Shown piece after piece: positions 1 through 64,000 of a DNA stretch of 64,000 nucleotides. The translations under genes were made by a program, and so were the position numbers. Numbering within the stretch: the first letter of the stretch is position 1; the number at the start of each line of letters is the position of its first letter. The notes beneath the pieces are model-generated. The model was not told the DNA's origin. It worked only from the letters and a program-made list of their open reading frames with translations, and ran no database searches. Source of the stretch: Acidimicrobiia bacterium (GTDB lineage: Bacteria; Actinomycetota; Acidimicrobiia; Acidimicrobiales; Bin134); assembly GCA_022822905.1 (NCBI GenBank), contig JAJDYE010000042.1, forward strand, positions 1 through 64,000, given 5' to 3'.

Positions 1-94
1 AACCCACACCCGACCCAACCCCACCGCCCACCAGCCAACCCACACCCGACCCAACCCCACCGCCCACCAGCCAACCCACACCCGACCCAACCCC
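1..94 (+). repeat. 36-bp tandem repeat, 2.6 copies
   Basis: Units begin at 1, 37 and 73; the third breaks off near 94. The unit is 36 bp, exactly 12 codons, and is read in frame by the following HNH gene as a Pro/Thr-rich 12-residue unit (PTPDPTPPPTSQ). There are no spacers. The array may extend left of the window. It encodes a low-complexity linker. Confidence 0.9.
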
Positions 95-779
95 GACGTT
101 GGCTGTTTCACCATCCCCACTGCCCCAGCCCACTAGGGCAGCCACCCCAACACCTGCTCCGGCTGCGCCGCAGTATTCAGGATGGATCACTCTGGCCGAA
201 CTCCTCACCCTGGTCACCATCGCCACGGAACAGTCAGAGGGATACAACCGAGATGATTGGAATCACTGGGTTGATGCCGACGGCGACGGCCTCGACACCA
301 GGCAAGAAGTCCTCGCCGAAGAAGCGCTGGCTGATCCGCTAGTTGAAGGAGGAAGGATCCGAGAGGGCCAGTGGTACAGCCACTACGACGGCGAGGAAAT
401 CACCGTCGCCAGACAGCTCGATGTCGACCACGTCGTGGCCTTGGCCGAAGCTCATCAGTCGGGGGGTTGGGCTTGGGACGCTCTCACCAGACAGCTTTAC
501 GCCAACGACTTGTCGCTTCCTGAGCACCTCATTGCCGTATCCGCGGGCACGAATAGGAGCAAAGGCGCCAGAGACCCAGCCGAATGGCTCCCTCCCGATT
601 CCGAAGCCCTATGCACCTACTTGGCTTGGTGGACCACCATCAAATACCGGTGGCAGCTGACCATGGACCAGGCCGAGTACAACACCATCCTCCATCACGC
701 CACCAACGACTGCGCCGATACCCAAATCGACCTAACCGCCGCCCAATCAGGGATCATCCGAGCCGACACGCCTGGTTAA
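3..779 (+). CDS. Secreted-type HNH endonuclease (DUF1524/GmrSD-like C-terminal domain), 5' end outside window
   Basis: The frame is open from the left edge through the Pro/Thr repeat into the catalytic domain, so the TTG at 99 is probably not the true start. After the linker come a W-x-x-W-x-DxDGDGxDTRxEVL segment, a DVDHVVAL motif carrying the HNH His, and a C-terminal NRSKGARDPAEWLP stretch (Asn and Lys of the fold). This pattern is typical of exported actinobacterial HNH family nucleases (family knowledge). A signal peptide or membrane anchor would lie upstream of the window. The function on DNA is inferred from the fold. The downstream 60 bp hold no gene. Confidence 0.75.
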   Translation, partial: PTPDPTPPPTSQPTPDPTPPPTSQPTPDPTPTLAVSPSPLPQPTRAATPTPAPAAPQYSGWITLAELLTLVTIATEQSEGYNRDDWNHWVDADGDGLDTRQEVLAEEALADPLVEGGRIREGQWYSHYDGEEITVARQLDVDHVVALAEAHQSGGWAWDALTRQLYANDLSLPEHLIAVSAGTNRSKGARDPAEWLPPDSEALCTYLAWWTTIKYRWQLTMDQAEYNTILHHATNDCADTQIDLTAAQSGIIRADTPG

Positions 780-837
780 TCCCAGTGAAGTCAGTTCTGA
801 GATATCTAGACTTCAAAAGACCACGGTGATTCCGCGA

Positions 838-975
838 ATGAAGTCGGAATCGTTGGAATGGAGTTCATTGGAGATCGTCAATGCCAAGCGGCGCCTTGAG
901 CTGATCGGGCTGCTCAGTCAACCCGAGCGCTTTGACTTCGATACCGTTGAAACCGCCTGGGGCGGAGACAAGTAG
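838..975 (+). pseudogene. Truncated VapB-type antitoxin remnant
   Basis: A 45-codon frame whose residues 10-45 (SLEIVNAKRRLEL, then FDF, then AWGGDK) match the C-terminal half of the intact antitoxin at 26088-26300 (SLLEIVNAKRRLEL, FDF, AWGGDA). The DNA-binding N-terminal half (TSINVDRD and the ribbon) is missing, and no PIN toxin follows. I read it as the decayed end of a type II antitoxin gene left by deletion or rearrangement. The ATG at 838 is probably fortuitous. Confidence 0.7.
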
Positions 976-976
976 T

Positions 977-1066
977 TGCCGCGGACCGCATGACCCGGTC
1001 GCGGGTGACCTTGGCCAGGACCGACACTGCCGCGATAGAAAGGGAGGTGGTACCGCAGTTGGAAAT
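977..1066 (-). pseudogene. rnhB (ribonuclease HII) fragment
   Basis: Read on the minus strand it gives GTTSLSIAAVSVLAKVTRD followed by RVMRSAA, matching the intact RNase HII at 4221-4895 (DTTCLTIAAASILAKVTRD, RMMRAAA). At the DNA level 996-1020 is identical to 4420-4444 (25 bp). The catalytic Asp of the KGD motif is replaced by Gly, and the rest of the gene is absent on both sides. It is a non-functional duplicate lying back to back with the antitoxin remnant. Confidence 0.7.
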
Positions 1067-1110
1067 GCGCCAAATCGGCATCAACAGGTGCGCCATTTCG
1101 ACATAAATCT

Positions 1111-2388
1111 ATGCGCAGAAGCGACATCGCCTTCTCTGAGGCAGGATACGCTGGCACTGTGGAGAAGTATCTGGACCGCCTTGTGGACCCTTGGCTCACC
1201 GAAGTGATGGCGTCTGCGCCCGCTGTCATGATCACCGGTGCCCGGGCCTCGGGCAAGACCACCACCGCGCTGCGGCACGCGGCAAGCGTCGTTCGTTTGG
1301 ACAACACGCCTGAGGCCCTTCCCTTCGAGGCCGACCCTGACGCTGCCCTGCGTGCACGCCCCGAGCCCTTGCTGCTCGACGAGTGGCAGGCGTGTCCGAG
1401 CGTGCTCGGGGCCGTCAAGCGGGCTGTGGACACCGAGCGCCGACCAGGGAGATTCATCCTGACGGGCTCAGTTCGATCCGAGGCCGATCCAGCACTTTGG
1501 CCAGGCACCGGCCGACTCATCAGGATGAACATGCACCCGCTAACGGTGCGCGAACAACTCTCCAAACCCCCTCGCCACTTCGTAAGCGGACTGATCAGCG
1601 GCGAGTCGCTCAATCTGCCAAGCGATCCCCCCGATCTGCGCGACTACGCCGAGGTCGCGTTGCGCGGCGGCTTTCCGGAGCCGGCGGTTGAACTATCCGG
1701 CAGCATCCGAGATGACTGGCTGCGCAGCTATATCGAGCAAATGCTCGCCCACGATGTGCCCGGAAATCGCAACGGGGAGGCTCAGGTCAAGATAGCTGAG
1801 TTCTTCCAGGCCTATGCCCTGAACTCCGCGGGGATCGTCAACGACAACACGCTCTACCAGGCTGTCGGGCTTGATCGGCGCACTGCACTCTCCCACATCA
1901 GGTTGTTGGCAGACATCGGAGTCATTGCCGAAATTCCAGCGTGGAGCAGCAACCGTCTTAAGCGACTGGCTCGATCCCCAAAGCGATATGTCGCCGACAC
2001 CGGGCTGTGGGGTGCGGCGGTTCGAGCCGACTTGGACCTGGTGATGAGCGACGGCGATCTGCTCGGTCGCCTCATCGACACCTTCGTCGCCAACCAGTTG
2101 CGGGCCGAGGCCGCCGTGGACCCGCTTCGGCCCCAGCTTTATCATCTACGCGACCGCGACGGACGCCACGAAGTGGACTTGATCGTCGACCTCGGTGCCC
2201 GCGGAATAATCGGAATTGAGATCAAAGCCCACAGTGCTCCCACGCTTGCCCACGCCCGTCATTTGATCTGGTTGCGCGACCAGATGGGCGACCAGTTCAA
2301 GGTAGGCATCATGCTCCACACCGGGCCAGGCCGATTCTCTCTTGACGAACGCATCCATGCCATCCCCATTTGCACCCTCTGGAGCTAG
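1111..2388 (+). CDS. AAA ATPase with DUF4143 C-terminal domain
   Basis: 425 aa. The N-terminal AAA_14 domain has Walker A GARASGKT (residues 43-50) and Walker B LLLDE (about 87-91). The C-terminal part reads as DUF4143 with a nuclease-like HEVDLIVD...IGIEIKA strand pair, as in PD-(D/E)XK folds. Proteins of this kind are common in accessory DNA; their biochemical role is not established. No clear ribosome site precedes the ATG, and the gene sits directly after two gene remnants, consistent with insertion. It is convergent with the SWIM gene, 14 bp away. Confidence 0.85.
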   Translation: MRRSDIAFSEAGYAGTVEKYLDRLVDPWLTEVMASAPAVMITGARASGKTTTALRHAASVVRLDNTPEALPFEADPDAALRARPEPLLLDEWQACPSVLGAVKRAVDTERRPGRFILTGSVRSEADPALWPGTGRLIRMNMHPLTVREQLSKPPRHFVSGLISGESLNLPSDPPDLRDYAEVALRGGFPEPAVELSGSIRDDWLRSYIEQMLAHDVPGNRNGEAQVKIAEFFQAYALNSAGIVNDNTLYQAVGLDRRTALSHIRLLADIGVIAEIPAWSSNRLKRLARSPKRYVADTGLWGAAVRADLDLVMSDGDLLGRLIDTFVANQLRAEAAVDPLRPQLYHLRDRDGRHEVDLIVDLGARGIIGIEIKAHSAPTLAHARHLIWLRDQMGDQFKVGIMLHTGPGRFSLDERIHAIPICTLWS

Positions 2389-2402
2389 GCGAGACGAGCC
2401 CT

Positions 2403-4220
2403 TCACCAGCCTTGGGCGTCAAGGAGGGCTTGGAGCTTGCGCTTGGGGCGGTGTTCGGCGCGAAGCCTCTCCAGCAGTGATGAGAAGCGACCCGGCTCGC
2501 CGGCCGAGTCTGCCAGTCGGCGGATGCGGGCTGCGAGATCGACCGCCGACTGGTACAGCTTCGCGTTCTTGCTTTCGACGGTCGCCAGAGCCGACTGCTC
2601 ATACACCGCTATCGCATCCAGAGGGTGGTCGCGCTCCCGTGCCCGAGCCAGCGTGAGCCAAGTCTCCGATCCGGCGCCATAGTCGTTGGCCGCCTGCCAG
2701 GCTTCATCGATCATTCCCTCGTAGAGAAGGATGCTCACCAGTGCCGATGCAGTCTGAGGAACAGGCGACCCAGGCCATCGAAACGCCGCATCCGGGGTGG
2801 ATGTCCTGTCGTCTCCAACCCTTTGGCGGCTGCTCAGCGCGCCGCGGAGATGGTCTCCGCAACGCCGCAGCCAATCCTGTTGGTCGTCCTCCAAGAGCAA
2901 GCGACTGTATGCCGACACCGACGGATCCGATGCGAACGCCTGCCAATAGAGTTCGACCGCGGCCCCATCTTCGCCGCGGTCGCGCAGCCTGCCGGCCAGA
3001 AAGTTACGAAGCCCGCCGGCCATGTATGACCTGCTGCCCCATTCGGCCAGGCCGCGACGTGCCCAGTCCATCGCCTCATCCACCCGGCCGACGCGATCAA
3101 GGACATCCACGATGTCCAAGTAGTCGTCGGCGTGCGGCCGGCTCAGGCTGTATACCTCGATGAGGAAGTCCGGATCCCGGGTGCCGAGCGCCCAGCCGGC
3201 CAGCGCATTTTGCAGTTTGAAGTCTCCGCCGAAACCGTGGTCGCCATCGGTGTCGATCTGGGTTCGGTGCGAATCGAGACGCACGCGGAACGCAGCCAAA
3301 CCCTCCGCGCCCAGAACCTCCCGGTAGGTGGCAGCGCACCGGTCGAAGCCGATCAAATCAGAGCCCAGTTCGAGCTCCACCAAGCGAGCGGCGAGACCGG
3401 CCGGGTCGGGTGGGTCGGCCTCGCAGGCCCGCAGGTGCAGTTCCGACAGCCGCTCGGAGAAACCGGTCAGCCAGCCGTCGGAATCGTCGACGTATTCGAT
3501 GGCCTTCTCGGCGCAGCGGTGAGCGTGCTCGGCCAAACGGGCCGCAGCGTCGTGGTGGCCGGTATCACAGAGGCCGTCGAGAGCGTCGATCACATCGTCG
3601 ATCCCGGCGGCCCACCCAGGCGCCTCGTAATAGGTGATGAAGCCGCCGCGAGAATATTCGCCGGGGGCAAAGGCCCGGTCAATCCGACGACGCCACACCC
3701 CCGTGTCGGGACCAGCCCCTCGAGCGGCTTGGACCTCAGCCAACAGAAGCTCCCTCAAACGCCAATCCGACGCGGCCTGATCCAGCACAATCTCAGTCAG
3801 CCGCTTCGACCCGAGTCCCTCCACAAAAGCAGCCAAATCGTCGTCCTCAGCCGACGTCGACCCCCATGACGATCCCCTGCTCAGAGCGCGATCTTCCTTC
3901 TCGACAGACCTCGAACCCGTACGCTCGTTCCGGGCCTCCAAAGACAACGCGGTCGCCACCGCGTGCTTGCAGAATGAGCCGTCTTCAGCGGCGGGGCAGG
4001 TACAAGACCAATCCGGCCCGCCTTCGCCGACCCACAGCTCAACCATATACGGCATCGTCCCCCGAACCGTCGCCTGCAACCGCCCATCTCGAACCGCAGC
4101 CAGCTCGACCTTCCCACCGTCAAAATAGGCCAACCCCCGCCCGAACACACGCGATCCGGCCAAAGCCGCCACCGTCGCGCCATCGAACACCTCGCCCAGC
4201 GATACCACTCTCCCAGTCAA
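2403..4220 (-). CDS. SWIM zinc-finger protein
   Basis: 605 aa. The zinc-binding CxC...CxH motif is at C73, C75, C84 and H86 (WSCTCPAAEDGSFCKH), followed by a long, probably alpha-helical repeat region rich in paired helices. SWIM fingers mediate DNA or protein contacts; family members in actinobacteria have no assigned function. The likely start is TTG at 4220, directly after the rnhB stop, so it is translationally coupled to rnhB; a GTG at 4208 is the alternative. Last gene of the gpsA-led minus-strand operon. Confidence 0.8.
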   Translation of the reverse strand: MTGRVVSLGEVFDGATVAALAGSRVFGRGLAYFDGGKVELAAVRDGRLQATVRGTMPYMVELWVGEGGPDWSCTCPAAEDGSFCKHAVATALSLEARNERTGSRSVEKEDRALSRGSSWGSTSAEDDDLAAFVEGLGSKRLTEIVLDQAASDWRLRELLLAEVQAARGAGPDTGVWRRRIDRAFAPGEYSRGGFITYYEAPGWAAGIDDVIDALDGLCDTGHHDAAARLAEHAHRCAEKAIEYVDDSDGWLTGFSERLSELHLRACEADPPDPAGLAARLVELELGSDLIGFDRCAATYREVLGAEGLAAFRVRLDSHRTQIDTDGDHGFGGDFKLQNALAGWALGTRDPDFLIEVYSLSRPHADDYLDIVDVLDRVGRVDEAMDWARRGLAEWGSRSYMAGGLRNFLAGRLRDRGEDGAAVELYWQAFASDPSVSAYSRLLLEDDQQDWLRRCGDHLRGALSSRQRVGDDRTSTPDAAFRWPGSPVPQTASALVSILLYEGMIDEAWQAANDYGAGSETWLTLARARERDHPLDAIAVYEQSALATVESKNAKLYQSAVDLAARIRRLADSAGEPGRFSSLLERLRAEHRPKRKLQALLDAQGW

Positions 4221-4895
4221 TCAGAACGGCAGGGCGGTGTCCGGACCGGAGGGGATGCGGAGGTGGGACCAGCCGTGGGTGTCCATGAAGGCCCAGGAGC
4301 GGCGGTGCAGGGGGGTGGGGCCTTGGGTGGTTAGGGCGGCGCGGTGGCGGGGACAGGGGTAGCCCTTGTTGCTGTCGAAGTTGTAGTCGGGGTGGTCTTC
4401 GGCTGCGGCTCGCATCATGCGGTCGCGGGTGACCTTGGCCAGGATGGACGCGGCCGCGATGGTCAGGCAGGTGGTGTCGCCCTTGACCAAGGACTGGGTC
4501 TTGCCGTTGCCCACGAAATCCCACCGCCCGTCTACCAGAACTGCGTCGGCTTCACAGCCCAGGCCATCCAGCGCCCGTCGGGCGGCTAGGCGCTGGGCCG
4601 CCGACATTCCCAATTGGTCGCATTCGTCGTTGCTGGCGTGGCCCGCCGACCAGGCCACGCACCAGTCGGCGATCCGGTCGAACAGCCTTTCCCGTTCGGC
4701 TTCGGTCAAGGCCTTGGAGTCGCGCACCCGGTAGACCCTCCGGTCGCTGGGCAGCACCGCGGCCACCAAGGTGAGGGGCCCGGCCCACGCCCCCTTGCCT
4801 ACCTCGTCCATGCCCACGACCACTTGGTGGCCCTCTGCCCAGAGACGGCGCTCGACCGCCAAGGTGGGGGCAGCCGACTTGAGAGCGGCCCGCAT
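4221..4895 (-). CDS. rnhB: Ribonuclease HII
   Basis: Removes ribonucleotides and RNA from RNA-DNA hybrids in the cytoplasm. From the ATG at 4895 it is 224 aa with the DEVGKG active-site loop (D30, E31), D122 in LVDG, D140 in VKGD, and the AASILAKVTRD helix, so all four metal-binding acidic residues are present. The frame is open to 4967, but that start overlaps the upstream gene by 59 nt and adds residues not usual for the family, so 4895 is preferred (13 nt after the upstream stop). A defective partial copy lies at 977-1066. Confidence 0.93.
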   Translation of the reverse strand: MRAALKSAAPTLAVERRLWAEGHQVVVGMDEVGKGAWAGPLTLVAAVLPSDRRVYRVRDSKALTEAERERLFDRIADWCVAWSAGHASNDECDQLGMSAAQRLAARRALDGLGCEADAVLVDGRWDFVGNGKTQSLVKGDTTCLTIAAASILAKVTRDRMMRAAAEDHPDYNFDSNKGYPCPRHRAALTTQGPTPLHRRSWAFMDTHGWSHLRIPSGPDTALPF

Positions 4896-4908
4896 CCCCT
4901 CAAGGTAG

Positions 4909-6255
4909 CTATTGAGGTGCAGCCAAAAGCGTTTCTCCGGTCGGTTCCCGACTCGACCAGCTCTCATCCAGCCCGGGGGCTCGGATCACAACCGGTTCCT
5001 GGCCGGGCCGGGAGTCCAGCTCCCACAGCAGCGCGGGGCGGGCACCGTGCCAGCGCACTGCATAGGACAGCGTTCCGAACCGAGTGGGCAGACCGTAGAC
5101 CGCTAGCGACCCTCCCCTCCATGCTGGTCGGAAGCCGGGAGCCACCAGCAGATCTTCGCCGTGGTCGGCCACCAGTTCGGACCGCAGCCCTTCAGCAGGA
5201 GGTTCAGCCGCATCCAGGTGGAGACGGCGGAGGTCTTGCGCGGCCCGATCCTGGCCCGCAGCGATCAGAAGGCGTTCGACCGGCTCCACCGGCGCTGCTG
5301 CACCAATTCGGGCGGCAGCCTCAACCGCCTCGGCCACTGCCTCGACAAATCGAACAGCAGCCTCATCGTCGCCCGTCAGGTCGTGGTGGACGGTGAACGC
5401 CGTCAGCCGCTCGGTGGGCGCCTCGGTGGTCCAACGGGCGGCGATCTCATCCAGCACCACCTCGGCATCGTCGTGGTAGCCGTGATGGTCGAGCCGCACC
5501 GACAGTTCGCAAAGTTCGGCAACGTCGAGGGTCTCCATGCGGCCGGTTTGCCCCAGCCATCGGCGGCGATTGCGGTCGATGCGCCGGGCCAAGCCCTCAT
5601 CGGGCACCTCGATCCGGGTCCCCCGGTCCAGGTGGGCCTGCCAGCCCCGCACCACCGCCTCGGCGTCGGGCAGATCAGATGGCGCCGGCACTTTGCCCCG
5701 GCCCAGCGATGCGCTGACCGCCATTCGGGCGGTATGGGGCAACGGCCACACCGCGGCGGCCACGTCACGGCCCTTGCGGTCCAACCCTGTGGTGGCTCCG
5801 CCCTCAGCCTCAAGCAGAGCTTCGACTGCATCAGGTCCGACCGCGGCACCCGCGGGAGGACGATCCCAGTTCAATACCGGTTCCCCGCCGATAGAGATCT
5901 CGGTCGGACTCACCGACAGCACCGCCCCTGGAGCCTGAACAACCAGCGCAACGGCAAAAGCGGTGGCGGCCTCGTTTCCCACCTCCACGACCGCCGCGGC
6001 CGGTGCCCCACCAGCGGCGACGGCCCAAACCCGCTGCACCGCGTCTCCGTCGGGCACCTTCATGCGGGTCTCTACCACCGCACCGGCCCCCACATCGCTC
6101 TGGCGCACGGCGGCCTCCTGCGACGCCCGGTGCCAGCGGTCAGAGGCACCCACCCACCAGTCCAGCCTCCATTCCCCGAAACCGGGGCAGACCGACCCGC
6201 GGGCATCCACTTCCCCCCACCCGGGGGCACCGAGAACATCAAGAGGTTTGCTCAT
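4909..6255 (-). CDS. Conserved-looking protein of unknown function in gpsA-rnhB operon
   Basis: About 448 aa from the ATG at 6255, which overlaps the gpsA stop by one base (TGATG), so the two are translationally coupled. The first half is beta-rich and Ala/Val-rich; the second half is helical and acidic with a charged ARRIDRNRRRWLGQTGRMETLDVAELCELSVRL-type stretch (about 225-260). No signal peptide, membrane segment or catalytic motif stands out. I do not recognise the family. Linkage to gpsA and rnhB suggests a chromosomal, not mobile, gene. Confidence 0.75.
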   Translation of the reverse strand: MSKPLDVLGAPGWGEVDARGSVCPGFGEWRLDWWVGASDRWHRASQEAAVRQSDVGAGAVVETRMKVPDGDAVQRVWAVAAGGAPAAAVVEVGNEAATAFAVALVVQAPGAVLSVSPTEISIGGEPVLNWDRPPAGAAVGPDAVEALLEAEGGATTGLDRKGRDVAAAVWPLPHTARMAVSASLGRGKVPAPSDLPDAEAVVRGWQAHLDRGTRIEVPDEGLARRIDRNRRRWLGQTGRMETLDVAELCELSVRLDHHGYHDDAEVVLDEIAARWTTEAPTERLTAFTVHHDLTGDDEAAVRFVEAVAEAVEAAARIGAAAPVEPVERLLIAAGQDRAAQDLRRLHLDAAEPPAEGLRSELVADHGEDLLVAPGFRPAWRGGSLAVYGLPTRFGTLSYAVRWHGARPALLWELDSRPGQEPVVIRAPGLDESWSSREPTGETLLAAPQ

Positions 6256-7349
6256 CAAGAAGATCGGGTAACGAACCGCCAGAGCCGACGCAGCGGCGAC
6301 CCCTTGGAATCCGCCTTCTCCGGCCACAATCGGCGGAAACGCGACGCCCTGGTCGCCTCTGGTTCGGGACGGGTTTGGCGCCCCATCAGCACCATCGATG
6401 CCTCGGCCGCGGTCCGCGTGCCCTTGATCACCGCATGCACCTCGGTGCTGATGGGCATCTCCACGCTGTGCTCGGCGGCCAGCTCCACTACTACCCCCGC
6501 GGTGAACACCCCTTCGGCCACCTGGTCCATCTCGGCCACCACCGCTTTGGCCTTGCGGCCCAGTCCGATCTGCTCGCCCACATGGCGGTTACGACTCTGG
6601 GGACTTATGCATGTGGCCAGCAGGTCGCCCATCCCGGCCAGTCCGGCAAAGGTATCGGCCCGACCGCCCATTGCGGTGCCGAGACGGCCCATCTCTGCCA
6701 ACCCCCTGGTAATCACCGCCGCTCGGGTGTTGTCCCCCGCACCAAGGCCGTCCACCATGCCTGAGGCCAGGGCGATCACGTTCTTTAGGGTGCCGCCCAG
6801 CTCGCAGCCGATCACGTCGTCATTGGTGTAGACCCGGAAGCGCTCGGTGGTGAACACCCCTTGAAGGGCGGTGGCCACGGTGTCGTCGGCCATGGCCATC
6901 ACCGATGTGGCCGCATGTCCGGCCAGGATCTCCTTGGCCAGGTTGGGGCCGGTGAGGGTGCCCGCAGGATGGGCGGGAGCCACCTGGTTGATGATCTCGG
7001 TCATGCGTTGGCGGGTGCCCCGCTCCAGCCCTTTGGTGAGGCTCACCACCGGCACCCACGGTCGCAGATGAGGGGTCACTTTCTCCAGGACTTGTCGGAA
7101 CGCGGACGACGGAATCCCCATCACAACCACCTCGGCCTCCGCCACTGCCTGTTCCAAATCGGTGGTGGCCCGCAGATGGGGATGCAGATCGAAGCCGGGC
7201 AGATAGCGGGGATTGACGTGGCGCTCGTCCACAGCGGCGGCCGTCTTCGGATCGCGGCACCACAATACGGTGGGCTCGTTGTGCGCGGCCAAATGGGCAA
7301 CCGTGGTGCCCCACGACCCTCCGCCGACGACCGCGACCCTGTTGGACAT
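6255..7349 (-). CDS. gpsA: Glycerol-3-phosphate dehydrogenase [NAD(P)+]
   Basis: Reduces dihydroxyacetone phosphate to sn-glycerol-3-phosphate for phospholipid synthesis. The N-terminal Rossmann motif is VVGGGSWGTT (residues 7-16); a central ELGGTLKNVIALASGMVDGLG carries the catalytic Lys; RNRHVGEQIG is typical of GpsA. The start is ATG 7349 (ATG 7355 also possible). The frame runs further upstream to 7559, but that part is Arg/Ser-rich and overlaps cofC. The C-terminus carries about 30 extra basic residues beyond the usual 330-340 aa. Confidence 0.95.
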   Translation of the reverse strand: MSNRVAVVGGGSWGTTVAHLAAHNEPTVLWCRDPKTAAAVDERHVNPRYLPGFDLHPHLRATTDLEQAVAEAEVVVMGIPSSAFRQVLEKVTPHLRPWVPVVSLTKGLERGTRQRMTEIINQVAPAHPAGTLTGPNLAKEILAGHAATSVMAMADDTVATALQGVFTTERFRVYTNDDVIGCELGGTLKNVIALASGMVDGLGAGDNTRAAVITRGLAEMGRLGTAMGGRADTFAGLAGMGDLLATCISPQSRNRHVGEQIGLGRKAKAVVAEMDQVAEGVFTAGVVVELAAEHSVEMPISTEVHAVIKGTRTAAEASMVLMGRQTRPEPEATRASRFRRLWPEKADSKGSPLRRLWRFVTRSS

Positions 7350-7437
7350 AGGCATTGAGCGTAGACGGGTCAGTACCAAAACAGGCCAGTGGTACTGCGT
7401 ATGGGCCGCCAGAGCCGATGGCCGTAGACTCCTGCGG
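7350..7437. promoter_or_regulatory. Divergent promoter region gpsA / cofC
   Basis: 88 bp between the gpsA start and the cofC start, read outward in both directions. It must hold the promoters of the phospholipid/rnhB operon and of the F420 operon. I could not pick convincing -35/-10 boxes. Confidence 0.4.
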
Positions 7438-8013
7438 GTGAGCCCAGGACCGACGGTGGCGGTGTTGATCCCGGTGAAGGCCTTTGCCGAGGCCAAGCTC
7501 CGGCTTGCACCTGCTCTCGGGGCCGAGGAACGGGCTGCTCTGGCCCGCGACATGGCCACCCACGTGGTTCAGTCGGCCGCTCCGCTGGCGGTGGCCGTGG
7601 TGTGCGACGACGGCGGGGTACGCGACTGGGCCGAATCCGTGGGGGCCGAGGTGGTGTGGCGCCCTGGCACCGGGCTGAACGGCGCGGTGCGCAGCGGGGT
7701 GGACCACCTGCGAGATGCAGGTTTCGACCGGGTGATCGTGGCCCATGGAGACCTCCCGCGGGCCAGATCACTGACTCCGCTGGGTGACTGGCCCGGCATC
7801 ACTCTGGTGCCCGACCGCCGCAACGACGGCACCAACGTGATCGCCCTGCCCAGCGACTGCCCGTTTGAGTTCTCCTACGGCCGAGGCTCGTTCGCCCGCC
7901 ACCTGGCCGAAGCCCAGCGGCAGGGACGCAGTCTGCGCATTCTGCGCGACCCGGCCTTCGGACTCGACATCGACGTTCCTGCCGACTTGGATGAGCTGGC
8001 AGTGATGGCGTGA
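7438..8013 (+). CDS. cofC: 2-phospho-L-lactate guanylyltransferase
   Basis: Activates 2-phospholactate (or phosphoenolpyruvate in actinobacteria) with GTP in coenzyme F420 biosynthesis. The protein begins with VAVLIPVKAFAEAKLRL, the nucleotide-binding signature of CofC, and has AHGDLPRA (metal-binding Asp) and the VPDRRNDGTNVIAL segment typical of the family. The start is GTG 7438; the frame is open further upstream only inside gpsA. 191 aa is close to the family norm. It overlaps the next gene by 4 nt. F420 supply fits the several LLM oxidoreductases in the window. Confidence 0.92.
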   Translation: MSPGPTVAVLIPVKAFAEAKLRLAPALGAEERAALARDMATHVVQSAAPLAVAVVCDDGGVRDWAESVGAEVVWRPGTGLNGAVRSGVDHLRDAGFDRVIVAHGDLPRARSLTPLGDWPGITLVPDRRNDGTNVIALPSDCPFEFSYGRGSFARHLAEAQRQGRSLRILRDPAFGLDIDVPADLDELAVMA

Positions 8014-8738
8014 GGTCGCAGGATTTGGCCACCCCCGAGCGGGCGCTGGCCATCGGGGCCCATCCCGACGACATCGAGCTGAATGCCGGGGCAACCCTGG
8101 CCAAATGGGCGGCCCGGGGCTGCGAGGTGAGTCTGCTGGTGTGTACCGATGGCTCCAAGGGAACCTGGGATCCCGATGCTGATCTGGACAAGCTGGTGGC
8201 GGTGCGCCAAGACGAGCAGCGCGAGTCGGCCCGGCGGCTGGGTGCTTCCGACGAGGTGGTGTTTTTGGGCTGGGTCGACGGGGAGCTGGAATCGGGGCTG
8301 GAACCCCGCCGGCAGGTGGCCTCGTGGATCAGGACCCTGCGTCCCACCGTGGTGCTGGGCCACGACCCGTGGCGGCGATGGCGGCTCCATCCCGATCACC
8401 GCCATGCCGGATGGCTGACCGTTGACGGCATTGTGGCTGCTCGCGACCCTCATTTCTTCCCCGAGCTGGGCCTGGCCCCCTACCGCCCCGACGCCTTGCT
8501 CCTGTTCGAGGCCGACGAGCCCGACCACGCCGAGGACACTTCCGGGTTCGAGTCGGCCAAGGCAAGGGCCATCGAGGCCTTCGTCAGCCAATATGAGACC
8601 ACCCTGGACCTGCCCCCCAACCCCAGCCACGCCGACCTGGCCCGACTCCACGCGTGGGTGGCCGACAAGCTGGCCCAAGCGGGAGTAGGAGCCGGACTGG
8701 CTTCGGCCGAACTGTTCAAGCTGATCGACGACCTCTAG
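8010..8738 (+). CDS. PIG-L/LmbE family deacetylase
   Basis: 242 aa, GTG start overlapping the cofC stop (GTGA). The zinc-binding AHPDD motif occurs at residues 15-19, and a downstream HPDHRHAG supplies the third ligand region. The family removes N-acetyl groups from GlcNAc-type sugars (for example in mycothiol and GlcNAc-PI metabolism). The exact substrate cannot be told. Coupling to cofC points to co-expression, not a shared pathway. Confidence 0.9.
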   Translation: MRSQDLATPERALAIGAHPDDIELNAGATLAKWAARGCEVSLLVCTDGSKGTWDPDADLDKLVAVRQDEQRESARRLGASDEVVFLGWVDGELESGLEPRRQVASWIRTLRPTVVLGHDPWRRWRLHPDHRHAGWLTVDGIVAARDPHFFPELGLAPYRPDALLLFEADEPDHAEDTSGFESAKARAIEAFVSQYETTLDLPPNPSHADLARLHAWVADKLAQAGVGAGLASAELFKLIDDL

Positions 8739-8757
8739 AACCTGCGAAGGAGTTCCC

Positions 8758-9729
8758 ATGCTGCAAGACCAGAAAATCCTCATCACCGGCATGACCGGCC
8801 AGATCGCCCTCCCCATGGCCGCCTATCTGGCCGAGCACAACGAGGTATGGGGAATCGCCCGGTTCAGCGCTGAGGGAAGCCGGGAGATGGTGGAGGCCGC
8901 CGGAGTCCACACCGAGGTTGCAGACGTCGCCGATGGAGACTTTTCCATGCTGCCCGACGATTTCGACTACCTGGTACACATGGCGGCTTTCCAGGGACAG
9001 GGCCTGGACTACGACTGGGCCATCCAGGTAAACGCCGAGGGCACCGGCCTGCTCATGGCCCACTGCCACAAGGCCAAGGCCGCGCTCATCGCCTCCACCT
9101 GCTCGGTGTACCACGCCCACCCCGACCCGTGGCATCTCTACACCGAGACCGACCGCATCGGCGACTGCCACGCCGTGCACGCCCCCACTTACTCGATGTC
9201 GAAGATCGGCGGGGAGGCGGTGGCCCGGACCATGGCCCGGGCGCTCAACCTGCCCACCACCATCGCCCGAATCAACGCCAGCTACGGGCCCAATGGCGGG
9301 CTGCCCGTGTACCACATGGACTGGTTGATGAACGACCTGCCGATCAGGCTGCGGGCACCGGCCCCTTCGCCCTACTCCCCCATCCACCAAGACGACATGA
9401 ACGCCCACGTCGAGCCGCTGTTGGCCGCGGCATCGGTGCCAGCCACGGTGGTCAACTGGGGAGGCGACGAGCACGTCAAAGCCGAAGACTGGGTGATGCA
9501 CCTGGGCGAGCTCTCCGGGAAGATGCCCGAGGTCGCCTACGACGTCTTCCCCGGTTCGCAGCCCGGCGCGGGGGCCGACCCGGCCAAGCGGATTTCACTC
9601 ACCGGGCCGTGCCAGGTGAGCTGGCGAGATGGCCTGACCGGGGTCTACGAAGCCCGCTACCCCGGCGGCCAGCCCGCCCCCGGCATCGGCGGCGCCGAGC
9701 GCCTCACCGCGGCCTACGGCAACGACTAG
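8758..9729 (+). CDS. NAD-dependent epimerase/dehydratase (extended SDR)
   Basis: 323 aa. The Rossmann motif reads ITGMTGQIA (residues 8-16) and the active site YSMSK is near residue 145, with the preceding Ser/Thr in STCSVY. A strong Shine-Dalgarno AAGGAG (8747-8752) lies 5 nt before the ATG. The family acts on nucleotide sugars or related alcohols; the substrate is unknown. The last 4 nt overlap the convergent hydrolase gene. Confidence 0.9.
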   Translation: MLQDQKILITGMTGQIALPMAAYLAEHNEVWGIARFSAEGSREMVEAAGVHTEVADVADGDFSMLPDDFDYLVHMAAFQGQGLDYDWAIQVNAEGTGLLMAHCHKAKAALIASTCSVYHAHPDPWHLYTETDRIGDCHAVHAPTYSMSKIGGEAVARTMARALNLPTTIARINASYGPNGGLPVYHMDWLMNDLPIRLRAPAPSPYSPIHQDDMNAHVEPLLAAASVPATVVNWGGDEHVKAEDWVMHLGELSGKMPEVAYDVFPGSQPGAGADPAKRISLTGPCQVSWRDGLTGVYEARYPGGQPAPGIGGAERLTAAYGND

Positions 9730-10631
9730 CTCAGGCGGGAGGCCAGCAAACGGGCTAGTTCCCGCGGCTGGTCGCCCTGGATGCTGTGGCCGGCATCGGC
9801 CACTACCACCACCTCGGCATCGGGCTGGCGGCGTAATAGCTCTTCCACGTCTTCGTCGCCCACCACTCCTGAGTCGGCCCCCCGATACAGCACCACCGGG
9901 CACGCCAGCGCGTCCACCGCGGTCCACAGGTCGGAGAACTCCGGGCTGCCCCCAACCGGTTGGTCTGGGTCGGTGAGCTTCCAGTCCCGCACCGGATCCC
10001 ACCGCCAAGTCCAACTCCCGTCCTCCTGTTCGAAGGCGTTGTGGATGATTCCCCGCCGCAGCGACGATTCGGTGCGGGTGGGGTTGAACTCCATGGTGCG
10101 GCCCAAGATGTCGTCGAAGCTCTCAAAAGTCTGGGGTCCGGAGATGAATTCCACGATGGGCTCGGCCTTGGCGTGGTCGGTGCCAGGAGTCACGTCCACC
10201 ACCGCCAGCGAGCGCACGAGCTCCGGGTGACGAGCCCCAAGGCAGATGGCCGTCAGCCCGCCCAGCGACATACCCACTACCAACTCGGCCTCCGGTGCCA
10301 GTTCCTGGATGGCCACCGCCACATCGTCGGCCATCGAAGGGGGCCAGTAGTCGTGCTCAGGCCGCCAGTCGGAGTGCCCGTGGCCGGGCAGATCTATGGC
10401 CACCGCCGGTTCCCCCAACGCCAGCACCACCGTGTCCCAGGTATGGGCGTTCTGAGCGCCTCCATGGATGAACACCACCCGAGCCGGTGCATCCCCCCAC
10501 ACGATGGCGCTCAAGCCAAGCCCACTGGGCAATTCCACCCGACACCGCTCCACCTGCGGCGGCCCATCCCAGTCAAGCCCCACCTCAGAGGCATTGTCCG
10601 CCAGCATCGAGAACTCGTCATAGCCCGTCAT
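9726..10631 (-). CDS. Alpha/beta hydrolase
   Basis: About 301 aa from ATG 10631 (a GTG at 10640 is possible; AGGG lies 8 nt before the ATG). The oxyanion strand is FIHGG, the nucleophile elbow GMSLGG, and the catalytic His sits in DAGHSIQGD near the C-terminus. This is the fold of esterases, lactonases and C-C bond hydrolases; the substrate is not identifiable. It stands alone, convergent with the epimerase. Confidence 0.9.
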   Translation of the reverse strand: MTGYDEFSMLADNASEVGLDWDGPPQVERCRVELPSGLGLSAIVWGDAPARVVFIHGGAQNAHTWDTVVLALGEPAVAIDLPGHGHSDWRPEHDYWPPSMADDVAVAIQELAPEAELVVGMSLGGLTAICLGARHPELVRSLAVVDVTPGTDHAKAEPIVEFISGPQTFESFDDILGRTMEFNPTRTESSLRRGIIHNAFEQEDGSWTWRWDPVRDWKLTDPDQPVGGSPEFSDLWTAVDALACPVVLYRGADSGVVGDEDVEELLRRQPDAEVVVVADAGHSIQGDQPRELARLLASRLS

Positions 10632-10687
10632 TGACTTCACCCTGCCGGTGTTGAATAGCCGCTGCCAACTACTAGCCTGACACCAAG

Positions 10688-11314
10688 ATGAGCGTGTCTT
10701 CCTGGGAACCCGATCCCACCGGCCGCCACCAGTACCGCTGGTGGGACGGCGAACAGTGGACCGACCAAGTAGCCGACGACGGCATCCAATCCGTCGACCC
10801 TGTCAGCGCTTCCGAGACGAATCTTTCCCACGAGATGGTTTCTCCGGTCTCACAGCCCTCTAGCCCGATGCCAGGTGAACTCGGAGATCAATTCACCCCT
10901 GACAGCCCTGATCCCTTCCTGATGCTGTCCTCCCGGGGGAAGCGTTTCGGCGGCTTCATTCTGGAAATCCTATTGATCCCGGTAACACTCATCGTGGGTT
11001 GGTTGATTTGGGCGTTGATCGTTTACTCCCGAGGGCAAACCCCAGCGAAGCACGTGCTCGGCATGCGAGTAGTACGAATTGCAGACCAGCGAGCAGCCAG
11101 CTTCGGATTGATGGCACTGCGCGAGCTGGTATTGAAGATAGTTCCTTCGATGTTCCTATTGGGTCTGCTCTGGGATGTGATCAACGGAATCGCCCTACTT
11201 GTCGACGACCGGCATCAGGCGCTGTGGGACAAGATGTTGAAGACGGTGGTTATCGACGATCCTGACGACATCTTCAAGCCCGTTCCTCGGCCTCGACACC
11301 CGCTCGGCGGCTAA
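10688..11314 (+). CDS. RDD family membrane protein with DUF2510 N-terminus
   Basis: 208 aa. Residues 5-30 form a DUF2510 module (WEPDPTGRHQYRWWDGEQWT), a short Trp-rich domain often attached to actinobacterial membrane proteins. An RDD domain with three hydrophobic helices and RGQTPAKHVLGMRV follows. Role unknown; RDD proteins have been linked to ion transport. It is a tandem paralogue of the next gene. Confidence 0.85.
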   Translation: MSVSSWEPDPTGRHQYRWWDGEQWTDQVADDGIQSVDPVSASETNLSHEMVSPVSQPSSPMPGELGDQFTPDSPDPFLMLSSRGKRFGGFILEILLIPVTLIVGWLIWALIVYSRGQTPAKHVLGMRVVRIADQRAASFGLMALRELVLKIVPSMFLLGLLWDVINGIALLVDDRHQALWDKMLKTVVIDDPDDIFKPVPRPRHPLGG

Positions 11315-11387
11315 TTCCAAATCCATCTCTCCAAGAACCATCTGTGCCAAGGGATCACCTACGGCCAACAGATAGCCTGACCTCCGC

Positions 11388-12098
11388 ATGAGCAATCCCG
11401 CTTGGGAGTCGGATCCCACAACCCGTCACGAATACCGCTGGTGGGACGGTGAAAAGTGGACCGAGCATGTGGCCGACGACGGGGTGCAATCCCTCGACCC
11501 CCTTACCGGTGCAGAAAACCTGGAGCCCCCGAAGGCGCGCCGCACCCGCGGCTCAGGGGCAACCGCCGGCCAAGAGGCACTCTCATCTGACCAGCCGGTC
11601 CAACTGGCCTCTCGCATGGCTCGCTTTGGTGGCCGGCTCATCGATTTGGCTGTCTATTTCGTGTTCACTTTTGCCCTGTTGCTCGTCCTTCACTTCACCG
11701 ACATCCGGCCGATACCGGTCGACGAGCCGTACGATGCCGACCTTGTTCGGGACTATGCCGAAAGCGTGGAAGGGCTCTTTTGGGTACCGATCTTGTTCAT
11801 CGCGCTCTATGAAATCGGACTGACCGCGATGAGAGGCCAAACCTTCGGCAAGATGGCCACCAGAACGCAGGTGGTCCGAGCCGAAGACCTCTTCCAGCCG
11901 GAATGGTGCCGCGCTCCCAGCTTGGGGCAATCGACCATTCGCTGGGCTCTCCCCGCCGTGCTGCTCGTTCCCGCCTTCTACCTTCCATACATTGGAGAGA
12001 TTCTGTTTCTGCTCTGCTATCTGGCCCTGATGTGGGATCGCGATCGACAGGGATGGCACGACAAAGCGGCAAGAACCCTGGTGGTAATGAAGCCGTAG
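11388..12098 (+). CDS. RDD family membrane protein with DUF2510 N-terminus
   Basis: 236 aa, with the same architecture as the gene 73 bp upstream: DUF2510 (WESDPTTRHEYRWWDGEKWTEHV), a charged linker of about 50 residues, then an RDD domain (MARFGGRLIDLAVYF; RGQTFGKMATRTQVV) with three to four membrane segments. The two DUF2510 parts are nearly the same, the RDD parts less so, indicating tandem duplication followed by divergence. Confidence 0.85.
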   Translation: MSNPAWESDPTTRHEYRWWDGEKWTEHVADDGVQSLDPLTGAENLEPPKARRTRGSGATAGQEALSSDQPVQLASRMARFGGRLIDLAVYFVFTFALLLVLHFTDIRPIPVDEPYDADLVRDYAESVEGLFWVPILFIALYEIGLTAMRGQTFGKMATRTQVVRAEDLFQPEWCRAPSLGQSTIRWALPAVLLVPAFYLPYIGEILFLLCYLALMWDRDRQGWHDKAARTLVVMKP

Positions 12099-12100
12099 GC

Positions 12101-13081
12101 TCACTCCAAGCTGTGGCTCGTGGAGCCCGACCCGGAAATCAACTGTTTGAGTTGTTCAACCAGCTCTCCGTGGAGGTCGAGTTGGTCGCGGATGTAGGCG
12201 GGTGACAGGCCTACTACGTGGATGCGGATGTTGATGGTGTTGGAGCCGGTGGCCTCCATGGCGGCCCATAGTTGCTGGGCGGCCTCGGTCCCGTTGGCGG
12301 CCAGGACAGTGTTGGCACCTTGGTCCCAGCGGGCCATGGTGCCCTCGGTGGTGTAGGTGCGGTAGAGGTCGAGTTGGTTGTCGACGGCCTCACCGGGGGG
12401 GCCGCCGATCCACGCTCGGCGGATCAGGATCTTGGGGCCGGTTCCTCCGGCCTCGTCGTAGGCGTCGGACAGCGCCCGCACATGGTCTGTGGCTTGGAGG
12501 CTGTCGTAGAGGATGCCCAAGCCGAGCCCGGCCGCCCGGCGGACTGCGGCGAGCGACTGGGCGGCGGCCACCAACGGCACCGGGTGATCGGCACAGGCGG
12601 CGATGGCCCGGTCGTCGGCCAGCGGACCCTCGGCTTCGCCCCGCAGTGCGGCCACCACTAGGGGTAGGGCCTGCTTGAACCGCGGGCTGATCTCGTCAAA
12701 CGGAACCCCTGCTAACTCGAAGTCCACCGGCAGAGCTCCTGACGCGAAACCCGCTCCCACCCGACCCGGAAAGGCTGCCGCAAGCCAGGCCATCTCCTCC
12801 GCGATGAGCGCGTAGGGCTTCATCGGCAACAGCAGAGGGCACGGCGCAGCCCATCCAGACGGCATGGCCGCCAGTAGGAATCCGGCCATCTGCTGAGGGC
12901 TGGGGAAATAGCCCGGGAAACCGGCGTGGTGCTCCGACACCATTACCCCGTCGTAGCCCACCTCCACCGCTCGCCGGGCCAGGTCGCGCACCTCGTTTAG
13001 TTGCTCAGCGGCGGGGCCGTCGTGGGGATACAGCCGCAGCGATACTGAGCCCTTGGCCAGCGGCGGTGCGGTGTCAACCAT
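12101..13081 (-). CDS. LLM class flavin/F420-dependent oxidoreductase
   Basis: 326 aa with the luciferase-like TIM barrel: the N-terminal strand VSLRLYP, SEHHAGFPGYFPSP, and GRVGAGFASGALPVDF. Enzymes of this superfamily use FMNH2 or F420H2; cofC nearby makes F420 available. It is 5 nt downstream of a second LLM gene and probably co-transcribed with it and the SDR at 13982-14824. Substrate unknown. Confidence 0.85.
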   Translation of the reverse strand: MVDTAPPLAKGSVSLRLYPHDGPAAEQLNEVRDLARRAVEVGYDGVMVSEHHAGFPGYFPSPQQMAGFLLAAMPSGWAAPCPLLLPMKPYALIAEEMAWLAAAFPGRVGAGFASGALPVDFELAGVPFDEISPRFKQALPLVVAALRGEAEGPLADDRAIAACADHPVPLVAAAQSLAAVRRAAGLGLGILYDSLQATDHVRALSDAYDEAGGTGPKILIRRAWIGGPPGEAVDNQLDLYRTYTTEGTMARWDQGANTVLAANGTEAAQQLWAAMEATGSNTINIRIHVVGLSPAYIRDQLDLHGELVEQLKQLISGSGSTSHSLE

Positions 13082-13086
13082 GGAGT

Positions 13087-13944
13087 TCAGCGCCGAATGA
13101 AGGCGTCGGCGAAGCGGCCCAGGGCGTCGCGCTTGGCTTCGATGGAGGCGCAGGCCGGGTCGCCGGGATACCAGGGCATGGCGATGGTGGAGGTGACCCC
13201 GTGCTCGTTCATCTTGTCGTGCAGTCGAGGCGAGGGGTCGGCGTTGGGGATCACCATGGTCTCGAACGATCCGTCTTCTTTACCGGCCTCTTTGCGCAGC
13301 TCGCCGAGGCGATCTAGCAGCTGGTGAATCTCGGGCAGGTCGTAGTTCATGCCTACCCAGCCGTCGTTGCGGACCGCCCGGGCCAGCGCGGCCTCCGACT
13401 TGCCCCCCACCCAGATGGAGATCGGCGCGTCGGGCTGGGGATACATCCCGGTGGGGCCGAAGTCGAAGAACTCGCCGTGGAATTCGGCGGTGCCGTCGCG
13501 CCAGAACCGGCGACATATCTCGATCATCTCGTCGGTGCGCCGCCCCCGGGTGCGGGGGTCGGCCCCCAGAAGCTCGATCTCCTCCCGCAGCCAGCCAACC
13601 CCAATGCCCAATCGCAGCCGGTTATTGGATAGCAGCGACAGGGTGGCGACCTGGCTGGCCACCGAGAACGGCTCGCGCATGGGCAGGATGTACACGTAGG
13701 TGAGCACCTCCAGCGACGTGGTGGCGCTCAGCATGGCCGCGGCGGTGATCAGCGGATCGGCGAACGGCGAGGTGTGGTCGAACGGGTTCTCCCCCGACGG
13801 GTGTACCGAGGCGAATCCGGCGGGCACGGCTACGTGGTCGGCCAGAGCAACCCCGGTGAACCCCTCGGCCTCGGCGGCCCGTGCGATGTCCACCACCTGC
13901 TCGGTCTCCTCGAACATCACCGCGGCGTAGTACTTCACTGGCAT
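13087..13944 (-). CDS. LLM class F420-dependent oxidoreductase
   Basis: 285 aa. Shows the hallmarks of the F420-type subgroup: ALADHVAVP, LEVLTYVYILPMREPFSVASQVATLSLLSNNRLRLGIGVGWL (beta-barrel core) and a GRRTDEMIEI motif. Part of a three-gene minus-strand run (SDR, LLM, LLM). It resembles the orphan LLM gene at 49115-49987, which has the same motif order. Confidence 0.9.
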   Translation of the reverse strand: MPVKYYAAVMFEETEQVVDIARAAEAEGFTGVALADHVAVPAGFASVHPSGENPFDHTSPFADPLITAAAMLSATTSLEVLTYVYILPMREPFSVASQVATLSLLSNNRLRLGIGVGWLREEIELLGADPRTRGRRTDEMIEICRRFWRDGTAEFHGEFFDFGPTGMYPQPDAPISIWVGGKSEAALARAVRNDGWVGMNYDLPEIHQLLDRLGELRKEAGKEDGSFETMVIPNADPSPRLHDKMNEHGVTSTIAMPWYPGDPACASIEAKRDALGRFADAFIRR

Positions 13945-13981
13945 CTCCCTATTTCGGTGCCCGCTGAGCCGTCCTGGCCGG

Positions 13982-14824
13982 TCATGATCCCGGCATGTCC
14001 CCCAGCATCACGTCGCGGCCAAGCGCGGGCTCGATGAAGGAGCCGAAATACGGGCCCCTGCGCAGGCTGTGGCCGCCGTCGATGTTGATGCATTGGCCGG
14101 TTATCCACCGAGACTCGGGGCCGATCAGGAACCGGGCCAGGTGGCCCACGTCTTCGGGGTACCCCACGTCGGCCATGGGAGTGTTGTCGATGTAGCTGTC
14201 GTACACCTCGCCGTCGCGGGGGATTCCCTCCATGATCTCGGTGGCGATGAAGCCCGGTCGGATGGCGTTGAACCGGATGTTGGCCGCGCCGTACTCGTCG
14301 GCCGCGTTGCGCATGATGGCCTCGATGCCCGCCTTGCCGGGGGTGTAGGCCCCGAAATACATGTGGGTAACGTGACCGGCAATCGACGACATCCCCACGA
14401 ACGACCCGCCCCCGGCGGCCCTCATCCAGGGTACCGAATGCTTGACAGTGAGCATGGTGCCCAGCACATTGAGGTGCAGCACCCGCAGGAACTCGTCGGT
14501 GTCCTGGAGGTGGTAGGGGCCCATTCCCCCGCCTCCGCCGGCATTGGCCACCACCCCGTTCAGCGTCCCGGTGGGCTCGGCGGCGGCGGCCACTGCGGCG
14601 GCCACCGAGGCCTCGTCGGTCACGTCGGCCACCACGTAGGCCACGCTGCCCCCGTTGCCGGCTTCGTTGCTGATGCGCTCGGCCGAATCGGCCAGCTTCG
14701 ACTCGGTGCGCCCGCAAATGGTGACCGCGGCGCCGTCGGCGGCCAGCGCCGCCGCACAGGCGTGGCCGATTCCCGTGCCGCCACCGGTCACCAGCACTCC
14801 ATATCCCTTCACGCCATCTGCCAT
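13982..14824 (-). CDS. SDR family oxidoreductase
   Basis: About 280 aa from ATG 14824, preceded by GGGAGC; the frame is open to 14872. The cofactor motif is TGGGTGIG, then NAGGGGG, with active-site Ser in MSSIAG and YTPGK as the YxxxK pair. First gene of the minus-strand SDR-LLM-LLM set, divergent from another SDR. Likely acts on an acyl-CoA or alicyclic alcohol; the substrate is not identifiable. Confidence 0.88.
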   Translation of the reverse strand: MADGVKGYGVLVTGGGTGIGHACAAALAADGAAVTICGRTESKLADSAERISNEAGNGGSVAYVVADVTDEASVAAAVAAAAEPTGTLNGVVANAGGGGGMGPYHLQDTDEFLRVLHLNVLGTMLTVKHSVPWMRAAGGGSFVGMSSIAGHVTHMYFGAYTPGKAGIEAIMRNAADEYGAANIRFNAIRPGFIATEIMEGIPRDGEVYDSYIDNTPMADVGYPEDVGHLARFLIGPESRWITGQCINIDGGHSLRRGPYFGSFIEPALGRDVMLGDMPGS

Positions 14825-14909
14825 GATTGCTCCCTGATGAATCGCACAAGGCTGTTTGCCTAGTGCGGACAATTGATCTCAGCAGCCGCAAAGGTAACAG
14901 GAGGATCCG

Positions 14910-15716
14910 ATGAAGGCAGACGCGCTGGACGCATTCCGGTTGGACGGCAAAGTGGCGGTGATCACCGGGGGCGCCTCGGGCATCGGCGAGGCCACCGCCG
15001 AGCTTTTTGCCGCCGCTGGGGCCAAGGTGGTGTGCGGCGACCTCGACGGTGAGGGGGCAGAGAACACCGTCAAGCGCATCCGCGAGGACGGGGGCGAGGC
15101 CATCGCCCAAGCCTGCAACGTGACTTCCCGCGACGAGGTGGACGCGCTTGTACAGCGTGCGGTGGACGCCTACGGCGGGCTCGACATCATCGCCAACATC
15201 GCCGGCGCCATGTTCCCCGGCCTGATCGAAGACCTCACCGACCAGGACCTCGACCGGGGTATCGACCTCAACCTCAAAGGGGTGGTCTACGGCTGCCAGG
15301 CGGCCATCAGGGCCATGAAGGATGACGGTGGCGGGGTGATCCTGAACGTGTCGTCGGGAGCCATCGACCTGGCCTACGAGGGCATCGGGGTCTACGCCTT
15401 CACCAAGGCGGCAGTGGCCATGTTGGGCCGCACCCTGGCGCTGGAGGTCGGCCGTTACGACATCCGGGTGTGTACTTTGGCCCCCGGCAGCACGCTCACC
15501 AACTTCACCACTTGGCGGCTCCACAACGAGGACGGCACATTGAACCAAGAGGCTTACGACGAGTTCTTGGACTACGCCCGAGACCTGTCGCCAATCGGCG
15601 CCCTCGGCGAAGCCCTCGACCAGGCCTACCTCATGCTCTACCTGGCCTCAGACGCCGGCAAGTTCACCACCGGCAACGTCTTCCGCTCCAACGGCGGCCA
15701 GACCACAACCTTCTAG
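14910..15716 (+). CDS. SDR family oxidoreductase
   Basis: 268 aa with TGGASGIG at the N-terminus, NIAG, the catalytic Ser in NVSSGA, and YAFTK as YxxxK. A full Shine-Dalgarno AGGAGG (14899-14904) stands 5 nt before the ATG, stronger than at neighbouring genes. It is transcribed divergently from the SDR at 13982-14824 and overlaps the convergent acyl-CoA dehydrogenase by 4 nt. Confidence 0.9.
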   Translation: MKADALDAFRLDGKVAVITGGASGIGEATAELFAAAGAKVVCGDLDGEGAENTVKRIREDGGEAIAQACNVTSRDEVDALVQRAVDAYGGLDIIANIAGAMFPGLIEDLTDQDLDRGIDLNLKGVVYGCQAAIRAMKDDGGGVILNVSSGAIDLAYEGIGVYAFTKAAVAMLGRTLALEVGRYDIRVCTLAPGSTLTNFTTWRLHNEDGTLNQEAYDEFLDYARDLSPIGALGEALDQAYLMLYLASDAGKFTTGNVFRSNGGQTTTF

Positions 15717-16885
15717 CGAGGCGACCGGGGCAACCCCATCCCCGCGGTGGCGATGATGTCGCGCTGCACTTCGTTCACTCCCCCGCCGAAGGTTCCCACC
15801 GGGGCCCCTCGATAGGCCCGCTCCAACTCGCCGGCGAGCACGGCCTCCGGCGTGCCCTTAACCAAGTATGACCGCTGCCCCAGCACCTCCATGAGGGCCT
15901 GGAACGACTTCACCTTCAGCTCCGTGCCGAACACCTTCATGGCCGAGGCATCAGCTGGCTTCAACTCGGTGTCCTCCAGTGCGGCGGCCACCTTCCAGTT
16001 GTACATCTTGAGCGCCTCGTTGCGGGCGTACACCTCGGCCAACGCGAGGCGCACCCACTCCTGGTCGATCACCCTGCGACCGTCGTCCAGGGTGGTCTGG
16101 CGAGCCCAGTTCACCACCCGGCGCAGCGGCCCGTCGATATTGCCCGCCGGAGCCAGGCCCACCCGCTCGTGGTTGAGCTGGGCGGTGATGAGCTTCCACC
16201 CGCCGTTCACCTCTCCGATGCGGGCCCAGTCGGGCACCCGGATGTCGTTGTAATAGGTGGCGTTGGTGTGGCCCCCGCCCAGCAGCCAGATGGGGGTGTG
16301 GCTGAAGCCGTCCAGGGTTGTGTCCACCGCGAAGATGGTGATGCCCTTGTGCTTGGGCACGTCGGGATCGGTGCGGGTGGCCAGCCATATCCAGTCGGAC
16401 TCGTGGCCGCCGGTGGTCCAAATCTTCTGGCCGTTGATGATCCATTCGTCGCCGTCGCGCACCGCCCGGGTCTTGAGCGAGGCCAGGTCGGTGCCTGCGG
16501 TGGGCTCGGAGTAGCCGATGGAGAAGTGCAGCTCGCCGGCCAGGATCTTGGGCAGGAAGAACGCCTTCTGTTCCTCGGTTCCGTACACGTTCAGGGCTGG
16601 TCCCACCGTGTTGAGGGTCACGAACGGCAGGGGCACACCGGCCCGATTGGCCTCCTCGAAGAAGATGAGCTGTTCCAGCGGGGTGTAGCCCTGTCCGCCC
16701 CATTCCTTGGGCCAACCAACTCCAAGCCAGCCGTCCTTGCCCATCTGGCGGACGGTCTCCCGGTAAACCTGCCCCGCCCGTCTGCCTTCCATGGCGTCCT
16801 GGCGCTCGGGGGTCATCAGGTTCTCGAAATAGTTCCGCAGCGTGGATTGCAGCTCGATCTGGCTTTCGGTGAGGTCGAGGAACAT
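15713..16885 (-). CDS. Acyl-CoA dehydrogenase
   Basis: 390 aa, full length. The FAD/substrate-binding middle strand region reads IGYSEPTAGTDLASLKTRA and INGQKIWTTGG, both hallmarks of the family. The protein oxidises acyl-CoA to enoyl-CoA, passing electrons to ETF. No partner short subunit is adjacent, unlike the pairs further right, so it is probably a homo-oligomer. Upstream lies the double CoA-transferase gene (59 bp away). Confidence 0.92.
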   Translation of the reverse strand: MFLDLTESQIELQSTLRNYFENLMTPERQDAMEGRRAGQVYRETVRQMGKDGWLGVGWPKEWGGQGYTPLEQLIFFEEANRAGVPLPFVTLNTVGPALNVYGTEEQKAFFLPKILAGELHFSIGYSEPTAGTDLASLKTRAVRDGDEWIINGQKIWTTGGHESDWIWLATRTDPDVPKHKGITIFAVDTTLDGFSHTPIWLLGGGHTNATYYNDIRVPDWARIGEVNGGWKLITAQLNHERVGLAPAGNIDGPLRRVVNWARQTTLDDGRRVIDQEWVRLALAEVYARNEALKMYNWKVAAALEDTELKPADASAMKVFGTELKVKSFQALMEVLGQRSYLVKGTPEAVLAGELERAYRGAPVGTFGGGVNEVQRDIIATAGMGLPRSPR

Positions 16886-16943
16886 CGACGGAAACCCTAT
16901 TGCCCTGCGGGCCGCGAACCTCAGCCCGGAGTCGCCGTCAGGA

Positions 16944-19373
16944 CTAGTAGGCGGGGCGGGTGCCGATGACTTTGGTTTCGGCTAGGCGAGCGATCTCGGA
17001 TGAGTCGAGGCCGAGCACCTCGCGGAGGATCTCCTCATTGTGCTCTCCCAGAGTGGGGGCGGGGCGGCCCAGGCGGTGGTATTGGCCGTTGAACCGGCCG
17101 GGGAAGCTGGGATAGGGCACTCGCCCAACCACCACGTGGTCCATCCACTGTTGGTGGCCCCGAGCGACGAGCTGGGGATTGTCGACCGACTCCCGGCCGC
17201 TGATAACCGGGGCGGCGGGCACACCGGCTTCAAGGAGCTCGTCCACGGCGGCATCCCGGTCCCGATCGGCCACCCATGCGCTGATGGCGGCGTCGATCTC
17301 GTCGTGGTGGGCATGGCGCTCGTCCCGGCTGGCCCACACCACCCAATCCTCACGGCCAAGGAGGCGGGCTAATGCGGGCCATTGGGCATCGTTGTCCACC
17401 GAAATCACCACCCACTGGTCTTCGCCTGGCGCGGCGTAGATGCCCTGGGGGGCGGAGTAGGGCGAACGGTTGCCTTGGCGTTGGAGGAGCTGTCCGTAGG
17501 CGGTCCACTCGATCACCTGCTCGGCTGCCGCATTCAACCCAGCCTCAATCAGGGGAACCTCCACCAGCTGCGCCTCCCCAGTTTGGGCCCGGTGCTCGAG
17601 GGCCAGCAGGGTGGCGAACACCGCGTGCATCCCGCCGAGTTGGTCGCACATTCCCCGGGGCACCAGCGGGCGGCCCTCGGGATCGCCGGTGAGGAAGGCC
17701 AGACCGCTGGCCTGCTCGATGGTCATGGCGAAGCCGGTGCGGTCGCGCCACGGCCCATCGAGCCCGAAGGCGGGCATCCGCACCATGATGGCGTTGGGAT
17801 TCAGCCGGTGAACCTCGTCCCAGTCCAAGCCGAAGTTCTCCACCACCCGGGGGGAGTAGTTCTCGATCACGATGTCGGAGATCTCAACCAGCCGCTTCAC
17901 CTGCGCCAAACCGTCGTCGGTGGACAAGTCCAGCGTCACCGACCGCTTGCCGGTATTGGCCCCGTGGGTAACCGGGCTCCACTCCCACAGGTCCTCGCGT
18001 TGGAGTCCGCTGGCATAGCGCATCCCGTCGCACCGCTGGATGGACTCCACCTTTATGACGTCGGCGCCCAAGGCAGAGTAAAGACACGATGCCACCGGCC
18101 CGGCCCAGAAGGTGGCCAGATCGCAAACTCGGAGTCCGGCCAGCGGGAGTGACGGCTCGGTACGGGCCGGCCGCGGGCCTGAGGCACGACTCGAATCGGC
18201 CGACGCCCCGGCAAGTTCATCGTCGGCTTCTCCCAAAGCAGGAGCGCTCGGCACTGGGCGAGACGGTCGAGAACCGAGCTTGTAGGGCACTCGAGGTTGG
18301 GTGAACCCGCCGGGGTTCTCCACGTAGACGCCCCGCTCGGCAAAGTGGTCGATTTGGGCGACCCGGCTGCCGTCGCCGATAGGGGCCACCGGCACCCTCA
18401 ACAAGGTGGCCTTCTCTACGATCTCATCCACGGTGTGGACTCTGGTGTAGCGAGCGATGCGCTCCCAGACCTCGTTGCGGTTGTCCATCCGGCCGTCACC
18501 GCTGGAGAGCTTCGGATCGTCGGCCATTTCGGGGTCGTCGATGACCACGCAGAAGTCCTTGAACTGCTGGCCGGTGATGGTGCAGAAGCCCACCCAGCCG
18601 TCTTTGGCCTGCTCTATCGAGGGGATTTCGATGGAGCGAGTGGCCCCAGTGCGGGATTCGGGGGCGTAGGTGGCGTAGAGGTGGGCATAGACAATGAAGC
18701 TGGTAGTCATGGCCTCGTAGGCCGAGATGTCCACATGCTCGCCCTGGGCATTGTCCCGTCTGGCAGACATCAGAGCGGCCAGTCCCAGTGCGCCGGCGTT
18801 TGCTGCCGTCAGGAACTCCCCAAGCTTGCCCCCCACTCCGAGGGGCATTTCCCCGGGAATGCCCCGGCTGTGGGTGGAGCCCACCCAGGATTGGAGGGTG
18901 AACTCATTGGCTGGGCGATGGTCCCATGGTCCTCCACGGCCCCAAGGAGAGATCGACAGCAGTATCAAGGATGGATTTCTTTCGACCAACTCGGCGTGGC
19001 CCAATCCCATCGACTCGACGGTCCCGGCCCCCAAATCCTCCACCACCAGATCGGCGGTGCTGGCCAGCTCCAGGAACCGGTCCCGGCCTCCAGGGTCGTC
19101 CACGTCGATCACAGTGCTGCGCTTGCCCGCGTTGAGGAACTGGAAAAACGCCCCGTCACCGGAATCGCCGCCCGCGGGCGAGCCCGAGGCCGACCATGAT
19201 CGCAATCGGTCGCCGCCGGGAGGCTCAATCATGATGACCTCGGCTCCGGCGTCGGCAAACAGCTTGGCGGTGTAGGCCCCACCGATAGTGCGGGTGAGCT
19301 CCAGCACTCGCACCTGATCGAGCACCGCCCCATCAGGGGTGCCCAGCAGGCCTCCCCCGGCCATCTCGGGCAT
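16944..19373 (-). CDS. Double-domain CaiB/BaiF CoA-transferase
   Basis: About 809 aa from ATG 19373 (9 nt after the cyclase stop), twice the usual length. Domain 1 (about 15-380) begins VRVLELTRTIGGAYTAKLFADAGAEV; domain 2 (about 415-800) begins LRVCDLATFWAGPVASCLYSALGADV, so two class III CoA-transferase units are fused in one chain. By alignment to the racemase at 59136-60275, the catalytic Asp is kept in domain 2 (GMCDQLGG) but appears as Glu in domain 1 (KLGEFLTA). Likely moves CoA between carboxylic acids; substrate unknown. Confidence 0.88.
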   Translation of the reverse strand: MPEMAGGGLLGTPDGAVLDQVRVLELTRTIGGAYTAKLFADAGAEVIMIEPPGGDRLRSWSASGSPAGGDSGDGAFFQFLNAGKRSTVIDVDDPGGRDRFLELASTADLVVEDLGAGTVESMGLGHAELVERNPSLILLSISPWGRGGPWDHRPANEFTLQSWVGSTHSRGIPGEMPLGVGGKLGEFLTAANAGALGLAALMSARRDNAQGEHVDISAYEAMTTSFIVYAHLYATYAPESRTGATRSIEIPSIEQAKDGWVGFCTITGQQFKDFCVVIDDPEMADDPKLSSGDGRMDNRNEVWERIARYTRVHTVDEIVEKATLLRVPVAPIGDGSRVAQIDHFAERGVYVENPGGFTQPRVPYKLGSRPSRPVPSAPALGEADDELAGASADSSRASGPRPARTEPSLPLAGLRVCDLATFWAGPVASCLYSALGADVIKVESIQRCDGMRYASGLQREDLWEWSPVTHGANTGKRSVTLDLSTDDGLAQVKRLVEISDIVIENYSPRVVENFGLDWDEVHRLNPNAIMVRMPAFGLDGPWRDRTGFAMTIEQASGLAFLTGDPEGRPLVPRGMCDQLGGMHAVFATLLALEHRAQTGEAQLVEVPLIEAGLNAAAEQVIEWTAYGQLLQRQGNRSPYSAPQGIYAAPGEDQWVVISVDNDAQWPALARLLGREDWVVWASRDERHAHHDEIDAAISAWVADRDRDAAVDELLEAGVPAAPVISGRESVDNPQLVARGHQQWMDHVVVGRVPYPSFPGRFNGQYHRLGRPAPTLGEHNEEILREVLGLDSSEIARLAETKVIGTRPAY

Positions 19374-19381
19374 GGGCAGAG

Positions 19382-20284
19382 CTACCCGATGACCACAGGG
19401 TTGATCGGGCTGCCGGTGGCCCCTGTGACGTTCAGCGGGGACACGGTCATGAAGCCCTCGTGGCACCCGTCGGCGGCCATCTCGGAGAAGTTCAAGAACT
19501 CCAGCATGTAGATGCCCGCGCCCACCAGCAGGATCTTGTGGACGGTGAGGAAGTCGTTCTCGTCGAACGGGATGACCTCGATGGCCGCGTTGTCGGACCC
19601 CACGGCCACGACATCCTTGTCAGCCAGCCACCTGGCACCGTCGTTGTTGATGCCGGGCTGGGCGAACGGCTGCTCAGCGGTGGGGTCGGCCTCGATCGAC
19701 CACCACATGTCGAGGTAGCCGGTGCGGATCAATACGATGTCGCCGGCTCGCACCGGTGTGCCCTGGGCCTCGGCGCAGGCGGCCATGTCGGCCCCGCTGA
19801 TCGGCGTGCCAGCTTCCAGCCACTTGTCGGCGCCCATGTGGGCCACCATGTCGAGCAGCACGGCCCGTCCGGCGATGGCGCCCACCTTCTCGATGCCGAG
19901 GCGAGATGCCCCGGTATGGGTCTTCATGGCCTCCTTGGAGAAGCCGTTGTAGTGCTGGTCTTGGCCGTACACGTGGCACAAGGCATCCATGTGGCTCGTG
20001 GTGTGCGAAGCGAACACCAGCACGTCCTCGTGGGCCCCGGTGCCAGCGTGGCAGCCGTAGGCCTCGTAGATGCCCTCGTCGGAGGCATTTTGGAGGGTCA
20101 ACCGCATAGGCGTTCCCCGGTAGTCCATGATGGGCACGCCCTGCGACTGGATGGGAATGCCCAGCGGGTACACCTTGCCGGTGGTGATCGACGCACTGGC
20201 CTGCTTCACCACGTCGGGGGTGAGCAGGTTCAGTGCCCCCCGCTCATCCTCGTCGCCCCATCTTCCCCAGTTGTTCTCTGCCAT
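19382..20284 (-). CDS. Cyclase family protein (kynurenine formamidase-like)
   Basis: 300 aa. The metal-binding motif HTTSHMDALCHV fits the HxGTHxDxPxH pattern of the family with Ser for Gly. Members hydrolyse cyclic or formylated amides and related compounds; in this catabolic setting the substrate may be a ring intermediate, which is inference. It precedes and is probably co-transcribed with the double CoA-transferase. Confidence 0.88.
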   Translation of the reverse strand: MAENNWGRWGDEDERGALNLLTPDVVKQASASITTGKVYPLGIPIQSQGVPIMDYRGTPMRLTLQNASDEGIYEAYGCHAGTGAHEDVLVFASHTTSHMDALCHVYGQDQHYNGFSKEAMKTHTGASRLGIEKVGAIAGRAVLLDMVAHMGADKWLEAGTPISGADMAACAEAQGTPVRAGDIVLIRTGYLDMWWSIEADPTAEQPFAQPGINNDGARWLADKDVVAVGSDNAAIEVIPFDENDFLTVHKILLVGAGIYMLEFLNFSEMAADGCHEGFMTVSPLNVTGATGSPINPVVIG

Positions 20285-20317
20285 GGCCGAGACTCTAGTG
20301 ATGCGGATGCCGTCCGG

Positions 20318-21004
20318 TCATCCCTTGGAGGCAGACGGCGGGTTCATGCCGAGGCCTTTCAGGCTCTGTTCAATTAGCGGCATCATGCCGGGGAAGCCAG
20401 GGATACGGCGCAGGCGGCGGTCGAGGTACAGGGCGACCATTAAGAGGGTGAGGATGGAAAGCCCCCAGTTAACCCCCAGGCGGATGAGCACAAACTTGTT
20501 GATCGACGCGTTCTGGAGCAGCCAGATGTCGAAGCCGACGCTGGCGAATACCACCAGTGCCACCCCGATGGAGATTTGGCGGGTAGCCGCTCGATATTCA
20601 GGGTGGGCCTTGGTGTCACGATCTAGTGGAACGAGGTAGGGCAGGGCGTAGCCAACACCGTTGCGCCTCATAGCTGCCGATATCAGCAAAGCCAACGCAG
20701 CCAGGCCCTTGGCCGAGATACCGATGCCGAAGTACACCTCTTCGCTGTCGTAGATGATGCCCAGGGTGCCCCGGATCAGCAGGTACACCACGATGATCGG
20801 CATCACCCGCCCGAGGGGCAAACCCCGGCGGTGCCGGCTGATCTGGGCCTTGATGGCCCACAGCGTCATGGCCGCAATGGCATAGGCCAACCCGGCCACG
20901 CTGTTAAGCACCAGGAACAGCACGATGGGCATGTACTGGTCGAACACATCGGCCCGAGTGGGTACCGAAGGCGTGGGTGCCGGGCGGGATGCGTCGTCGG
21001 CCAT
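20318..21004 (-). CDS. Integral membrane protein, VC0807/DUF3159-like
   Basis: About 228 aa from ATG 21004; the open frame upstream overlaps the next gene. Five hydrophobic segments (about 25-50, 66-88, 92-116, 150-172, 178-205) are separated by basic loops. The pattern of short loops and Arg-rich turns resembles the VC0807/DUF3159 septation-protein-A-like group, but this is a weak resemblance. Located between an MPI-N type protein and the cyclase, all minus strand. Confidence 0.65.
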   Translation of the reverse strand: MADDASRPAPTPSVPTRADVFDQYMPIVLFLVLNSVAGLAYAIAAMTLWAIKAQISRHRRGLPLGRVMPIIVVYLLIRGTLGIIYDSEEVYFGIGISAKGLAALALLISAAMRRNGVGYALPYLVPLDRDTKAHPEYRAATRQISIGVALVVFASVGFDIWLLQNASINKFVLIRLGVNWGLSILTLLMVALYLDRRLRRIPGFPGMMPLIEQSLKGLGMNPPSASKG

Positions 21005-21024
21005 GGGCAGGGTGCTCGGCGGCT

Positions 21025-21762
21025 CTAGCGGGACAGGGCGAACCACGCTTGGGCAGCGTCGGCGTCGCCGAAGGTCTCCACGCCCGGGCTGTCCAGCCCG
21101 ATGCGCTCCCACGACAGCAACAGCAGGTCGGTGCCGCTGGCCCGCACTGCCGCGTCGCCCTTGGCGTGCTCGAAGCTCATCTTGATGCGGCCGCCGTTGT
21201 TCACCAGCAGCCATTCCCCGTCGCCGTCGGTGCGGTGCAGATGCAAACTGGCGTCGGGCAGGGTCATGTCCCAGTTGGCTACCGCGAAGGGCAGCACTAC
21301 CTCGAACAGCTCGCTTACTCCGTCGGCGGCCAGGTCGGAATCGATGGTGCCGGGCTGGCCGAAGGCAGCTTCGGCGTCCCAGCGGTGAACGGCGGTCTCA
21401 TGGGCCATGCGCCGGAAGTAAAAGGCCATGGTGTTCTGACCGGCCCAGCTCCACACCGCCTCGTTGGGGTCGGCCCCATCCAGCGCCTCTTGCACAAAGC
21501 GGTGGCCCTCCTCGAACCACTCCACGATGGCATCGCCCTCGGGGGGACGGGGGATCTCATCGGCGGGGATCATCTCGGTGGCTCGCTCGGCCACGTGTCG
21601 GCCCACCGAGCGGTACACCCGGCCCACGTGGGCCAGCAGCTTGTGCATCGTCCATCCCGGGCACGACGGCACTGCGGCGTCGATGTTCCTCCGCCCGGCC
21701 GCGGCGATGGCCTCGCCGTCGGACCGCAGGGCTTGCTGATAGACGGCTCGGTAGATGCTCAT
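21025..21762 (-). CDS. Maleylpyruvate isomerase N-terminal-like / TIGR03083 protein
   Basis: 245 aa from ATG 21762. Contains CPGWTMHKLLAHVGRVYRSV at about 33-52 and MAHETAVHRWDAE near 120-132, the two His-bearing helices of the DinB/MPI-N four-helix fold, followed by a C-terminal SCP2-like half (WLLVNNGGRIKMSFE). In this family the motif binds a divalent metal and acts in thiol-dependent (mycothiol) isomerase or transferase reactions. Specific activity not identifiable. Confidence 0.85.
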   Translation of the reverse strand: MSIYRAVYQQALRSDGEAIAAAGRRNIDAAVPSCPGWTMHKLLAHVGRVYRSVGRHVAERATEMIPADEIPRPPEGDAIVEWFEEGHRFVQEALDGADPNEAVWSWAGQNTMAFYFRRMAHETAVHRWDAEAAFGQPGTIDSDLAADGVSELFEVVLPFAVANWDMTLPDASLHLHRTDGDGEWLLVNNGGRIKMSFEHAKGDAAVRASGTDLLLLSWERIGLDSPGVETFGDADAAQAWFALSR

Positions 21763-21809
21763 GGCGCGACGGTACCAATACCAAGTGGTCGGATAACTAG
21801 ATTGAGGCC

Positions 21810-22214
21810 ATGATCGAAGCCAATTGGGACCTCGACGCGCTCCGAGCCTTCCTCCACATCTTGGGCGCATCGGTGTGGGTGGGGGGCCAAGTAGTGGTAG
21901 CGGCCCTAGTGCCAGCCCTGCGCAAGGTGGGGCCAGAGGCCACTCAGGCCGCAGCCCAGCAGTTCGGAAGGGTGGCGTGGCCGTTCTTCGCCCTGTCGGT
22001 GATCACCGGGCTTTGGAACATCTTCGAAGTGGAATTCGCGGATGCAGCCACGAGCTACCACGTGACCTTCGGCGTCAAGTTCGTGCTGGTGATCGCCACC
22101 GGGCTGGCTGCCTGGCTCCACACCAAGGCCACCGAGCGCCGTCATATCGCCATGCTGGGCTCGGTGGCAGGCGTTACCGCTATCGCCGCCCTGCTGTTAG
22201 GCGTGACCCTGTAA
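21810..22214 (+). CDS. CopD-like four-helix membrane protein
   Basis: 134 aa. Helix 1 carries RAFLHILGASVWVGGQV, the His-Gly pattern of CopD/DUF2269-type membrane domains; three more hydrophobic segments follow (about 55-75, 84-105, 112-132). CopD domains are linked to copper transfer, but this short stand-alone version has no CopC partner here. Divergent from the MPI-N protein (47 bp). Confidence 0.7.
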   Translation: MIEANWDLDALRAFLHILGASVWVGGQVVVAALVPALRKVGPEATQAAAQQFGRVAWPFFALSVITGLWNIFEVEFADAATSYHVTFGVKFVLVIATGLAAWLHTKATERRHIAMLGSVAGVTAIAALLLGVTL

Positions 22215-22226
22215 GCAGGTCTCTGA

Positions 22227-23414
22227 TCAGAAATCGCCGTCGCCGAAAACCTCGGGAAGGGTGAAGTCGAACCCCACCTCGAAGGCGGCCCGAGCCCCGA
22301 ACAGGGAGTCCATCGCCGCGCTGGCTATCTCATAGGCGGCCCGGACCTCGACGAGTGCCCCCGTGCCGATCAACGCTTGGGCCTCGATCAAGGCGTCGGC
22401 GGCCACCGCCCGGTTCTCAACCAGCAGGGCATCGACCGCGTCGCAGGCCACCTGGGCCCGGCGCCGGAACTCCTTGGCCTCGATGACGACGTCTCGGGCG
22501 GTGTCGTAGACATCCGTCGGGGTCTCCGAGTCGCTGAACGAATACGCCAGGGCTGATGCGGAGTGGACGTCGTCGGTGCTGTCGCGGTCGCCCGCGACAA
22601 CTTGAATCTCGAAAGCAGTGGCAGTGGCCGCGACCAGGTTGATCCGGGCCTCGGCCAAAGCGGCCCACAGATCGTCGGCCACCGCCGCGTTGTACGCCGT
22701 TCGGGTTACGGCCAGCGAGGTCAGCGCGGAGCGATACTTGCCGACAGACGACGAGTTGATGTCATCGTCCACCGCGGTCTTGAGATCGGCGGCCAGGGCG
22801 GTTTGGGAGGCGGCCTCCAACTCCTTGAGATAGGCGGTTCGAGCATTGGCCAGCAAGATGAGGGCCTCGTCCACGTCTCGATAGGCCTGACGGGCATCGG
22901 CCAAAACAGTGAGGGTCTGGGCCATCTTCACGTAGCCGGCTTCATCGGAGTCCAGATCGGCATCCCTCTCCCGTTCTTCCACCAAGGCGACCAGGGCGCT
23001 GGCCAAGTGCCCGGAGAACTCGCTCTTCTCTTCCGTTTCCCCGTCGGCGGCATCGGTATCTCCAGCCCCCGCGCCGACAATGGCGCTGGTGGGCGAGTCG
23101 GACGCGGCGAAGGCGGCGGTCACCTCGGCCAGCGTGCTGCGGGCGGCATCGGCATAGGAGGCAACCGCCCCTTTGGCCCGCAGGGCCTCGGCCATGGCCA
23201 GCACTGCGGCCTTGTCTGCATCGTGGGCAGAGGCGTCGGCCTCATCGTTCCATCCGGCGATATCAGCGAAGAAGCCAGCCCGCTGGGCGGCATCGGCCGC
23301 CTCCCCTATATGAGCACAGGCGCTGCGCAATGCCTCCACCGCCCCGGCGAGGTAGCGGGAGTCGGAGATGACGCCCCCGGCAGAAAACTCCGTCTCGACA
23401 GCCGGTTCAGCCAT
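22227..23414 (-). CDS. Ala-rich helical protein of unknown function
   Basis: 395 aa, very rich in Ala, Asp and Glu, with repeated amphipathic helices of 25-35 residues (for example AVEALRSACAHIGEAADAA and VLADARQAYRDVDEALILL). There is an acidic disordered insert at about 115-130. No signal peptide, Cys pattern or catalytic motif. The second half repeats a theme of tyrosine-bearing helices (ARTAYLKEL, TRTAYNAAV, VRAAYEIAS). I do not recognise it. Divergent from the FNT transporter, 32 bp apart. Confidence 0.7.
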   Translation of the reverse strand: MAEPAVETEFSAGGVISDSRYLAGAVEALRSACAHIGEAADAAQRAGFFADIAGWNDEADASAHDADKAAVLAMAEALRAKGAVASYADAARSTLAEVTAAFAASDSPTSAIVGAGAGDTDAADGETEEKSEFSGHLASALVALVEERERDADLDSDEAGYVKMAQTLTVLADARQAYRDVDEALILLANARTAYLKELEAASQTALAADLKTAVDDDINSSSVGKYRSALTSLAVTRTAYNAAVADDLWAALAEARINLVAATATAFEIQVVAGDRDSTDDVHSASALAYSFSDSETPTDVYDTARDVVIEAKEFRRRAQVACDAVDALLVENRAVAADALIEAQALIGTGALVEVRAAYEIASAAMDSLFGARAAFEVGFDFTLPEVFGDGDF

Positions 23415-23446
23415 GTCCTACACGGTAGTTGAGTAAGAATAGGGAT

Positions 23447-24265
23447 ATGTCAGAAGCCCTGAGCCCGGAGGAGATTGCCCGGAAGATCAAACGGGCCGGA
23501 ATCGGCAAGGCCAAGTTCGATCTGGCCCAGACCACAATCCTCGGCATAATGGCCGGCGCGTTCATCGCCCTGGGCGGCGTGTTCGCCCTGACCATCGCGG
23601 TCAGCCCGGAGCTGGGAACCGGCCCGGCCCGACTGCTCATCGGTGTGGGCTTCTCGCTGGGGCTGTTCTTGGTGGTGGTTACCGGGTCGGAGCTGTTCAC
23701 CGGCAACAACCTGATGGTGGCCAGCTTCTTCAGCCGGCGCATCAGCGGGCGCGACCTCTCGCGCAACTGGGCGCTGGCCTTCGTGGCCAACCTCATCGGC
23801 GCTCTGGTGATCGTGTTTCTGCTCTACTTCAGCCGATGGTGGGCCCAGGCCGACTACTCGTTCTCGGCGCGGACCATCCAGATCGCCAACGACAAGGTAA
23901 ACCTGTCGTTCGGCACCGCGTTCGTGCGGGGGCTGCTGGCCAACATGCTGGTGTGCTTGGCGGTGTGGATGGCGGTGGCCGGCCGCTCGCTGGTGGACAA
24001 GATGATAGGCATCATCCTGCCCATCACCGCCTTCGTGGCCGCCGGCTTCGAGCACAGCATCGCCAACATGTTCTTCCTGCCGCTGGGCTGGCTGGTGTCC
24101 ACCGATGCCGACGCCCTGGCCGCCGCCGGCCTCACCACTGATGAGATCGACCGCCTCAACTTCGGCTGGGTGGCCCACAACCTGATCGCCGTCACCCTCG
24201 GCAATATCATCGGCGGTGCCCTCGTCGGCCTCACCAACTGGACCGTCTATCTAAGACGGCAGTAA
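23447..24265 (+). CDS. Formate/nitrite transporter (FNT) family channel
   Basis: 272 aa from ATG 23447. Six membrane segments with GFSLGLFLVVVTGSELFTGNNL and FAVANxxG-like FVANLIGAL repeats characteristic of FNT pentameric anion channels (formate, nitrite, hydrosulfide). The last 13 codons are duplicated 1.37 kb downstream at 25600-25638, with the XRE/Fic module in between. This suggests that the 3' end is an integration target and that the present C-terminus may have come from the element. Confidence 0.9.
   Translation: MSEALSPEEIARKIKRAGIGKAKFDLAQTTILGIMAGAFIALGGVFALTIAVSPELGTGPARLLIGVGFSLGLFLVVVTGSELFTGNNLMVASFFSRRISGRDLSRNWALAFVANLIGALVIVFLLYFSRWWAQADYSFSARTIQIANDKVNLSFGTAFVRGLLANMLVCLAVWMAVAGRSLVDKMIGIILPITAFVAAGFEHSIANMFFLPLGWLVSTDADALAAAGLTTDEIDRLNFGWVAHNLIAVTLGNIIGGALVGLTNWTVYLRRQ
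24227..24265 (+). repeat. Left 39-bp direct repeat (FNT 3' end)
   Basis: The last 39 bp of the FNT gene, from the Gly-Leu-Thr-Asn codons to the stop. The copy at 25600-25638 matches 35 of 39 positions, all differences being silent or in the stop codon. Sequence similarity ends at the repeat borders on both sides. It behaves like an attachment-site repeat (attL) bounding the XRE/Fic module. Confidence 0.75.
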
Positions 24266-24290
24266 ATAAACAGGTTATGACCTGTTTATT
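24265..24290. promoter_or_regulatory. Operator O1, perfect 11-bp palindrome
   Basis: Arms AATAAACAGGT and ACCTGTTTATT with a 4-nt spacer. The core AACAG-N8-CTGTT recurs in O2 and O3. O1 overlaps the FNT stop codon. Centre-to-centre distance to O2 is 33 bp, about three helical turns, as expected for cooperative repressor dimers. Could double as the FNT terminator, though no T-run follows. Confidence 0.65.
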
Positions 24291-24294
24291 GCGA

Positions 24295-24323
24295 TTGATA
24301 CTACAGGGATTAACCTGTACCCT
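24295..24323 (+). promoter_or_regulatory. Promoter and operator O2 of the XRE/Fic module
   Basis: TTGATA (24295-24300), 17 bp, TACCCT (24318-24323) form a plausible sigma-70 promoter. Between and over the -10 lies O2, TACAG-N8-CTGTA (24302-24319). A repressor bound there would block polymerase, fitting autorepression by the XRE protein. The GTG start at 24331 lies only 7 nt after the -10, so the message would be leaderless or nearly so. Confidence 0.55.
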
Positions 24324-24330
24324 ATGTCGT

Positions 24331-24801
24331 GTGCAGAATTCCGAACTGGCCCGCAACCGCCTAGACGACCGACTCAAGACTATCCCCTCCCCTGGCGACT
24401 TGGCTCGCCCCCACAAAGGGTGGATCCGGGCTATTCGCGACGCCCTCGGCATGAGCGCCAGTGAGCTGGCCTCCCGAGTGGGAGTCCGCCAGCAGACCAT
24501 CAGCGAAATCGAACGCAGCGAGCAGCACGACACCATCCGACTGAAGACCCTGGAGAGCGTCGCCCAGGCCATGAACTGCCAACTGGTCTACGCCCTCATC
24601 CCCGACACCACCCTCGAGGAAATCCTCATGAACCAAGCCAGGCACAGAGCAATTCAGCATCTAGAAGCAATTTCGCAGCACAGCCGGCTCGAAGATCAAG
24701 CTGTCAGCAACAAAGAACTAGCCGACCAAATCGAAGAGTTGGCTGTTCTACTCGCTGGGCGGCGTGGTCTGTGGACTGAGGAGCCAGTCGCCTCACAGTG
24801 A
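24331..24801 (+). CDS. Mobile mystery protein A (XRE-family regulator)
   Basis: 156 aa from GTG 24331; the frame is open to 24277 but that would span both operators. The helix-turn-helix reads MSASELASRVGVRQQTISEIERSE with the following DTIRLKTLESVAQAMNCQLVYALIP, the signature of the TIGR02612 family ('mobile mystery protein A'), which always precedes a Fic partner. Likely represses its own operon through O1-O3 and may act as antitoxin. It overlaps the Fic gene by 4 nt (GTGA). Confidence 0.88.
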   Translation: MQNSELARNRLDDRLKTIPSPGDLARPHKGWIRAIRDALGMSASELASRVGVRQQTISEIERSEQHDTIRLKTLESVAQAMNCQLVYALIPDTTLEEILMNQARHRAIQHLEAISQHSRLEDQAVSNKELADQIEELAVLLAGRRGLWTEEPVASQ

Positions 24802-25385
24802 CCGATGCCCTAATGCCCATAGGAGAAGGCCACACTGAGCTTTCTCCTGAAGATCACGATGGATTGATCCCGAGCTACATCGCAACCCGAGGCGACCTAT
24901 ACGACGCGGAGCAGCGAAACATCGCCCAGGCCCTGCTGCGCCGCCCTCCGCGAACAGACGAATTGCTCGACGACAAGTATCTCCGCGACCTGCATAACGC
25001 TATGTTCGGCCAAGTCTGGAATTGGGCCGGCCAATACCGAACGCGTGAGACGAACATCGGCATCGAGCCCACCCAGATCGCCGTTGCCGTGCGCTCGCTC
25101 ACCGACGACGTCACCTGGTGGATCGACTCGGAGACTTTCGCTATCGACGAAATCGCCGTTCGATTCCACCACCGACTCGTCGCCATCCACCCGTTCCGTA
25201 ACGGCAACGGACGCCACGGCCGCGTCGCCGCCGACTACCTAGCTCGCGCCCTCGGCACCAAGCCTTTCACTTGGGGCCGCTTCCTCGACCTAACCACCAG
25301 CGGCCTCCGCAAGGCCTACCAATCCGCTTTGCAACACGCCGACGCTGGAGCGATCAAGCCACTCCTAACTTTCGCCCGCAGCTGA
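24798..25385 (+). CDS. Mobile mystery protein B (Fic domain AMP-transferase)
   Basis: 195 aa. The complete Fic motif HPFRNGNGRHGR lies at 131-142, including the catalytic His and the nucleotide-binding Arg. The N-terminal LIPSYIATRGDLYDAEQRNI block is typical of TIGR02613. Fic enzymes usually AMPylate protein targets; whether this pair is a true toxin-antitoxin or a signalling pair is not known. GTG start coupled to the XRE gene. Confidence 0.92.
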   Translation: MTDALMPIGEGHTELSPEDHDGLIPSYIATRGDLYDAEQRNIAQALLRRPPRTDELLDDKYLRDLHNAMFGQVWNWAGQYRTRETNIGIEPTQIAVAVRSLTDDVTWWIDSETFAIDEIAVRFHHRLVAIHPFRNGNGRHGRVAADYLARALGTKPFTWGRFLDLTTSGLRKAYQSALQHADAGAIKPLLTFARS

Positions 25386-25392
25386 TCAGAAC

Positions 25393-25418
25393 GTACGCCC
25401 ATTCGTCAGTGGGCGAAC
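25393..25418 (+). terminator. Hairpin after the Fic gene
   Basis: Nine-base arms (GTACGCCCA / TGGGCGAAC) with one mismatch and an 8-nt loop, 8 nt after the fic stop. No clear T-run follows, so termination is only likely. Confidence 0.4.
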
Positions 25419-25433
25419 AGCTTGTTACCTGTT
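25416..25433. promoter_or_regulatory. Operator O3
   Basis: AACAG-N8-CTGTT, the same arms as O1, overlapping the hairpin end and the TTG at 25432. It places the Phd-like frame, or the right end of the element, under the same regulator as the XRE/Fic operon. Confidence 0.5.
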
Positions 25434-25638
25434 GATTACCCGTCGGTATTGTCCTTCCATAGCTGGAACGGACGATCACAGCGACCAACCGATTTACCTG
25501 TCCCTACCTGAAGCCGAAGTTCTGTTCAGCGACATCATGCAGGATGCCGCAACGGGTGGTGCGGAGTTCATCATCACAATTGACAAGGAGCCCGCAATAG
25601 GCCTAACCAACTGGACCGTCTACCTGAGACGGCAGTAG
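25432..25638 (+). pseudogene. Hybrid frame: Phd/YefM-like antitoxin N-terminus joined to FNT 3' end
   Basis: 68 codons. Residues 20-56 (IYLSLPEAEVLFSDI, GAEFIITIDKEPA) follow the Phd/YefM antitoxin pattern of a LPEA helix and an EFIIT strand. At codon 57 the sequence switches to the FNT C-terminus (GLTNWTVYLRRQ) with its stop. The toxin-binding half is gone. I read it as an antitoxin gene cut by the junction that created the right repeat. TTG start; expression uncertain. Confidence 0.6.
25600..25638 (+). repeat. Right 39-bp direct repeat (FNT 3' end copy)
   Basis: Second copy of the FNT gene end, 35/39 identical with 24227-24265, and in the same reading frame. Sequence before it is Phd-like, sequence after it is unrelated to the region after the left copy. 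Probably the original chromosomal end (attR) if the XRE/Fic module integrated here. Confidence 0.75.
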
Positions 25639-25668
25639 GGGTCGAAGCCTTGCAGCGAGGTCACCGAA

Positions 25669-26088
25669 CTAGTCGGCGGTGCCCCTTTCCAATACCCATT
25701 GGTGAGGCTGGCCGGTGATCTCGGCAACCAGTTCGAAATCGGCGTCGTAGTGCAAGATGATCAACTGGCGAGCCTCAGCTACCGCGGCAACCAGGGCATC
25801 GACGAGAGAAAGCGCTCGATGCTGGCCTTTCTCAGCAAGTTGTCGTTGGATGCCGATCGCCCGATGATGGTCGCCGTCGGTGACCGGCACAGTCTCAAAC
25901 GCGTCAAGCCGAGTCATGATCGCCTCGTGATCAGCTGAGCTGCGGGCGCTGAACCCGAGCTCAAATATCACCGGTGAGCACAGGGCAATACGCCCCTCAG
26001 CCATGAGCGGAGCAGCAGCAGCGGCCACCGATGCCTTCGAGAGGCGGGCAAAGACGCTCGTATCGGCCAAGTGAGTGGCCCGGGCCAC
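25669..26088 (-). CDS. vapC: VapC-type PIN domain toxin
   Basis: 139 aa ribonuclease of the PIN fold. Acidic residues D9 (LADTS), E43 (VIFELGF), D97 (SLVDALVAA) and D116/D118 (HYDADF) form the metal site. GTG start overlapping the antitoxin stop by one base (TAGTG), the usual coupled arrangement. VapC toxins cut tRNA or rRNA when freed from VapB. The toxin is complete. Confidence 0.92.
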   Translation of the reverse strand: MARATHLADTSVFARLSKASVAAAAAPLMAEGRIALCSPVIFELGFSARSSADHEAIMTRLDAFETVPVTDGDHHRAIGIQRQLAEKGQHRALSLVDALVAAVAEARQLIILHYDADFELVAEITGQPHQWVLERGTAD

Positions 26089-26300
26089 TATGCGTCGCCG
26101 CCCCAGGCCAGTTCAGCCGCTTCAAAGTCGAATCTGCCCTCTTCGCTCAAGAGCGCCACGAGCTCTAGCCGACGCTTGGCATTTACGATTTCCAGCAGCG
26201 AAGCATGCACCGTTTCTCTCAGCGTCGTCGTTCCCAGAATCGCCGCGGCCTGATCAGCGATATCTCGATCCACATTAATAGATGTCTTTGCCATACCCAT
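26088..26300 (-). CDS. vapB: VapB-type antitoxin
   Basis: 70 aa. Residues 5-13 (TSINVDRDI) and the following helices form a ribbon-helix-helix DNA-binding part; the C-terminal half (EIVNAKRRLEL, FDFEAAELAWGGD) should wrap the toxin. A decayed paralogue of that C-terminal half is at 838-975. ATG 26300 or 26294. Coupled to vapC. Confidence 0.88.
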   Translation of the reverse strand: MGMAKTSINVDRDIADQAAAILGTTTLRETVHASLLEIVNAKRRLELVALLSEEGRFDFEAAELAWGGDA

Positions 26301-26302
26301 AA

Positions 26303-26317
26303 AGATATCAAGATATC
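26303..26317. promoter_or_regulatory. Direct repeat in the vapBC promoter
   Basis: AGATATC occurs twice, 8 bp apart, within 20 bp upstream of vapB. GATATC is itself palindromic. Such repeated short palindromes fit a VapB operator overlapping an AT-rich -10. Confidence 0.4.
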
Positions 26318-26365
26318 GACAGGATCATGCAAGGGCCGCAGAAAATCTCAGCGACCTCAAAAAAG

Positions 26366-29300
26366 TCACTCGAACTCGGACGCTTTGGCACCGAGGTTGG
26401 TGGCGTTTTCGGAGACGGTTCGTTGTGTGGAGTCTTCGAAGCCTTCGGGGTTGGTGGCTCGGACTTCTAGGACTAGTTCGACGTTGGTGCCGAGGTGGGA
26501 GTTGATGTGCTCGGCGATCTCGCCTAGCTCTTTGATGCAGCGCACGGGGTCGAGGTCGAACTGGGCGTAAAACTGGGTTGGGCTGGTACTCATCGCTGAG
26601 CCAGAAGTCCCCGACGAGGTGCCGGGAGATTGAGTGTCAGCTGATGGTCTTGGGCCCTCCTGCTCGGGAGACTCCGGTTCCGATGGCTCGGGCAGCTGGT
26701 CGGGGTGTACCAGTAAGCCGCTTGGGGTTGGGTTTACGTGCTGAAGGGTTTGGACGCCAACCCACGTTGAATCGTCGTGGGCTTCGGCATAGGCGAAGGT
26801 CTCTTGGGCCCAATCTGTTGTGGCGGTGCCTGTGCTGATGGCTGAGTTGAGCACACGGGGCGACGACAGCCTTGGCATATGGGGGTAGCGGGCGTAGGTT
26901 TCCCACAGCTTTCCCACTGCCACATCGCCCCGCTCTGACCACAGTTCTCGGCGATCAATGTCCATCCGCACTCGGACGCCGCTGTAAGTCGCGATCATCT
27001 TCTCTTCGGTGGCCAATTTCTTGGAGACACGGGAACCTATATCGCCGCTGGCGGCTGCCCTTGTGGTCTGCCACTCGACCTCAGAAGTCCCCGCCTCCTG
27101 CTTGGGGGTGAGCACCTGGGTGAACGTCTCGGAAATGAGGCTGTCCACCTGCTGTGACACTTCTTTCACCTTGCTCTCAGCCTGACTTTTCTGATGGGGA
27201 GTCAGGTTGAGAGCCTCGTGCTCGTGGGCGATCGACTGCCAGGCCAAGTACGACCGGGCCGCGTCTCGCAACTCGCTCAGTCGGTTGGCGGTCGCCGCCA
27301 CAAACACCAACAGGTTGCGGTTCAACCGTGGACCGCCGTGGCGCTGATCCAAGATGCTTTGAGCAAGCGCCACTGCCGGAGAGTTCTCATCGTTGGAGGA
27401 ATGCGTGGCGTCGGGAGCGAGCACTACCAGCCGCACACCGTCATCGTCATCAGGCACACCACCCGGCCCCTCGGCGAACACTTGAATCGCCGCGAAATCT
27501 CCGCGCTCCCGCTGGTTCTTCAGCCGAGACGCCACCTCATCGTCGGCGTGGAGATCGGTGTAGTTCGAGGCCGCCCGATCAGCGGCCATCCGGGTGACGT
27601 TTGGCTGAAGCGAGTACCAATACTGGGCCCCGTCTACGTACAGGTGGGTGGCCTCCCCCGACAGCCGCCGGAGGGCGTCGGCAAACTGACCGACTGGCTC
27701 GCCCGGCTGCACGCAACCCAGCACCACCGACTTCAGATCCACACCCCGCTTCCCGTCGGGCCGGGGCGCCGAGCCCATGTACACGGTTCGGGCTGCCCGT
27801 CTGGTGGCAGAGAATCGGCCGAAATGGGTGTACTCGTTGTCGATGCGCAGCGGCAGGGCGTTGGCCCCGTCCACATCCGACTTGATGACAGGATCCCAGG
27901 CCTCCTCCAGGTACTTCTTCATCTCGCTCACCAACGCACCCGAGTCCATCGGCAGGTTGCCGGGCATGATCAGAAGCGACTGGTCGCCGCGCTGCCAGAG
28001 CTGGGAGATGGCCAGGGCCATGAGCCGCAATGCGCCCCGGGTGCGCTGGAACTTGTCGAGGGCCGACCAGTCGTCGAACAACCGGTCGAACAGCTCGGGG
28101 TGGATCGGATACGACAGTTCCATTCGCCTGCGATAGTCGGCCTCGCCAACGCCCGACGGGAACTCCTTGCCCTGGTCCCGGTACATCTCGCTGAACGCCC
28201 GGATGACCCCGTCGCGCACCCTCGCCTTGTCGGGCGGAATCGGGTCGAACAGCCGCCGCCGGACGATCTCAAACGACTCATCGGGCGACGCCGGCTGCCA
28301 CTGGGCGGCGGTGCGGGTGACCACGTTCTTCAGCTTCTCCAGCGCCGTGCGCCCCTTATCGCCGCCCACCTCGATGTCCGAGGCGGGAATCGACACCAAG
28401 ACCACCACATTGGGCACCGCCGCGGCCGCCTCGGTGAGGGCTTGGGCGAAGGTGAACTGAGTGTCGAAGTCACCGCCAACGGAACGGCTCTTCTCGTCGC
28501 CGTCGCGCAGTTGGCGGGCGTAGGCCACCCACTCGTCGATCAGCACCACCGCCGGCCCGCACTGCTGGAACAGCGACCGAAGCGCAGCGCCAGGGTTGGT
28601 CCCGGCCTCATCGTCGGCCCGAACCAGCTCATAGGCGCTGCGGCCCCCGAGCTGATAGGCCATCCGTCCCCACAGGGTATGCAGCAGCACGTCGTCTTCA
28701 ACCGGCTCCGGTGCCGAGGGGGAGATCATCTGCCCCACCAGCACGGCCCGGGACACGTTGTCGGGGAGCGACAGCCCTTCTTCAGCGAGTATCTCGCCGA
28801 CTCCGGACAAGTCCTTGGCGGCTGCGTCTGACGCCAGGTGGTACAGAGCGATCAGGCTGTGGGTTTTGCCGCCGCCGAAGTTGGTCTGCAACTCGATCAC
28901 CGGGTCGCCGCCGCCCCCCGAAAGCCGCCGGGCCGCCCCCACCAGCAAATCCCGCAGTCCCTCAGTGATGTAGGTGCGGGCGAAGAACTCCCTCGGGTCT
29001 TGGTACTCCGGCTCGGCGTTGCCGCTCAGCACCTCGAACAGGTTGGCGGCGAACTCCACCTGCTCGAAGCTCCCCTGGGCCACATCGGCGTGCGGGGTGA
29101 TGATGTCGCGCCACGGCGTCAGGCCCGCCTGGGGCTGGCCCTCGGTGGGCTTCGCCGCGGTCTTGCGCCGCTCCGCCCGCGACTCCTCTTCCATCATCTG
29201 GCGCATCAGGTCGCGGCGCAGGCTACGAATCTGCTGGCGCTCTTCGAGGTTCCCGAATGCCTCCAGCAGCCGCTCCATGGAATCGAGCGCCCGCACCGTG

Positions 29301-29608
29301 TCGTCGGTGGACAGCGCCTGCTGATGAGCCCAGCTATTGCGGGCATCGGCCACCTCGAACACCAGCGCCCGCACCGCCGGCGGGAACCCATGGCCGAACA
29401 CCTCCTGCCAGGTGGCCTTCATCCCCTTGAACAAAAAGGCCGCATCGTCAACAGAAGGACTGCGCTCCGGCGTGTGAAGCCGCCCGTTCACCGCATCGAG
29501 CCACACGTCCCCATAGAACCCCCGCCAAGTGTCCTCGCACTTCGGCCGAAGCCCGTCGCGCAGCAGATCAAGCGCCTTGGAGATGCGCTCGGTGTTGGCC
29601 ATCACCAT
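26366..29608 (-). CDS. DUF499 ATPase with Swt1-like HEPN N-terminus
   Basis: 1080 aa. Residues 1-125 resemble an Swt1-type HEPN domain, with RNSWAH (R90, H95) matching the Rx4-6H RNase motif. The ATPase has Walker A FGGGKTHS (about 244-251) and Walker B VVLIDEW (about 340). A Pro/Ser/Glu-rich linker near 970-1010 precedes the C-terminal DUF499 end (YAQFDLDPVRCIKELGEI). DUF499 (COG1483) ATPases occur with DUF1156 methyltransferases and helicases in defence loci; here both partners are nearby. Start ATG 29608 or 29602. Confidence 0.88.
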   Translation of the reverse strand: MVMANTERISKALDLLRDGLRPKCEDTWRGFYGDVWLDAVNGRLHTPERSPSVDDAAFLFKGMKATWQEVFGHGFPPAVRALVFEVADARNSWAHQQALSTDDTVRALDSMERLLEAFGNLEERQQIRSLRRDLMRQMMEEESRAERRKTAAKPTEGQPQAGLTPWRDIITPHADVAQGSFEQVEFAANLFEVLSGNAEPEYQDPREFFARTYITEGLRDLLVGAARRLSGGGGDPVIELQTNFGGGKTHSLIALYHLASDAAAKDLSGVGEILAEEGLSLPDNVSRAVLVGQMISPSAPEPVEDDVLLHTLWGRMAYQLGGRSAYELVRADDEAGTNPGAALRSLFQQCGPAVVLIDEWVAYARQLRDGDEKSRSVGGDFDTQFTFAQALTEAAAAVPNVVVLVSIPASDIEVGGDKGRTALEKLKNVVTRTAAQWQPASPDESFEIVRRRLFDPIPPDKARVRDGVIRAFSEMYRDQGKEFPSGVGEADYRRRMELSYPIHPELFDRLFDDWSALDKFQRTRGALRLMALAISQLWQRGDQSLLIMPGNLPMDSGALVSEMKKYLEEAWDPVIKSDVDGANALPLRIDNEYTHFGRFSATRRAARTVYMGSAPRPDGKRGVDLKSVVLGCVQPGEPVGQFADALRRLSGEATHLYVDGAQYWYSLQPNVTRMAADRAASNYTDLHADDEVASRLKNQRERGDFAAIQVFAEGPGGVPDDDDGVRLVVLAPDATHSSNDENSPAVALAQSILDQRHGGPRLNRNLLVFVAATANRLSELRDAARSYLAWQSIAHEHEALNLTPHQKSQAESKVKEVSQQVDSLISETFTQVLTPKQEAGTSEVEWQTTRAAASGDIGSRVSKKLATEEKMIATYSGVRVRMDIDRRELWSERGDVAVGKLWETYARYPHMPRLSSPRVLNSAISTGTATTDWAQETFAYAEAHDDSTWVGVQTLQHVNPTPSGLLVHPDQLPEPSEPESPEQEGPRPSADTQSPGTSSGTSGSAMSTSPTQFYAQFDLDPVRCIKELGEIAEHINSHLGTNVELVLEVRATNPEGFEDSTQRTVSENATNLGAKASEFE

Positions 29609-29757
29609 CGGCGCCGCTCCCCGTCAGGCATGCTCACGCCCCCACAATGCCACGCAGCAGCGACATATCCTCTGCCCGACCCCCGATCACCAACACAGAA
29701 AAAGAAGAACAGCATATTTCGTTGCTTTTCCATTCACCATCCGATAGACAAGGAACA

Positions 29758-30021
29758 ATGTTGGATCGCAAAGACCCGATCAGCCCGTACCCTCCGCTGA
29801 CCGAAGAAGAGAAGGAAGAACTTGCAAAGGAGTGGGCCGACTACGTGCCTGATCCAATCGTCATCTCAGAAGAGCGGAAGCAGGAACTCCGCGAGGAACG
29901 TGAACGATACATCGCTGAGCTCATCGAGGAATTCGGTGAACCCACCGCCGAGGAGGTGGCTCGTGCCGAAGCTTGGTGGAAACCCATCAAGGAGCACCTG
30001 ACAAAGAACGACACGCCGTGA
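29758..30021 (+). CDS. Antitoxin of a PIN-type pair
   Basis: 87 aa, ATG 29758 with AAGGA 4-9 nt upstream. Acidic and Glu/Lys/Arg-rich, with one long helix (EERKQELREERERYIAEL) and a C-terminal EAWWKPI segment likely to bind the toxin. No DNA-binding motif is obvious. It overlaps the PIN toxin by 4 nt. Identified by context; the family is not one I can name. Confidence 0.7.
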   Translation: MLDRKDPISPYPPLTEEEKEELAKEWADYVPDPIVISEERKQELREERERYIAELIEEFGEPTAEEVARAEAWWKPIKEHLTKNDTP

Positions 30022-30404
30022 AGGCTCTCATTCTGGATTCTGGTGCAGTCACCGGCCTGTCCCGCCGAAACAGGCAAAAAACCGCCAACATCCGCATCGA
30101 CGAAAGCCCAGACACGTGGTCAGCCGTCGTGCCCTCCCTCGTGCTCGTGGAATGCCTATCAGGTAGACAGCACAACGACGCTGTGGTCAACCGATTCTTG
30201 AAAAGCTGCACGGTGGTTGATGGGCCTCACGAGAAGCTGGCTCGACGTGCCGGCACCTTGAGGGCGATGGCGGGCCGCGGGTCAGCCGTGGACGCGGTGA
30301 TAGTTGCCATGGCCGAACCCGGTGGCGCGGTTCTCACCGGAGATATCAACGACATCGCAGCCTTAGCCGCCTATGCCCGAAACGTCAGCGTCTTCGGCAT
30401 ATAG
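30018..30404 (+). CDS. PIN domain ribonuclease toxin
   Basis: 128 aa from GTG 30018 (GTGA overlap). Acidic residues D7 (LILDSGAV), E45 (LVECLSG), D92 (SAVDAVIVA) and D109/D112 (GDINDIAAL) complete the PIN site. With its antitoxin it forms the only plus-strand pair between the DUF499 and DUF1156 genes, splitting the two. Confidence 0.88.
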   Translation: MKALILDSGAVTGLSRRNRQKTANIRIDESPDTWSAVVPSLVLVECLSGRQHNDAVVNRFLKSCTVVDGPHEKLARRAGTLRAMAGRGSAVDAVIVAMAEPGGAVLTGDINDIAALAAYARNVSVFGI

Positions 30405-30462
30405 CCGCTAAACCACAACCAAGCGACCGCCGCCGTCTAAGTCGAGAGCACTTCGCAAGTGG

Positions 30463-33222
30463 TCATAAGAGGCTGTCTTGCACAGGGGCCACAGCTGCGG
30501 CAGCCGTTGCATCGGCCCCGGATCGGAGGCTGGGCCAGGCGGTGATGAGGCCGTTGTAGGCTCCGGCCTCGGCCGCCCATCCCTTGTCGTTGGCCTTCTG
30601 GTAGAGCAGGTAGGCCAGTTGGCGGGCCCGTTCGCCGTAGCCGCCCAGGGTGTGCAATAGCTCAGCCGCCTCTGATTCCGACCGCTCCAAAGCGGCGATC
30701 AGATGTTGCACCGACTCCCACACCGTGCGCCGAAGATCGTCGACGGGCGAATAGCCCGGCGGAAGCTCCGAGCGCTCATAGAGCCGGAACTTACCCGCCC
30801 GAGCCTCGCCGATGCCCGACTCCTCGATGCCTGCCAGCGACGTGTTCTTGGCATTGGCCACGCTGTCGGCATCCCCGGCGGGGCCGGCGTTGAAGCAGAA
30901 CTCGGAGAACCAGGTGAGTGCGAACCGGGTATCGGAATCCAGCTCGGCCTCCTCCCCGTCGAGCACCTCCCCCAGCACATTGTTGATGATCGCCAGCGCC
31001 GCCGACACCGGCATCGACGACCCATCCGCCTCCACCACCTTGGCATACCGCGAGAACACCTTGATCCCCGGCCCGATGGTGGACTGCGCCATGTCCACAG
31101 GGGCGATATTGCCCGACTGGAGAACCCGCACCGCTTCCGGCAACTCGGCACGGAGCGCTGCGATGAGCTCACCACGAGTAGCCAAGGATGCTGACGCGGC
31201 ACGAGGACGGCAAGCGAGAACAATCGAAGACGCGAGGGCATTGGCCTTTGAAGCAAGCAAGCGATTGCCCAATTCCGTCCGCATCGGCCAGGTGGCCGTG
31301 ATCTGCAACCCCGCATCCAGCACAGCCTGAAGGAAAGTATCCCAGCCTGTAGTCCTGATCTCGCCCTCTTTGGTCTCAGTGGCCTTGTAGGCGTAGTAGA
31401 TGGTCGATGGCGCTTGAGCATCCTGAGACTCGGCTACTTTCCCCATGAACTCGGCCATCCCCGACTCGAAGTGCTCCTGTGCCTGCTCCTTTGACCCGGC
31501 CCGATAGCGATTGGCCACCAACTCCTCGGCCTTCGGCGTCAACAGCGTGGAGCACTCATCGGGCCAAACCCCTGAGAGGTTTCTGCGTAGCCACACGTAG
31601 AAGAAGTCAGACAAATCCGCGTACGCGATGTTGTCGTAGTAGGGCGGATCAGTGGACACAACCGACCCGGCACACTCCCGCACACGAGCCCGAGCATCTC
31701 GCTGAGCAACCTCGCCAATGCCGATTGCGGGAAGTCGCTCCAACGCGCGCGCAAGACTCCCAAGGGAAGTCCGGAAGTCGCCTCCGGCGTCATTGAATAC
31801 ATTGTTCTCCGCGAAGTCCCAGGTCATTGCGATGGCTTGACGGCTGAACAGATTTCGTACCTGCGTTCTAGACGATTCCCACCGGCAGAAGGCATTGCAC
31901 ATGTCGGCAAGCCTGCTTATTCCCAAGGCCAGGTAGGTGACCACCGCCTCTGCATACGCTGATGCTCCTTTCCCTCTGTCGCACAGCCGATCATCAGCGG
32001 CCATGCCAGAGGCGAGAGCATCCACCGCCACCCGTTTCCGAGCCTCGGGTAGAAGGTCGGAGTACGTAGTCAGGGCTACAAGCTGTCTCGGCGTAAACAA
32101 CTTCCACCACTCATCGAGCCCGTAAATGGTGATCCAAATGTTCCGGGGATCAAGCGCTACACCAGCGCTCGGCTCGTGAATCGGGGTTTCAATCTCCGCA
32201 GCAGAAACGTCATCTCCGGCAATAGAGCAATATTTCCTGCCGTCAGCGCCCTCGGCCACAACGGCCATCATCTGCTGGCCCATGCGACCGGCCCGGCTCT
32301 CGGATTTGATGTAGTCCCCGGAGATGGCCGCTCCGGTGGCGATGCAGGTGCCATTGCCCTTGTTCACGGTCCGCTCATGCGTCGGCTCGCCGCCTTCGCG
32401 GATTTCGTAGCTGATGGTCTGCGCTTGGCAGTCGATGATCGGCTCAATCCAGACCTTGGGCTTGCCTGGCCGCTTCGCTAGCGTCCACGACGCCACCAGC
32501 GGCACATGTCCCGACCAACTCGGATCAGGCGACTCCACCGTCCTCGCCCATATCCAGGCAATCGGTGTCAGCTTCTCCCCGTTCGGACCCGTTGCATCTG
32601 GGTACAGGTGCCCAATCCGCCGCTTGGCCTCGTCGCGCATCCACCGCCCATAAGCCTCCACGTCCGCAGCCAACCCCTGCGCCCGCTCCCAAGTGCTGAG
32701 CGACTTGTCGATATCCGGATGTACCGGCGGCATCCCGGCAAAGCGGGGTGGTATCTCGATCATCGCCTTGTTGATCAGCACCGCCACCGGATTCAAGTCG
32801 CCCGCCAACGCCTTCAACCCCAGCCGCTGCGCCTCCAACGGAATGGCCCCACCCCCCGCAAAAGGATCAAGGATCGGCGGCGCCCCATCCGGAAAGCAGC
32901 GGTCGATCTCCGCCCGCGCCTCAGCCAGAACCTCAGGATCATTGGAGTTCTCCCACTTCACCAGCCGCTCCAAGATCCCAAACAGCCGCTGCCGCTCCGC
33001 CTCCTGCTCCTCCGGCGTCAGCGACTCATCCCCCGACGGATCGTCCACCAACGAAGCCCAAATCACCGCCCGAGCCGCCGCCAACGGCCGCCGAGCCCAC
33101 CACAAGTGCAACGTCGACGGATGCCCATGCCGAATCGACTTCTCCCGCGCCGCCTCCGCATTGATCGCCGCCAAAGGCAACGCCACCTCAATCAGCTTCG
33201 GCCGATAGCCCCCATCACTCAC
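30463..33222 (-). CDS. DUF1156 DNA methyltransferase (COG1743-type, adenine-specific)
   Basis: 919 aa. The N-terminus (PKLIEVALPLAAINAEAAREK, HLWWARRPLAAARA) is the DUF1156 signature. SAM-binding motif I is DPFAGGG (119-125) and the catalytic motif is DPPYYDN (525-531), the order of a split N6-adenine methyltransferase with a long insert between. It probably modifies host DNA for the DUF499/helicase system. Complete and not obviously disrupted. Confidence 0.9.
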   Translation of the reverse strand: MSDGGYRPKLIEVALPLAAINAEAAREKSIRHGHPSTLHLWWARRPLAAARAVIWASLVDDPSGDESLTPEEQEAERQRLFGILERLVKWENSNDPEVLAEARAEIDRCFPDGAPPILDPFAGGGAIPLEAQRLGLKALAGDLNPVAVLINKAMIEIPPRFAGMPPVHPDIDKSLSTWERAQGLAADVEAYGRWMRDEAKRRIGHLYPDATGPNGEKLTPIAWIWARTVESPDPSWSGHVPLVASWTLAKRPGKPKVWIEPIIDCQAQTISYEIREGGEPTHERTVNKGNGTCIATGAAISGDYIKSESRAGRMGQQMMAVVAEGADGRKYCSIAGDDVSAAEIETPIHEPSAGVALDPRNIWITIYGLDEWWKLFTPRQLVALTTYSDLLPEARKRVAVDALASGMAADDRLCDRGKGASAYAEAVVTYLALGISRLADMCNAFCRWESSRTQVRNLFSRQAIAMTWDFAENNVFNDAGGDFRTSLGSLARALERLPAIGIGEVAQRDARARVRECAGSVVSTDPPYYDNIAYADLSDFFYVWLRRNLSGVWPDECSTLLTPKAEELVANRYRAGSKEQAQEHFESGMAEFMGKVAESQDAQAPSTIYYAYKATETKEGEIRTTGWDTFLQAVLDAGLQITATWPMRTELGNRLLASKANALASSIVLACRPRAASASLATRGELIAALRAELPEAVRVLQSGNIAPVDMAQSTIGPGIKVFSRYAKVVEADGSSMPVSAALAIINNVLGEVLDGEEAELDSDTRFALTWFSEFCFNAGPAGDADSVANAKNTSLAGIEESGIGEARAGKFRLYERSELPPGYSPVDDLRRTVWESVQHLIAALERSESEAAELLHTLGGYGERARQLAYLLYQKANDKGWAAEAGAYNGLITAWPSLRSGADATAAAAVAPVQDSLL

Positions 33223-33316
33223 AGCCCGTCACGCTAGCTCGTGCCCAGCGCGCTGACCCCGGCAGTAACCGTACTTGGTGAGTCAGCAGTAGAAGGGTGC
33301 AGCACTCCCCGGAGGC

Positions 33317-34768
33317 TCACATGAACATGCGATAGGGGTAGACGCTTCGAGGAAGGTCAGGCACATTTGCGATGATCCGGGCGAGGCGCTGCGAATAGCG
33401 AATCGTGACTGGGATTGGGTCGTACAACGCGTCGTTGTTCCAATCCATCTTCGTGAGAGCTAGGAGTTCGGACGCGATAACTTCAAGGGGTCCGCGACCC
33501 ATCTGCCTGGTGAAGATCAAGGGAGATGGAATGCTCTTGCCTCCCTGGAAGAAGCTACCCCCTCGTTGCGCTACGGAGGGGGCATTTCCCGCTACCCAGA
33601 GCAGTGCTGAAGTCCCCGAAAGGGGGACCATCGTCCCGCGATGCACAGGATACCCATCAGGTTGGCTCTTGCTTCCTTGACTCCGCGGTGCCTGAAGCCA
33701 AACTCCCCGCCACTTCACATCCGTGGTTACCTTCACACATTCGACTTCTTTCACTGCGGCCAGTGCGTCGGAAACGCCTGCAAGCTCTTGTTCCTTGAAA
33801 TCCGTCGTCTTGTGTACTGCCACTCGCTGCGGTACCTGACCACCGTTACGGCGTCTATAGAGGTCTAGGCTTCTTGCCAAGACAGCACGCATGTCCGATC
33901 GGCTGAGATATGGATTCCGTCGAGCGTCCTCGGAATTGTCGAGGGGGTCGCGGGCGTCGTATGCCACGAACTGCATGCCACCGCCGTCCGCATCGAAGAG
34001 CTGGGAGCAGCAGGTTATGAATCTGGATTCCTGTGGGTTGCCTCGGAGGGCATAGGCAAGTCCTATGTATGCACTCTCGGAGGGAATCCCTGAAAGTGGA
34101 GCTAATCGCCACGGCGTCCCTCCGGCCTTGGCATAGAGGGCGATAACCAGCCGCCATGAAAGAGATGCCACATAGCGAAAGTCAAACGTGCGATCGTTGA
34201 TGACTTGCGTAGGCATCGACAACTCGGCGCCTATCGCCTTCAACTCGTCGTGGGCGTCAAAGCCTTCCCCATGGAGCCCGGGCCCCCAGCCATCAGGCAG
34301 GTGGACGACCGCAACATCGAACTGGTCGCGAACTCCTGCTAATTGCCGCAGCCGCTCTGAGATTGCTCGTCGGACTCGCTCATGCGGGGCTCCGTCTCCT
34401 AGTTCATCTAAACGAGAAGGCCAGTCCAGCCGCGTGCACTCTGGGGCTGGCACAAGTGGGATGCCAAAGAGCGACTCAAATCCAGGAAACTGTGGGACGT
34501 AATCGCGACGATCCGAGGGCGGCAGAGTTTGCCTTAGATTGCCGAGCACCTTTCTGCGCCCCTCTCTACCTGACTCGGGGCCCACAATGGCGACCCGCAC
34601 CGAGTCGGAATAAGTGGCCAGAGAGTTCTTGCTATAGGGCCCGTACGTCACCAGACCTCTGAGCGGGTGGGTGTCGATTTCAGATGGATCCGCCGACGAA
34701 AACGATAGGAACGGCTCTTCCAGTGGAGTATAGGGGGCCAGCAGTCCTGGGCGGGCTGTTGCGCTCAT
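33317..34768 (-). CDS. Short prokaryotic Argonaute (MID-PIWI) of SPARSA type
   Basis: 483 aa, the length of short pAgo. The MID part includes DQFDVAVVHLPDGW, and the PIWI part starts at QVINDRTFDFRYVASLSWRLVIALYAKAGGTPWRL, with SAYIGLAYA and FDADGGGMQFVAYDARD strands. There is no N or PAZ domain. Short pAgos bind guide RNA and target DNA but do not cut, and rely on a fused effector in an APAZ partner. ATG 34768 overlaps the APAZ stop (ATGA), so it is coupled to the SIR2-APAZ frame. Confidence 0.88.
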   Translation of the reverse strand: MSATARPGLLAPYTPLEEPFLSFSSADPSEIDTHPLRGLVTYGPYSKNSLATYSDSVRVAIVGPESGREGRRKVLGNLRQTLPPSDRRDYVPQFPGFESLFGIPLVPAPECTRLDWPSRLDELGDGAPHERVRRAISERLRQLAGVRDQFDVAVVHLPDGWGPGLHGEGFDAHDELKAIGAELSMPTQVINDRTFDFRYVASLSWRLVIALYAKAGGTPWRLAPLSGIPSESAYIGLAYALRGNPQESRFITCCSQLFDADGGGMQFVAYDARDPLDNSEDARRNPYLSRSDMRAVLARSLDLYRRRNGGQVPQRVAVHKTTDFKEQELAGVSDALAAVKEVECVKVTTDVKWRGVWLQAPRSQGSKSQPDGYPVHRGTMVPLSGTSALLWVAGNAPSVAQRGGSFFQGGKSIPSPLIFTRQMGRGPLEVIASELLALTKMDWNNDALYDPIPVTIRYSQRLARIIANVPDLPRSVYPYRMFM

Positions 34769-35394
34769 TCTCGGCTCCTTGCCAATGCCTGAGCCGGGCT
34801 GCTCCACGCAGTTGTCCAAGAGATGCGAAAAATCCCGTTGATGCCTTCGCTATCGAAATAGTGAGTCAACAGCTCTGTTTCAGATTCTGGAGCGACGAAT
34901 TTCGCCCAAGCAGCGACAATTCTGTTCCACGTTGGGTTGTAGCGCTGCGCCCATCGCTCTCGCCGCCAGTCGGCCGCAACGATCTTTGGGCTTGTTCCTG
35001 GATCGGTCGAGCTTGGGGATCTAGCCAGATCGTTCGAAGACGACTCAACGTCTTCAATCCGAGGAAGATCAATCCATGTATAGGGCTCGTAGACAAACCA
35101 CCAACGACTATCCCATTGTTCGAGCCGCACGCGGATAGCTTCAGAAAAGGGTTGATTGATCTCTGGTACGACACCTACCAGTGCTGATCCATACGCCTGC
35201 TGCAAGCCGTCCAATTGCTCTTCATGGCGTTGCACAACGTGATCGGCTTGCCTGTCCGTTGGCGGCTGAACGACAACCGCGTGCCCTCGACCCCGCAAGA
35301 CCGGCCGCAATGGTCTGCGTCGCGCAATTGCTTTTGTAAACGCATCGTAGATGAGGCCACGGTCGATCGAGTCTTGTGCTGGGTCGAGAGGCAC
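34765..35394 (-). CDS. APAZ segment downstream of the in-frame stop
   Basis: 209 aa from GTG 35394. The part VVVQPPTDRQADHVVQRHEEQLDGLQQAYG, RVRLEQWDSRWWFVYEPYTWIDLPR and WRRERWAQRYNPTWNRIVAAWAKF match the APAZ domain that clamps short pAgo. It is in the same frame as the SIR2 gene: 12 sense codons separate the TAG at 35431-35433 from this GTG. It could be made by readthrough, by re-initiation at this GTG (only a weak GGAAGA nearby), or not at all. Confidence 0.75.
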   Translation of the reverse strand: MPLDPAQDSIDRGLIYDAFTKAIARRRPLRPVLRGRGHAVVVQPPTDRQADHVVQRHEEQLDGLQQAYGSALVGVVPEINQPFSEAIRVRLEQWDSRWWFVYEPYTWIDLPRIEDVESSSNDLARSPSSTDPGTSPKIVAADWRRERWAQRYNPTWNRIVAAWAKFVAPESETELLTHYFDSEGINGIFRISWTTAWSSPAQALARSRE

Positions 35395-35430
35395 TCTTCC
35401 GCCCAGTTTGCCTCCAACAGATGCGAATGC

Positions 35431-35433
35431 CTA
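35431..35433 (-). other. In-frame TAG splitting SIR2 and APAZ
   Basis: Minus-strand codons read GAT CGG GAC CTC GAA TAG GCA TTC GCA. The frame before and after is the same and protein-like. A single C-to-T change from CAG (Gln) would explain it. Confidence 0.85.
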
Positions 35434-36624
35434 TTCGAGGTCCCGATCCGCTCCGAAAGCGACCAGTGTCCTCCCACGTGACGCCACAGTCGCCCACACT
35501 TCAGCTTCTTTGACGAGTTTTCGAGCTTCTCTGGTCGAGAGAGGCCCGCTCAAGACGATTTCTCTGGCTTCGCGTGGTAGCTCAAGCACCTCGAGCGCTG
35601 AGCATCGCAGAGCTGGGAAGGTTGCAGCTCTGACCCTTGGAAGAGTTACTGGCTGGATGATGGGACGTGGTTGCACCTCGCGTATGTGCTCAAGAAGAGG
35701 GACCTCCATAGACACTTGCCGCTCTATGTCACCAGCAAGCTCATCAAAGTTCTCAGAATCGACAATGCGGACCTCGATGCCCGATTCCCCTGCCCGTTGC
35801 AGCAACTCTTGGACCCTCGGGAGGAGTTGCTCATTTGGTCGAGACACCCACCAAAGGCCAGAGGGCATGGCTCCCTCGATGGCCACAACCTCATCTAGGG
35901 CATCCATGACCGAATCGTCACGACCGCTATAGCCAGCAACGACGAGCCCGAATCGAGTAAGGACCTGGACGAACACCCTCCTCAGCCGTTCGTCCTGAAC
36001 CTGGAGTTCTTGAGCAGTGTTCTTCAGGTGCTCAGACTGATAGTCGCCATGCAACTTCACCAGCAGGGGCCAATCACCCTCACTGATGCACCGCTCCCCT
36101 CGTTCGATTGAGTCGAGTGCACTCACGGTGAGGTGTGACCGCTTCTCCGGAGGAAGCAGATCATCAGTGATGACAGTGGCCCGCTTGATGAGGTCGTCAA
36201 AGTTCGTGGTGAATAGGCAGTGGATCTGGCCGCTCGAGATCAGACCAGCCAGGACACGGTGACCGAAGGATGGAATTCCTTTCGTCACAGCATTGTCGAT
36301 GTACGAACGACGGTCGCGGGCATCCGGATACGCAGCTTCAAATGCCACCGCATACTCGCCTGGGTCGCCTTGCGGCGGAAAACCGCGCGCACCGTCGAAG
36401 TGAGACAAGACGCGCTGCTCCCAAATCGGATCGCTTATGTCCACCTCTTGGCGAGAGAGGTTCATATGGTCACAAAACAAGCGAGTCTTGAAATCGGCGA
36501 TCATGTCCACGCCTGTCGGTACGCCCGCAGATGCCGATGTGCCAGCACCAAGCAGCCAGGCAAGTTGGCCGGTTCTCTGGCCAAATGAGCGAGCAAAGGC
36601 ATCGGATGTGACGCGGTCAACCAT
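35431..36624 (-). CDS. SIR2-family NADase, N-terminal part of SIR2-APAZ
   Basis: 397 aa from ATG 36624, ended by TAG. NAD-binding GAGTSASAG (26-34), TTNFDD (139-144; N141, D143) and catalytic H192 in VKLHGD are all present, so the NADase active site looks intact. In SPARSA systems SIR2 is joined to APAZ and depletes NAD+ when pAgo finds invader DNA. Here the chain stops at codon 398, after DRDLE, before the APAZ part. The frame upstream to 36684 is open but unlikely to be used. Confidence 0.85.
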   Translation of the reverse strand: MVDRVTSDAFARSFGQRTGQLAWLLGAGTSASAGVPTGVDMIADFKTRLFCDHMNLSRQEVDISDPIWEQRVLSHFDGARGFPPQGDPGEYAVAFEAAYPDARDRRSYIDNAVTKGIPSFGHRVLAGLISSGQIHCLFTTNFDDLIKRATVITDDLLPPEKRSHLTVSALDSIERGERCISEGDWPLLVKLHGDYQSEHLKNTAQELQVQDERLRRVFVQVLTRFGLVVAGYSGRDDSVMDALDEVVAIEGAMPSGLWWVSRPNEQLLPRVQELLQRAGESGIEVRIVDSENFDELAGDIERQVSMEVPLLEHIREVQPRPIIQPVTLPRVRAATFPALRCSALEVLELPREAREIVLSGPLSTREARKLVKEAEVWATVASRGRTLVAFGADRDLE

Positions 36625-36983
36625 GATCGACTCCAGGCACAGACGCGGACACCCGACACTCAATACGCGGCGATGTGTTGGCATCCAGCCTGCACGAACT
36701 CATGAGGGATGCTCCATGACCGTCTGGATGAAGTCGAGAAGTGCTCATGAGCTGGACACCGTCCTGTAATTACGGTGGCGTACTTTGGGGTGCCCACCAT
36801 ACCCGGTCGGCGACGACAGAACCACCGGTTTCAGGAGAACCCCTGCTGTGGCCCTACATGGGGCGAACCTTGTTGGCGAGCACGAGGGCGCAGTCGTGCT
36901 CTGCGAGCTTTTGGTGCAACGCCGACAGATTATTGAGGGATCGCCGCTTGGGATCAACGGAGTCGAGAGCGAACCCCCGAGGC
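36625..36983. other. 359-bp spacer upstream of the SPARSA operon
   Basis: No convincing gene. Short frames on both strands have no start signal or family pattern. A minus-strand stretch at about 36854-36960 (LSALHQKLAEHDCALVLAN) looks protein-like and could be the decayed end of a small domain. The promoter of the SIR2 gene should lie in the part nearest 36625. Confidence 0.35.
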
Positions 36984-37385
36984 TCAGAGAGGGCGGCGTT
37001 GGATGCCGTTAGCGTGGACTGCGTAGAAGAAGGGTCCTGGTTGGGCGCATGCCCTTGTGATTGCATCGAGATTGACAATAAAGCGCCGAGCCATCTCGGT
37101 TGACGGCAGGTTTTGGCGGGTTATGCAGAAGCAGCGAGTGCCGTATCGCCTGATGGCCCAACCCTCTCGGGTTCGGATGCGCCCGTCTTTGGTGAATGCC
37201 ACCCAATCGCGGTTGGCCGCAAGTGATAGCCAATCCTCGTCTGCTACATCTTCGTCTTGTGGGATTCCGTAGTGCTCGGCAAGTGTGACCACCCTGAGAC
37301 CTTGGGCGCGCAGAAGGTCGGGAACCTGTCGGCGTCCCAGGCTGCGGTCTAAGAAGATGTCAGGCAGCCCGGCAGGATGTGACAC
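36984..37385 (-). CDS. PIN-like toxin (VapC45-type)
   Basis: 133 aa from GTG 37385, overlapping the upstream antitoxin gene by 26 nt. Reads LPDIFLDRSLGRRQVPDLLRAQG, then DEDWLSLAANRDWVAFTKDGRIR, the PIN-like pattern of the DUF5615/VapC45 group, with acidic residues in FLDRS and DEDW. The C-terminus ends in RRPL. Function as a toxin is inferred from the DUF433 partner. Confidence 0.8.
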   Translation of the reverse strand: MSHPAGLPDIFLDRSLGRRQVPDLLRAQGLRVVTLAEHYGIPQDEDVADEDWLSLAANRDWVAFTKDGRIRTREGWAIRRYGTRCFCITRQNLPSTEMARRFIVNLDAITRACAQPGPFFYAVHANGIQRRPL

Positions 37386-38079
37386 GCAGAACGTCCAGCA
37401 GGTGGTCAACGGGCACACCGAATTCGAGGCTCACACCTTCGAGCGATTCGCCGGCTTGGAAGAGAGCCAATGCATCCTCGACCCGGGCAGCGCCACAGCT
37501 GAAGATCGGGGCCCCAGAGGATCGACGCGGGTCCGCCACCACTGCCCCGTGCAAGTACGGCGGCACTCGAATGAGCTCAGCGAATCCGTCGGTGCCATAG
37601 TCGATGCGATCCAAATACGACGAGATCACTTGATCGAAGACACGCTGGCCGCTGCGGACTACCACCAACTCCATTGCCGCGTGTCCCTCTTCGGAGTCGC
37701 CGCGCCGGTGGCCGTAGTCGTAGAGGATCTCGGCTCCGTCGGTATAGAGCCTCTGAGACGCCAGGGCATGATCGACGCCGATCTCTTTGATCAGCACCTC
37801 CAGCGCAGGGCGAACACGTTGGAGGGGCACTCCCCGCCGCCGGACCGCAGCAACCACCAGCGCCTCCGCCGCGCCGATGAAGGGAATGGACGGCCAGCCC
37901 CTCCCTTGGGGTTCGATCCACGTCACTATCGGCTTGCCAATGATGTTGGGCTTGCCCGTCCTCCGTCGCTGGTACCCCTTGGCCCAAGCGGTCATGGTGG
38001 AGACAGGAACATCAACGATCCGCGCTGCCTCGGCAACCGTGTACAGCGGGTTTTGCATCAGATCCACGTCTAGGAGCAC
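37360..38079 (-). CDS. DUF433 antitoxin with N-terminal helix-turn-helix
   Basis: 239 aa from GTG 38079, which has a purine-rich AGGAGAGGAGG just upstream; ATG 38058 and 38139 are alternatives. The N-terminal YTVAEAARIVDVPVSTMTAWAKG is a MerR-like DNA-binding helix pair, and the C-terminal DPRRSSGAPIFSCGAARVEDALALFQAGESLEGVSLEFGV is a DUF433 domain. DUF433 proteins are antitoxins of PIN-like toxins. Longer than minimal DUF433 (about 80 aa). Confidence 0.82.
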   Translation of the reverse strand: MLLDVDLMQNPLYTVAEAARIVDVPVSTMTAWAKGYQRRRTGKPNIIGKPIVTWIEPQGRGWPSIPFIGAAEALVVAAVRRRGVPLQRVRPALEVLIKEIGVDHALASQRLYTDGAEILYDYGHRRGDSEEGHAAMELVVVRSGQRVFDQVISSYLDRIDYGTDGFAELIRVPPYLHGAVVADPRRSSGAPIFSCGAARVEDALALFQAGESLEGVSLEFGVPVDHLLDVLRVTSCRAA

Positions 38080-38216
38080 CAATCCTCCTCTCCTGATAAG
38101 CGTACCAGCACCGATTCGCTGTGAAGTGAGTGCCTGCATCCATGGGAGTCGATGCTCACCTAAGGAGTGCCGGGTCTTTCCTTTCTGAGCACCCCCGGGC
38201 GCTGGCGAGCTGCTGC

Positions 38217-41200
38217 TCAGCAGGGGTCTTGGGCGGCTTCTAGGAGGTCGGCGACGTTGAGGGTTAGGCCGGTTTGGGCGAAGTGAGGGGTGTAATCGGA
38301 GAAAGGGTCGAGTAAGTAGCAAACGGTGGGGGGTTCGGCGGGGTCGTCGGAGACGGAGACGACGGCTAAGCGCCAGTGGTCGGGGAGGGATTTGGCCTTG
38401 CTGATCTGTTGGGCGCTGATGTGGATTTCGGTGGTGCGGGGGAGGTGGCCTTTGACTTCGATGAAGTAGTGGGTGCCGGATTTGGGGTCTATGGAGAGCA
38501 CGTCGTAGCCGGGGTTGCTGTGAGCTTGGGACTCGGGGTTGCGGCCGAGGGCTCGTTCGGCTTCGAGGACGGCGGCGACGGCTCGGCGGTCGGTCTCCAT
38601 CTTGTCGTCGGTGTCTTCGGGGTCGTGAGGCATGCCTCGGAGCTGGTCGATGAGACCTTGTGGGACGACGATGGCCGCGCCGACGATGGTGGGAGGGCTG
38701 TTGTGGAGGTCGCTCTCGCGATCTAGGTCCAATCGGCGACGGGTAAGTCGAGTGGCTAGCTCGTCGGCTCGAGCTCGGGCACGGCCTGAATTGAGGCGGG
38801 GCTTTTGGCCGGCGAGCTCTTGTTTCTTCAACTCCTCGGCTCGCTGGTCCCAGTAGCGGATTTCGGCTTCGAGGCGTTCTCGCACTGCCTCCTTGACCTT
38901 TGCGACTCGAGCTTCGGTGACACGAACGATCTCCTCGAAGTGGGGCTGGGAGAGGTGCTCAATGGCCCAGCTCTTGGCAGTTTCTTCAGCGGTGTAGTCG
39001 GCCCAGTCCAAGTCGAGTTGGCCTTCCAGCAGCGCACGGTCTTCCTCGGTCAGCGGGGCGTAGCCGATGTAGGGCTCGTTCCCTGCGCTCTTGGCGTTGC
39101 CCTGTCGGTCGATCTCCACGTATTGGAATCGCCGGGATACCACTTGGCGGTGGCCGTGGACCTGCCGCCCGTCGGTAACGGAATGGTCGAGATAGACCAG
39201 AAGGCGAGGGTCGGTTGAGTGGTCCTGGGGGTCAACCAGAATCGCTCCCCGCGACAGCGTGCGCTCGTGATCGGCGAGGACCCTGTTGATGACCGCGGCA
39301 AGTAGCGGCGTGCCCGGTGAGATGAGCTCGGCTCGATCGCCCCCGTCGATTTGGATGCTGGCTTTGTCGAAGGTCACCCGCTCGTAACGGTCGTGTACTG
39401 GTCCGAGCCCAGGATCAGCTTGCGAGCGGATCGTCGCCGGTATTCGGGTGATCTCGAAGCGGCCTCGTTCCCGTCCGGTGATGCGCCCTCCGTACTGGCG
39501 AAGGGCCTCAGAGAAGAAGGCGTGGACGAACCACGGTTGCAGCTTGCGGGCCCGGGCCCGCTCCATGTCCTCTCGGATCTTGTCGTTGGCCGCTGGATCA
39601 GAAAGGCCGCCCACTAGGGCTCGCTCCTCCAGTACATCCACCAGCTGCTTGCCGATGTCGCCCTCGATCACTTCCTGCATGTAATCGAGGTGGGCGGGAT
39701 CGTCGTCGGCGGTGATGGCCTTGAGCAGCAGTTCCTGAAGGGAAGTGTTGATGTGGGAGTCGCCCAGCACATCATAAACCTGATCGCCATACACACCCCG
39801 TTGCTGCTCGATCTTCTCGAACAGCCGGCTGAACACCACTCCCTCCCTGGTCTCGTGGGCAACCATGTTCCACAGGTGGCAGGGCCGCTGCTGGCCGATG
39901 CGGTGGATGCGGCCGAACCTCTGCTCGATGCGGTTCGGGTTCCAGGGCAGGTCGTAGTTGACCATCATGTTGGCCACTTGGAGATTGACACCCTCGCCAG
40001 CGGCGTCGGTGGCCACCAGCACCCTCACCGTGGGGTCAACTCGGAATCGATCTTGTATAGCCCGCCGGTCATGACGCTTGACGCCTCCGTGGATGATCGC
40101 CACAGCCTCAGGTCGGCCCAGTTCGGCAATGATCCGGTCGGCCACATAGTCCAGCGTGTCTTTGTGCTCCGAGAACACAATCAGCTTCCGGGGACCCGAC
40201 AAGGTGGCATCGCCATCGGGGTTCTCGCCTTTGCCAGTTCGGAATTGCTCGGACCGCAGGAGGTTGCGCAGCTCGGTCCACTTGGTGTCAGTACCGCTGT
40301 TGCGCACACGATCGGCCAGATCAATCAAGGGGCCAAGCAGCTCGACCTCGGCTTCCTTGCCCTCGGCGGTTTCGTCGGCTGAAGCAGAATCGATTGCAAA
40401 ATCTTCAAGGTCTTCCAGTTCCTCGGAGTCGTAGTCATCGAAATCGACCTCCTGGAAGTCGCTCAGCTTCACCCCTTTGGGCAGATCGGCGACCGGCACT
40501 GGATCTCCGCTGGCAGCAAGCCGGCGCAATTCGGCGGCTTGATCAGCGAGACGATCTCGACGTCGACGCAGGGAGTGGTAGATGGCCGCTGGCGACGACG
40601 CCAGACGACGCTGAAGAGCAGCCAGCGCGAATCCGAAGATGATTCCCCGTCGGCGGTCACCCTCCTCCTGCATTTGGGCGGCCAAGTCCATGCCATCACG
40701 CACATAATCAGTAACAGCTTCGTACAGCGCCTGCTCAAGCTCTGACAGCTCGAAGTTGAGGCTGTGGGCAAACCGCTTAGGAAAAAGGCGCCTACCCTCA
40801 AAAGTTCGCAGGTTCTCCTTCACCAAACGACGCATCACGTCGTCGGTTTCAGGCATATCGTCGTCGCGTAGCCGCCCGGCGAACCGCTCGGGGTCGATGA
40901 GGGTCATGAAGGCCAAGAAGTCCTCGTTCTTACCGTTGTGGGGGGTGGCCGAAAGAAGAAGGAAGTGACGGGTGCGGTCCCGCAGCACCTCGCCCAATTC
41001 GAAACGCTTGGTCCTGCGCAGTTCGTCGCCGTATAGGTGGGCAGACATCTTGTGGGCCTCGTCCACAATCACCAGGTCCCAATCGGCCAGCTTCAGTTTC
41101 TCAATGAGGTCTTCGGCCCGTGACAGCTGGTCGACCCTGGCCACCAAGAGGTTCTTCTCCAGAAACGGGTTGCCGGTGCGCGACGCCTCGACCGCCGAGC

Positions 41201-41762
41201 GGGACATCAACTCGAAACTGAGGCCGAATTTGTCCCACATCTCATCCTGCCATTGCTCCACCAAGCTGCCGGGGGCGACGATCAGACAGCGGGCCACATC
41301 GCCTCGCAGCATCAGCTCGCGGATCAACAGCCCCGACATGATGGTTTTGCCGGCACCTGGGTCGTCGGCCAGCAGGAACTTGAGCGGGCGCTGTTCCAAG
41401 AATCGGTTGTAGACGGCGTCGATCTGGTGGGGATAGGGCTCGATGTTGGAGGTGTCCACCGCGGCGTAGGGGTCGGCCAAGTGCGCCGACTTCATGCGGC
41501 GAGCCTCAGAGGCAAGGCGGAATGCAGCACCATCGGCGTCAAAGCTCCACCGTTGCTGCGACACCTCCTGGATGGTGGCCAGGTCGTCCAGCGTGATGAT
41601 CCGCTCTCCAAGCCCTCCAGTGGCAGAGCGATAGGTCAAGGTCGCCGACCCGGCACCGTGCACGTTGAGCGCAACCACAGTCACGTCGCCGTCGGTTACC
41701 ACTCCCGAGAGGCGCTTTCCGGCGATCAGGTCGTCGAACTCCAGGGCAACCATCCGGGCCAC
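38217..41762 (-). CDS. SNF2-like helicase with C-terminal DUF3883
   Basis: 1181 aa. Walker A DDPGAGKT (133-140), DEAH (234-237), motif III LLSATPH, and motif VI RIHRIGQQRP place it among SNF2/superfamily 2 translocases. An acidic stretch (DFDDYDSEELEDLEDF) sits between the two lobes, and a nuclease-like DUF3883 (YFIEVKGH) lies at the end. Likely the DNA translocase of the DUF499/DUF1156 system. Start ATG 41762 or 41753, only 14-23 bp from the divergent SDR. Confidence 0.92.
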   Translation of the reverse strand: MARMVALEFDDLIAGKRLSGVVTDGDVTVVALNVHGAGSATLTYRSATGGLGERIITLDDLATIQEVSQQRWSFDADGAAFRLASEARRMKSAHLADPYAAVDTSNIEPYPHQIDAVYNRFLEQRPLKFLLADDPGAGKTIMSGLLIRELMLRGDVARCLIVAPGSLVEQWQDEMWDKFGLSFELMSRSAVEASRTGNPFLEKNLLVARVDQLSRAEDLIEKLKLADWDLVIVDEAHKMSAHLYGDELRRTKRFELGEVLRDRTRHFLLLSATPHNGKNEDFLAFMTLIDPERFAGRLRDDDMPETDDVMRRLVKENLRTFEGRRLFPKRFAHSLNFELSELEQALYEAVTDYVRDGMDLAAQMQEEGDRRRGIIFGFALAALQRRLASSPAAIYHSLRRRRDRLADQAAELRRLAASGDPVPVADLPKGVKLSDFQEVDFDDYDSEELEDLEDFAIDSASADETAEGKEAEVELLGPLIDLADRVRNSGTDTKWTELRNLLRSEQFRTGKGENPDGDATLSGPRKLIVFSEHKDTLDYVADRIIAELGRPEAVAIIHGGVKRHDRRAIQDRFRVDPTVRVLVATDAAGEGVNLQVANMMVNYDLPWNPNRIEQRFGRIHRIGQQRPCHLWNMVAHETREGVVFSRLFEKIEQQRGVYGDQVYDVLGDSHINTSLQELLLKAITADDDPAHLDYMQEVIEGDIGKQLVDVLEERALVGGLSDPAANDKIREDMERARARKLQPWFVHAFFSEALRQYGGRITGRERGRFEITRIPATIRSQADPGLGPVHDRYERVTFDKASIQIDGGDRAELISPGTPLLAAVINRVLADHERTLSRGAILVDPQDHSTDPRLLVYLDHSVTDGRQVHGHRQVVSRRFQYVEIDRQGNAKSAGNEPYIGYAPLTEEDRALLEGQLDLDWADYTAEETAKSWAIEHLSQPHFEEIVRVTEARVAKVKEAVRERLEAEIRYWDQRAEELKKQELAGQKPRLNSGRARARADELATRLTRRRLDLDRESDLHNSPPTIVGAAIVVPQGLIDQLRGMPHDPEDTDDKMETDRRAVAAVLEAERALGRNPESQAHSNPGYDVLSIDPKSGTHYFIEVKGHLPRTTEIHISAQQISKAKSLPDHWRLAVVSVSDDPAEPPTVCYLLDPFSDYTPHFAQTGLTLNVADLLEAAQDPC

Positions 41763-41776
41763 GCTACCCTGCGGCC

Positions 41777-42682
41777 ATGAGTTTGAGGCTGGATGGCAAG
41801 GCGGCGATGGTTACGGGGGCGGGGAATGGGATTGGGCGGGCCATTGCGCTGCTGTTGGCGGAGCATGGGGCTCAGGTGGTGGTGAACGACCTGGGGACTG
41901 ATGAGCTGGGTGACGGGGCGGACGCTTCCCATGCGGCCCAGACGGTGGCTGACATCGAGGCGGCGGGGGGCACGGCGGTGGCCAACCACTCAGACGTGGC
42001 CAGCTTCGAGGGGGCTGGGGCAGTGGTGCAGCAGACGGTGGACGCTTACGGGCGTATCGACATCGCGGTGAACTGCGCCGGGGCGGCTATCGAGGGGTCG
42101 ATCTATGAGATGGCACCGGATCTGTATCACAAGACCATCGCCTTGCAGATGTCCCAGAAGTGGTACATCGCCCGCCACGCGGTGCCGCTGATGGTGGCCC
42201 AGGGCTGGGGCCGGGTGGTGAACACCACCTCACACGGGGCACTGGGCGACCTGGGCCAGCCGGCGTTCGCCGCGGCCATGGGCGGGGTGATCTCCATGAC
42301 CAAGGCCCTGGCCACCGAGACGGCGGGCACCGGTGTCACCGTGAACTGCCTGGCCCCGGGGGCTGCCACCCGGCTGCACGCCAAATCGCACGATGGCTTC
42401 AAGGCCTGGCACGAACAGGGGATCATCGACGACGAGATGTGGCAGAGCTACCTCACCACTCCCCCGCCCGAGTACGTGGCCCCCGCGGCGGTGTGGCTGT
42501 GTACCGATGCGGCCGACTACATCAGCGGCCACGTGGTCCACGCCGCGGGCGGCCAGGTGGCGGTGTTCAACGAGCTGCGAGAGGAGCGGGCCATCTACCG
42601 GGGCGACCACGCCGAGGTGGACCCGTGGACCTTGGACGAGCTCGACCACCTGTTCCCCCGCAACCTGCTGCCCCGGCCCTGA
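41777..42682 (+). CDS. SDR family protein with an altered active site
   Basis: 301 aa. The cofactor motif TGAGNGIG and the NCAGA strand are normal and Ser is present (NTTSHGA), but where YxxxK is expected the sequence is PAFAAAMGGV, so Tyr is Phe and Lys is Met. The C-terminal 45 residues are extra (YRGDHAEVDPWTLDELDHLF). It may have lost dehydrogenase activity or use another mechanism, as in MaoC-linked or hydratase-associated SDR relatives. Confidence is high for the fold, low for activity. Confidence 0.85.
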   Translation: MSLRLDGKAAMVTGAGNGIGRAIALLLAEHGAQVVVNDLGTDELGDGADASHAAQTVADIEAAGGTAVANHSDVASFEGAGAVVQQTVDAYGRIDIAVNCAGAAIEGSIYEMAPDLYHKTIALQMSQKWYIARHAVPLMVAQGWGRVVNTTSHGALGDLGQPAFAAAMGGVISMTKALATETAGTGVTVNCLAPGAATRLHAKSHDGFKAWHEQGIIDDEMWQSYLTTPPPEYVAPAAVWLCTDAADYISGHVVHAAGGQVAVFNELREERAIYRGDHAEVDPWTLDELDHLFPRNLLPRP

Positions 42683-42709
42683 GCGACCAGGCTCGCCATC
42701 GGCGGGCGC

Positions 42710-43288
42710 TCAAAGGCCGTGCTGGCACACCCAGCGGTGCATGGCGATGCCCGAGGCCACCCCGGCGTTGATGGAGCGGGTGGAGCCGAACTGGGTGATG
42801 GCCAGCACCGCCTCACACACCTCCACTGCCTCGGGCGACAGACCAGGGCCTTCCTGGCCGAAGAGCAGCACACAGCGCTCGGGCAGCGAATAGCCCTCGA
42901 TGGGCTCGGTGCCGGGGCCGTTGTCGATGCCCAAGATCGGCAGCTCGGCCTCAGCGGCCCAGGCGACCAGGTCGTCCAGCTCGGGGTGGTGCAGCACATG
43001 GAGGTAGCGGTCGGTGACCATGGCCCCCCGACGGTTCCAGCGCCGCTTGCCCACGATGTGTACCGCAGCCGCCCCGAAGGCATTGGCGTTGCGCACCACG
43101 GTGCCGATGTTGAGGTCGTGCTGCCAGTTCTCCACTGCAACGTGGAACCCATGGCGGTGGGCATCCAGATCGGCCACGATGGCCTCATGGCGCCAGAACC
43201 GGTAGACGTCCACCACATTGCGGGTGTCGCCAGCCTCCACCAGTTCGGGATCGAGGTGGGGCGGGAGACGCTCAACCCAGCGCGGCAA
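42710..43288 (-). CDS. TrmH/SpoU family RNA 2'-O-methyltransferase
   Basis: 192 aa. SPOUT motifs are in order: NIGTVVRNANAFGA (about 60-73), LLFGQEGPGLS (about 135-145), and ITQFGSTRSINAGVASGIAMHRW at the end, giving the knotted SAM site. It methylates tRNA or rRNA ribose; target unknown. Lies convergent to the SDR and divergent from the lipoprotein gene. Confidence 0.92.
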   Translation of the reverse strand: MPRWVERLPPHLDPELVEAGDTRNVVDVYRFWRHEAIVADLDAHRHGFHVAVENWQHDLNIGTVVRNANAFGAAAVHIVGKRRWNRRGAMVTDRYLHVLHHPELDDLVAWAAEAELPILGIDNGPGTEPIEGYSLPERCVLLFGQEGPGLSPEAVEVCEAVLAITQFGSTRSINAGVASGIAMHRWVCQHGL

Positions 43289-43363
43289 CGCCTACACCCC
43301 TAGACCTGCCGACACTCATTGGATGACGGTAGCAACCCGTTGACAATCGACTAGAAACTGCCC

Positions 43364-44629
43364 ATGGTCAACCGACTTGTTCCCGCTGCGACATCGATAC
43401 TGCTGGCCGCGCTGCTGGCAGCCGCGTGCAGCGATGCCGACACCCCCGCCATCGGCGACGGCACCCTCGGCACGGTCACCGTGGGCCGGGGCGACTCCGT
43501 CCAAATCCGCTCGATCAGCTCCTTCGAGGACATGGGCGCCGGTGCCCGCGACTACATCAACATCGTGGAGATGGCCATCGATGACTACGGGCCGATCCAT
43601 GGCGAATTCACCGTCGGGCTCGGCAAGGGCATCCACGACGGGTGCTCAGCCGATGAAGGTCCGAGAGTTGCCGAGGCCGCGTTGGCTGATGACGGCGTGG
43701 TGGGGGTGATCGGCACATCCTGCTCGTCGACCGCCACCACCGCGGTGCCGTTGATCACCGCAGAGGGGCTGGTGGTGATCTCCATGTCAAACAGCTCGCC
43801 GGCGCTCACCTCTGACCTGGCCGGCACGCCGGCCGAGCACTATCAGCCGGGGTACTACCGCACGTCTCACAACGACCTTTACCAGGGTGAGGCGGTGTCC
43901 TCCTTCCTGCACAACACGCTCGGGGCGCAAAGCGCGGCGATTGTCCACGAGGGGGACGCCTATACCCGAGGGCTGGCCCAGGCATTCCGCTCCTCGTTCG
44001 AGCGCAGCGGCGGCACCGTAACCGACTTCGTGGAGGTCAACTCGGACGCGTCTGACCTGGCCGAAGTGCTGACCCGTCTAGCCGCCGGCAATCCCGATGC
44101 GCTGTACTTCCCGCTCACCCAAGACACAGCTGCCGAGTTCATCCAGGCCTTGAGACGCAATGGAGACTTCGAAAACACGGTGCTGGCGTCAGGCGACGGC
44201 GTTCTGCACGACGCATTCTTGGCCTTGGACTCCTCACGGGGGGTGTTCGTCTCCGGTCCCGACCTCGACTTCGGCGGCAACGCCAACCAGGCCACCGGCG
44301 TGGACGCCGACCAAGCAGCCGAACGGTTCACAATCAAAACGGGGTCGCCGCCCCACCGGGCTTTCTGGGCTCACGCCTACGACGCCACAACGCTGCTGCT
44401 CGATGCCGTCACCGCCGCATCTCGTATTGAAGGCCGCGAACTGGTGATCGATAGGGCTGGAATCCGTCAGTACCTCAACCAGGTTTCCGACTACCAGGGG
44501 CTCATCGGTGACATCAACTGCGATGCATACGGGGATTGCGGTTCAGGGCGGATAGCCATCATCGAGCACCTGAACCCCGACGACACCCTTGCCTCCCGGG
44601 ACAACGTGGTCTTTCGGTTTTCCCCGTAG
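43364..44629 (+). CDS. ABC-type substrate-binding lipoprotein (branched-chain amino acid type)
   Basis: 421 aa. The signal peptide ends in a lipobox-like LAAAC at about residue 23, then a mature periplasmic-binding fold: VIGTSCSSTATTAVPLITAEGLVVISMSNSSP and YYRTSHNDLYQGEAV are family hallmarks (LivK/UrtA-like). It captures a small organic solute outside the membrane. No permease is next to it; a LivG-like ATPase is 4 kb away. Confidence 0.88.
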   Translation: MVNRLVPAATSILLAALLAAACSDADTPAIGDGTLGTVTVGRGDSVQIRSISSFEDMGAGARDYINIVEMAIDDYGPIHGEFTVGLGKGIHDGCSADEGPRVAEAALADDGVVGVIGTSCSSTATTAVPLITAEGLVVISMSNSSPALTSDLAGTPAEHYQPGYYRTSHNDLYQGEAVSSFLHNTLGAQSAAIVHEGDAYTRGLAQAFRSSFERSGGTVTDFVEVNSDASDLAEVLTRLAAGNPDALYFPLTQDTAAEFIQALRRNGDFENTVLASGDGVLHDAFLALDSSRGVFVSGPDLDFGGNANQATGVDADQAAERFTIKTGSPPHRAFWAHAYDATTLLLDAVTAASRIEGRELVIDRAGIRQYLNQVSDYQGLIGDINCDAYGDCGSGRIAIIEHLNPDDTLASRDNVVFRFSP

Positions 44630-44646
44630 ACCCCCGCCGCAGACCC

Positions 44647-45582
44647 TTAGACCATCGCGGCGATCCGCTCGGCGTGCTCGTCGAGCGATCCGAAACAGGG
44701 GGTGAGCGCCCAAGCCCGCTTGAGGTAGAGGTGGGCGTCGATCTCCCATGTGAAGCCCATGCCCCCGTGGACCTGCACGCAGTCTTTGCCGTTGTGGTCG
44801 GCGGCCTCGGCGGCCAGGATGCGGGCGCCTGACACCGCCCGGTCCTCGTCGGCCAGTTCGGGAGCGTCGAGCACGCAACTGGCGTAGTACAGAGCGGCTC
44901 GGGCCACCTCTTCGCGGCTGTACATGTCGGCGCACTTGTGTTTGACGGCCTGGAATTGGCCGATGGGCTTTCCGAACTGCTGGCGCTCCTGCGCATAGGC
45001 CACGGCCAGCTCCCGAGCGCCGGTGGCCAGGCCCACTTGGAGGGCCGAGCACAAGAACACCGCACGGTTGGCCCAGCCGTCACCGCCGCCAACCTCGTCA
45101 CCCTGGGGCAGCTCGGCCACTCGGCCCACCGGGGTCAGCGGGTCCACCGACTGGGCCAGCTCGAACGACAGCTCCGCGGCATCCACCCGCCACACACCGT
45201 CGCCGTCGAGCACCAACAGGGCATCGAGCACGTCGGGGTACTCGACCAGCGCGGAACCGTCGGTGCGCTCGATGAGGCCGACCACTGCATCGTCTGTCAC
45301 CCCCGCGGCCAACAGAGTTCCCACCAGCGGCCCGGGCACCAGGGCCCGGCCGAGTTGCTCGAACACCAGCCCGGCCTCAGCCCAACCCAAGCCGACCCCG
45401 CCGTCTTCCTCGGGCACCACTAGCGAGAACACGCCGGTGTCAACCAACTCGCCCCACAACTGGCGGTCCACTCCGCCGCAGTCGGCCAAGCCCCGCACGG
45501 TGTCGATGTCGAAACGGCCCTGGCACAGGTCCCGGATGCCGTCGCACAGGGCAACTTGGTCATCGGTTAGCTCGAAGTCCAT
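44647..45582 (-). CDS. Acyl-CoA dehydrogenase, short subunit
   Basis: 311 aa, shorter than the usual 380. Contains VPEEDGGVGLG and the C-terminal RQQFGKPIGQFQAVKHKCAD helix and VQVHGGMGFTWE, both hallmarks. It follows the long subunit at 45638-46831 by 55 bp. Long/short neighbours are the pattern of alpha2beta2 dehydrogenases that act on steroid side chains and rings (FadE28-FadE29 type). Usually only one subunit carries the catalytic base. Confidence 0.88.
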   Translation of the reverse strand: MDFELTDDQVALCDGIRDLCQGRFDIDTVRGLADCGGVDRQLWGELVDTGVFSLVVPEEDGGVGLGWAEAGLVFEQLGRALVPGPLVGTLLAAGVTDDAVVGLIERTDGSALVEYPDVLDALLVLDGDGVWRVDAAELSFELAQSVDPLTPVGRVAELPQGDEVGGGDGWANRAVFLCSALQVGLATGARELAVAYAQERQQFGKPIGQFQAVKHKCADMYSREEVARAALYYASCVLDAPELADEDRAVSGARILAAEAADHNGKDCVQVHGGMGFTWEIDAHLYLKRAWALTPCFGSLDEHAERIAAMV

Positions 45583-45637
45583 TCCTACTGCTCCTTGGAC
45601 TGGTCCTGAGAGTGCTCAATTGGCCGGAAGTCCATGC

Positions 45638-46831
45638 CTACCGCTCCTTGGGCAAGCCCAGGATGCGCTCGCCGATGATGTTCCGCTGGATCTCGGAGGT
45701 GCCCGCGGCGATCGACAAGCTGAGCACGTACAGGCGGCTCGCCACCATGTCGCCGCCGGTCTGTTCGTCACCGCCGCCCTCGGCCAGCACCAGGGCGCCC
45801 CGCTCCAGCATGCGGTGGGCCAAGTCGGCCATGCGCTTTTTCACCTCGGCGTAGTAGAGCTTGAACACCGACCCGCCGGGGCCGGGCATCCCCGTGCGCT
45901 GGGCCTGCGAAACAACCCGCTTGGTGAGCGCCCACAGGGCGTCGTATTCGGCCTGGAGATGGCCGATCTCCCGGCGAATCTCGTCGTCATCCCAGGCGGT
46001 AGACCCATTGCGGCGAATGCCCCGAGCCAATTCGGCCATCTCGGCAAGCTGGTTCATCGTGCCCAGCAGCTCGCTGATGAAAGCGGTGCCGCGCTCGAAG
46101 CTGAACGTGACCATGGCCACCCGCCAGCCGTCGTTCTCGTCTCCCACCCGGTTCTCCACCGGGATGCGGACCTCGTCGAAGAACACCTCGCAGAATTCGC
46201 TGGAACCGGCCACGGTGGTGATGGGCCGCACTTCGATTCCGGGCAGGTCCATGGGACAGATCAGCCAGGTGATGCCCCGGTGCTTGGGGGCCTCTTGATC
46301 GGTGCGCACCAGCAGCTCGCAGTAGTCGGCCACATGGCCGAACGACGTCCAGATCTTCTGGCCGGTCACCACGTAGTGGTCGCCGTCGCGGATGGCCCGG
46401 GTGGACAGCGAGGCCAGGTCGGACCCGGCGTTGGGCTCCGAGAACCCCTGGCACCAAACCTCCTCGCCCTTCAACATGGCGGGCAAGTGGCGGGCCTGCT
46501 GCTCGGCAGTGGCCTCCAGTATGAGGGTGGGGCCGGCGTGGAGCTGGGCGACGAAGTTCATCCCCACGTACGGCGCGCCCATCCTGGTGGTCTCCTCCAG
46601 AAAGATCAGGTGCTCGGTGGGAGTGGAGCCCCGGCCGCCGAACTCCGACGGCCAGTTGATGCCCGCGTATCCGGCGTCGTAGAGCTTGCGCTGCCAGCCC
46701 ATGTCCCATTCCCGGCGAGCGGTCCAATCGTCGCGGTCGGGAGGATCACCCAGCGTGGGCAGCACTTCGCCGAGCCAGTCGCGCAGCTCGTCGCGGAACG
46801 CGATCTCTTCTGCGGAGAATCGAATATCCAT
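45638..46831 (-). CDS. Acyl-CoA dehydrogenase, long subunit
   Basis: 397 aa, full-length family member: GFSEPNAGSDLASLSTRA, VTGQKIWTSFGH and the C-terminal AGTSEIQRNIIGERILGLPKE. Probably partners the 311-aa neighbour. Start ATG 46831, 21 nt after the phosphatase stop, so it lies in the same minus-strand run as the hotdog, SRPBCC and ABC genes. Confidence 0.92.
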   Translation of the reverse strand: MDIRFSAEEIAFRDELRDWLGEVLPTLGDPPDRDDWTARREWDMGWQRKLYDAGYAGINWPSEFGGRGSTPTEHLIFLEETTRMGAPYVGMNFVAQLHAGPTLILEATAEQQARHLPAMLKGEEVWCQGFSEPNAGSDLASLSTRAIRDGDHYVVTGQKIWTSFGHVADYCELLVRTDQEAPKHRGITWLICPMDLPGIEVRPITTVAGSSEFCEVFFDEVRIPVENRVGDENDGWRVAMVTFSFERGTAFISELLGTMNQLAEMAELARGIRRNGSTAWDDDEIRREIGHLQAEYDALWALTKRVVSQAQRTGMPGPGGSVFKLYYAEVKKRMADLAHRMLERGALVLAEGGGDEQTGGDMVASRLYVLSLSIAAGTSEIQRNIIGERILGLPKER

Positions 46832-46852
46832 CGGCTGCGATGGTACCGACCT

Positions 46853-47371
46853 TCAGAGAAGGGTCAGTAGTCGATCCATCAGCGAGTCGATCTCTTGGGC
46901 GCAGGCGATGAAGATGTCTTCATCAAAGCCGCCGGGGTCCACCACCTCCTCGCCGTAGGGCAGCGTGGCGTCGGCCAGGTTGAGGGCGGCCACCCGCTGG
47001 GCCAAGGACTCGGGCCCGGGCGGCAACTCGTCGACGAGGCGCTTGATGGTGGCGGTGCGGGCCGCGGCTTCGGGGTGGACTCGGCGCACGTAGTCCACGT
47101 GCTCCGGGGCGAAAGCCACGATGAGATCGGCGCCTCGGGCGTCGGCAGCGGTCAGCTGGTGGCTTCGGTGGCTGCCGTCGGCCAGCCCTAGCGACTCCAG
47201 CGCCCGCCGGGTTCGCCCGCTCATGGGCAGGCCTTCGATGCTGTGGGTGCCTGCTCCCACAAATCGCACCGCGTCGGTGCGGGCCCGTCCGATGACGGTG
47301 GCCATCACGGATCGGGCGGCGTTGCCGGTACACAGCATCACCACCACCGGCCGGGCGTCTGACTCGGTCAT
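46853..47371 (-). CDS. Low-molecular-weight protein tyrosine phosphatase-like
   Basis: 172 aa from ATG 47371. The P-loop CTGNAARS (residues 13-20) is the CX5R-S active site of LMW phosphatases and arsenate reductases; the DP-type acid region is near the C-terminus (VDPGG). The frame runs on to 47482 in Arg-rich sequence, which is not likely protein. The upstream region carries a short duplication that copies its start codon. Confidence 0.85.
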   Translation of the reverse strand: MTESDARPVVVMLCTGNAARSVMATVIGRARTDAVRFVGAGTHSIEGLPMSGRTRRALESLGLADGSHRSHQLTAADARGADLIVAFAPEHVDYVRRVHPEAAARTATIKRLVDELPPGPESLAQRVAALNLADATLPYGEEVVDPGGFDEDIFIACAQEIDSLMDRLLTLL

Positions 47372-47420
47372 GGGCAAGCGGACATGGAACGGACGAACAT
47401 GGCGTCTGACTCGGTCATGG
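47354..47420. repeat. 20-bp direct repeat, period 47
   Basis: Identical 20-bp copies at 47354-47373 and 47401-47420. Each contains the sequence that encodes the first six codons of the phosphatase, including ATG. The distal copy overlaps the thioesterase stop (ATGA). 47 bp is not a multiple of three, so the copies are out of frame with each other. Confidence 0.8.
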
Positions 47421-47822
47421 CCCCTCGGCAGCAGGACGAACGAACAGGGCCTCGGCCTCGGCGGTGAGCACGCCCCCGGCATGGCACTGGCCCGCGGCGG
47501 TGACCCGCCGACTGCGGACGCCGGTCAACCGGCCGGTGAGAACCAGTTCAGAGTTGAGCGGGGTGAGGGCCCGATAGCGCACGGTGAGCCGGCCGGTGAA
47601 TGCTCCCCGTTGCCCGGTCAGGCGGTAGGGCAGCACCCCCAGAAGGTTGTCGAACATGGCGGCCAGGTAGCCGCCGTGGACGGCGCCGGGCGGCCCCTGA
47701 TAATCCTCGCCCAAGCACACCACCGCGGTCACGGTGGGGTGGCCCAAGTCGTCGACGTCGTATTGCACATCCAGCGCGGGAGGCAGCAAGTTGGGCGCAG
47801 CCAGCCGTCCCGATTCGCTCAC
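47415..47822 (-). CDS. PaaI-type hotdog thioesterase
   Basis: 135 aa single hotdog domain with PPGAVHGGYLAAMFDNLLG, the HGG catalytic region of PaaI-like acyl-CoA thioesterases. It would release acids from CoA. It overlaps the upstream SRPBCC gene stop by 4 nt. In this catabolic run it could remove dead-end acyl-CoAs. Confidence 0.85.
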   Translation of the reverse strand: MSESGRLAAPNLLPPALDVQYDVDDLGHPTVTAVVCLGEDYQGPPGAVHGGYLAAMFDNLLGVLPYRLTGQRGAFTGRLTVRYRALTPLNSELVLTGRLTGVRSRRVTAAGQCHAGGVLTAEAEALFVRPAAEGP

Positions 47823-48268
47823 GCCGATTGGGCTCGGCTCTGAGCCTCCTCGGCGATGCCGGCAGCCATCTTCGCTACCGCCGACGCCATGAAATTGCGC
47901 AATATCCCGCCGGTCATCGGAATGACGACGTCGAACCAGGAATCCCAGTGAAGCTGGCAGCTATCGCCCCCGTCGTCACCCACCAGCATCATCTCGGAGC
48001 GGTAGTTTCGTATCGGCAGTGGCGCGCTCAGCAACCGATAGACCATGCGATGGGGCGGCTCGAAAACGGTGACCTCTTCACGGGTGCTCACCGGGCCGGT
48101 GCGGAACGCCCGAACCGCCCCCACGCCGTTGGGCTCGGGCGACCCCTCGATTTCCAGGTCGACCCGGGAAGCGGGCGTCCACCGGGAGTAGAGCTCGTGG
48201 CTGGTCATAACCTCCCAAGCGATCTCCCGAGGAGCCGCTATAGAAGTGGAGGATGAGAAAGTCTGCAT
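47819..48268 (-). CDS. SRPBCC family protein
   Basis: 149 aa with the START-like fold: N-terminal SSTSIAAPREIAWEVMTSHELYSRWTP, then beta strands and a long C-terminal helix (GILRNFMASAVAKMAAG). Binds hydrophobic ligands in a deep pocket; no catalytic role can be assigned. Coupled to the thioesterase and 12 nt after the ABC ATPase. Confidence 0.8.
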   Translation of the reverse strand: MQTFSSSTSIAAPREIAWEVMTSHELYSRWTPASRVDLEIEGSPEPNGVGAVRAFRTGPVSTREEVTVFEPPHRMVYRLLSAPLPIRNYRSEMMLVGDDGGDSCQLHWDSWFDVVIPMTGGILRNFMASAVAKMAAGIAEEAQSRAQSA

Positions 48269-48280
48269 ATCCGGCTACTG

Positions 48281-49099
48281 CTAACCCAGATATGCGTCGC
48301 GCACGGCCGAGTTGTTGCGGACTTCCTCGGGCGAGCCCTCGCCGATTACCTGGCCCAGGTTCAACACGGTGATCAGGTCGCACTGGGCCATCACAAAGGC
48401 CACGTCGTGCTCCACCAGCAGCACCGAGCACTGGTCTTCAGACCGGATGGTCTGGATGATCTGGCCGAGCTGTTCGGCCTCCTCGTGCTCAATGCCGGAG
48501 GTGGGCTCGTCCAGCAGCAGCAGTTTGGGACGAGACACTATGGCTCGACCCAGCTCCACCATGCGGGCTCGGGCGATGGGCAGCTCCCCCGCCGGCGTGT
48601 CTTTGATGTCGGTGAGGCCGCACAATTCCAGCACTTGGTCTACCCGCTCACGCCGCTTCGCCTCGATCCGGCGGCGGGCGGGTAGGGCGATCAGGTCGGC
48701 GGTGATGCCACCCCCGCCCCCTTCCCATTCCAGGGCCGACAGCACGTTGTCGGCCACCGACAGCCACCCAAAAGGCTGCTGACGCTGGAAGGTCCGGCGG
48801 ATACCCCGACGGGCCCGCCAGGTAGCCGGACGGCCGGTCAGCTCCTCACCCTCCAAGCGGATGGAGCCGGCGGCCGGGGTGTTCACGCCCGTGATGCTGT
48901 CGAACAGGGTGGTCTTGCCCGCGCCGTTGGGACCGATAAGGCCCCTGACCTGGCCGGACGGCACCGACATAGACACGTTGTCCACCGCCACCACGCCACC
49001 GAAGCGAACCGTGACCCCTTCCACGGCCAAGAGAGGCTGGCCCGACTCGGCGGGGCGATCGGCCACCGCAGTGGCCCCCTCAGTGCTCATCTCCGCCAC
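48281..49099 (-). CDS. LivG-like ABC transporter ATPase
   Basis: 272 aa. Walker A GPNGAGKTT, Walker B KLLLLDEPTSG, and the H-loop VLLVEHDVAFVM are standard for branched-chain type exporters/importers (LivG). The signature region reads GELPIARARMVELGRAI instead of LSxGQ. No permease gene or second ATPase is adjacent, so it must pair with parts elsewhere. Possible solute: the one bound by 43364-44629. Confidence 0.88.
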   Translation of the reverse strand: MAEMSTEGATAVADRPAESGQPLLAVEGVTVRFGGVVAVDNVSMSVPSGQVRGLIGPNGAGKTTLFDSITGVNTPAAGSIRLEGEELTGRPATWRARRGIRRTFQRQQPFGWLSVADNVLSALEWEGGGGGITADLIALPARRRIEAKRRERVDQVLELCGLTDIKDTPAGELPIARARMVELGRAIVSRPKLLLLDEPTSGIEHEEAEQLGQIIQTIRSEDQCSVLLVEHDVAFVMAQCDLITVLNLGQVIGEGSPEEVRNNSAVRDAYLG

Positions 49100-49114
49100 G
49101 CTACTCCCCCAAAC

Positions 49115-49987
49115 TCACAGGCGGGAGATCACCGCGTCGGCGACGGCTGACATGGTGTCGCGCTTGAACTCGATGGAAGAAGTGGCCAGCCCGTGGCTGA
49201 ACAGCCAGGGGACGACGTTCAAATCAGTGACTCCCAGCTCCTTGAGCTGCTCCACGTCGTCCAGCGTGGGCGTCTGATTGAGCGCCATCATGATGCGGTA
49301 GTCGGCGCGGTCGGCAGTGCCAGCCTCTTGGCGGGCGGCGTTGAGCTGGCCGACCATTTCTTTGAGTTCGCTGATCTCGAAGTTGATGCCCAGCCAGCCG
49401 TCCCAGCGAGCCGCCCGGCGCAGAGCAGGCTTGGACACGCCCCCGATGAGCACGGGTACCGGCTCGGTGGGCACCGGCTCCATCTGCACCGGAGGGAAGT
49501 CGTAGAACTCCCCGGAGTGACTCACCATGCCGTTGGTGGTCAGAAATTTGCGCAGCACCTCCAGCATCTCATCGGTGTGGCGGCCCCGGCGGTGGAAGTC
49601 CTGGCCGGTGAGCAGGAACTCGTCCTTCATCCAGCCGACACCGGCACCCAGCTCCACCCGGTTGCCGCTGAACACTGCGGCAGTGGAGATCAGCTTGGCC
49701 ACCGAGAACACCTCCCGTAGCGGGGGGATGTACACCAGGGGCATGAACCGCAACGTGGTGGTGTGCTGGGCCAGCACAGCGGCGGCCATCCACACATCGG
49801 GAAAGTCCGTGTTGGGATCCCACCAGATGCTCCCGTCCTCGGAATAGGGATAGGGCGCCTCGATGGTCTCCGGCGTGACCAGGTGATCGGCGGTGGTCAA
49901 CCCGGTGAAACCCAGCTCTTCGGCGGCCACGGCGATGTCGACCAACTGCTCTGTCTCTGCAAACGCAATGCTCTGCCAAACGCGCAT
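49115..49987 (-). CDS. LLM class flavin-dependent oxidoreductase
   Basis: 290 aa with TTADHLVTPE, TLRFMPLVYIPPLREVFSVAKLISTAAVFSGNRVELGAGVGWM and FHRRGRHTDEMLEVL. Motif order equals the LLM gene at 13087-13944, suggesting an F420 enzyme. 15 nt from the ABC ATPase in the same direction. Confidence 0.9.
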   Translation of the reverse strand: MRVWQSIAFAETEQLVDIAVAAEELGFTGLTTADHLVTPETIEAPYPYSEDGSIWWDPNTDFPDVWMAAAVLAQHTTTLRFMPLVYIPPLREVFSVAKLISTAAVFSGNRVELGAGVGWMKDEFLLTGQDFHRRGRHTDEMLEVLRKFLTTNGMVSHSGEFYDFPPVQMEPVPTEPVPVLIGGVSKPALRRAARWDGWLGINFEISELKEMVGQLNAARQEAGTADRADYRIMMALNQTPTLDDVEQLKELGVTDLNVVPWLFSHGLATSSIEFKRDTMSAVADAVISRL

Positions 49988-50079
49988 GGATCCCTCCGTG
50001 TTACTGCTGTCGTCGCCGCAGCGTAGCCCGCCCGGTGACTGGAGAGGTCAGGGTGAAAGGGGCTCGCGGTCGGCGCGGT

Positions 50080-51060
50080 TCAGATGCCCAGGGCGGCGGC
50101 GATTCGGTTCCGGTGCCAGGCGGCGTCGCCCCAAGCGGCTGACAGGGCCCAGCCCCGTTTCATCCACAGATGCAGGTCGTATTCGAAGGTGTACCCAATA
50201 GCGCCGTGGCACTGGAGGGCGGTGCGGGCGGCCAAGTCCACCGCCTCAGAGGCCAAAGCCTTGGCCAGCGACACATCCCGGCTGCGGTCGGGATTGCCGG
50301 CGGCGATGCACCAAGCGGCATGGCGGGCCGTCGGGCGGGCGAACTCGATCTTGAGGGCGGCGTTGGCCAGGTGGTGCTTGACCGCCTGGTAGCTGCCCAC
50401 CGGCTTTCCGAACTGATAGCGCTGAGCCACGTACTCCACAGTGGCGTCCAACAAGTGCTGGGCTACGCCCACGCACTGGGCGGCAGCGGCCCCGGCGGCC
50501 CGGTCGAATGCCAGCCCAGGATCGGCATCGAGCACCACCTCTTCACCGCCCACCTCGAACAGGCGACGGGACCAGTCCACCGACTGATGCTCCACCAGCG
50601 ACGCTCCTGCTACCGGCACGGCCCGGATCTGATCACCGATGAGCAGCACTAAATCGCTGGTCGCCGCCCCTACCGCATAACCCCCATCGGCGCCCGCGCC
50701 CAGGGTGGCCTCCCCTGCTACGGCCTGCTCAAGCCAGGCTTCGGCGATAGAGCCGCCTGCCTCGGCCAGGGTGGGAATGCCCACTGCGGTGTGCTCCAGC
50801 AGGGGCTCGGGCAATGCAGCCCGTCCGGCCTCCTCCAGAAGCAGCACCAGGTCGGTCTCGTCCATCCCCAATCCGCCAGCCGACTCAGGGGCGGTCATGC
50901 CCACCACGCCCATCTCGGCCAGCGCGCCCCACAAGCCGTCGGTTCGGCCGGTGTCGTTCTCCCAAGCCGATCTGACCACCTCCGGCGGGCATTCGTTGGC
51001 CAAGAGATCCCGCACCGCCTCTTGGAACATGATCTGGTCGTCGCTGAACGAGAAATCCAC
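50080..51060 (-). CDS. Acyl-CoA dehydrogenase, short subunit
   Basis: 326 aa. Ends with LQCHGAIGYTFEYDLHLWMKRGWAL, the family's C-terminal motif; RYQFGKPVGSYQAVKHHLANAALKIEF is the FAD-contact helix. The start lies 2 nt after the stop of the long-subunit gene. Second long/short pair of the window. Confidence 0.88.
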   Translation of the reverse strand: MDFSFSDDQIMFQEAVRDLLANECPPEVVRSAWENDTGRTDGLWGALAEMGVVGMTAPESAGGLGMDETDLVLLLEEAGRAALPEPLLEHTAVGIPTLAEAGGSIAEAWLEQAVAGEATLGAGADGGYAVGAATSDLVLLIGDQIRAVPVAGASLVEHQSVDWSRRLFEVGGEEVVLDADPGLAFDRAAGAAAAQCVGVAQHLLDATVEYVAQRYQFGKPVGSYQAVKHHLANAALKIEFARPTARHAAWCIAAGNPDRSRDVSLAKALASEAVDLAARTALQCHGAIGYTFEYDLHLWMKRGWALSAAWGDAAWHRNRIAAALGI

Positions 51061-51062
51061 GT

Positions 51063-52205
51063 CTACCGCCTCGGGAGTCCCAGAACCCGCTCAGAGATGA
51101 TGTTTCTCTGGATCTCGTTGGTGCCGGCGTAGATCGGACCGGACAGTGCGAACACATATCCGTCCATCCACGAGCTGTCGGCCCGCTCCCCGTCGCGGCC
51201 CAGCAGCCGCAGCGCGGTGGCGTGCAGTTCCACATCCAGCTCCGACCACAGCACCTTCATGAAGCTGGCCTCCGAGCCGATGGGGGCACCGCCTCGCAGG
51301 CGGGCCTCGGTGGCGTAGGTCTGCCAGCGGTAGGCCTGGGACCCCATCCAAGCGCTCACCACCTGGTCCCGGCGGTCTAGGTCTGAGCCCCGGCTGTCGG
51401 CCAGCTCCTGGTAGAGGCCCACCAGACGGTCGGCGGCGGCCATAAACCGGCCCGGCGCCCGCAGGTTCAGCCCCCGCTCGCTGCCGGTAGTGGCCATGGC
51501 CACCGCCCAGCCCTCGCCCTCGCCGCCCAGCAGGTAGCGCTCGTGTACCCGGGCGCCGTCGAAGAACAGCTCAGCGAAACCGGGCTCGCCGTCCAGGCGG
51601 CCGATGGCCCGGGCCTCGAGCCCCTCGGTATCGGCCGGAACCAGCAAATAGCTGAGCCCGGCGTGACGCTCGGAGTCGGGGTCGGTGCGCACCAAGCAGA
51701 AGAACCAGTCGGCGAACGCCCCCCGGGAGCACCAGGTCTTCTGGCCCTCGATCACGAAGTGCTCGCCGTCGCGCTGCGCCTTGGTCTTGATCCCGGCCAG
51801 GTCGGATCCGGCATCGGGCTCCGACCAACCCTGGGCCCACACCTCATCGCCACGAGCCATGGGCCGCAGAAAGCGGTCCTGCTGCTCAGGGGTGCCGAAA
51901 TCGAAAACGGTGGGAGCCAGCAGGCTCACCCCGTTGGATGAGACCCGTCCCGGTGCGCCCGATGCCCAATACTCCTCTTCGAAGACCAGCCACTCCACCA
52001 GAGAGGCTTCCCGGCCGCCGTAGCGCTCGGGCCACGACACCACCGCCCAGCCGGCGTCGAACAAGTGGTGCTCCCACTCGCGGTGCTCCTCGAAGCCGTC
52101 CGGGGTGTCCATGGACGCCAGCGGCTCAGCGGGCACGTTCTCGGCCAGCCAGGTGCGGGCCTCGTCCCGGAACTCCTCCTCCGCCGGGGTGAACGACAGA
52201 TCCAT
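51063..52205 (-). CDS. Acyl-CoA dehydrogenase, long subunit
   Basis: 380 aa with GWSEPDAGSDLAGIKTKAQ, IEGQKTWCSRGAF and AGTNEIQRNIISERVLGLPR, all typical. Next to the short subunit and 12 nt from the nitronate monooxygenase gene in the same direction, so it is in the ipd-like operon. Confidence 0.92.
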   Translation of the reverse strand: MDLSFTPAEEEFRDEARTWLAENVPAEPLASMDTPDGFEEHREWEHHLFDAGWAVVSWPERYGGREASLVEWLVFEEEYWASGAPGRVSSNGVSLLAPTVFDFGTPEQQDRFLRPMARGDEVWAQGWSEPDAGSDLAGIKTKAQRDGEHFVIEGQKTWCSRGAFADWFFCLVRTDPDSERHAGLSYLLVPADTEGLEARAIGRLDGEPGFAELFFDGARVHERYLLGGEGEGWAVAMATTGSERGLNLRAPGRFMAAADRLVGLYQELADSRGSDLDRRDQVVSAWMGSQAYRWQTYATEARLRGGAPIGSEASFMKVLWSELDVELHATALRLLGRDGERADSSWMDGYVFALSGPIYAGTNEIQRNIISERVLGLPRR

Positions 52206-52217
52206 CAGCGCAAAACT

Positions 52218-53300
52218 CTACGGATTGCTGGGCGTTGGGCCCGAACCGGCCAGGCGATCCAAGACTTCGGTGGCTTCGGCGACGATGGAGTCGATGATCT
52301 GCTGGCAGCTTGGGAGGGCATCGATGTTGCCCACCACTTGGCCGGTGGGCAGGATGCCGACCTCGGGGTGGCCGTCGACCATGGCGGCCTTGGTCATCAT
52401 GGGAGCGTTGGCCGCCATGGCCATCTGGGCCCAGGTGAGGCCCAGGCTGCGGCGCATGGCCAGGCCCTCTGACAGGAGTTGGCGGTAGCCCACCCCGGTC
52501 AGGGCTCGGAACTTGAGGGCGTTGCGGGCTGCCCGGATGAACGACAGCGGCCCCGACCGCTCCAATCGGGAGATCACGTCGGTGTTGATCACCCGCTGGG
52601 GCACGCCGTCTACCGCGGTGGTCACTACCGTGCCGGTGAGCTTGGTGTCGAGGTAGACGGCCTTGACATGGTCGGGCACATCGCTGTCGGACGACAGCAG
52701 AAATCTGGTGCCCATGGCAACGCCGTCGGCTCCGAACGCCAGGGCCGCGGCCAGGGAGCGGCCGTCCACCATGCCGCCCGCGGCGATGACCGGGATGTCC
52801 ACCGTGTCGACGACCTCGGGCAGCAGCAAAGATGTGGCAATGGGGCCGGTGTGGCCCCCGCCCTCGGCCCCTTGGGCGATGACCGCGTCGACCCCCCAGG
52901 CGGCCACTTTCTCTGCATGGCGGGGGGCTCCGATGGTGGGAACCACCACCACTCCGGCGTCCTTTAGCTTCTTGACCGTCGCCTCGCCTGGGGCCTGGGC
53001 GAAGCTGGCCACCGGGATCTGCGCCGCGATGATGTGGTCCACCCGGCGGTCGATGTCGGCGGCATCGGTGCGGAGGTTTACCCCGAAGGGCCGGTCGGTG
53101 GCATCGGCCACCGCGTCGATGGCCTCGACCATCTGGTCGAAGGTGAGCGGCGCGGCGGCAATGATGCCCAGGCCGCCGGCGTTGGAGGTGGCTGCGGTCA
53201 GCCGGGCTCCTGACACCCATCCCATTCCGGTTTGGACGATGGGGTACTCCACCCCGAACAGCTCGCACGCCCGGGTTTGGAGGCGAGGATCGGCGCTCAT
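52218..53300 (-). CDS. Nitronate monooxygenase-like reductase (IpdC-like)
   Basis: 360 aa FMN TIM barrel: VEYPIVQTGMGWVSGARLTAATSNAGGLG, GVDAVIAQGAEGGGHTGPIATSLLLPEVVD. In mycobacteria the IpdC reductase of this fold lies beside ipdAB and acts on a HIP-derived CoA ester in cholesterol ring C/D breakdown; the same neighbours are present here. Assignment as IpdC is by context and fold, so it stays tentative. Confidence 0.8.
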   Translation of the reverse strand: MSADPRLQTRACELFGVEYPIVQTGMGWVSGARLTAATSNAGGLGIIAAAPLTFDQMVEAIDAVADATDRPFGVNLRTDAADIDRRVDHIIAAQIPVASFAQAPGEATVKKLKDAGVVVVPTIGAPRHAEKVAAWGVDAVIAQGAEGGGHTGPIATSLLLPEVVDTVDIPVIAAGGMVDGRSLAAALAFGADGVAMGTRFLLSSDSDVPDHVKAVYLDTKLTGTVVTTAVDGVPQRVINTDVISRLERSGPLSFIRAARNALKFRALTGVGYRQLLSEGLAMRRSLGLTWAQMAMAANAPMMTKAAMVDGHPEVGILPTGQVVGNIDALPSCQQIIDSIVAEATEVLDRLAGSGPTPSNP

Positions 53301-53307
53301 CAGAGGC

Positions 53308-54075
53308 TCAGCGGAACTCGGCTTTTCGAGCGCCGCCGGGGTCGAGCACCTCGCGGATCAGGTGAAGCTCTTCCTCAGACGGCAAACGGGTCTCGGCCAC
53401 CTCGTCGGTGTCGGCTAGCTCGAACGCGGTGGCCTCTACCACTTGCTCCACGGTCACACCGGGGTGAAGCGAGGCGATCCTCATGCGGTTGTCGTCGGTC
53501 TGGAAGTCGAACACCCCGAGGTTGGACACCACCCGGCGCACCTCGTGGAAGCGGTTGCTCGGCGAGCCGAGCGCCCGCATCCGGTCGTACCCCGGCCCCG
53601 ACACCACGTCCACCGACGCCACGAATGAGCGGGTGGAGTGGTTGGGCACCCAATAGCTGGTGGTGTGGTTGACCAGGTTGCCCGGGGCGCCCCGCAAGCC
53701 GAGGAGCTGGGCCTTGGGCTGGCGGAAGTCGCCGATGGCAGCGATGTTCTGGTTGCCCCACTGATCGATCTGGCTGGCGCCCATCAACACATGGCGCTTG
53801 CCCGACCATACGATGTCGAACACGGTGCGGTAGGGCACCCACGACTCCACCACCTTGGGAGCGTCGGGATCGCCCACCGGAAAGTTGTTGGCCGGCAGCA
53901 CCGCCACGGTGTCGGTGTACACCAGATCGGGCTCGAAGGTGGCCCGGGCCAGCCGGCCGCCCACAATGGGCACGGTGCCGATCGGATTGCACAGGATCTC
54001 GCCGTCGCCCCGGAAGGCCTCGGCACAGGCCACCACACAGATTTCGTCGATGGTTGCTTCGGCGATGCTGCTCAT
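53308..54075 (-). CDS. ipdB: CoA-transferase family beta subunit, IpdB-like
   Basis: 255 aa from ATG 54075, overlapping the ipdA stop by 4 nt. Begins ATIDEICVVACAEAFRGDGEILCNPIGTVP and has FEPDLVYTD, the pattern of IpdB (glutaconate CoA-transferase B fold). IpdAB opens the last steroid ring as a hydrolase. The frame upstream to 54222 is Arg/Gly-rich and overlaps ipdA. Confidence 0.78.
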   Translation of the reverse strand: MSSIAEATIDEICVVACAEAFRGDGEILCNPIGTVPIVGGRLARATFEPDLVYTDTVAVLPANNFPVGDPDAPKVVESWVPYRTVFDIVWSGKRHVLMGASQIDQWGNQNIAAIGDFRQPKAQLLGLRGAPGNLVNHTTSYWVPNHSTRSFVASVDVVSGPGYDRMRALGSPSNRFHEVRRVVSNLGVFDFQTDDNRMRIASLHPGVTVEQVVEATAFELADTDEVAETRLPSEEELHLIREVLDPGGARKAEFR

Positions 54076-54926
54076 GACCGGGCCTCCAGCGCCTTCAAGT
54101 AGTCCGCATGGGAAGGAGCTTCGAGGTAGGTGGCCCGGAACGCCTCCCACGCCTCGGGGTCGCGGGCGGTGGCGGCGTACTCCCGCTGGAAGGCCTCGTC
54201 GCGCCCATAGTCGGGCGGGCACTCGGTGAAGTGCGCCCCTCGCGGGGCCTCCACCACGCCGTCGGTGAAGATGCGCTGGATGCGCAGCGTGTGTACCGAT
54301 CCCTCGTCGAGAAGGCTCTCGGTGGGCACAATCTTCTCGGTGCTCAGGTAGGTCTTGTCGGCGGCCATGGCAAACAGGTCGTCGAAGTACAGGTCGGGCC
54401 CCAAGAACTGGCCGTTGCCGGCGGCATCGGCCCGGTTCATGTGGATCAACGCGGCGTCAAGCTTGAAGGCAGGGATGGCCACCAGCTCCTCCCCGTCGTC
54501 ATAGGGCGAGGTCACCGTGCGCAGCTCGGGGTTCATGGTCAGCATGTCGGAGCCCAGACCGGCCCGAGTGGGATAGAACGGAACTCGGTGAGAGGCAGCC
54601 AGAAGCCCCAGGTAGAAGGCGCCCTCGTCCAGTTCGGTGAACTCGATGGCCCCGCTCTGTCGGGCCTGGCGGAAGTGGGGCTCCAGCGGGATGGAGTCCA
54701 GCGACACAAACCCGTACACCGCCCGGCGCACCTTGCCAGCCGCGCACAGCAGCCCGATGTCGGGTCCCCCGTAGGCCACCACAGTGAGGTCCTTCAGATC
54801 GGAGCGCAATATCGCCCGCACCAGCGACATGGGCTTGCGCCGGGAACCCCAGCCGCCGATGCCGATGGTCATGCCGTCTTTCAGCTCGGAGACGACCTCG
54901 TCTTCGGTCATCCGCTTGTCGACCAT
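54072..54926 (-). CDS. ipdA: CoA-transferase family alpha subunit, IpdA-like
   Basis: 284 aa from ATG 54926. Contains DGMTIGIGGWGSRRKPMSLVRAILRSDLKDLTVVAYGGPDIGLLCAAGKVRRA, which I recognise as the IpdA N-terminus, and AGLGSD, DAALIHMNRADAAGN. First gene of a run ipdA-ipdB-ipdC-like-acyl-CoA dehydrogenases. Acts with IpdB on the ring C/D product of sterol catabolism by family knowledge. Confidence 0.8.
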   Translation of the reverse strand: MVDKRMTEDEVVSELKDGMTIGIGGWGSRRKPMSLVRAILRSDLKDLTVVAYGGPDIGLLCAAGKVRRAVYGFVSLDSIPLEPHFRQARQSGAIEFTELDEGAFYLGLLAASHRVPFYPTRAGLGSDMLTMNPELRTVTSPYDDGEELVAIPAFKLDAALIHMNRADAAGNGQFLGPDLYFDDLFAMAADKTYLSTEKIVPTESLLDEGSVHTLRIQRIFTDGVVEAPRGAHFTECPPDYGRDEAFQREYAATARDPEAWEAFRATYLEAPSHADYLKALEARS

Positions 54927-55030
54927 GGCGGCGACGATAGCCCGCTCCTGTGACCCGGCCCACACTGGCAGAACAGCCTCCTATGGCGTGGTCATGCTCA
55001 TAGCAGCCCGCATAAGGCACACTGGCAGCA
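54927..55030. promoter_or_regulatory. Divergent promoter region ipdA / SDR
   Basis: 104 bp between divergent starts of the ipd-like operon and the SDR-hydrolase pair. A shared repressor such as a KstR2-type TetR regulator would be expected to bind here. I could not identify a clear palindrome. Confidence 0.35.
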
Positions 55031-55819
55031 ATGGATGACCTCGATTTCACTGGCAAGACCGCCATCATCACCGGCGGCACCAAGGGGCTGGGGCGGGGAA
55101 TGGCCGCGCGCTTCCTGGCTGCGGGCGCCGATGTGGTGATCTGCGCCCGCCGCCCGCCGGAGGAGCCGGTGGCCTCCGATGGCCGAGAGGCGCGGTTCGT
55201 GGCCGCCGACGTGCGGGATCCCGAGCAGATCGCTGGCGTGGTGGAGGCCGCCGTGAAGCACACCGGGCGGGTCGACACCCTCATCAACAACGCCGGGGGT
55301 GCCCCTCCGGCCGAGTCGGCCACGGTGTCGCCCCGGTTCAACGAGAAGATCGTGGCCTTGAACCTGATGGCTCCGATGGCGTTCAGCCAGGCGGTGTATC
55401 CCGTGATGCAGAGCCAGGACAGCGGCGGGGTGATCCTAAACATCTCGTCGGTGTCGGGCATCCGGCCCAACCCCATGGGGATCGCCTACGGGGCGGCCAA
55501 GGCCGGGCTGTTGAACCTGAGCGAGACGCTGGCGGTGGAATGGGGGCCCAAGATCCGGGTGCTGACCGTGACCGTCGGGCTAATTGTGACCGATGACGCC
55601 TACCTCTACTACGGCGACGATGCTGGCATCGCCGCGGTGGGTGAGACCATCGCTCTGGGCCGCATGGGCCAACCCGATGACGTGGCCGATGTGTGCCTGT
55701 TCTTGGCTTCGCCCATGGCCCGGTGGATGTCCGGGGCCAACATCAAGGTCCACGGCGGCGGGGAGAAGCCGGCCTATCTGGGCGTCTCCACCGGCGAGGT
55801 AGCCGCTGAGGAAAGCTGA
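55031..55819 (+). CDS. SDR family oxidoreductase
   Basis: 262 aa with TGGTKGLG at the N-terminus, NNAGG, Ser in NISSVSG and YGAAK. Followed by a metallo-hydrolase 10 nt downstream, so bicistronic. Divergent to ipdA; likely a dehydrogenase for a ring or side-chain beta-hydroxyacyl-CoA, inferred from context. Confidence 0.9.
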   Translation: MDDLDFTGKTAIITGGTKGLGRGMAARFLAAGADVVICARRPPEEPVASDGREARFVAADVRDPEQIAGVVEAAVKHTGRVDTLINNAGGAPPAESATVSPRFNEKIVALNLMAPMAFSQAVYPVMQSQDSGGVILNISSVSGIRPNPMGIAYGAAKAGLLNLSETLAVEWGPKIRVLTVTVGLIVTDDAYLYYGDDAGIAAVGETIALGRMGQPDDVADVCLFLASPMARWMSGANIKVHGGGEKPAYLGVSTGEVAAEES

Positions 55820-55829
55820 CTGCCCTGCC

Positions 55830-56732
55830 ATGGCGGTGAGCATCCCGTTTGTGACCGAGCCGGAGGTGGACTACGGCGCGGTGGTGGAGATGGCCCCCGG
55901 CCTACGCCGGGTGGTGGCCAACAACCCGGGCAAGTTCACCTACCGGGGCACCGGCACCTACATCGTGGGCCAGGGCCGGGTGGCAATAGTCGATCCCGGC
56001 CCCGACGACGCCGATCACATCTCAGCGGTGCTGGCCGCGGTGGACGGCGAGCAGGTGGAGGCCCTGCTCATCACCCATACTCACCGGGATCACTCCCCCG
56101 CTTCGCAGGCGGTGGCCGAGGCCACCGATGCTCCGGCCTATGGCTTCGGCCCCCATCCGCCTGCTGATGACGACGACGGCAAGAGCGAAGAGAGGGGTGA
56201 TCTCCGGTTTGCTCCCGATGAGGAGGTGGTCCACGGGGATGTGGTGGAGGGACCGGGTTGGAGCTTCGAGTGCCTGTACACCCCGGGCCACATCTCCAAC
56301 CACATTGCCTACCGCTGGCGGGAAGCGGCCGGAGTGTTCACCGGCGATCACATCATGGGCTGGTCCACCACCATCGTCCCCCCGCCCGACGGCAACATGA
56401 CCGACTACCTGGCCAGCCTGCGGCTCTTAGCTGAGTCCCCCGACGACCGGGTGTACTGGCCCACCCACGGCTCACCGGTCACCAAGCCCCACGCTCTCGT
56501 GGAAGCCCTCTATGCCCACCGCCTGGACCGGGAGCGCCAAATCCTGGAGTGCCTGGCCACCGGGCCGCAGACCATCACCGAGATGGTGAAGGTGATGTAC
56601 GCCGACGTAACCCCCGAGCTGCACGAGCCCGCGGCCCGCTCGGTGCTGGCCCACCTCATCGCCATGACAGGCGACGGCCGGGTAAGCACCGACAGCGAGG
56701 CCACCGCCGAGGCGGTGTACTACCGGGAGTAG
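55830..56732 (+). CDS. Metallo-beta-lactamase fold hydrolase
   Basis: 300 aa. Zinc motif HTHRDHS (about 75-81), GHISNHIAY and GDHIMGW for the second and third ligand groups, then a C-terminal winged-helix-like tail (LECLATGPQTITEMVKVMY), as in LACTB2-type hydrolases. Substrate unknown, probably an ester or thioester in the catabolic pathway. Confidence 0.9.
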   Translation: MAVSIPFVTEPEVDYGAVVEMAPGLRRVVANNPGKFTYRGTGTYIVGQGRVAIVDPGPDDADHISAVLAAVDGEQVEALLITHTHRDHSPASQAVAEATDAPAYGFGPHPPADDDDGKSEERGDLRFAPDEEVVHGDVVEGPGWSFECLYTPGHISNHIAYRWREAAGVFTGDHIMGWSTTIVPPPDGNMTDYLASLRLLAESPDDRVYWPTHGSPVTKPHALVEALYAHRLDRERQILECLATGPQTITEMVKVMYADVTPELHEPAARSVLAHLIAMTGDGRVSTDSEATAEAVYYRE

Positions 56733-56772
56733 AAGACGGTGAGCGCTGCCGGCGCACCGTCGGGCTGTTCAA

Positions 56773-57468
56773 CTACGAGACACTCGTTGAAGGCTCATTC
56801 AAATAGCAAGCAACCAGAGCCGACGCCACCTCGTCTTGCGCCTTCCCGAAGCCTTCTCCTGTGTCGACCACCATCGCGTCCCTCACGACGTCCCGCAGCC
56901 CTTCAACCGAGATTTGGGAGGCGATGCATCTGGCCCGATCTATCGGCTCACCCTCTGCCACCAAGACGTTGACCACAAAGTTCCGCCAGTCGACGCAGCC
57001 CAAAGCCAGATTCTCAAGATCAAACGCCTCTCGATCAGAAATATCGAACCAGTCTCCGAACACAAACAAACCCGGTTGCTGGTATGCCTCAGCAAACGAG
57101 CCCGGATTGAGTCCCAGCTCGCCAAGCCGTTCGTCGGTGAATACGGCAAATGCTCCCTCGGCCAGGCAATTGATCTCCTGTCGCTTCATGTAGGTGGTGA
57201 CCAGTTCGTCTTCCAAGACCAGCTTCGCAAACGTATCGGCCAGCTCTTGCCTATTTGACGCGGGCGGATCGCCATCTTCCCCCTGCTCACCAATGTCGGA
57301 GCCAGCGGCTTCGACAGACGATGAACCAGCAGCTTCAACCGCCTCAGTAGGTTGGACCGCGGGAGCCTGGGTTGCCGACACGGACGGTGCGCTGTCCTCG
57401 CTATCACTCGAGCAGGCCATCGCCATGAGAGCTACAAGGATTATCGGGAAGAACCAGCTTCGACGCAT
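56773..57468 (-). CDS. Lipoprotein with a Cys-containing domain of unknown function
   Basis: 231 aa. The signal peptide ends in an MAC Cys near residue 19, with a Ser/Ala/Glu-rich linker to about 75. Residues 90-225 form a domain with INCLAEGAFAVFTDERLGELG, FGDWFD, CVDWR and RCIASQIS, also found in the next gene upstream, which is 16 nt away. Three Cys suggest a disulfide outside the membrane. No enzyme motif. Confidence 0.75.
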   Translation of the reverse strand: MRRSWFFPIILVALMAMACSSDSEDSAPSVSATQAPAVQPTEAVEAAGSSSVEAAGSDIGEQGEDGDPPASNRQELADTFAKLVLEDELVTTYMKRQEINCLAEGAFAVFTDERLGELGLNPGSFAEAYQQPGLFVFGDWFDISDREAFDLENLALGCVDWRNFVVNVLVAEGEPIDRARCIASQISVEGLRDVVRDAMVVDTGEGFGKAQDEVASALVACYLNEPSTSVS

Positions 57469-57484
57469 TAGGACGGGTTCCGGG

Positions 57485-59023
57485 TCAGCCGGATTCCTCG
57501 ATTGTCACTGAATTGACGAACACCGGAGGCTCAGGACCCCCACCCAGGGGATTGTCGGGCTGGTCCACGTGGCTGGCCAGAATAGCCTCAGCCACCGCCA
57601 GGCTCGCATCATCCATCTGGCCGAACACCACGTAGGTGCCCTGGTTGTTGAGGCGGGCGGTGTTCTCGTTGACCGCGAAGAAGAACTGAGCGCTGGCGCT
57701 GTTGGGCGCCGCCGTGCGGGCCATCACGATCTGGCCCGGCTCATAGGTGAACCCCGAACCCTCATCGGGAATGGTGTATCCCGGCCCGGGATCAGAAGGA
57801 GAATTCGTGTGTGGTGCCCCGCCCTGGATAATGCCGATGCTCGGATCGGTGCGGAACAACAGCGTGTCGTCGTAATAGTGGTGCTGGGCCAGCACCGCGA
57901 AATTGTTTGCCGTGACCGGCGTATTCGCCGTGTCTAGGGCAATTCTCATCTCCCCCGCGGTGGTGTCGAATACCGCGGTGTACTGCTTGGTGGCGTCCAA
58001 GCACATGGGCTGGGGACCGTCGAAATCCAGCACCGTTGTTCCCGAACCGTCTGTGGGCGGGCAAGGACCCGACCCGAAATCGTCTGGGGGTGCGAATTCG
58101 GGAGCTTCGAATTCGGTCGTCCCCATCAGCTCCAACTCCTCAGGGGTCAAACACTGGTTCTGGATATCCAGCAGTTCTGACACCACCTCCATTAGCTCGT
58201 CCTCCTCGTCTTCGTCCGAGGCGACCAGCAGATACCTCTCGACTAGCTCGTCTGACATGTTGTCCACCACGCACTGGGCGCTTTGCTCTGAGACACCGCT
58301 GCCGTTTACAAGAGCGTTATAGATCACCGATCTCAGGTCGAGGCAGATGTCAAATAGCCGAGCCATTTCCTGACCAGCGCGCTCGCTGTCTGTCCCCAAT
58401 GTCCCCAAGGGCCTCTCAGGTGAGATCAATATGCTGCCCACCAAGGAGTTGACCGATAAATCTGACATCTCGGCAGCGAAGCAGGCCGCCATCTCAGGTG
58501 ACTCGCCATCGCCTTGGAGCCCCTCCACAAAAAGCCTCCGCCAGTCGGCGCAGGTAGCGACTTCCTCTACGACCTCGTCGATCTCATCCTGGTCTATCCC
58601 GAAGCGGTCTCCCAGCAGGAACGACCCGCTCTCGGCGTAGGCCGCTTCCAGCGATGGCCCGTCTATGCCCAATTCGACGATCCTCTCTTCGCCCAGCGTG
58701 AATGCTGCGGCGTTACCGATACAGCGCATCTGCTGATCGGTAATCGACTCGGGTGCCCCGACGTCTGACCACAGGACCCGGTAAATGGCTTCGGCTACCT
58801 CATCTGCGGTCGGTAGCGACCCCTGCCCCGGTCCGTTTTGAGCTTCCTGCGCCACAGCCGCCGCTTCTGTATGGGTGGTTTCGACTTCATCTTCGGCTGC
58901 ACCAGCTTCTGGTGACGCGATTGGGGCCTGGGACACAGTGTCGGTGTCGTTGTTGCCTGAGGAGCAGGCAGCGCCCAATAGCGCCACAAGCAGTAGGAGA
59001 CCAGATGTAATTCTCTTTTTCAC
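57485..59023 (-). CDS. Lipoprotein: Cys domain(s) fused to a cyclophilin-type peptidyl-prolyl isomerase
   Basis: 512 aa. Signal peptide with LGAAC near residue 20; the same Cys domain as the preceding entry at about 95-205 (MRCIGNAAAFTLGEERIVELG, CADWRRLF, ACFAAEMS), a second partial copy at about 225-300, and a cyclophilin domain at about 345-510 (TTAGEMRIALDTANTPVTANNF, GGAPHT, QFFFAVNE). The cyclophilin Arg near the start of the fold is FRT-like. Acts on exported proteins by inference. Confidence 0.82.
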   Translation of the reverse strand: MKKRITSGLLLLVALLGAACSSGNNDTDTVSQAPIASPEAGAAEDEVETTHTEAAAVAQEAQNGPGQGSLPTADEVAEAIYRVLWSDVGAPESITDQQMRCIGNAAAFTLGEERIVELGIDGPSLEAAYAESGSFLLGDRFGIDQDEIDEVVEEVATCADWRRLFVEGLQGDGESPEMAACFAAEMSDLSVNSLVGSILISPERPLGTLGTDSERAGQEMARLFDICLDLRSVIYNALVNGSGVSEQSAQCVVDNMSDELVERYLLVASDEDEEDELMEVVSELLDIQNQCLTPEELELMGTTEFEAPEFAPPDDFGSGPCPPTDGSGTTVLDFDGPQPMCLDATKQYTAVFDTTAGEMRIALDTANTPVTANNFAVLAQHHYYDDTLLFRTDPSIGIIQGGAPHTNSPSDPGPGYTIPDEGSGFTYEPGQIVMARTAAPNSASAQFFFAVNENTARLNNQGTYVVFGQMDDASLAVAEAILASHVDQPDNPLGGGPEPPVFVNSVTIEESG

Positions 59024-59135
59024 GGCGGGCTCTGCTTTCTGCCTGCGATGCCTTCATATATTCCGACGCCCCCAACCTATTGGAGGTTCCCTCGCAACTG
59101 AGGGCAATCAGAGTTGATCCGGCTGGTCTAAGCAG

Positions 59136-60275
59136 TCAAGCCGCCGCGCCTGTTGCCCGCAGGGCGGCTATTCGGGATGGGGAGTAACCCAGTTCGGCCA
59201 GTAACCACTCGGTGTCAGCCCCCGCCGGCTGCGACGCCATTGCGGGCTCGGAGGGGGTGCCATCGAATCGGGGTGCGGGCCGGGGCTGGTTGATGCCGTC
59301 GAACTGGAAGAACGCATCGCGGGCCATGGCTTGGGGGTGGGCCGGGGTTTGGCCCATGGTCAGTACCGGTGTAACGCAGGCGTCGGTGCCGTCGAACACA
59401 GCCACCCACTCGTCCTGGGTGCGGGTGGCGATAATCTCCCCTACTCGCTGTTTCATCTCCGGCCACCGGTCCCGGTCCATCTGGTCTGGCAAATCGTCGC
59501 GGTCGGCCAGCCCGATTCCCTCCATGAACTCGGCGTGGAACTGGGGCTCGATAGCCCCCACCGCCAGCCACTTGCCGTCGGCAGTGCCGTACACCTCGTA
59601 GAAGTAGGCCCCGGAGTCCAAGAAATTGGCCCCGTATTCGTCAGTCCAGAATCCGCTGGCGTGGGCTGCGTATAGGGGTGACAGCAGGTAGGCGGCACCG
59701 TCCACCATGGCGGCATCGACAACCTGGCCGTCGCCGCCCCTTGCCACCTCCAACAAGGCGGCCACCATGCCCAGTACCAGGAAAACCGAGCCACCCCCGA
59801 AGTCGCCGATGAGGTTGAGTGGCACCGACGGGGGCTGTCCGGTCCGCCCTATATGGGCCAGTGGACCAGCCAGGGAGATGTAGTTGATGTCGTGACCAGC
59901 CCTATCGGCCATCGGACCCGATTGCCCCCAACCGGTCATCCGTCCATAGATCAGCTTGGGATTGCGGGCCAGACACTCATCGGGGCCGACGCCGAGGCGC
60001 TCGGCCACACCGGCCCGGAAGCCTTCGAAAAGCCCGTCGGACGATTCGACCAGGCGGAGCACCGCTTCCACTCCCTCAGGCTGCTTCAGGTCGAAGGCCA
60101 CGGTGCGCTTGCCCCGCTCCATGGGACCCGACTGCGAGGCCACTGGGTTGCCCGAGCCACCCACCCGGTCGATCCGGATGACCTCGGCACCCATGTCCGA
60201 CAGCATCATGCCGGCAAACGGGGTCGGCCCGATACCGGCCAACTCGATGATGCGCATTCCCTTTAGCGGACCCAT
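59136..60275 (-). CDS. mcr: Alpha-methylacyl-CoA racemase
   Basis: 379 aa class III CoA-transferase fold. RMTGWGQSGPMADRAGHDINYISL carries catalytic H128, and NLIGDFGGG carries D158, the AMACR pair. It epimerises 2-methyl-acyl-CoA from branched side chains so that beta-oxidation can go on. Fits the sterol or isoprenoid breakdown set. Divergent from an SDR gene. Confidence 0.9.
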   Translation of the reverse strand: MGPLKGMRIIELAGIGPTPFAGMMLSDMGAEVIRIDRVGGSGNPVASQSGPMERGKRTVAFDLKQPEGVEAVLRLVESSDGLFEGFRAGVAERLGVGPDECLARNPKLIYGRMTGWGQSGPMADRAGHDINYISLAGPLAHIGRTGQPPSVPLNLIGDFGGGSVFLVLGMVAALLEVARGGDGQVVDAAMVDGAAYLLSPLYAAHASGFWTDEYGANFLDSGAYFYEVYGTADGKWLAVGAIEPQFHAEFMEGIGLADRDDLPDQMDRDRWPEMKQRVGEIIATRTQDEWVAVFDGTDACVTPVLTMGQTPAHPQAMARDAFFQFDGINQPRPAPRFDGTPSEPAMASQPAGADTEWLLAELGYSPSRIAALRATGAAA

Positions 60276-60325
60276 GGCCCTACGGTATGCCTGCGAGCCG
60301 GAGCAACCGAAAGGCAGAGACCCAG

Positions 60326-61144
60326 ATGAGCGCCAATGATCGAAAGACCGCCCTGGTCACCGGAGCCAGCCGGGGAATCGGAAAGGGCAGCGCCATCGCA
60401 TTGGCTCGGGCCGGCTTTGACGTGGCCGTGTCGGCCCGGACCCTGGTGGACGGTGCAGGCCGGGACATGTACGACCCCAACCTCACCATTCCCGGCGGAC
60501 TCGACACCACCGTGGCCGCCATCGAAGCCGAGGGCCAACAGGGAGTGGCGTTCACCATGGACTTGTTGGACCGAGAAAGCGTCACGGCATGCATCGATGG
60601 GGCGCTGGAGCACTTCGGCCATCTCGATGTACTGGTGAACAACGCCATCTACCAGGGCAAAGTGAGCATGACCCCGTTCCTGGACCTAGAAGAGCCCGAG
60701 GTTCACAAGCTGTTCGAGGGAAACGTGTTCGCCCAGATGGCGATCACCGAACGGGTGCTGGCCGCGATGGTGGAGCAGGGCTCCGGAACCATCGTGAACA
60801 TGATCTCCGCCTCGGCTTACACCGACCCGCCCGGCCCCATCGGCAAAGGCGGCTGGGGCATGGCCTACGCCATGAGCAAGGGGGCGTTCACCCGCATGAC
60901 CCCGCACATCCACGTGGAGCACGGCCCCGACGGCATCCGCTGCTTCAGCATCGACCCCGGTTATGTGATTACCGAGGCCGCCCGGGCCCGCAACACCGCA
61001 GGATCATTCCCGTACCCCGGCGGAGAGCCGGCCACCATCGGCGCAGTGGTGGCCTGGCTGGCCACATCCCCCGAGGCCGACGAGCACTTGGGCGGCATCG
61101 TGTACGCCCAAAGCGAGTTCAAAAAGCGAGGCCTGTCGGCGTGA
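60326..61144 (+). CDS. SDR family oxidoreductase
   Basis: 272 aa from ATG 60326 (60287 possible). TGASRGIG, NNAIY in place of NNAG, Ser in MISASAY, and YAMSK. A loop at about 35-55 (LVDGAGRDMYDPNLTIPGG) is longer than in common SDRs. Divergent from the racemase gene by about 50 bp. Confidence 0.9.
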   Translation: MSANDRKTALVTGASRGIGKGSAIALARAGFDVAVSARTLVDGAGRDMYDPNLTIPGGLDTTVAAIEAEGQQGVAFTMDLLDRESVTACIDGALEHFGHLDVLVNNAIYQGKVSMTPFLDLEEPEVHKLFEGNVFAQMAITERVLAAMVEQGSGTIVNMISASAYTDPPGPIGKGGWGMAYAMSKGAFTRMTPHIHVEHGPDGIRCFSIDPGYVITEAARARNTAGSFPYPGGEPATIGAVVAWLATSPEADEHLGGIVYAQSEFKKRGLSA

Positions 61145-61193
61145 GAGCGGTACGCCACACGCCCGAATCGTGATGAAAGAGCAGCACTTCTCC

Positions 61194-61613
61194 CTAGCCT
61201 GATGGGTCAACCAGAGAGATCAAGCGGGTTTGGTGAGCCCAGTCGATGATTTGGGTGTCGGTGGTTGCCAGGGTCATGCCGGCCAGCATGGCGGTGGCCA
61301 CGATCAGCTGGTCGGCTGGGTCGCGGTGGAACCCGGAGTTCATCAAGAGAACTGACTCCACGGCCACATCGCCGTCAATGGGAACCTCTCTTAGTCCCGC
61401 CTGCAGGCGCTCTCGGCGCCACAAGGAAGGATGGCAGCCCAAGTCAATGCGCTCATGGTGGTGGAGGCGCGTGGTCTCCATGAATGTGGCGGCCGAGACG
61501 ACCACCCCGCCTTCAGGGAGCACAGTTTCAACCTCTGATTTGAAGGAACTGCTGATTCCTGGACTGTCGGCGACCAACCTCAGCAAGACGTTGGTATCCA
61601 GCAGAATGCTCAC
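61194..61613 (-). CDS. vapC: VapC-type PIN domain toxin
   Basis: 139 aa. Acidic residues D6 (LLDTNV), E46 (FMETTR), D98/D101 (DPADQLIVA) and D119 (TTDTQI) make the PIN site. ATG overlaps the antitoxin stop by 4 nt. A complete pair, separate from the island at 24-42 kb. Confidence 0.92.
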   Translation of the reverse strand: MSILLDTNVLLRLVADSPGISSSFKSEVETVLPEGGVVVSAATFMETTRLHHHERIDLGCHPSLWRRERLQAGLREVPIDGDVAVESVLLMNSGFHRDPADQLIVATAMLAGMTLATTDTQIIDWAHQTRLISLVDPSG

Positions 61614-61912
61614 ACGTGTTCCTCAGGATTGAGGAATCGCTCTGGGTGAGAGATGACTTCCCAATCTTCTAGGGGGATAGCCGGCTCGGCATCGATATCG
61701 GACAGAATCCGAAGCTGGCCCTTGCACGACCCCACCAACCTGGGCTCCTCTTGTCTGAACGGGCTGATACGCACCACAGGGCGGCGGTGTTTGGTAACCA
61801 CGATCTCCGCTCCGGTCTCCTGCACTTCATCCATTAGGCGAAGGCAGTTGGTCTTGAACTCTCCAGCGGGCACAATGCGCTCTCCTGACTGTGTTCCCCC
61901 AGGTCTATCCAT
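61610..61912 (-). CDS. Phd/YefM-type antitoxin
   Basis: 100 aa. VPAGEFKTNCLRLMDEVQETGAEIVVTKHRRPVVRI is the Phd DNA-binding fold, and the acidic tail (EDWEVISHPERFLNPEEHV) should bind the toxin. ATG or GTG choice near 61912; a Phd operator palindrome lies just upstream. Confidence 0.9.
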   Translation of the reverse strand: MDRPGGTQSGERIVPAGEFKTNCLRLMDEVQETGAEIVVTKHRRPVVRISPFRQEEPRLVGSCKGQLRILSDIDAEPAIPLEDWEVISHPERFLNPEEHV

Positions 61913-61921
61913 GTCATCATC

Positions 61922-61943
61922 ATAGCCATATTAATATGACTAT
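61922..61943. promoter_or_regulatory. Palindromic operator of the Phd/VapC pair
   Basis: 11-bp arms ATAGCCATATT and AATATGACTAT, one mismatch, no spacer, ten bases upstream of the antitoxin start. AT-rich, so it may also be the -10. Fits autorepression by Phd dimers. Confidence 0.6.
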
Positions 61944-61962
61944 GATCCAGCGATTTTAGAGA

Positions 61963-62709
61963 TCAGACCAAGAAGGATGCCCGCAAGCGCTCGATGGTTT
62001 GGGGCTTGACTCCAAACTCGAGGGCGTAACCCTCAAGACCGCCCCACCGGTCGTCGACGATGTCCAATAGCTCGGTAATGGCGCTGATGGGGGCATTGGT
62101 TATGTCGTCGGGCAGCTTCGCCCACACTTTGGCCATTTCGGGCAACTCGGCCAAGGACCGTTCTCGGATTGCCGGTACCGCGGGAGCGGTAGCCGCGTAG
62201 TCGCCCACTATGTCTTGGCGACTTACCCCGGCCAATCCCAGAATCATCGCAGCCAGACAGCCAGTCCGGTCCTTGCCTGCCATGCAGAAAAATGCAGTCG
62301 GCCAAAGGTCGGGATCGGCCACCACTTCAATTGCTGCGGCGAACCGCCCTCCCTCGCTGCTGATCATGTTCTCGTAGAGCTGGCCAAATGAGCGGTTCGC
62401 CATGTCGGGATCGGGGCGCTCATAGGTGTGCATGGTCCGGTCGGTGGTTCCCACGTGGTGCTCGACGATGCCCAGGGTCGGATTGAGCACCCCAACCCGC
62501 TCCCGCTCGTCGTTTGCCCGTAAGTCCACGGCGGTGCGGACACCCAACCGGCCTGTAATCACCTCGGCGTCCGCCGGGCTGAGGCGGTGCAGTGAGTCAG
62601 CCCGGAACAGGACTCCCCACTTGGTGGTGCCGCCCAATGAGCTGGCGTAGCCGCCCAGGTCTCGGAAGTTCACGCACCCGTCTAGCGGGATGCGCCGCTG
62701 ATGGTTCAT
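61963..62709 (-). CDS. Tyrosine/serine protein phosphatase (DSP-like)
   Basis: 248 aa from ATG 62709. NFRDLGGYAS near the N-terminus and CMAGKDRTG (about 142-150) form the active site; Phe replaces the usual His before the Cys. The family covers atypical tyrosine phosphatases of actinobacteria (PtpB-like). The open frame to 63207 is not coding. Start supported by the family N-terminus. Confidence 0.88.
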   Translation of the reverse strand: MNHQRRIPLDGCVNFRDLGGYASSLGGTTKWGVLFRADSLHRLSPADAEVITGRLGVRTAVDLRANDERERVGVLNPTLGIVEHHVGTTDRTMHTYERPDPDMANRSFGQLYENMISSEGGRFAAAIEVVADPDLWPTAFFCMAGKDRTGCLAAMILGLAGVSRQDIVGDYAATAPAVPAIRERSLAELPEMAKVWAKLPDDITNAPISAITELLDIVDDRWGGLEGYALEFGVKPQTIERLRASFLV

Positions 62710-62768
62710 TGCTCCAATTACCCGTCTTCTCTCCGGCCCGCAATCTAGGACACCACTAGCGTGAGGGC

Positions 62769-63107
62769 GTGGTCGGGAAGATTCACGTCTTGGACGAGCT
62801 GACCGTCGAGCCCGGACGGCTAAACGAGGTGCGTCGGTTGATGACCGAGGGCTACATGGCGGGGGCCAAAGCGCGGGGCATGACGTTGGAGCAGACGTGG
62901 CTGACACCGCCGATTGAGCTGTTCGACCAGCCCAACACGCTGGTGTACTTGTGGTCGGTGCCTGATGCGGCGGCGTGGTGGGCGATGCGGGGCGCCGCCG
63001 GGCGAGATCCCTCCGTGGCTGGGTTCTGGGCTGAGGTGGACGCCTGCTGCGTGGACCGACAGCGGCGGTTCTTGGTGGATGATTCCCCCGCTGAGGAGGG
63101 GCGATGA
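62769..63107 (+). CDS. Dimeric alpha/beta barrel-like protein
   Basis: 112 aa, GTG start. HVLDELTVEPGRLNEVRRLMTEGY and TLVYLWSVPDAAAWWAMRG read as a ferredoxin-like alpha-beta barrel (NIPSNAP/EthD-like). It overlaps the next gene by 4 nt. Function unknown; often seen with catabolic clusters. Confidence 0.7.
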   Translation: MVGKIHVLDELTVEPGRLNEVRRLMTEGYMAGAKARGMTLEQTWLTPPIELFDQPNTLVYLWSVPDAAAWWAMRGAAGRDPSVAGFWAEVDACCVDRQRRFLVDDSPAEEGR

Positions 63108-63685
63108 GCCGCAAGCTGGCGCTGGTAACCCTGGTTGAGGGGGCGGACCCCGGCCGGGTGACCGAACTGGAGATGGCCGCAGTGCTAGGCCGGCATCTGC
63201 CGGGCACGGTAGGCGGCGGCCATTACACATGGGACGGCATCGACGACCCGATCCCACCCGGTTTCGAGGACGTGGCTGACATCGACCTTGTTGAGCTCTC
63301 ACTCATCGATGGTTCGCTGGCCGATCCCGAATTCGCCGGGGAGATCAAGCGCACCCTCCTGCTTCGGGTTGAGCCCGACGCCCCGGCCGAGTCGGTGGCT
63401 GCGTTCGAGCGGGATCTCATGGCCATGCCCGACCACATTCCAGCCATTGTGAACTGGACTCTCAGCCGGGTAGTCGGCCCGTCGGGCACCCGGTGGACCC
63501 ATAGCTGGGAGCAGGAGTACTACGCCCTCGACGGGCTAAAGGTGGACTACATGATGAGTCCCCACCACTGGGGCCTCATCGACGGCTGGTTCGATCCCGA
63601 GATGCCCCGGCAGATCGTGGACCTCGAGCTGGCCCACGTCTATCACCCCACCGACCGCTCTGTTCTGGCCGCCGCTCTCGTTTAG
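63104..63685 (+). CDS. Dabb (stress-responsive A/B barrel)-like protein
   Basis: 193 aa. Two alpha-beta halves: ALVTLVEGADPGRVTELEMAAVLGRHLPG, then VAAFERDLMAMPDHIPAIVNWTLSRV with RWTHSWEQEYYALDGLKVDYMMSPHHWGLIDGWFDPEMP, the typical Dabb motif. ATGA overlap with the preceding gene suggests that the two products work together. Confidence 0.75.
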   Translation: MSRKLALVTLVEGADPGRVTELEMAAVLGRHLPGTVGGGHYTWDGIDDPIPPGFEDVADIDLVELSLIDGSLADPEFAGEIKRTLLLRVEPDAPAESVAAFERDLMAMPDHIPAIVNWTLSRVVGPSGTRWTHSWEQEYYALDGLKVDYMMSPHHWGLIDGWFDPEMPRQIVDLELAHVYHPTDRSVLAAALV

Positions 63686-64000
63686 GGGTGCTGGGAGCTG
63701 ACCGAGACGATCTCCCCGGTCATATACGTCGAATAGTCGCTGGCCAGAAACACCATCACGTTGGCCACTTCCCACGGCTCGGCGGCCCGGTCGAACGCCT
63801 CCAGCGAAATCAAGCTGTCGAGGAACTCCTGGCTGGATGTCTTGGCCAAGAACGGGTGCATGGCCAGGCTGGGGGCCACGCAATTGACTCGGACCCCGGT
63901 CTCGGCCGCCTCGATGGCCGCGCAGCGGGTTAGCGCCATCACCCCGGCTTTGGCCGCGGCGTAGTGGCTCTGGCCGGCTTGGGCCCGCCACCCCATCACC
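63682..64000 (-). CDS. SDR oxidoreductase, N-terminus outside window
   Basis: C-terminal 105 residues only. YAAAK active site, NCVAPSLAMHPF and MTGEIVSVSSQHP. The start lies beyond 64000. It overlaps the Dabb gene end by 4 nt, convergent. The C-terminal SVSSQHP differs from the common dinucleotide loop ending VDGG and is shared by some actinobacterial steroid-pathway SDRs. Confidence 0.85.
   Translation of the reverse strand, partial: VMGWRAQAGQSHYAAAKAGVMALTRCAAIEAAETGVRVNCVAPSLAMHPFLAKTSSQEFLDSLISLEAFDRAAEPWEVANVMVFLASDYSTYMTGEIVSVSSQHP

Follow-up and report, generated by a model that had tools for sequence, protein, structure and literature searches.

The 3' end of a formate/nitrite transporter (FNT) gene occurs twice in the window, the whole stretch of 64,000 nucleotides of Acidimicrobiia DNA analysed here, and the genes for mobile mystery proteins A and B (mmyAB) lie between the two copies. 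We lean towards reading this arrangement as the scar of an allelic exchange anchored in FNT, combining a homologous and an illegitimate join. In our comparison, FNT forms the invariant border of a hotspot for accessory genes, where an island of defence and toxin-antitoxin genes extends from FNT to an SDR gene; on the best explanation, mmyAB does not drive the event. The comparison separates this probable hotspot scar from a recurrent pattern at other loci, in which toxin-antitoxin cassettes of ~1.3-2.3 kb, with differing cargo and one common terminus, are located between copies of tRNA or gene 3' ends.

A detached FNT end lies beyond mmyAB

A second copy of the final 39 bp of the FNT gene stands in frame 1.37 kb downstream, with 35 of 39 positions identical (Table 1). 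The repeat finder returned 38 bp at 92% identity (24227-24264 versus 25600-25637, spacing 1373). Both copies translate to GLTNWTVYLRRQ*, and including the last stop base gives 35/39. The match extends to 41 bp against the FNT ends of other species or alleles, and the 39-bp right copy has the same sequence as the FNT end of genome G020. The first-pass annotation had described this recurrence around the mobile mystery genes, and the repeat finder and the NCBIfam models confirm it.

We scanned 22 genomes, among them that of the window (G000), with a degenerate pattern built on this FNT end, allowing up to three mismatches and using the reversed pattern as a control. The pattern matched once per FNT gene and at four extra positions, one each in G000, G003, G007 and G014. 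It was absent from all other places in the 22 genomes, and the reversed control gave no match anywhere. The repeat is real and specific, beyond chance. Genome G003, a separate assembly, is organised in the same way at this locus, so the repeat is no assembly artefact.

All differences between left and right copies, as well as those among right copies, are synonymous; the expected synonymous share of random changes in this stretch is only 26%. Because the differences are exclusively synonymous, the right copies appear to be the 3' termini of other FNT alleles, which still worked in the recent past. If gene ends were exchanged with elements, the final 39 bp of FNT should show raised divergence; they do not. 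Pairwise identity is uneven along FNT, as in a mosaic gene.

Gene content of the island

The two copies enclose only mmyA, mmyB and an antitoxin-like fragment, without any integrase gene. Both proteins score well above the curated NCBIfam cut-offs (122.6 bits for TIGR02612, 124.4 bits for TIGR02613), and their genes are adjacent and overlapping, as in a mobile mystery A/B pair. MmyB belongs to the Fic AMP-transferase family (PF02661, 52 bits) and carries the motif HPFx(D/N)GNGRxxR in the form HPFRNGNGRHGR. Judged by domains and gene order, mmyAB is most likely an XRE/Fic pair acting as an autoregulated toxin-antitoxin module.

We consider GTG 24331 the more likely start of mmyA. The start at 24277, which gives a long ORF, is wrong, as G003 has a stop there, and the upstream part is unconserved. 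An inverted repeat straddles the FNT stop codon upstream of mmyA; it is a likely mmyA operator, but could also be a terminator, or both.

The DNA just before the right copy looks like a broken antitoxin gene. This fragment has no family match and no relative in the genus, and it is missing in G003. A fused 68-aa ORF (25432-25638) was rejected as a gene, since it has no family match and is absent in G003. On the other side of vapBC, an Hma-type defence system (HmaC, HmaB and a probable HmaA helicase; 26366-41762) constitutes most of the FNT-SDR island.

Table 1. Features of the window at the FNT locus
Feature	Position	Strand	Evidence
FNT (formate/nitrite transporter), 272 aa; fixed left island edge	23447..24265	+	PF01226, 4e-70
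Left copy, native FNT 3' end	24227..24265	+	
Inverted repeat AATAAACAGGTTATGACCTGTTTATT, 26 bp, near-perfect, at FNT stop	24265..24290		read from sequence; perfect in G003
mmyA, mobile mystery protein A, XRE-type HTH	24331..24801	+	TIGR02612, 149.7 bits; probable start at GTG 24331
mmyB, mobile mystery protein B, Fic domain with HPFRNGNGRHGR	24798..25385	+	TIGR02613, 215.4 bits; PF02661; Fic structures
Short Phd/YefM-like antitoxin fragment, runs into FNT-end copy	25477..25599	+	by eye
Right copy, detached FNT 3' end	25600..25638 (25598-25638 versus other alleles)	+	
vapC toxin, PIN domain	25669..26088	-	PF01850
vapB antitoxin	26088..26300	-	PF09957, weak: E 0.0009, below curated cut-off
hmaC-like AAA ATPase (DUF499), Hma-type defence	26366..29608	-	PADLOC HmaC, 937 bits
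hmaB-like DNA adenine methylase (DUF1156)	30463..33222	-	PADLOC HmaB, 1062 bits
Helicase ORF, probably hmaA	38217..41762	-	sequence motifs only
SDR oxidoreductase; fixed right island edge	41777..42682	+	adjoins FNT in empty genomes

Variation downstream of FNT across the genus

The close relatives are sponge-associated Acidimicrobiia, and one mmyAB-bearing congener is Candidatus Poriferisocius aerobius. FNT is present in 21 of the 22 congeneric genomes; the one without a match is 68% complete. We compared the FNT loci up to ~18 kb downstream, as far as contigs allowed. The content 3' of FNT varies widely among the 22 genomes, and divergence begins at the stop codon or within a few bases of it. 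Five genomes (G002, G006, G015, G018, G020) have empty sites, in which one FNT end is followed by the SDR gene after ~50-70 bp. In the window, a 17.5 kb island with mmyAB, vapBC and the HmaC and HmaB matches separates FNT from SDR. The first-pass annotation had suggested looking for relatives with an empty FNT site, and these five provide them. Each has a single FNT end, so no empty site already carries both repeats, the state that the annotation had considered incompatible with insertion.

The extra FNT ends are confined to the four genomes named above, and vapBC follows directly after each of them. The vapBC-side segments of G000 and G007 are 78% identical. In G007 and G014, the extra FNT end encloses not mmyAB but 4.6 kb of other DNA, ~90-92% identical to the segment downstream of FNT in G013. 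This enclosed segment breaks off within an oxidoreductase gene, and that gene is present again, intact, after vapBC. Ending inside that gene, the insert is a broken fragment and no defined element.

Genome G001 has the order FNT-mmyAB-hmaC, with neither vapBC nor a second FNT end. Its FNT region, its mmyAB and its hmaC all match the window at ~78% identity, as expected if the three had been inherited jointly. A tail of mmyA alone directly follows the FNT stop in G010, and G005 and G017 show mmyA homology without mmyB. In G012, mmyAB is at another place, after a cinA-like gene end (assigned by eye), and has no repeats. The draft genome G011, with 5% contamination, has an FNT locus on each of its contigs C82 and C88 (loci L069 and L062) and may combine two strains in one bin.

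Searches of the 22 genomes for tyrosine and serine recombinases (PF00589, PF00239) found none on the FNT contigs, some of which are short. In two one-contig genomes, the nearest such recombinase is more than 60 kb from FNT. An integrase-driven island at FNT was rejected, given these results and the lack of an integrase between the copies. The earlier description of a module without an integrase therefore holds.

Repeat-flanked mmyAB loci outside the genus

We extended the comparison to 44 mmyB loci, 41 of them outside this genus. Long direct repeats consisting of tRNA or gene 3' ends were found at five of the 41 (L149, L189, L191, L192, L204). L189 has a tRNA-Met end repeat (49/49; 4052-5663), and at L204 a second copy of the 99-bp 3' end of an 82-aa gene lies beyond mmyAB (5285-6871); both enclose mmyAB alone. 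At L149, a tRNA-Leu repeat (46/46; 4577-7181) bounds a 2.5 kb island with a tyrosine integrase that is truncated immediately upstream of mmyA. L191 has a tRNA-Phe end repeat. L192 contains four tRNA-Arg 3'-end copies (anticodon ACG by eye; array L231:4357-12414), between which lie modules of Fic, AbiE and ParE-mmyAB; an integrase fragment follows the last copy. No repeats of tRNA-Leu ends occur near mmyAB in L146-L148, and none of the 14 plasmid mmyB loci has tRNA or gene-end repeats. We notice that the order at L204 is the reverse of that at FNT, with mmyB rather than mmyA facing the intact target gene.

The first-pass annotation had expected other copies of the module to carry repeats of their own target gene end. 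This is true of the five loci, two of them enclosing only mmyAB, but not of G012 or the plasmid loci. Modules elsewhere without target repeats, which it had named as evidence against its model, thus exist.

Repeat pairs 0.9-2 kb apart number five in 570 kb. In three of them, those of the window, L189 and L204, mmyAB alone lies between the copies; the sample is centred on mmyB and serves as a rough control only. The tRNA-Met of L189 is also the site of a hipB-hipA pair in L227 (2032-4356). The two cassettes have their terminal 145 bp in common as well as the copy of the tRNA end, at 91% identity over 193 bp. L228 (3638-3718) has a single tRNA-Met end, an empty site. All three are related gammaproteobacteria. 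The terminus of the tRNA-Met cassettes was not found in viral contigs, where a search for MmyB relatives gave one partial match of no use.

These repeat-flanked loci look like CIMEs, elements that have lost their integration genes and retain attL and attR; the definition of CIMEs and a model of tandem accretion are given in PMC5704250. We tentatively suggest that mmyAB, like hipBA, abiE and fic modules, may be cargo of tiny integrase-less cassettes with a shared terminus, which would enter tRNA genes and protein genes at their 3' ends by means of a recombinase in trans. The FNT locus would be the protein-gene version. These other loci give independent support to the idea that mmyAB rides small elements flanked by target gene ends.

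Origin of the arrangement at FNT

In the exchange that we favour, donor DNA from another strain, homologous to the recipient in FNT on one side, would recombine there. At its other end the join would be illegitimate, which is the pattern of homology-facilitated illegitimate recombination. Either an FNT-mmyAB segment would thereby be placed next to a resident FNT-vapBC arrangement, or the other way round, and ~41 bp from the end of the other FNT allele would remain, stranded 1.37 kb downstream. The right copies would be the ends of FNT alleles, each with vapBC downstream, and the FNT-vapBC allele itself is predicted. We infer the route, direction and date of the exchange; the repeat, the empty sites, the vapBC linkage, the G007/G014 scar, the lack of recombinases on the FNT contigs and the purely synonymous differences are observations. 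The variety of sequences after FNT, the FNT-mmyAB-hmaC order of G001, the mmyA remnant of G010 and the mosaic-like identity along FNT likewise speak for the exchange. As homology-facilitated illegitimate recombination implies, the left side is homologous FNT and the right join falls in unrelated gene fragments (G000, G007/G014). The inserts share no terminus and end in gene fragments, which fits FNT-anchored homologous recombination with an illegitimate join. Against an exchange scar, no genome with vapBC immediately after FNT was found among the 22, which leaves the partner allele hypothetical. The FNT ends kept in the two independent scars are of similar short length (~41 and 46-52 bp); this looks site-like, unless recombination has removed longer repeats. 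In unrelated bacteria, too, mmyAB recurs as a bare unit between gene 3' ends.

This recurrence is what makes a CIME-like cassette the next possibility, although we regard it as the less probable one. Here the cassette would have entered the FNT 3' end by site-specific recombination, the FNT ends would be attL and attR, the integrase would act in trans or have since been lost, and vapBC would have been pushed downstream by tandem accretion. Like CIMEs, the segment is integrase-less, is flanked by copies of the target-gene 3' end and adjoins another accessory module. The five loci outside the genus, the three of five closely spaced repeat pairs that enclose just mmyAB, the presence of either mmyAB or hipBA at one tRNA-Met site and the truncated integrases kept at L149 and L192 all speak for it. 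The 35/39 repeat supplies candidate attL and attR, and a repeat does not in itself imply a recombination core. Unlike CIMEs, the FNT locus has no known related integrase or attP, its copies differ at 4 of 39 bp, and its insert ends in a gene fragment. No integrase is present at FNT in any genome, and the FNT contigs of the genus, some of them short, carry no related integrase-bearing element at the same site. The FNT end occurs nowhere else in the genus, nor as an attP in viral contigs. Moreover, the G000 and G007 inserts have no common terminus, and G001 has no right copy.

Every extra FNT end precedes vapBC, and G001 has mmyAB next to hmaC without vapBC. The newcomer could thus be a mobile vapBC unit whose own left end is a tail of FNT; mmyAB would then have been in place before. 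We find this unlikely: there is no FNT-end copy on the far side of vapBC and no integrase, and the arrangement is seen only at FNT loci. A single short repeat in a draft genome might also suggest local tandem duplication or an assembly artefact. That is highly improbable, as the copies come from different alleles, with four synonymous differences and a right copy equal to the G020 FNT end, and the same kind of copy appears in the separate assemblies G003, G007 and G014.

The first-pass annotation had proposed that mmyAB inserted and rebuilt the host 3' end. The single-ended empty sites agree with this, but G001 without a right copy, the tie of the extra end to vapBC and the G007/G014 scar around other DNA do not. 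Integrase-free insertion of mmyAB at FNT is possible, yet it is not the best-supported reading. As for the mobility mechanism that the annotation had raised, repeat-flanked small elements elsewhere lend it support, and the FNT locus does not show site-specific insertion of mmyAB.

Relation to known systems

In a full-text search, the mobile mystery proteins came up in only four open papers, with one mention in each and none in a title or abstract. To our knowledge, no mechanism by which they move has been described. Our comparison makes the question directly testable. If true, the reading of cassettes moved by a recombinase in trans explains the 'mobile' in their name.

For the immunity-gene arrays of Vibrio T6SS, homology-facilitated illegitimate recombination has been proposed, leaving orphan 3' ends downstream (PMC5361080). 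As in those arrays, the FNT locus has a conserved anchor gene, a new segment beside it, an old 3' end displaced downstream and no integration sites. In contrast to them, the anchor is a transporter gene, the cargo consists of toxin-antitoxin and defence genes, and the junction is known from sequence only. The HipAB-bearing island GI21 is part of the 48-kb composite CGI48 and excises upon expression of integrase and excisionase (PMC8978831). Unlike GI21, the FNT-locus unit is ~1.4 kb, and no recombinase was found. Common to both is an island that sits at a conserved gene and carries a toxin-antitoxin pair; in GI21 the pair helps maintain the island.

Follow-up and report, generated by a model that had tools for sequence, protein, structure and literature searches.

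Comparison of the window (the whole 64,000-nucleotide stretch of DNA analysed, from genome G000) with related genomes revealed that the N-terminal arm of a cyclophilin lipoprotein has diverged between relatives by allele replacement. The arm is built from repeated cysteine-pair units and is followed by a cyclophilin that looks catalytically intact. We infer, with a probability of about 0.5, that the protein is a prolyl isomerase tethered to the membrane on its extracytoplasmic side and equipped with a recognition module that can be exchanged and is probably pinned by disulfides.

The sequence-only reading had described two neighbouring lipoprotein genes, and both open reading frames are indeed present, each with a signal peptide and a lipobox-like cysteine. 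Gene 1 (57485-59023, minus strand) has a GTG start and encodes 512 residues comprising three Cys units, a linker and a cyclophilin, an assignment that draws on the reading frame, PF00160 and orthologues. Its signal peptide, ending in the predicted lipobox cysteine Cys20, occupies 58964-59023 on the same strand. Gene 2 (56773-57468, minus strand) encodes a 231-residue lipoprotein with two Cys units and no enzyme domain, as judged from the reading frame, a genome search and an AlphaFold2 model. The signal peptides end in LLGAAC (gene 1) and LMAMAC (gene 2), which were recognized by eye and with a regular expression as patterns only. The genes lie 16 bp apart on the same strand and are very likely co-transcribed; a promoter and terminator scan at the pair gave signal no better than chance level. 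The genes next to the pair (CoA-transferase, SDR and hydrolase) were considered as a functional clue and rejected, because by eye they look metabolic and because G004 and G016 have the pair at a different location.

A repeated cysteine-pair module

The motifs that had been noticed in both proteins, CxxxxAF..ER..ELG, GDxFxI / GDWFDI, CxDWR and C.A.(I/M)S, are present in both genes, and the extracytoplasmic parts of the two are homologous (E 1.1e-17 in a whole-genome search; E 7e-15 by pairwise BLASTP). The second partial copy suspected in the cyclophilin protein proved real and had been understated, as gene 1 carries a run of three Cys-pair units. The repeat unit comprises about 55-80 residues with one Cys pair and occurs three times in gene 1 and twice in gene 2, always on the minus strand. 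Unit 1 (58490-58735; Cys101 and Cys158; CADWR) and unit 2 (58280-58489; Cys181 and Cys227) of gene 1 were delimited by HHalign, alignment and a unit profile, and unit 3 (58115-58279; Cys251 and Cys291; CLTPEE) by Cys spacing and the unit profile. HHalign and the unit profile likewise place unit 1 (56938-57180; Cys101 and Cys158; CVDWR) and unit 2 (56797-56937; Cys181 and Cys221) of gene 2. HHalign matched unit 1 to unit 2 with a probability of 88%; HHalign alone gave no match of unit 3 to the other units, and the presumed homology of unit 3 rests on its Cys spacing and on a profile that included it. All five window units were scored separately by the unit profile (E 6e-15 to 8e-9), which is a consistency check because the profile was built from relatives together with the window genes and has these units among its rows. 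Two further cysteines of gene 1 (321 and 341) sit in a CPP..CLD linker (57995-58063, minus strand) that belongs to the cyclophilin module and is common to a tandem-cyclophilin paralogue.

Four cysteines are invariant across 17 diverse module rows in an alignment for which cysteines were not preselected. Relatives with two units show the median order C-(~48)-C-(~24)-C-(~42)-C (61 proteins), with a within-pair separation of 35-57 residues, and one, two, three or four units were counted in 6, 61, 13 and 2 of the 82 ORFs with a unit; for these spacings and counts the units were cut by requiring two cysteines, so that Cys conservation there is by construction. A regular expression was run on 84 family ORFs, including a few from the window's genus and some cut at locus ends, and called a lipobox-like cysteine in 73. 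The number of cysteines after the lipobox is even in 71 of these 73; on reading, one of the two odd exceptions is an ORF cut at a locus end and the other has its lipobox called one cysteine early. Single-unit proteins carry two cysteines. The even counts argue for one disulfide per unit, and each unit is probably pinned by a disulfide of its own.

Structure prediction, which had been proposed as a check, gave a confident all-helical module with no significant match in the PDB. The AlphaFold2 model of gene 2 (32 aligned rows) is all-helical with a mean pLDDT of 84.0 and a pTM of 0.75, and that of the gene 1 arm is likewise helical; the gene 1 model was poor over its cyclophilin, with pLDDT values mostly under 50, and this portion was left out of use. 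Foldseek against the PDB returned no module match at E≤0.001 among the 307 listed at E≤10, the best VIA-align row for the module had Z 4.9 over 77 residues (rmsd 4.5), and the best hit of a PDB sequence search had E 0.076. No known binding fold was found by fold searches with the module. Such poor matches are no proof of a new fold.

The domain had also been taken to be undescribed, with a Pfam match named as the outcome that would overturn this, and none above cut-off was found for the Cys module. No model of Pfam, NCBIfam or PHROG fits it; the best Pfam and NCBIfam rows fall below their curated cut-offs (for example, Peptidase_M17_N with 13.2 of 23.4 bits), and a literature search found nothing describing it. 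The impression that the module is special to these two genes did not survive, and its confinement to the window locus is rejected, since a profile search finds relatives across the class, many of them small lipoproteins. Of 395 class genomes sampled, 69 contain a match; a sample of 396 genomes from the phylum gave 11, including three from beyond the class; in these tallies at most about 50 first-look candidates, and often only seven, were scored per genome. Typical relatives are lipoproteins of 160-250 residues with four cysteines.

Single units are also found on other proteins. A TAP-like alpha/beta hydrolase (L259:1857-3734; unit E 3e-6; PF08386 E 2e-28) and a putative metallopeptidase-like membrane protein (L262:388-2097; unit E 8e-5; a weak DUF6782 match below cut-off) each carry one at the C terminus, and a DUF2510 protein (L260; unit E 8e-15) has one external to its membrane span. 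Attachment to several exported proteins suggests that the module is a mobile accessory of such proteins. At a further locus (L264:3-2935), arrays of many Cys-pair units are found in two long ORFs that overlap and seem to be neighbouring paralogues.

The fused cyclophilin, its apparent source and its relatives

The C-terminal part of gene 1 (Pfam span residues 352-492; 57548-57970, minus strand) is a true cyclophilin by Pfam criteria, matching PF00160 with E 1.1e-22 and 81.4 bits against a cut-off of 21.7. Comparison with PDB chains identified E. coli cyclophilin 1j2a as the closest solved chain (E 1.4e-12). The Arg of the gene 1 FRTDP motif aligns with the 1j2a Arg and AQFFF aligns with 1j2a SQFF; the Arg and QFF, which are catalytic positions of cyclophilins, are kept in 15 aligned fused orthologues, and the enzyme looks catalytically intact by this comparison.

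The same genome encodes a tandem cyclophilin (G000:C16:209720-210898; L060) that has a second cyclophilin where gene 1 has the Cys module. The fused cyclophilin together with the CPP..CLD linker is 91.7% identical to the second domain of this paralogue, which is the apparent source of the fused enzyme. In G001, the fused and tandem copies share 98.4% identity and group together in the tree (100/99), which points to gene conversion.

Among the 22 genomes of the genus, including that of the window, 16 have a fused gene 1, four (G011, G015, G018 and G020) have gene 1 without the cyclophilin, and two have no gene 1 match; in the latter, G010 (84% complete) and G017 (68% complete), no match to the gene 1 Cys module was found and they were counted as misses. 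No cyclophilin fusion was seen outside the genus in module searches of 395 class genomes, as judged by frame lengths and a non-exhaustive reading of fetched loci. The three unfused copies included in the module tree nest among fused ones, so these members have probably lost their enzyme or had it exchanged. The cyclophilin was considered as the ancestral partner of the module and rejected, because the fusion is confined to the genus in these data and unfused copies nest among fused ones.

Other arrangements are found in the genus. G001 and G004 have, where gene 2 would be, a different sort of Cys lipoprotein with one unit (L061:6864-7328 and L062 about 6000-6466), and G008 has a third arrangement at the same place, one unit plus a cyclophilin. 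Near the G004 locus, two ORFs (L062:8184-11003) are candidate CRISPR-Cas Csb1/Csb2 proteins, judged by resemblance.

Cyclophilins preceded by a helical N-terminal domain include Anabaena CypA (7a73) and plant CYP38 (3rfy). The 7a73 chain aligns with the module at Z 3.7 over 67 residues (rmsd 4.6), within the range of unrelated helical rows, and 3rfy was matched through its cyclophilin sequence only. Streptococcal SlrA and PpiA and Lactococcus PpiA are reportedly surface cyclophilin lipoproteins. Gene 1 likewise combines a lipobox and a cyclophilin in one chain and is predicted to share with them a membrane-tethered extracytoplasmic cyclophilin. SlrA reportedly speeds the folding of a secreted protein, and SlrA and PpiA have short insertions inside the cyclophilin, whereas gene 1 has an N-terminal module of repeated helical Cys-pair units (PMC11853100). 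The AquaCyps of marine Alphaproteobacteria add a large extra domain to the cyclophilin and have a conserved disulfide; the additional domain and the Cys pairs are points of resemblance to gene 1 (PMC4898713). Their NIC domain is mixed alpha/beta and formed from both termini and an insertion, whereas the gene 1 module is all-alpha in models, N-terminal and also found alone (PMC4898713). As far as these descriptions show, SlrA, PpiA and the AquaCyps lack the module of gene 1.

Allele replacement at the gene 1 arm

The window is collinear with G003 from 16949 to 64000 (47 kb) at 93-96% identity, and only two stretches of more than 300 bp, 58165-59180 and 61167-61960, cannot be aligned. The first of these (edges approximate) spans the signal peptide and the rest of the N-terminal region of gene 1 and takes in the end of the CoA-transferase gene upstream; it is the only homologous yet unalignable block in the 47-kb span, representing diverged alleles between genomes that are otherwise about 95% identical. 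Over the aligned gene 1 arm the G000 and G003 proteins are 36% identical; gene 2 is 97% identical, the cyclophilin DNA about 90-95%, and the cyclophilin, gene 2 and flanks together range over 90-98%. The same pattern of a diverged arm is seen against G019, G014, G007, G011 and G018, the last two of which have no cyclophilin, while G005 and G021 carry the arm allele of the window. The second stretch covers the minus-strand ORFs 61194-61613 and 61610-61912, a putative PIN-domain toxin and antitoxin by eye, in place of which G003 has about 935 other bases.

Between G000 and G003, dS is 1.44 for the module, 0.21 for the cyclophilin and 0.07 for gene 2. Synonymous divergence is thus high in the module only and low in the cyclophilin and gene 2, which indicates that the block was imported and not locally accelerated. 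A tree of the flank proteins (hydrolase, gene 2 and SDR; 14 genomes), which leaves out G001 because its weak match to gene 2 (27%) is not gene 2, rejects monophyly of the three genomes with allele A (p-AU 7.3e-7), and the module tree splits A from B with support of 100/100 and rejects the flank clade (p-AU 4.2e-7); the groups for both AU tests were picked after the trees had been seen. Within allele types, the module has a dN/dS of 0.16-0.37, the cyclophilin one of 0.07-0.17 and gene 2 one of 0.04-0.15. The module is less constrained than the cyclophilin and gene 2 in all comparable pairs except G003/G019, where it is similar to gene 2. Its dN/dS, 0.16-0.40 in all, gives no hint of positive selection among sequences of one allele type. 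Rapid positive selection was rejected as an explanation of the arm divergence, since dS rises along with dN and dN/dS stays below 1. The inclusion of the signal peptide and the CoA-transferase end in the block means that the arm was not swapped alone. An allele exchange of this kind can be a neutral event.

Possible roles in recognition, folding or surface contact

A mechanism is proposed in which gene 1 would be a lipoprotein anchored to the cytoplasmic membrane and facing outward, with an N-terminal arm of three tandem alpha-helical units, each probably closed by its own disulfide, and a C-terminal cyclophilin that would be a competent prolyl isomerase copied from the tandem cyclophilin elsewhere in the genome. 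The arm would bind a client or other partner outside the cytoplasm, and the cyclophilin would isomerize prolyl bonds of the held protein or of one nearby; gene 2 may provide an arm of the same kind without the enzyme. The partner is probably variable, because the arm has been exchanged by recombination and the cyclophilin, gene 2 and flanks have not; candidates are the surface of a phage, a host or a competitor, and an exported client that itself varies. Arm and enzyme do not have to act jointly, since four genomes of the genus have the arm and no cyclophilin. The sequence-only reading had suggested a folding or sensing device. Its folding half is plausible in view of the seemingly intact cyclophilin, and the allele swapping of the module, which that reading had not foreseen and which narrows the possible functions most, points to partner recognition over generic folding.

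The main rival is a plain extracytoplasmic foldase, in which the module would be a stalk or a general client-holding domain, comparable to the PrsA foldase domain, and the swap would reflect neutral hitch-hiking at a recombination-prone site. The purifying selection on the module (dN/dS 0.16-0.40) is compatible with this, and the folding of secreted proteins by cyclophilin lipoproteins is already known (PMC11853100). However, the module is far commoner without a cyclophilin, as its presence in 69 of 395 class genomes illustrates, four genomes of the genus lack the fusion, and in 47 kb the module is the sole homologous block too diverged to align with G003; we regard this explanation as possible but somewhat unlikely. 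The strict pairing of cysteines in each unit could instead reflect a redox or environmental sensor, where the pairs switch and the cyclophilin transmits their state. This seems highly improbable, as there is no CxxC or other redox-active motif, the paired cysteines of two-unit proteins are 35-57 residues apart, structural disulfides fit the pattern better and no regulator adjoins the gene pair.

A surface adhesin, or a lipoprotein for phage or host contact that carries the cyclophilin as incidental cargo, would account for the swapping of the extracytoplasmic part and for the loss of the enzyme in some members. It would also suit the sponge origin that record titles and isolate names suggest for genomes of the genus. 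Incidental cargo is hard to reconcile with the strong constraint on the cyclophilin where it is present (dN/dS 0.07-0.17) and with its conserved active-site Arg and QFF, and this alternative appears improbable. We favor the tethered prolyl isomerase with an exchangeable recognition module. In its boldest form, offered tentatively and considered unlikely as a whole, the module would be a hitherto unnamed recognition module of actinobacterial lipoproteins, helical, pinned by disulfides and present throughout the class, and sponge-associated species would trade the arm between strains by homologous recombination while keeping the cyclophilin and anchor, giving an exchangeable-arm surface chaperone shaped by recognition of phage, host or competitor.

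The module is an uncatalogued extracytoplasmic domain that occurs in a largely uncultured actinobacterial class and is attached to several exported enzymes, and naming it would provide an annotation for many 'hypothetical lipoproteins'. Arm-swap variants occur naturally as types A, B and C, with and without the enzyme. That the swap affects one fixed site in genomes that are otherwise nearly identical yields a testable claim about which surface feature of sponge symbionts is pressed to change.
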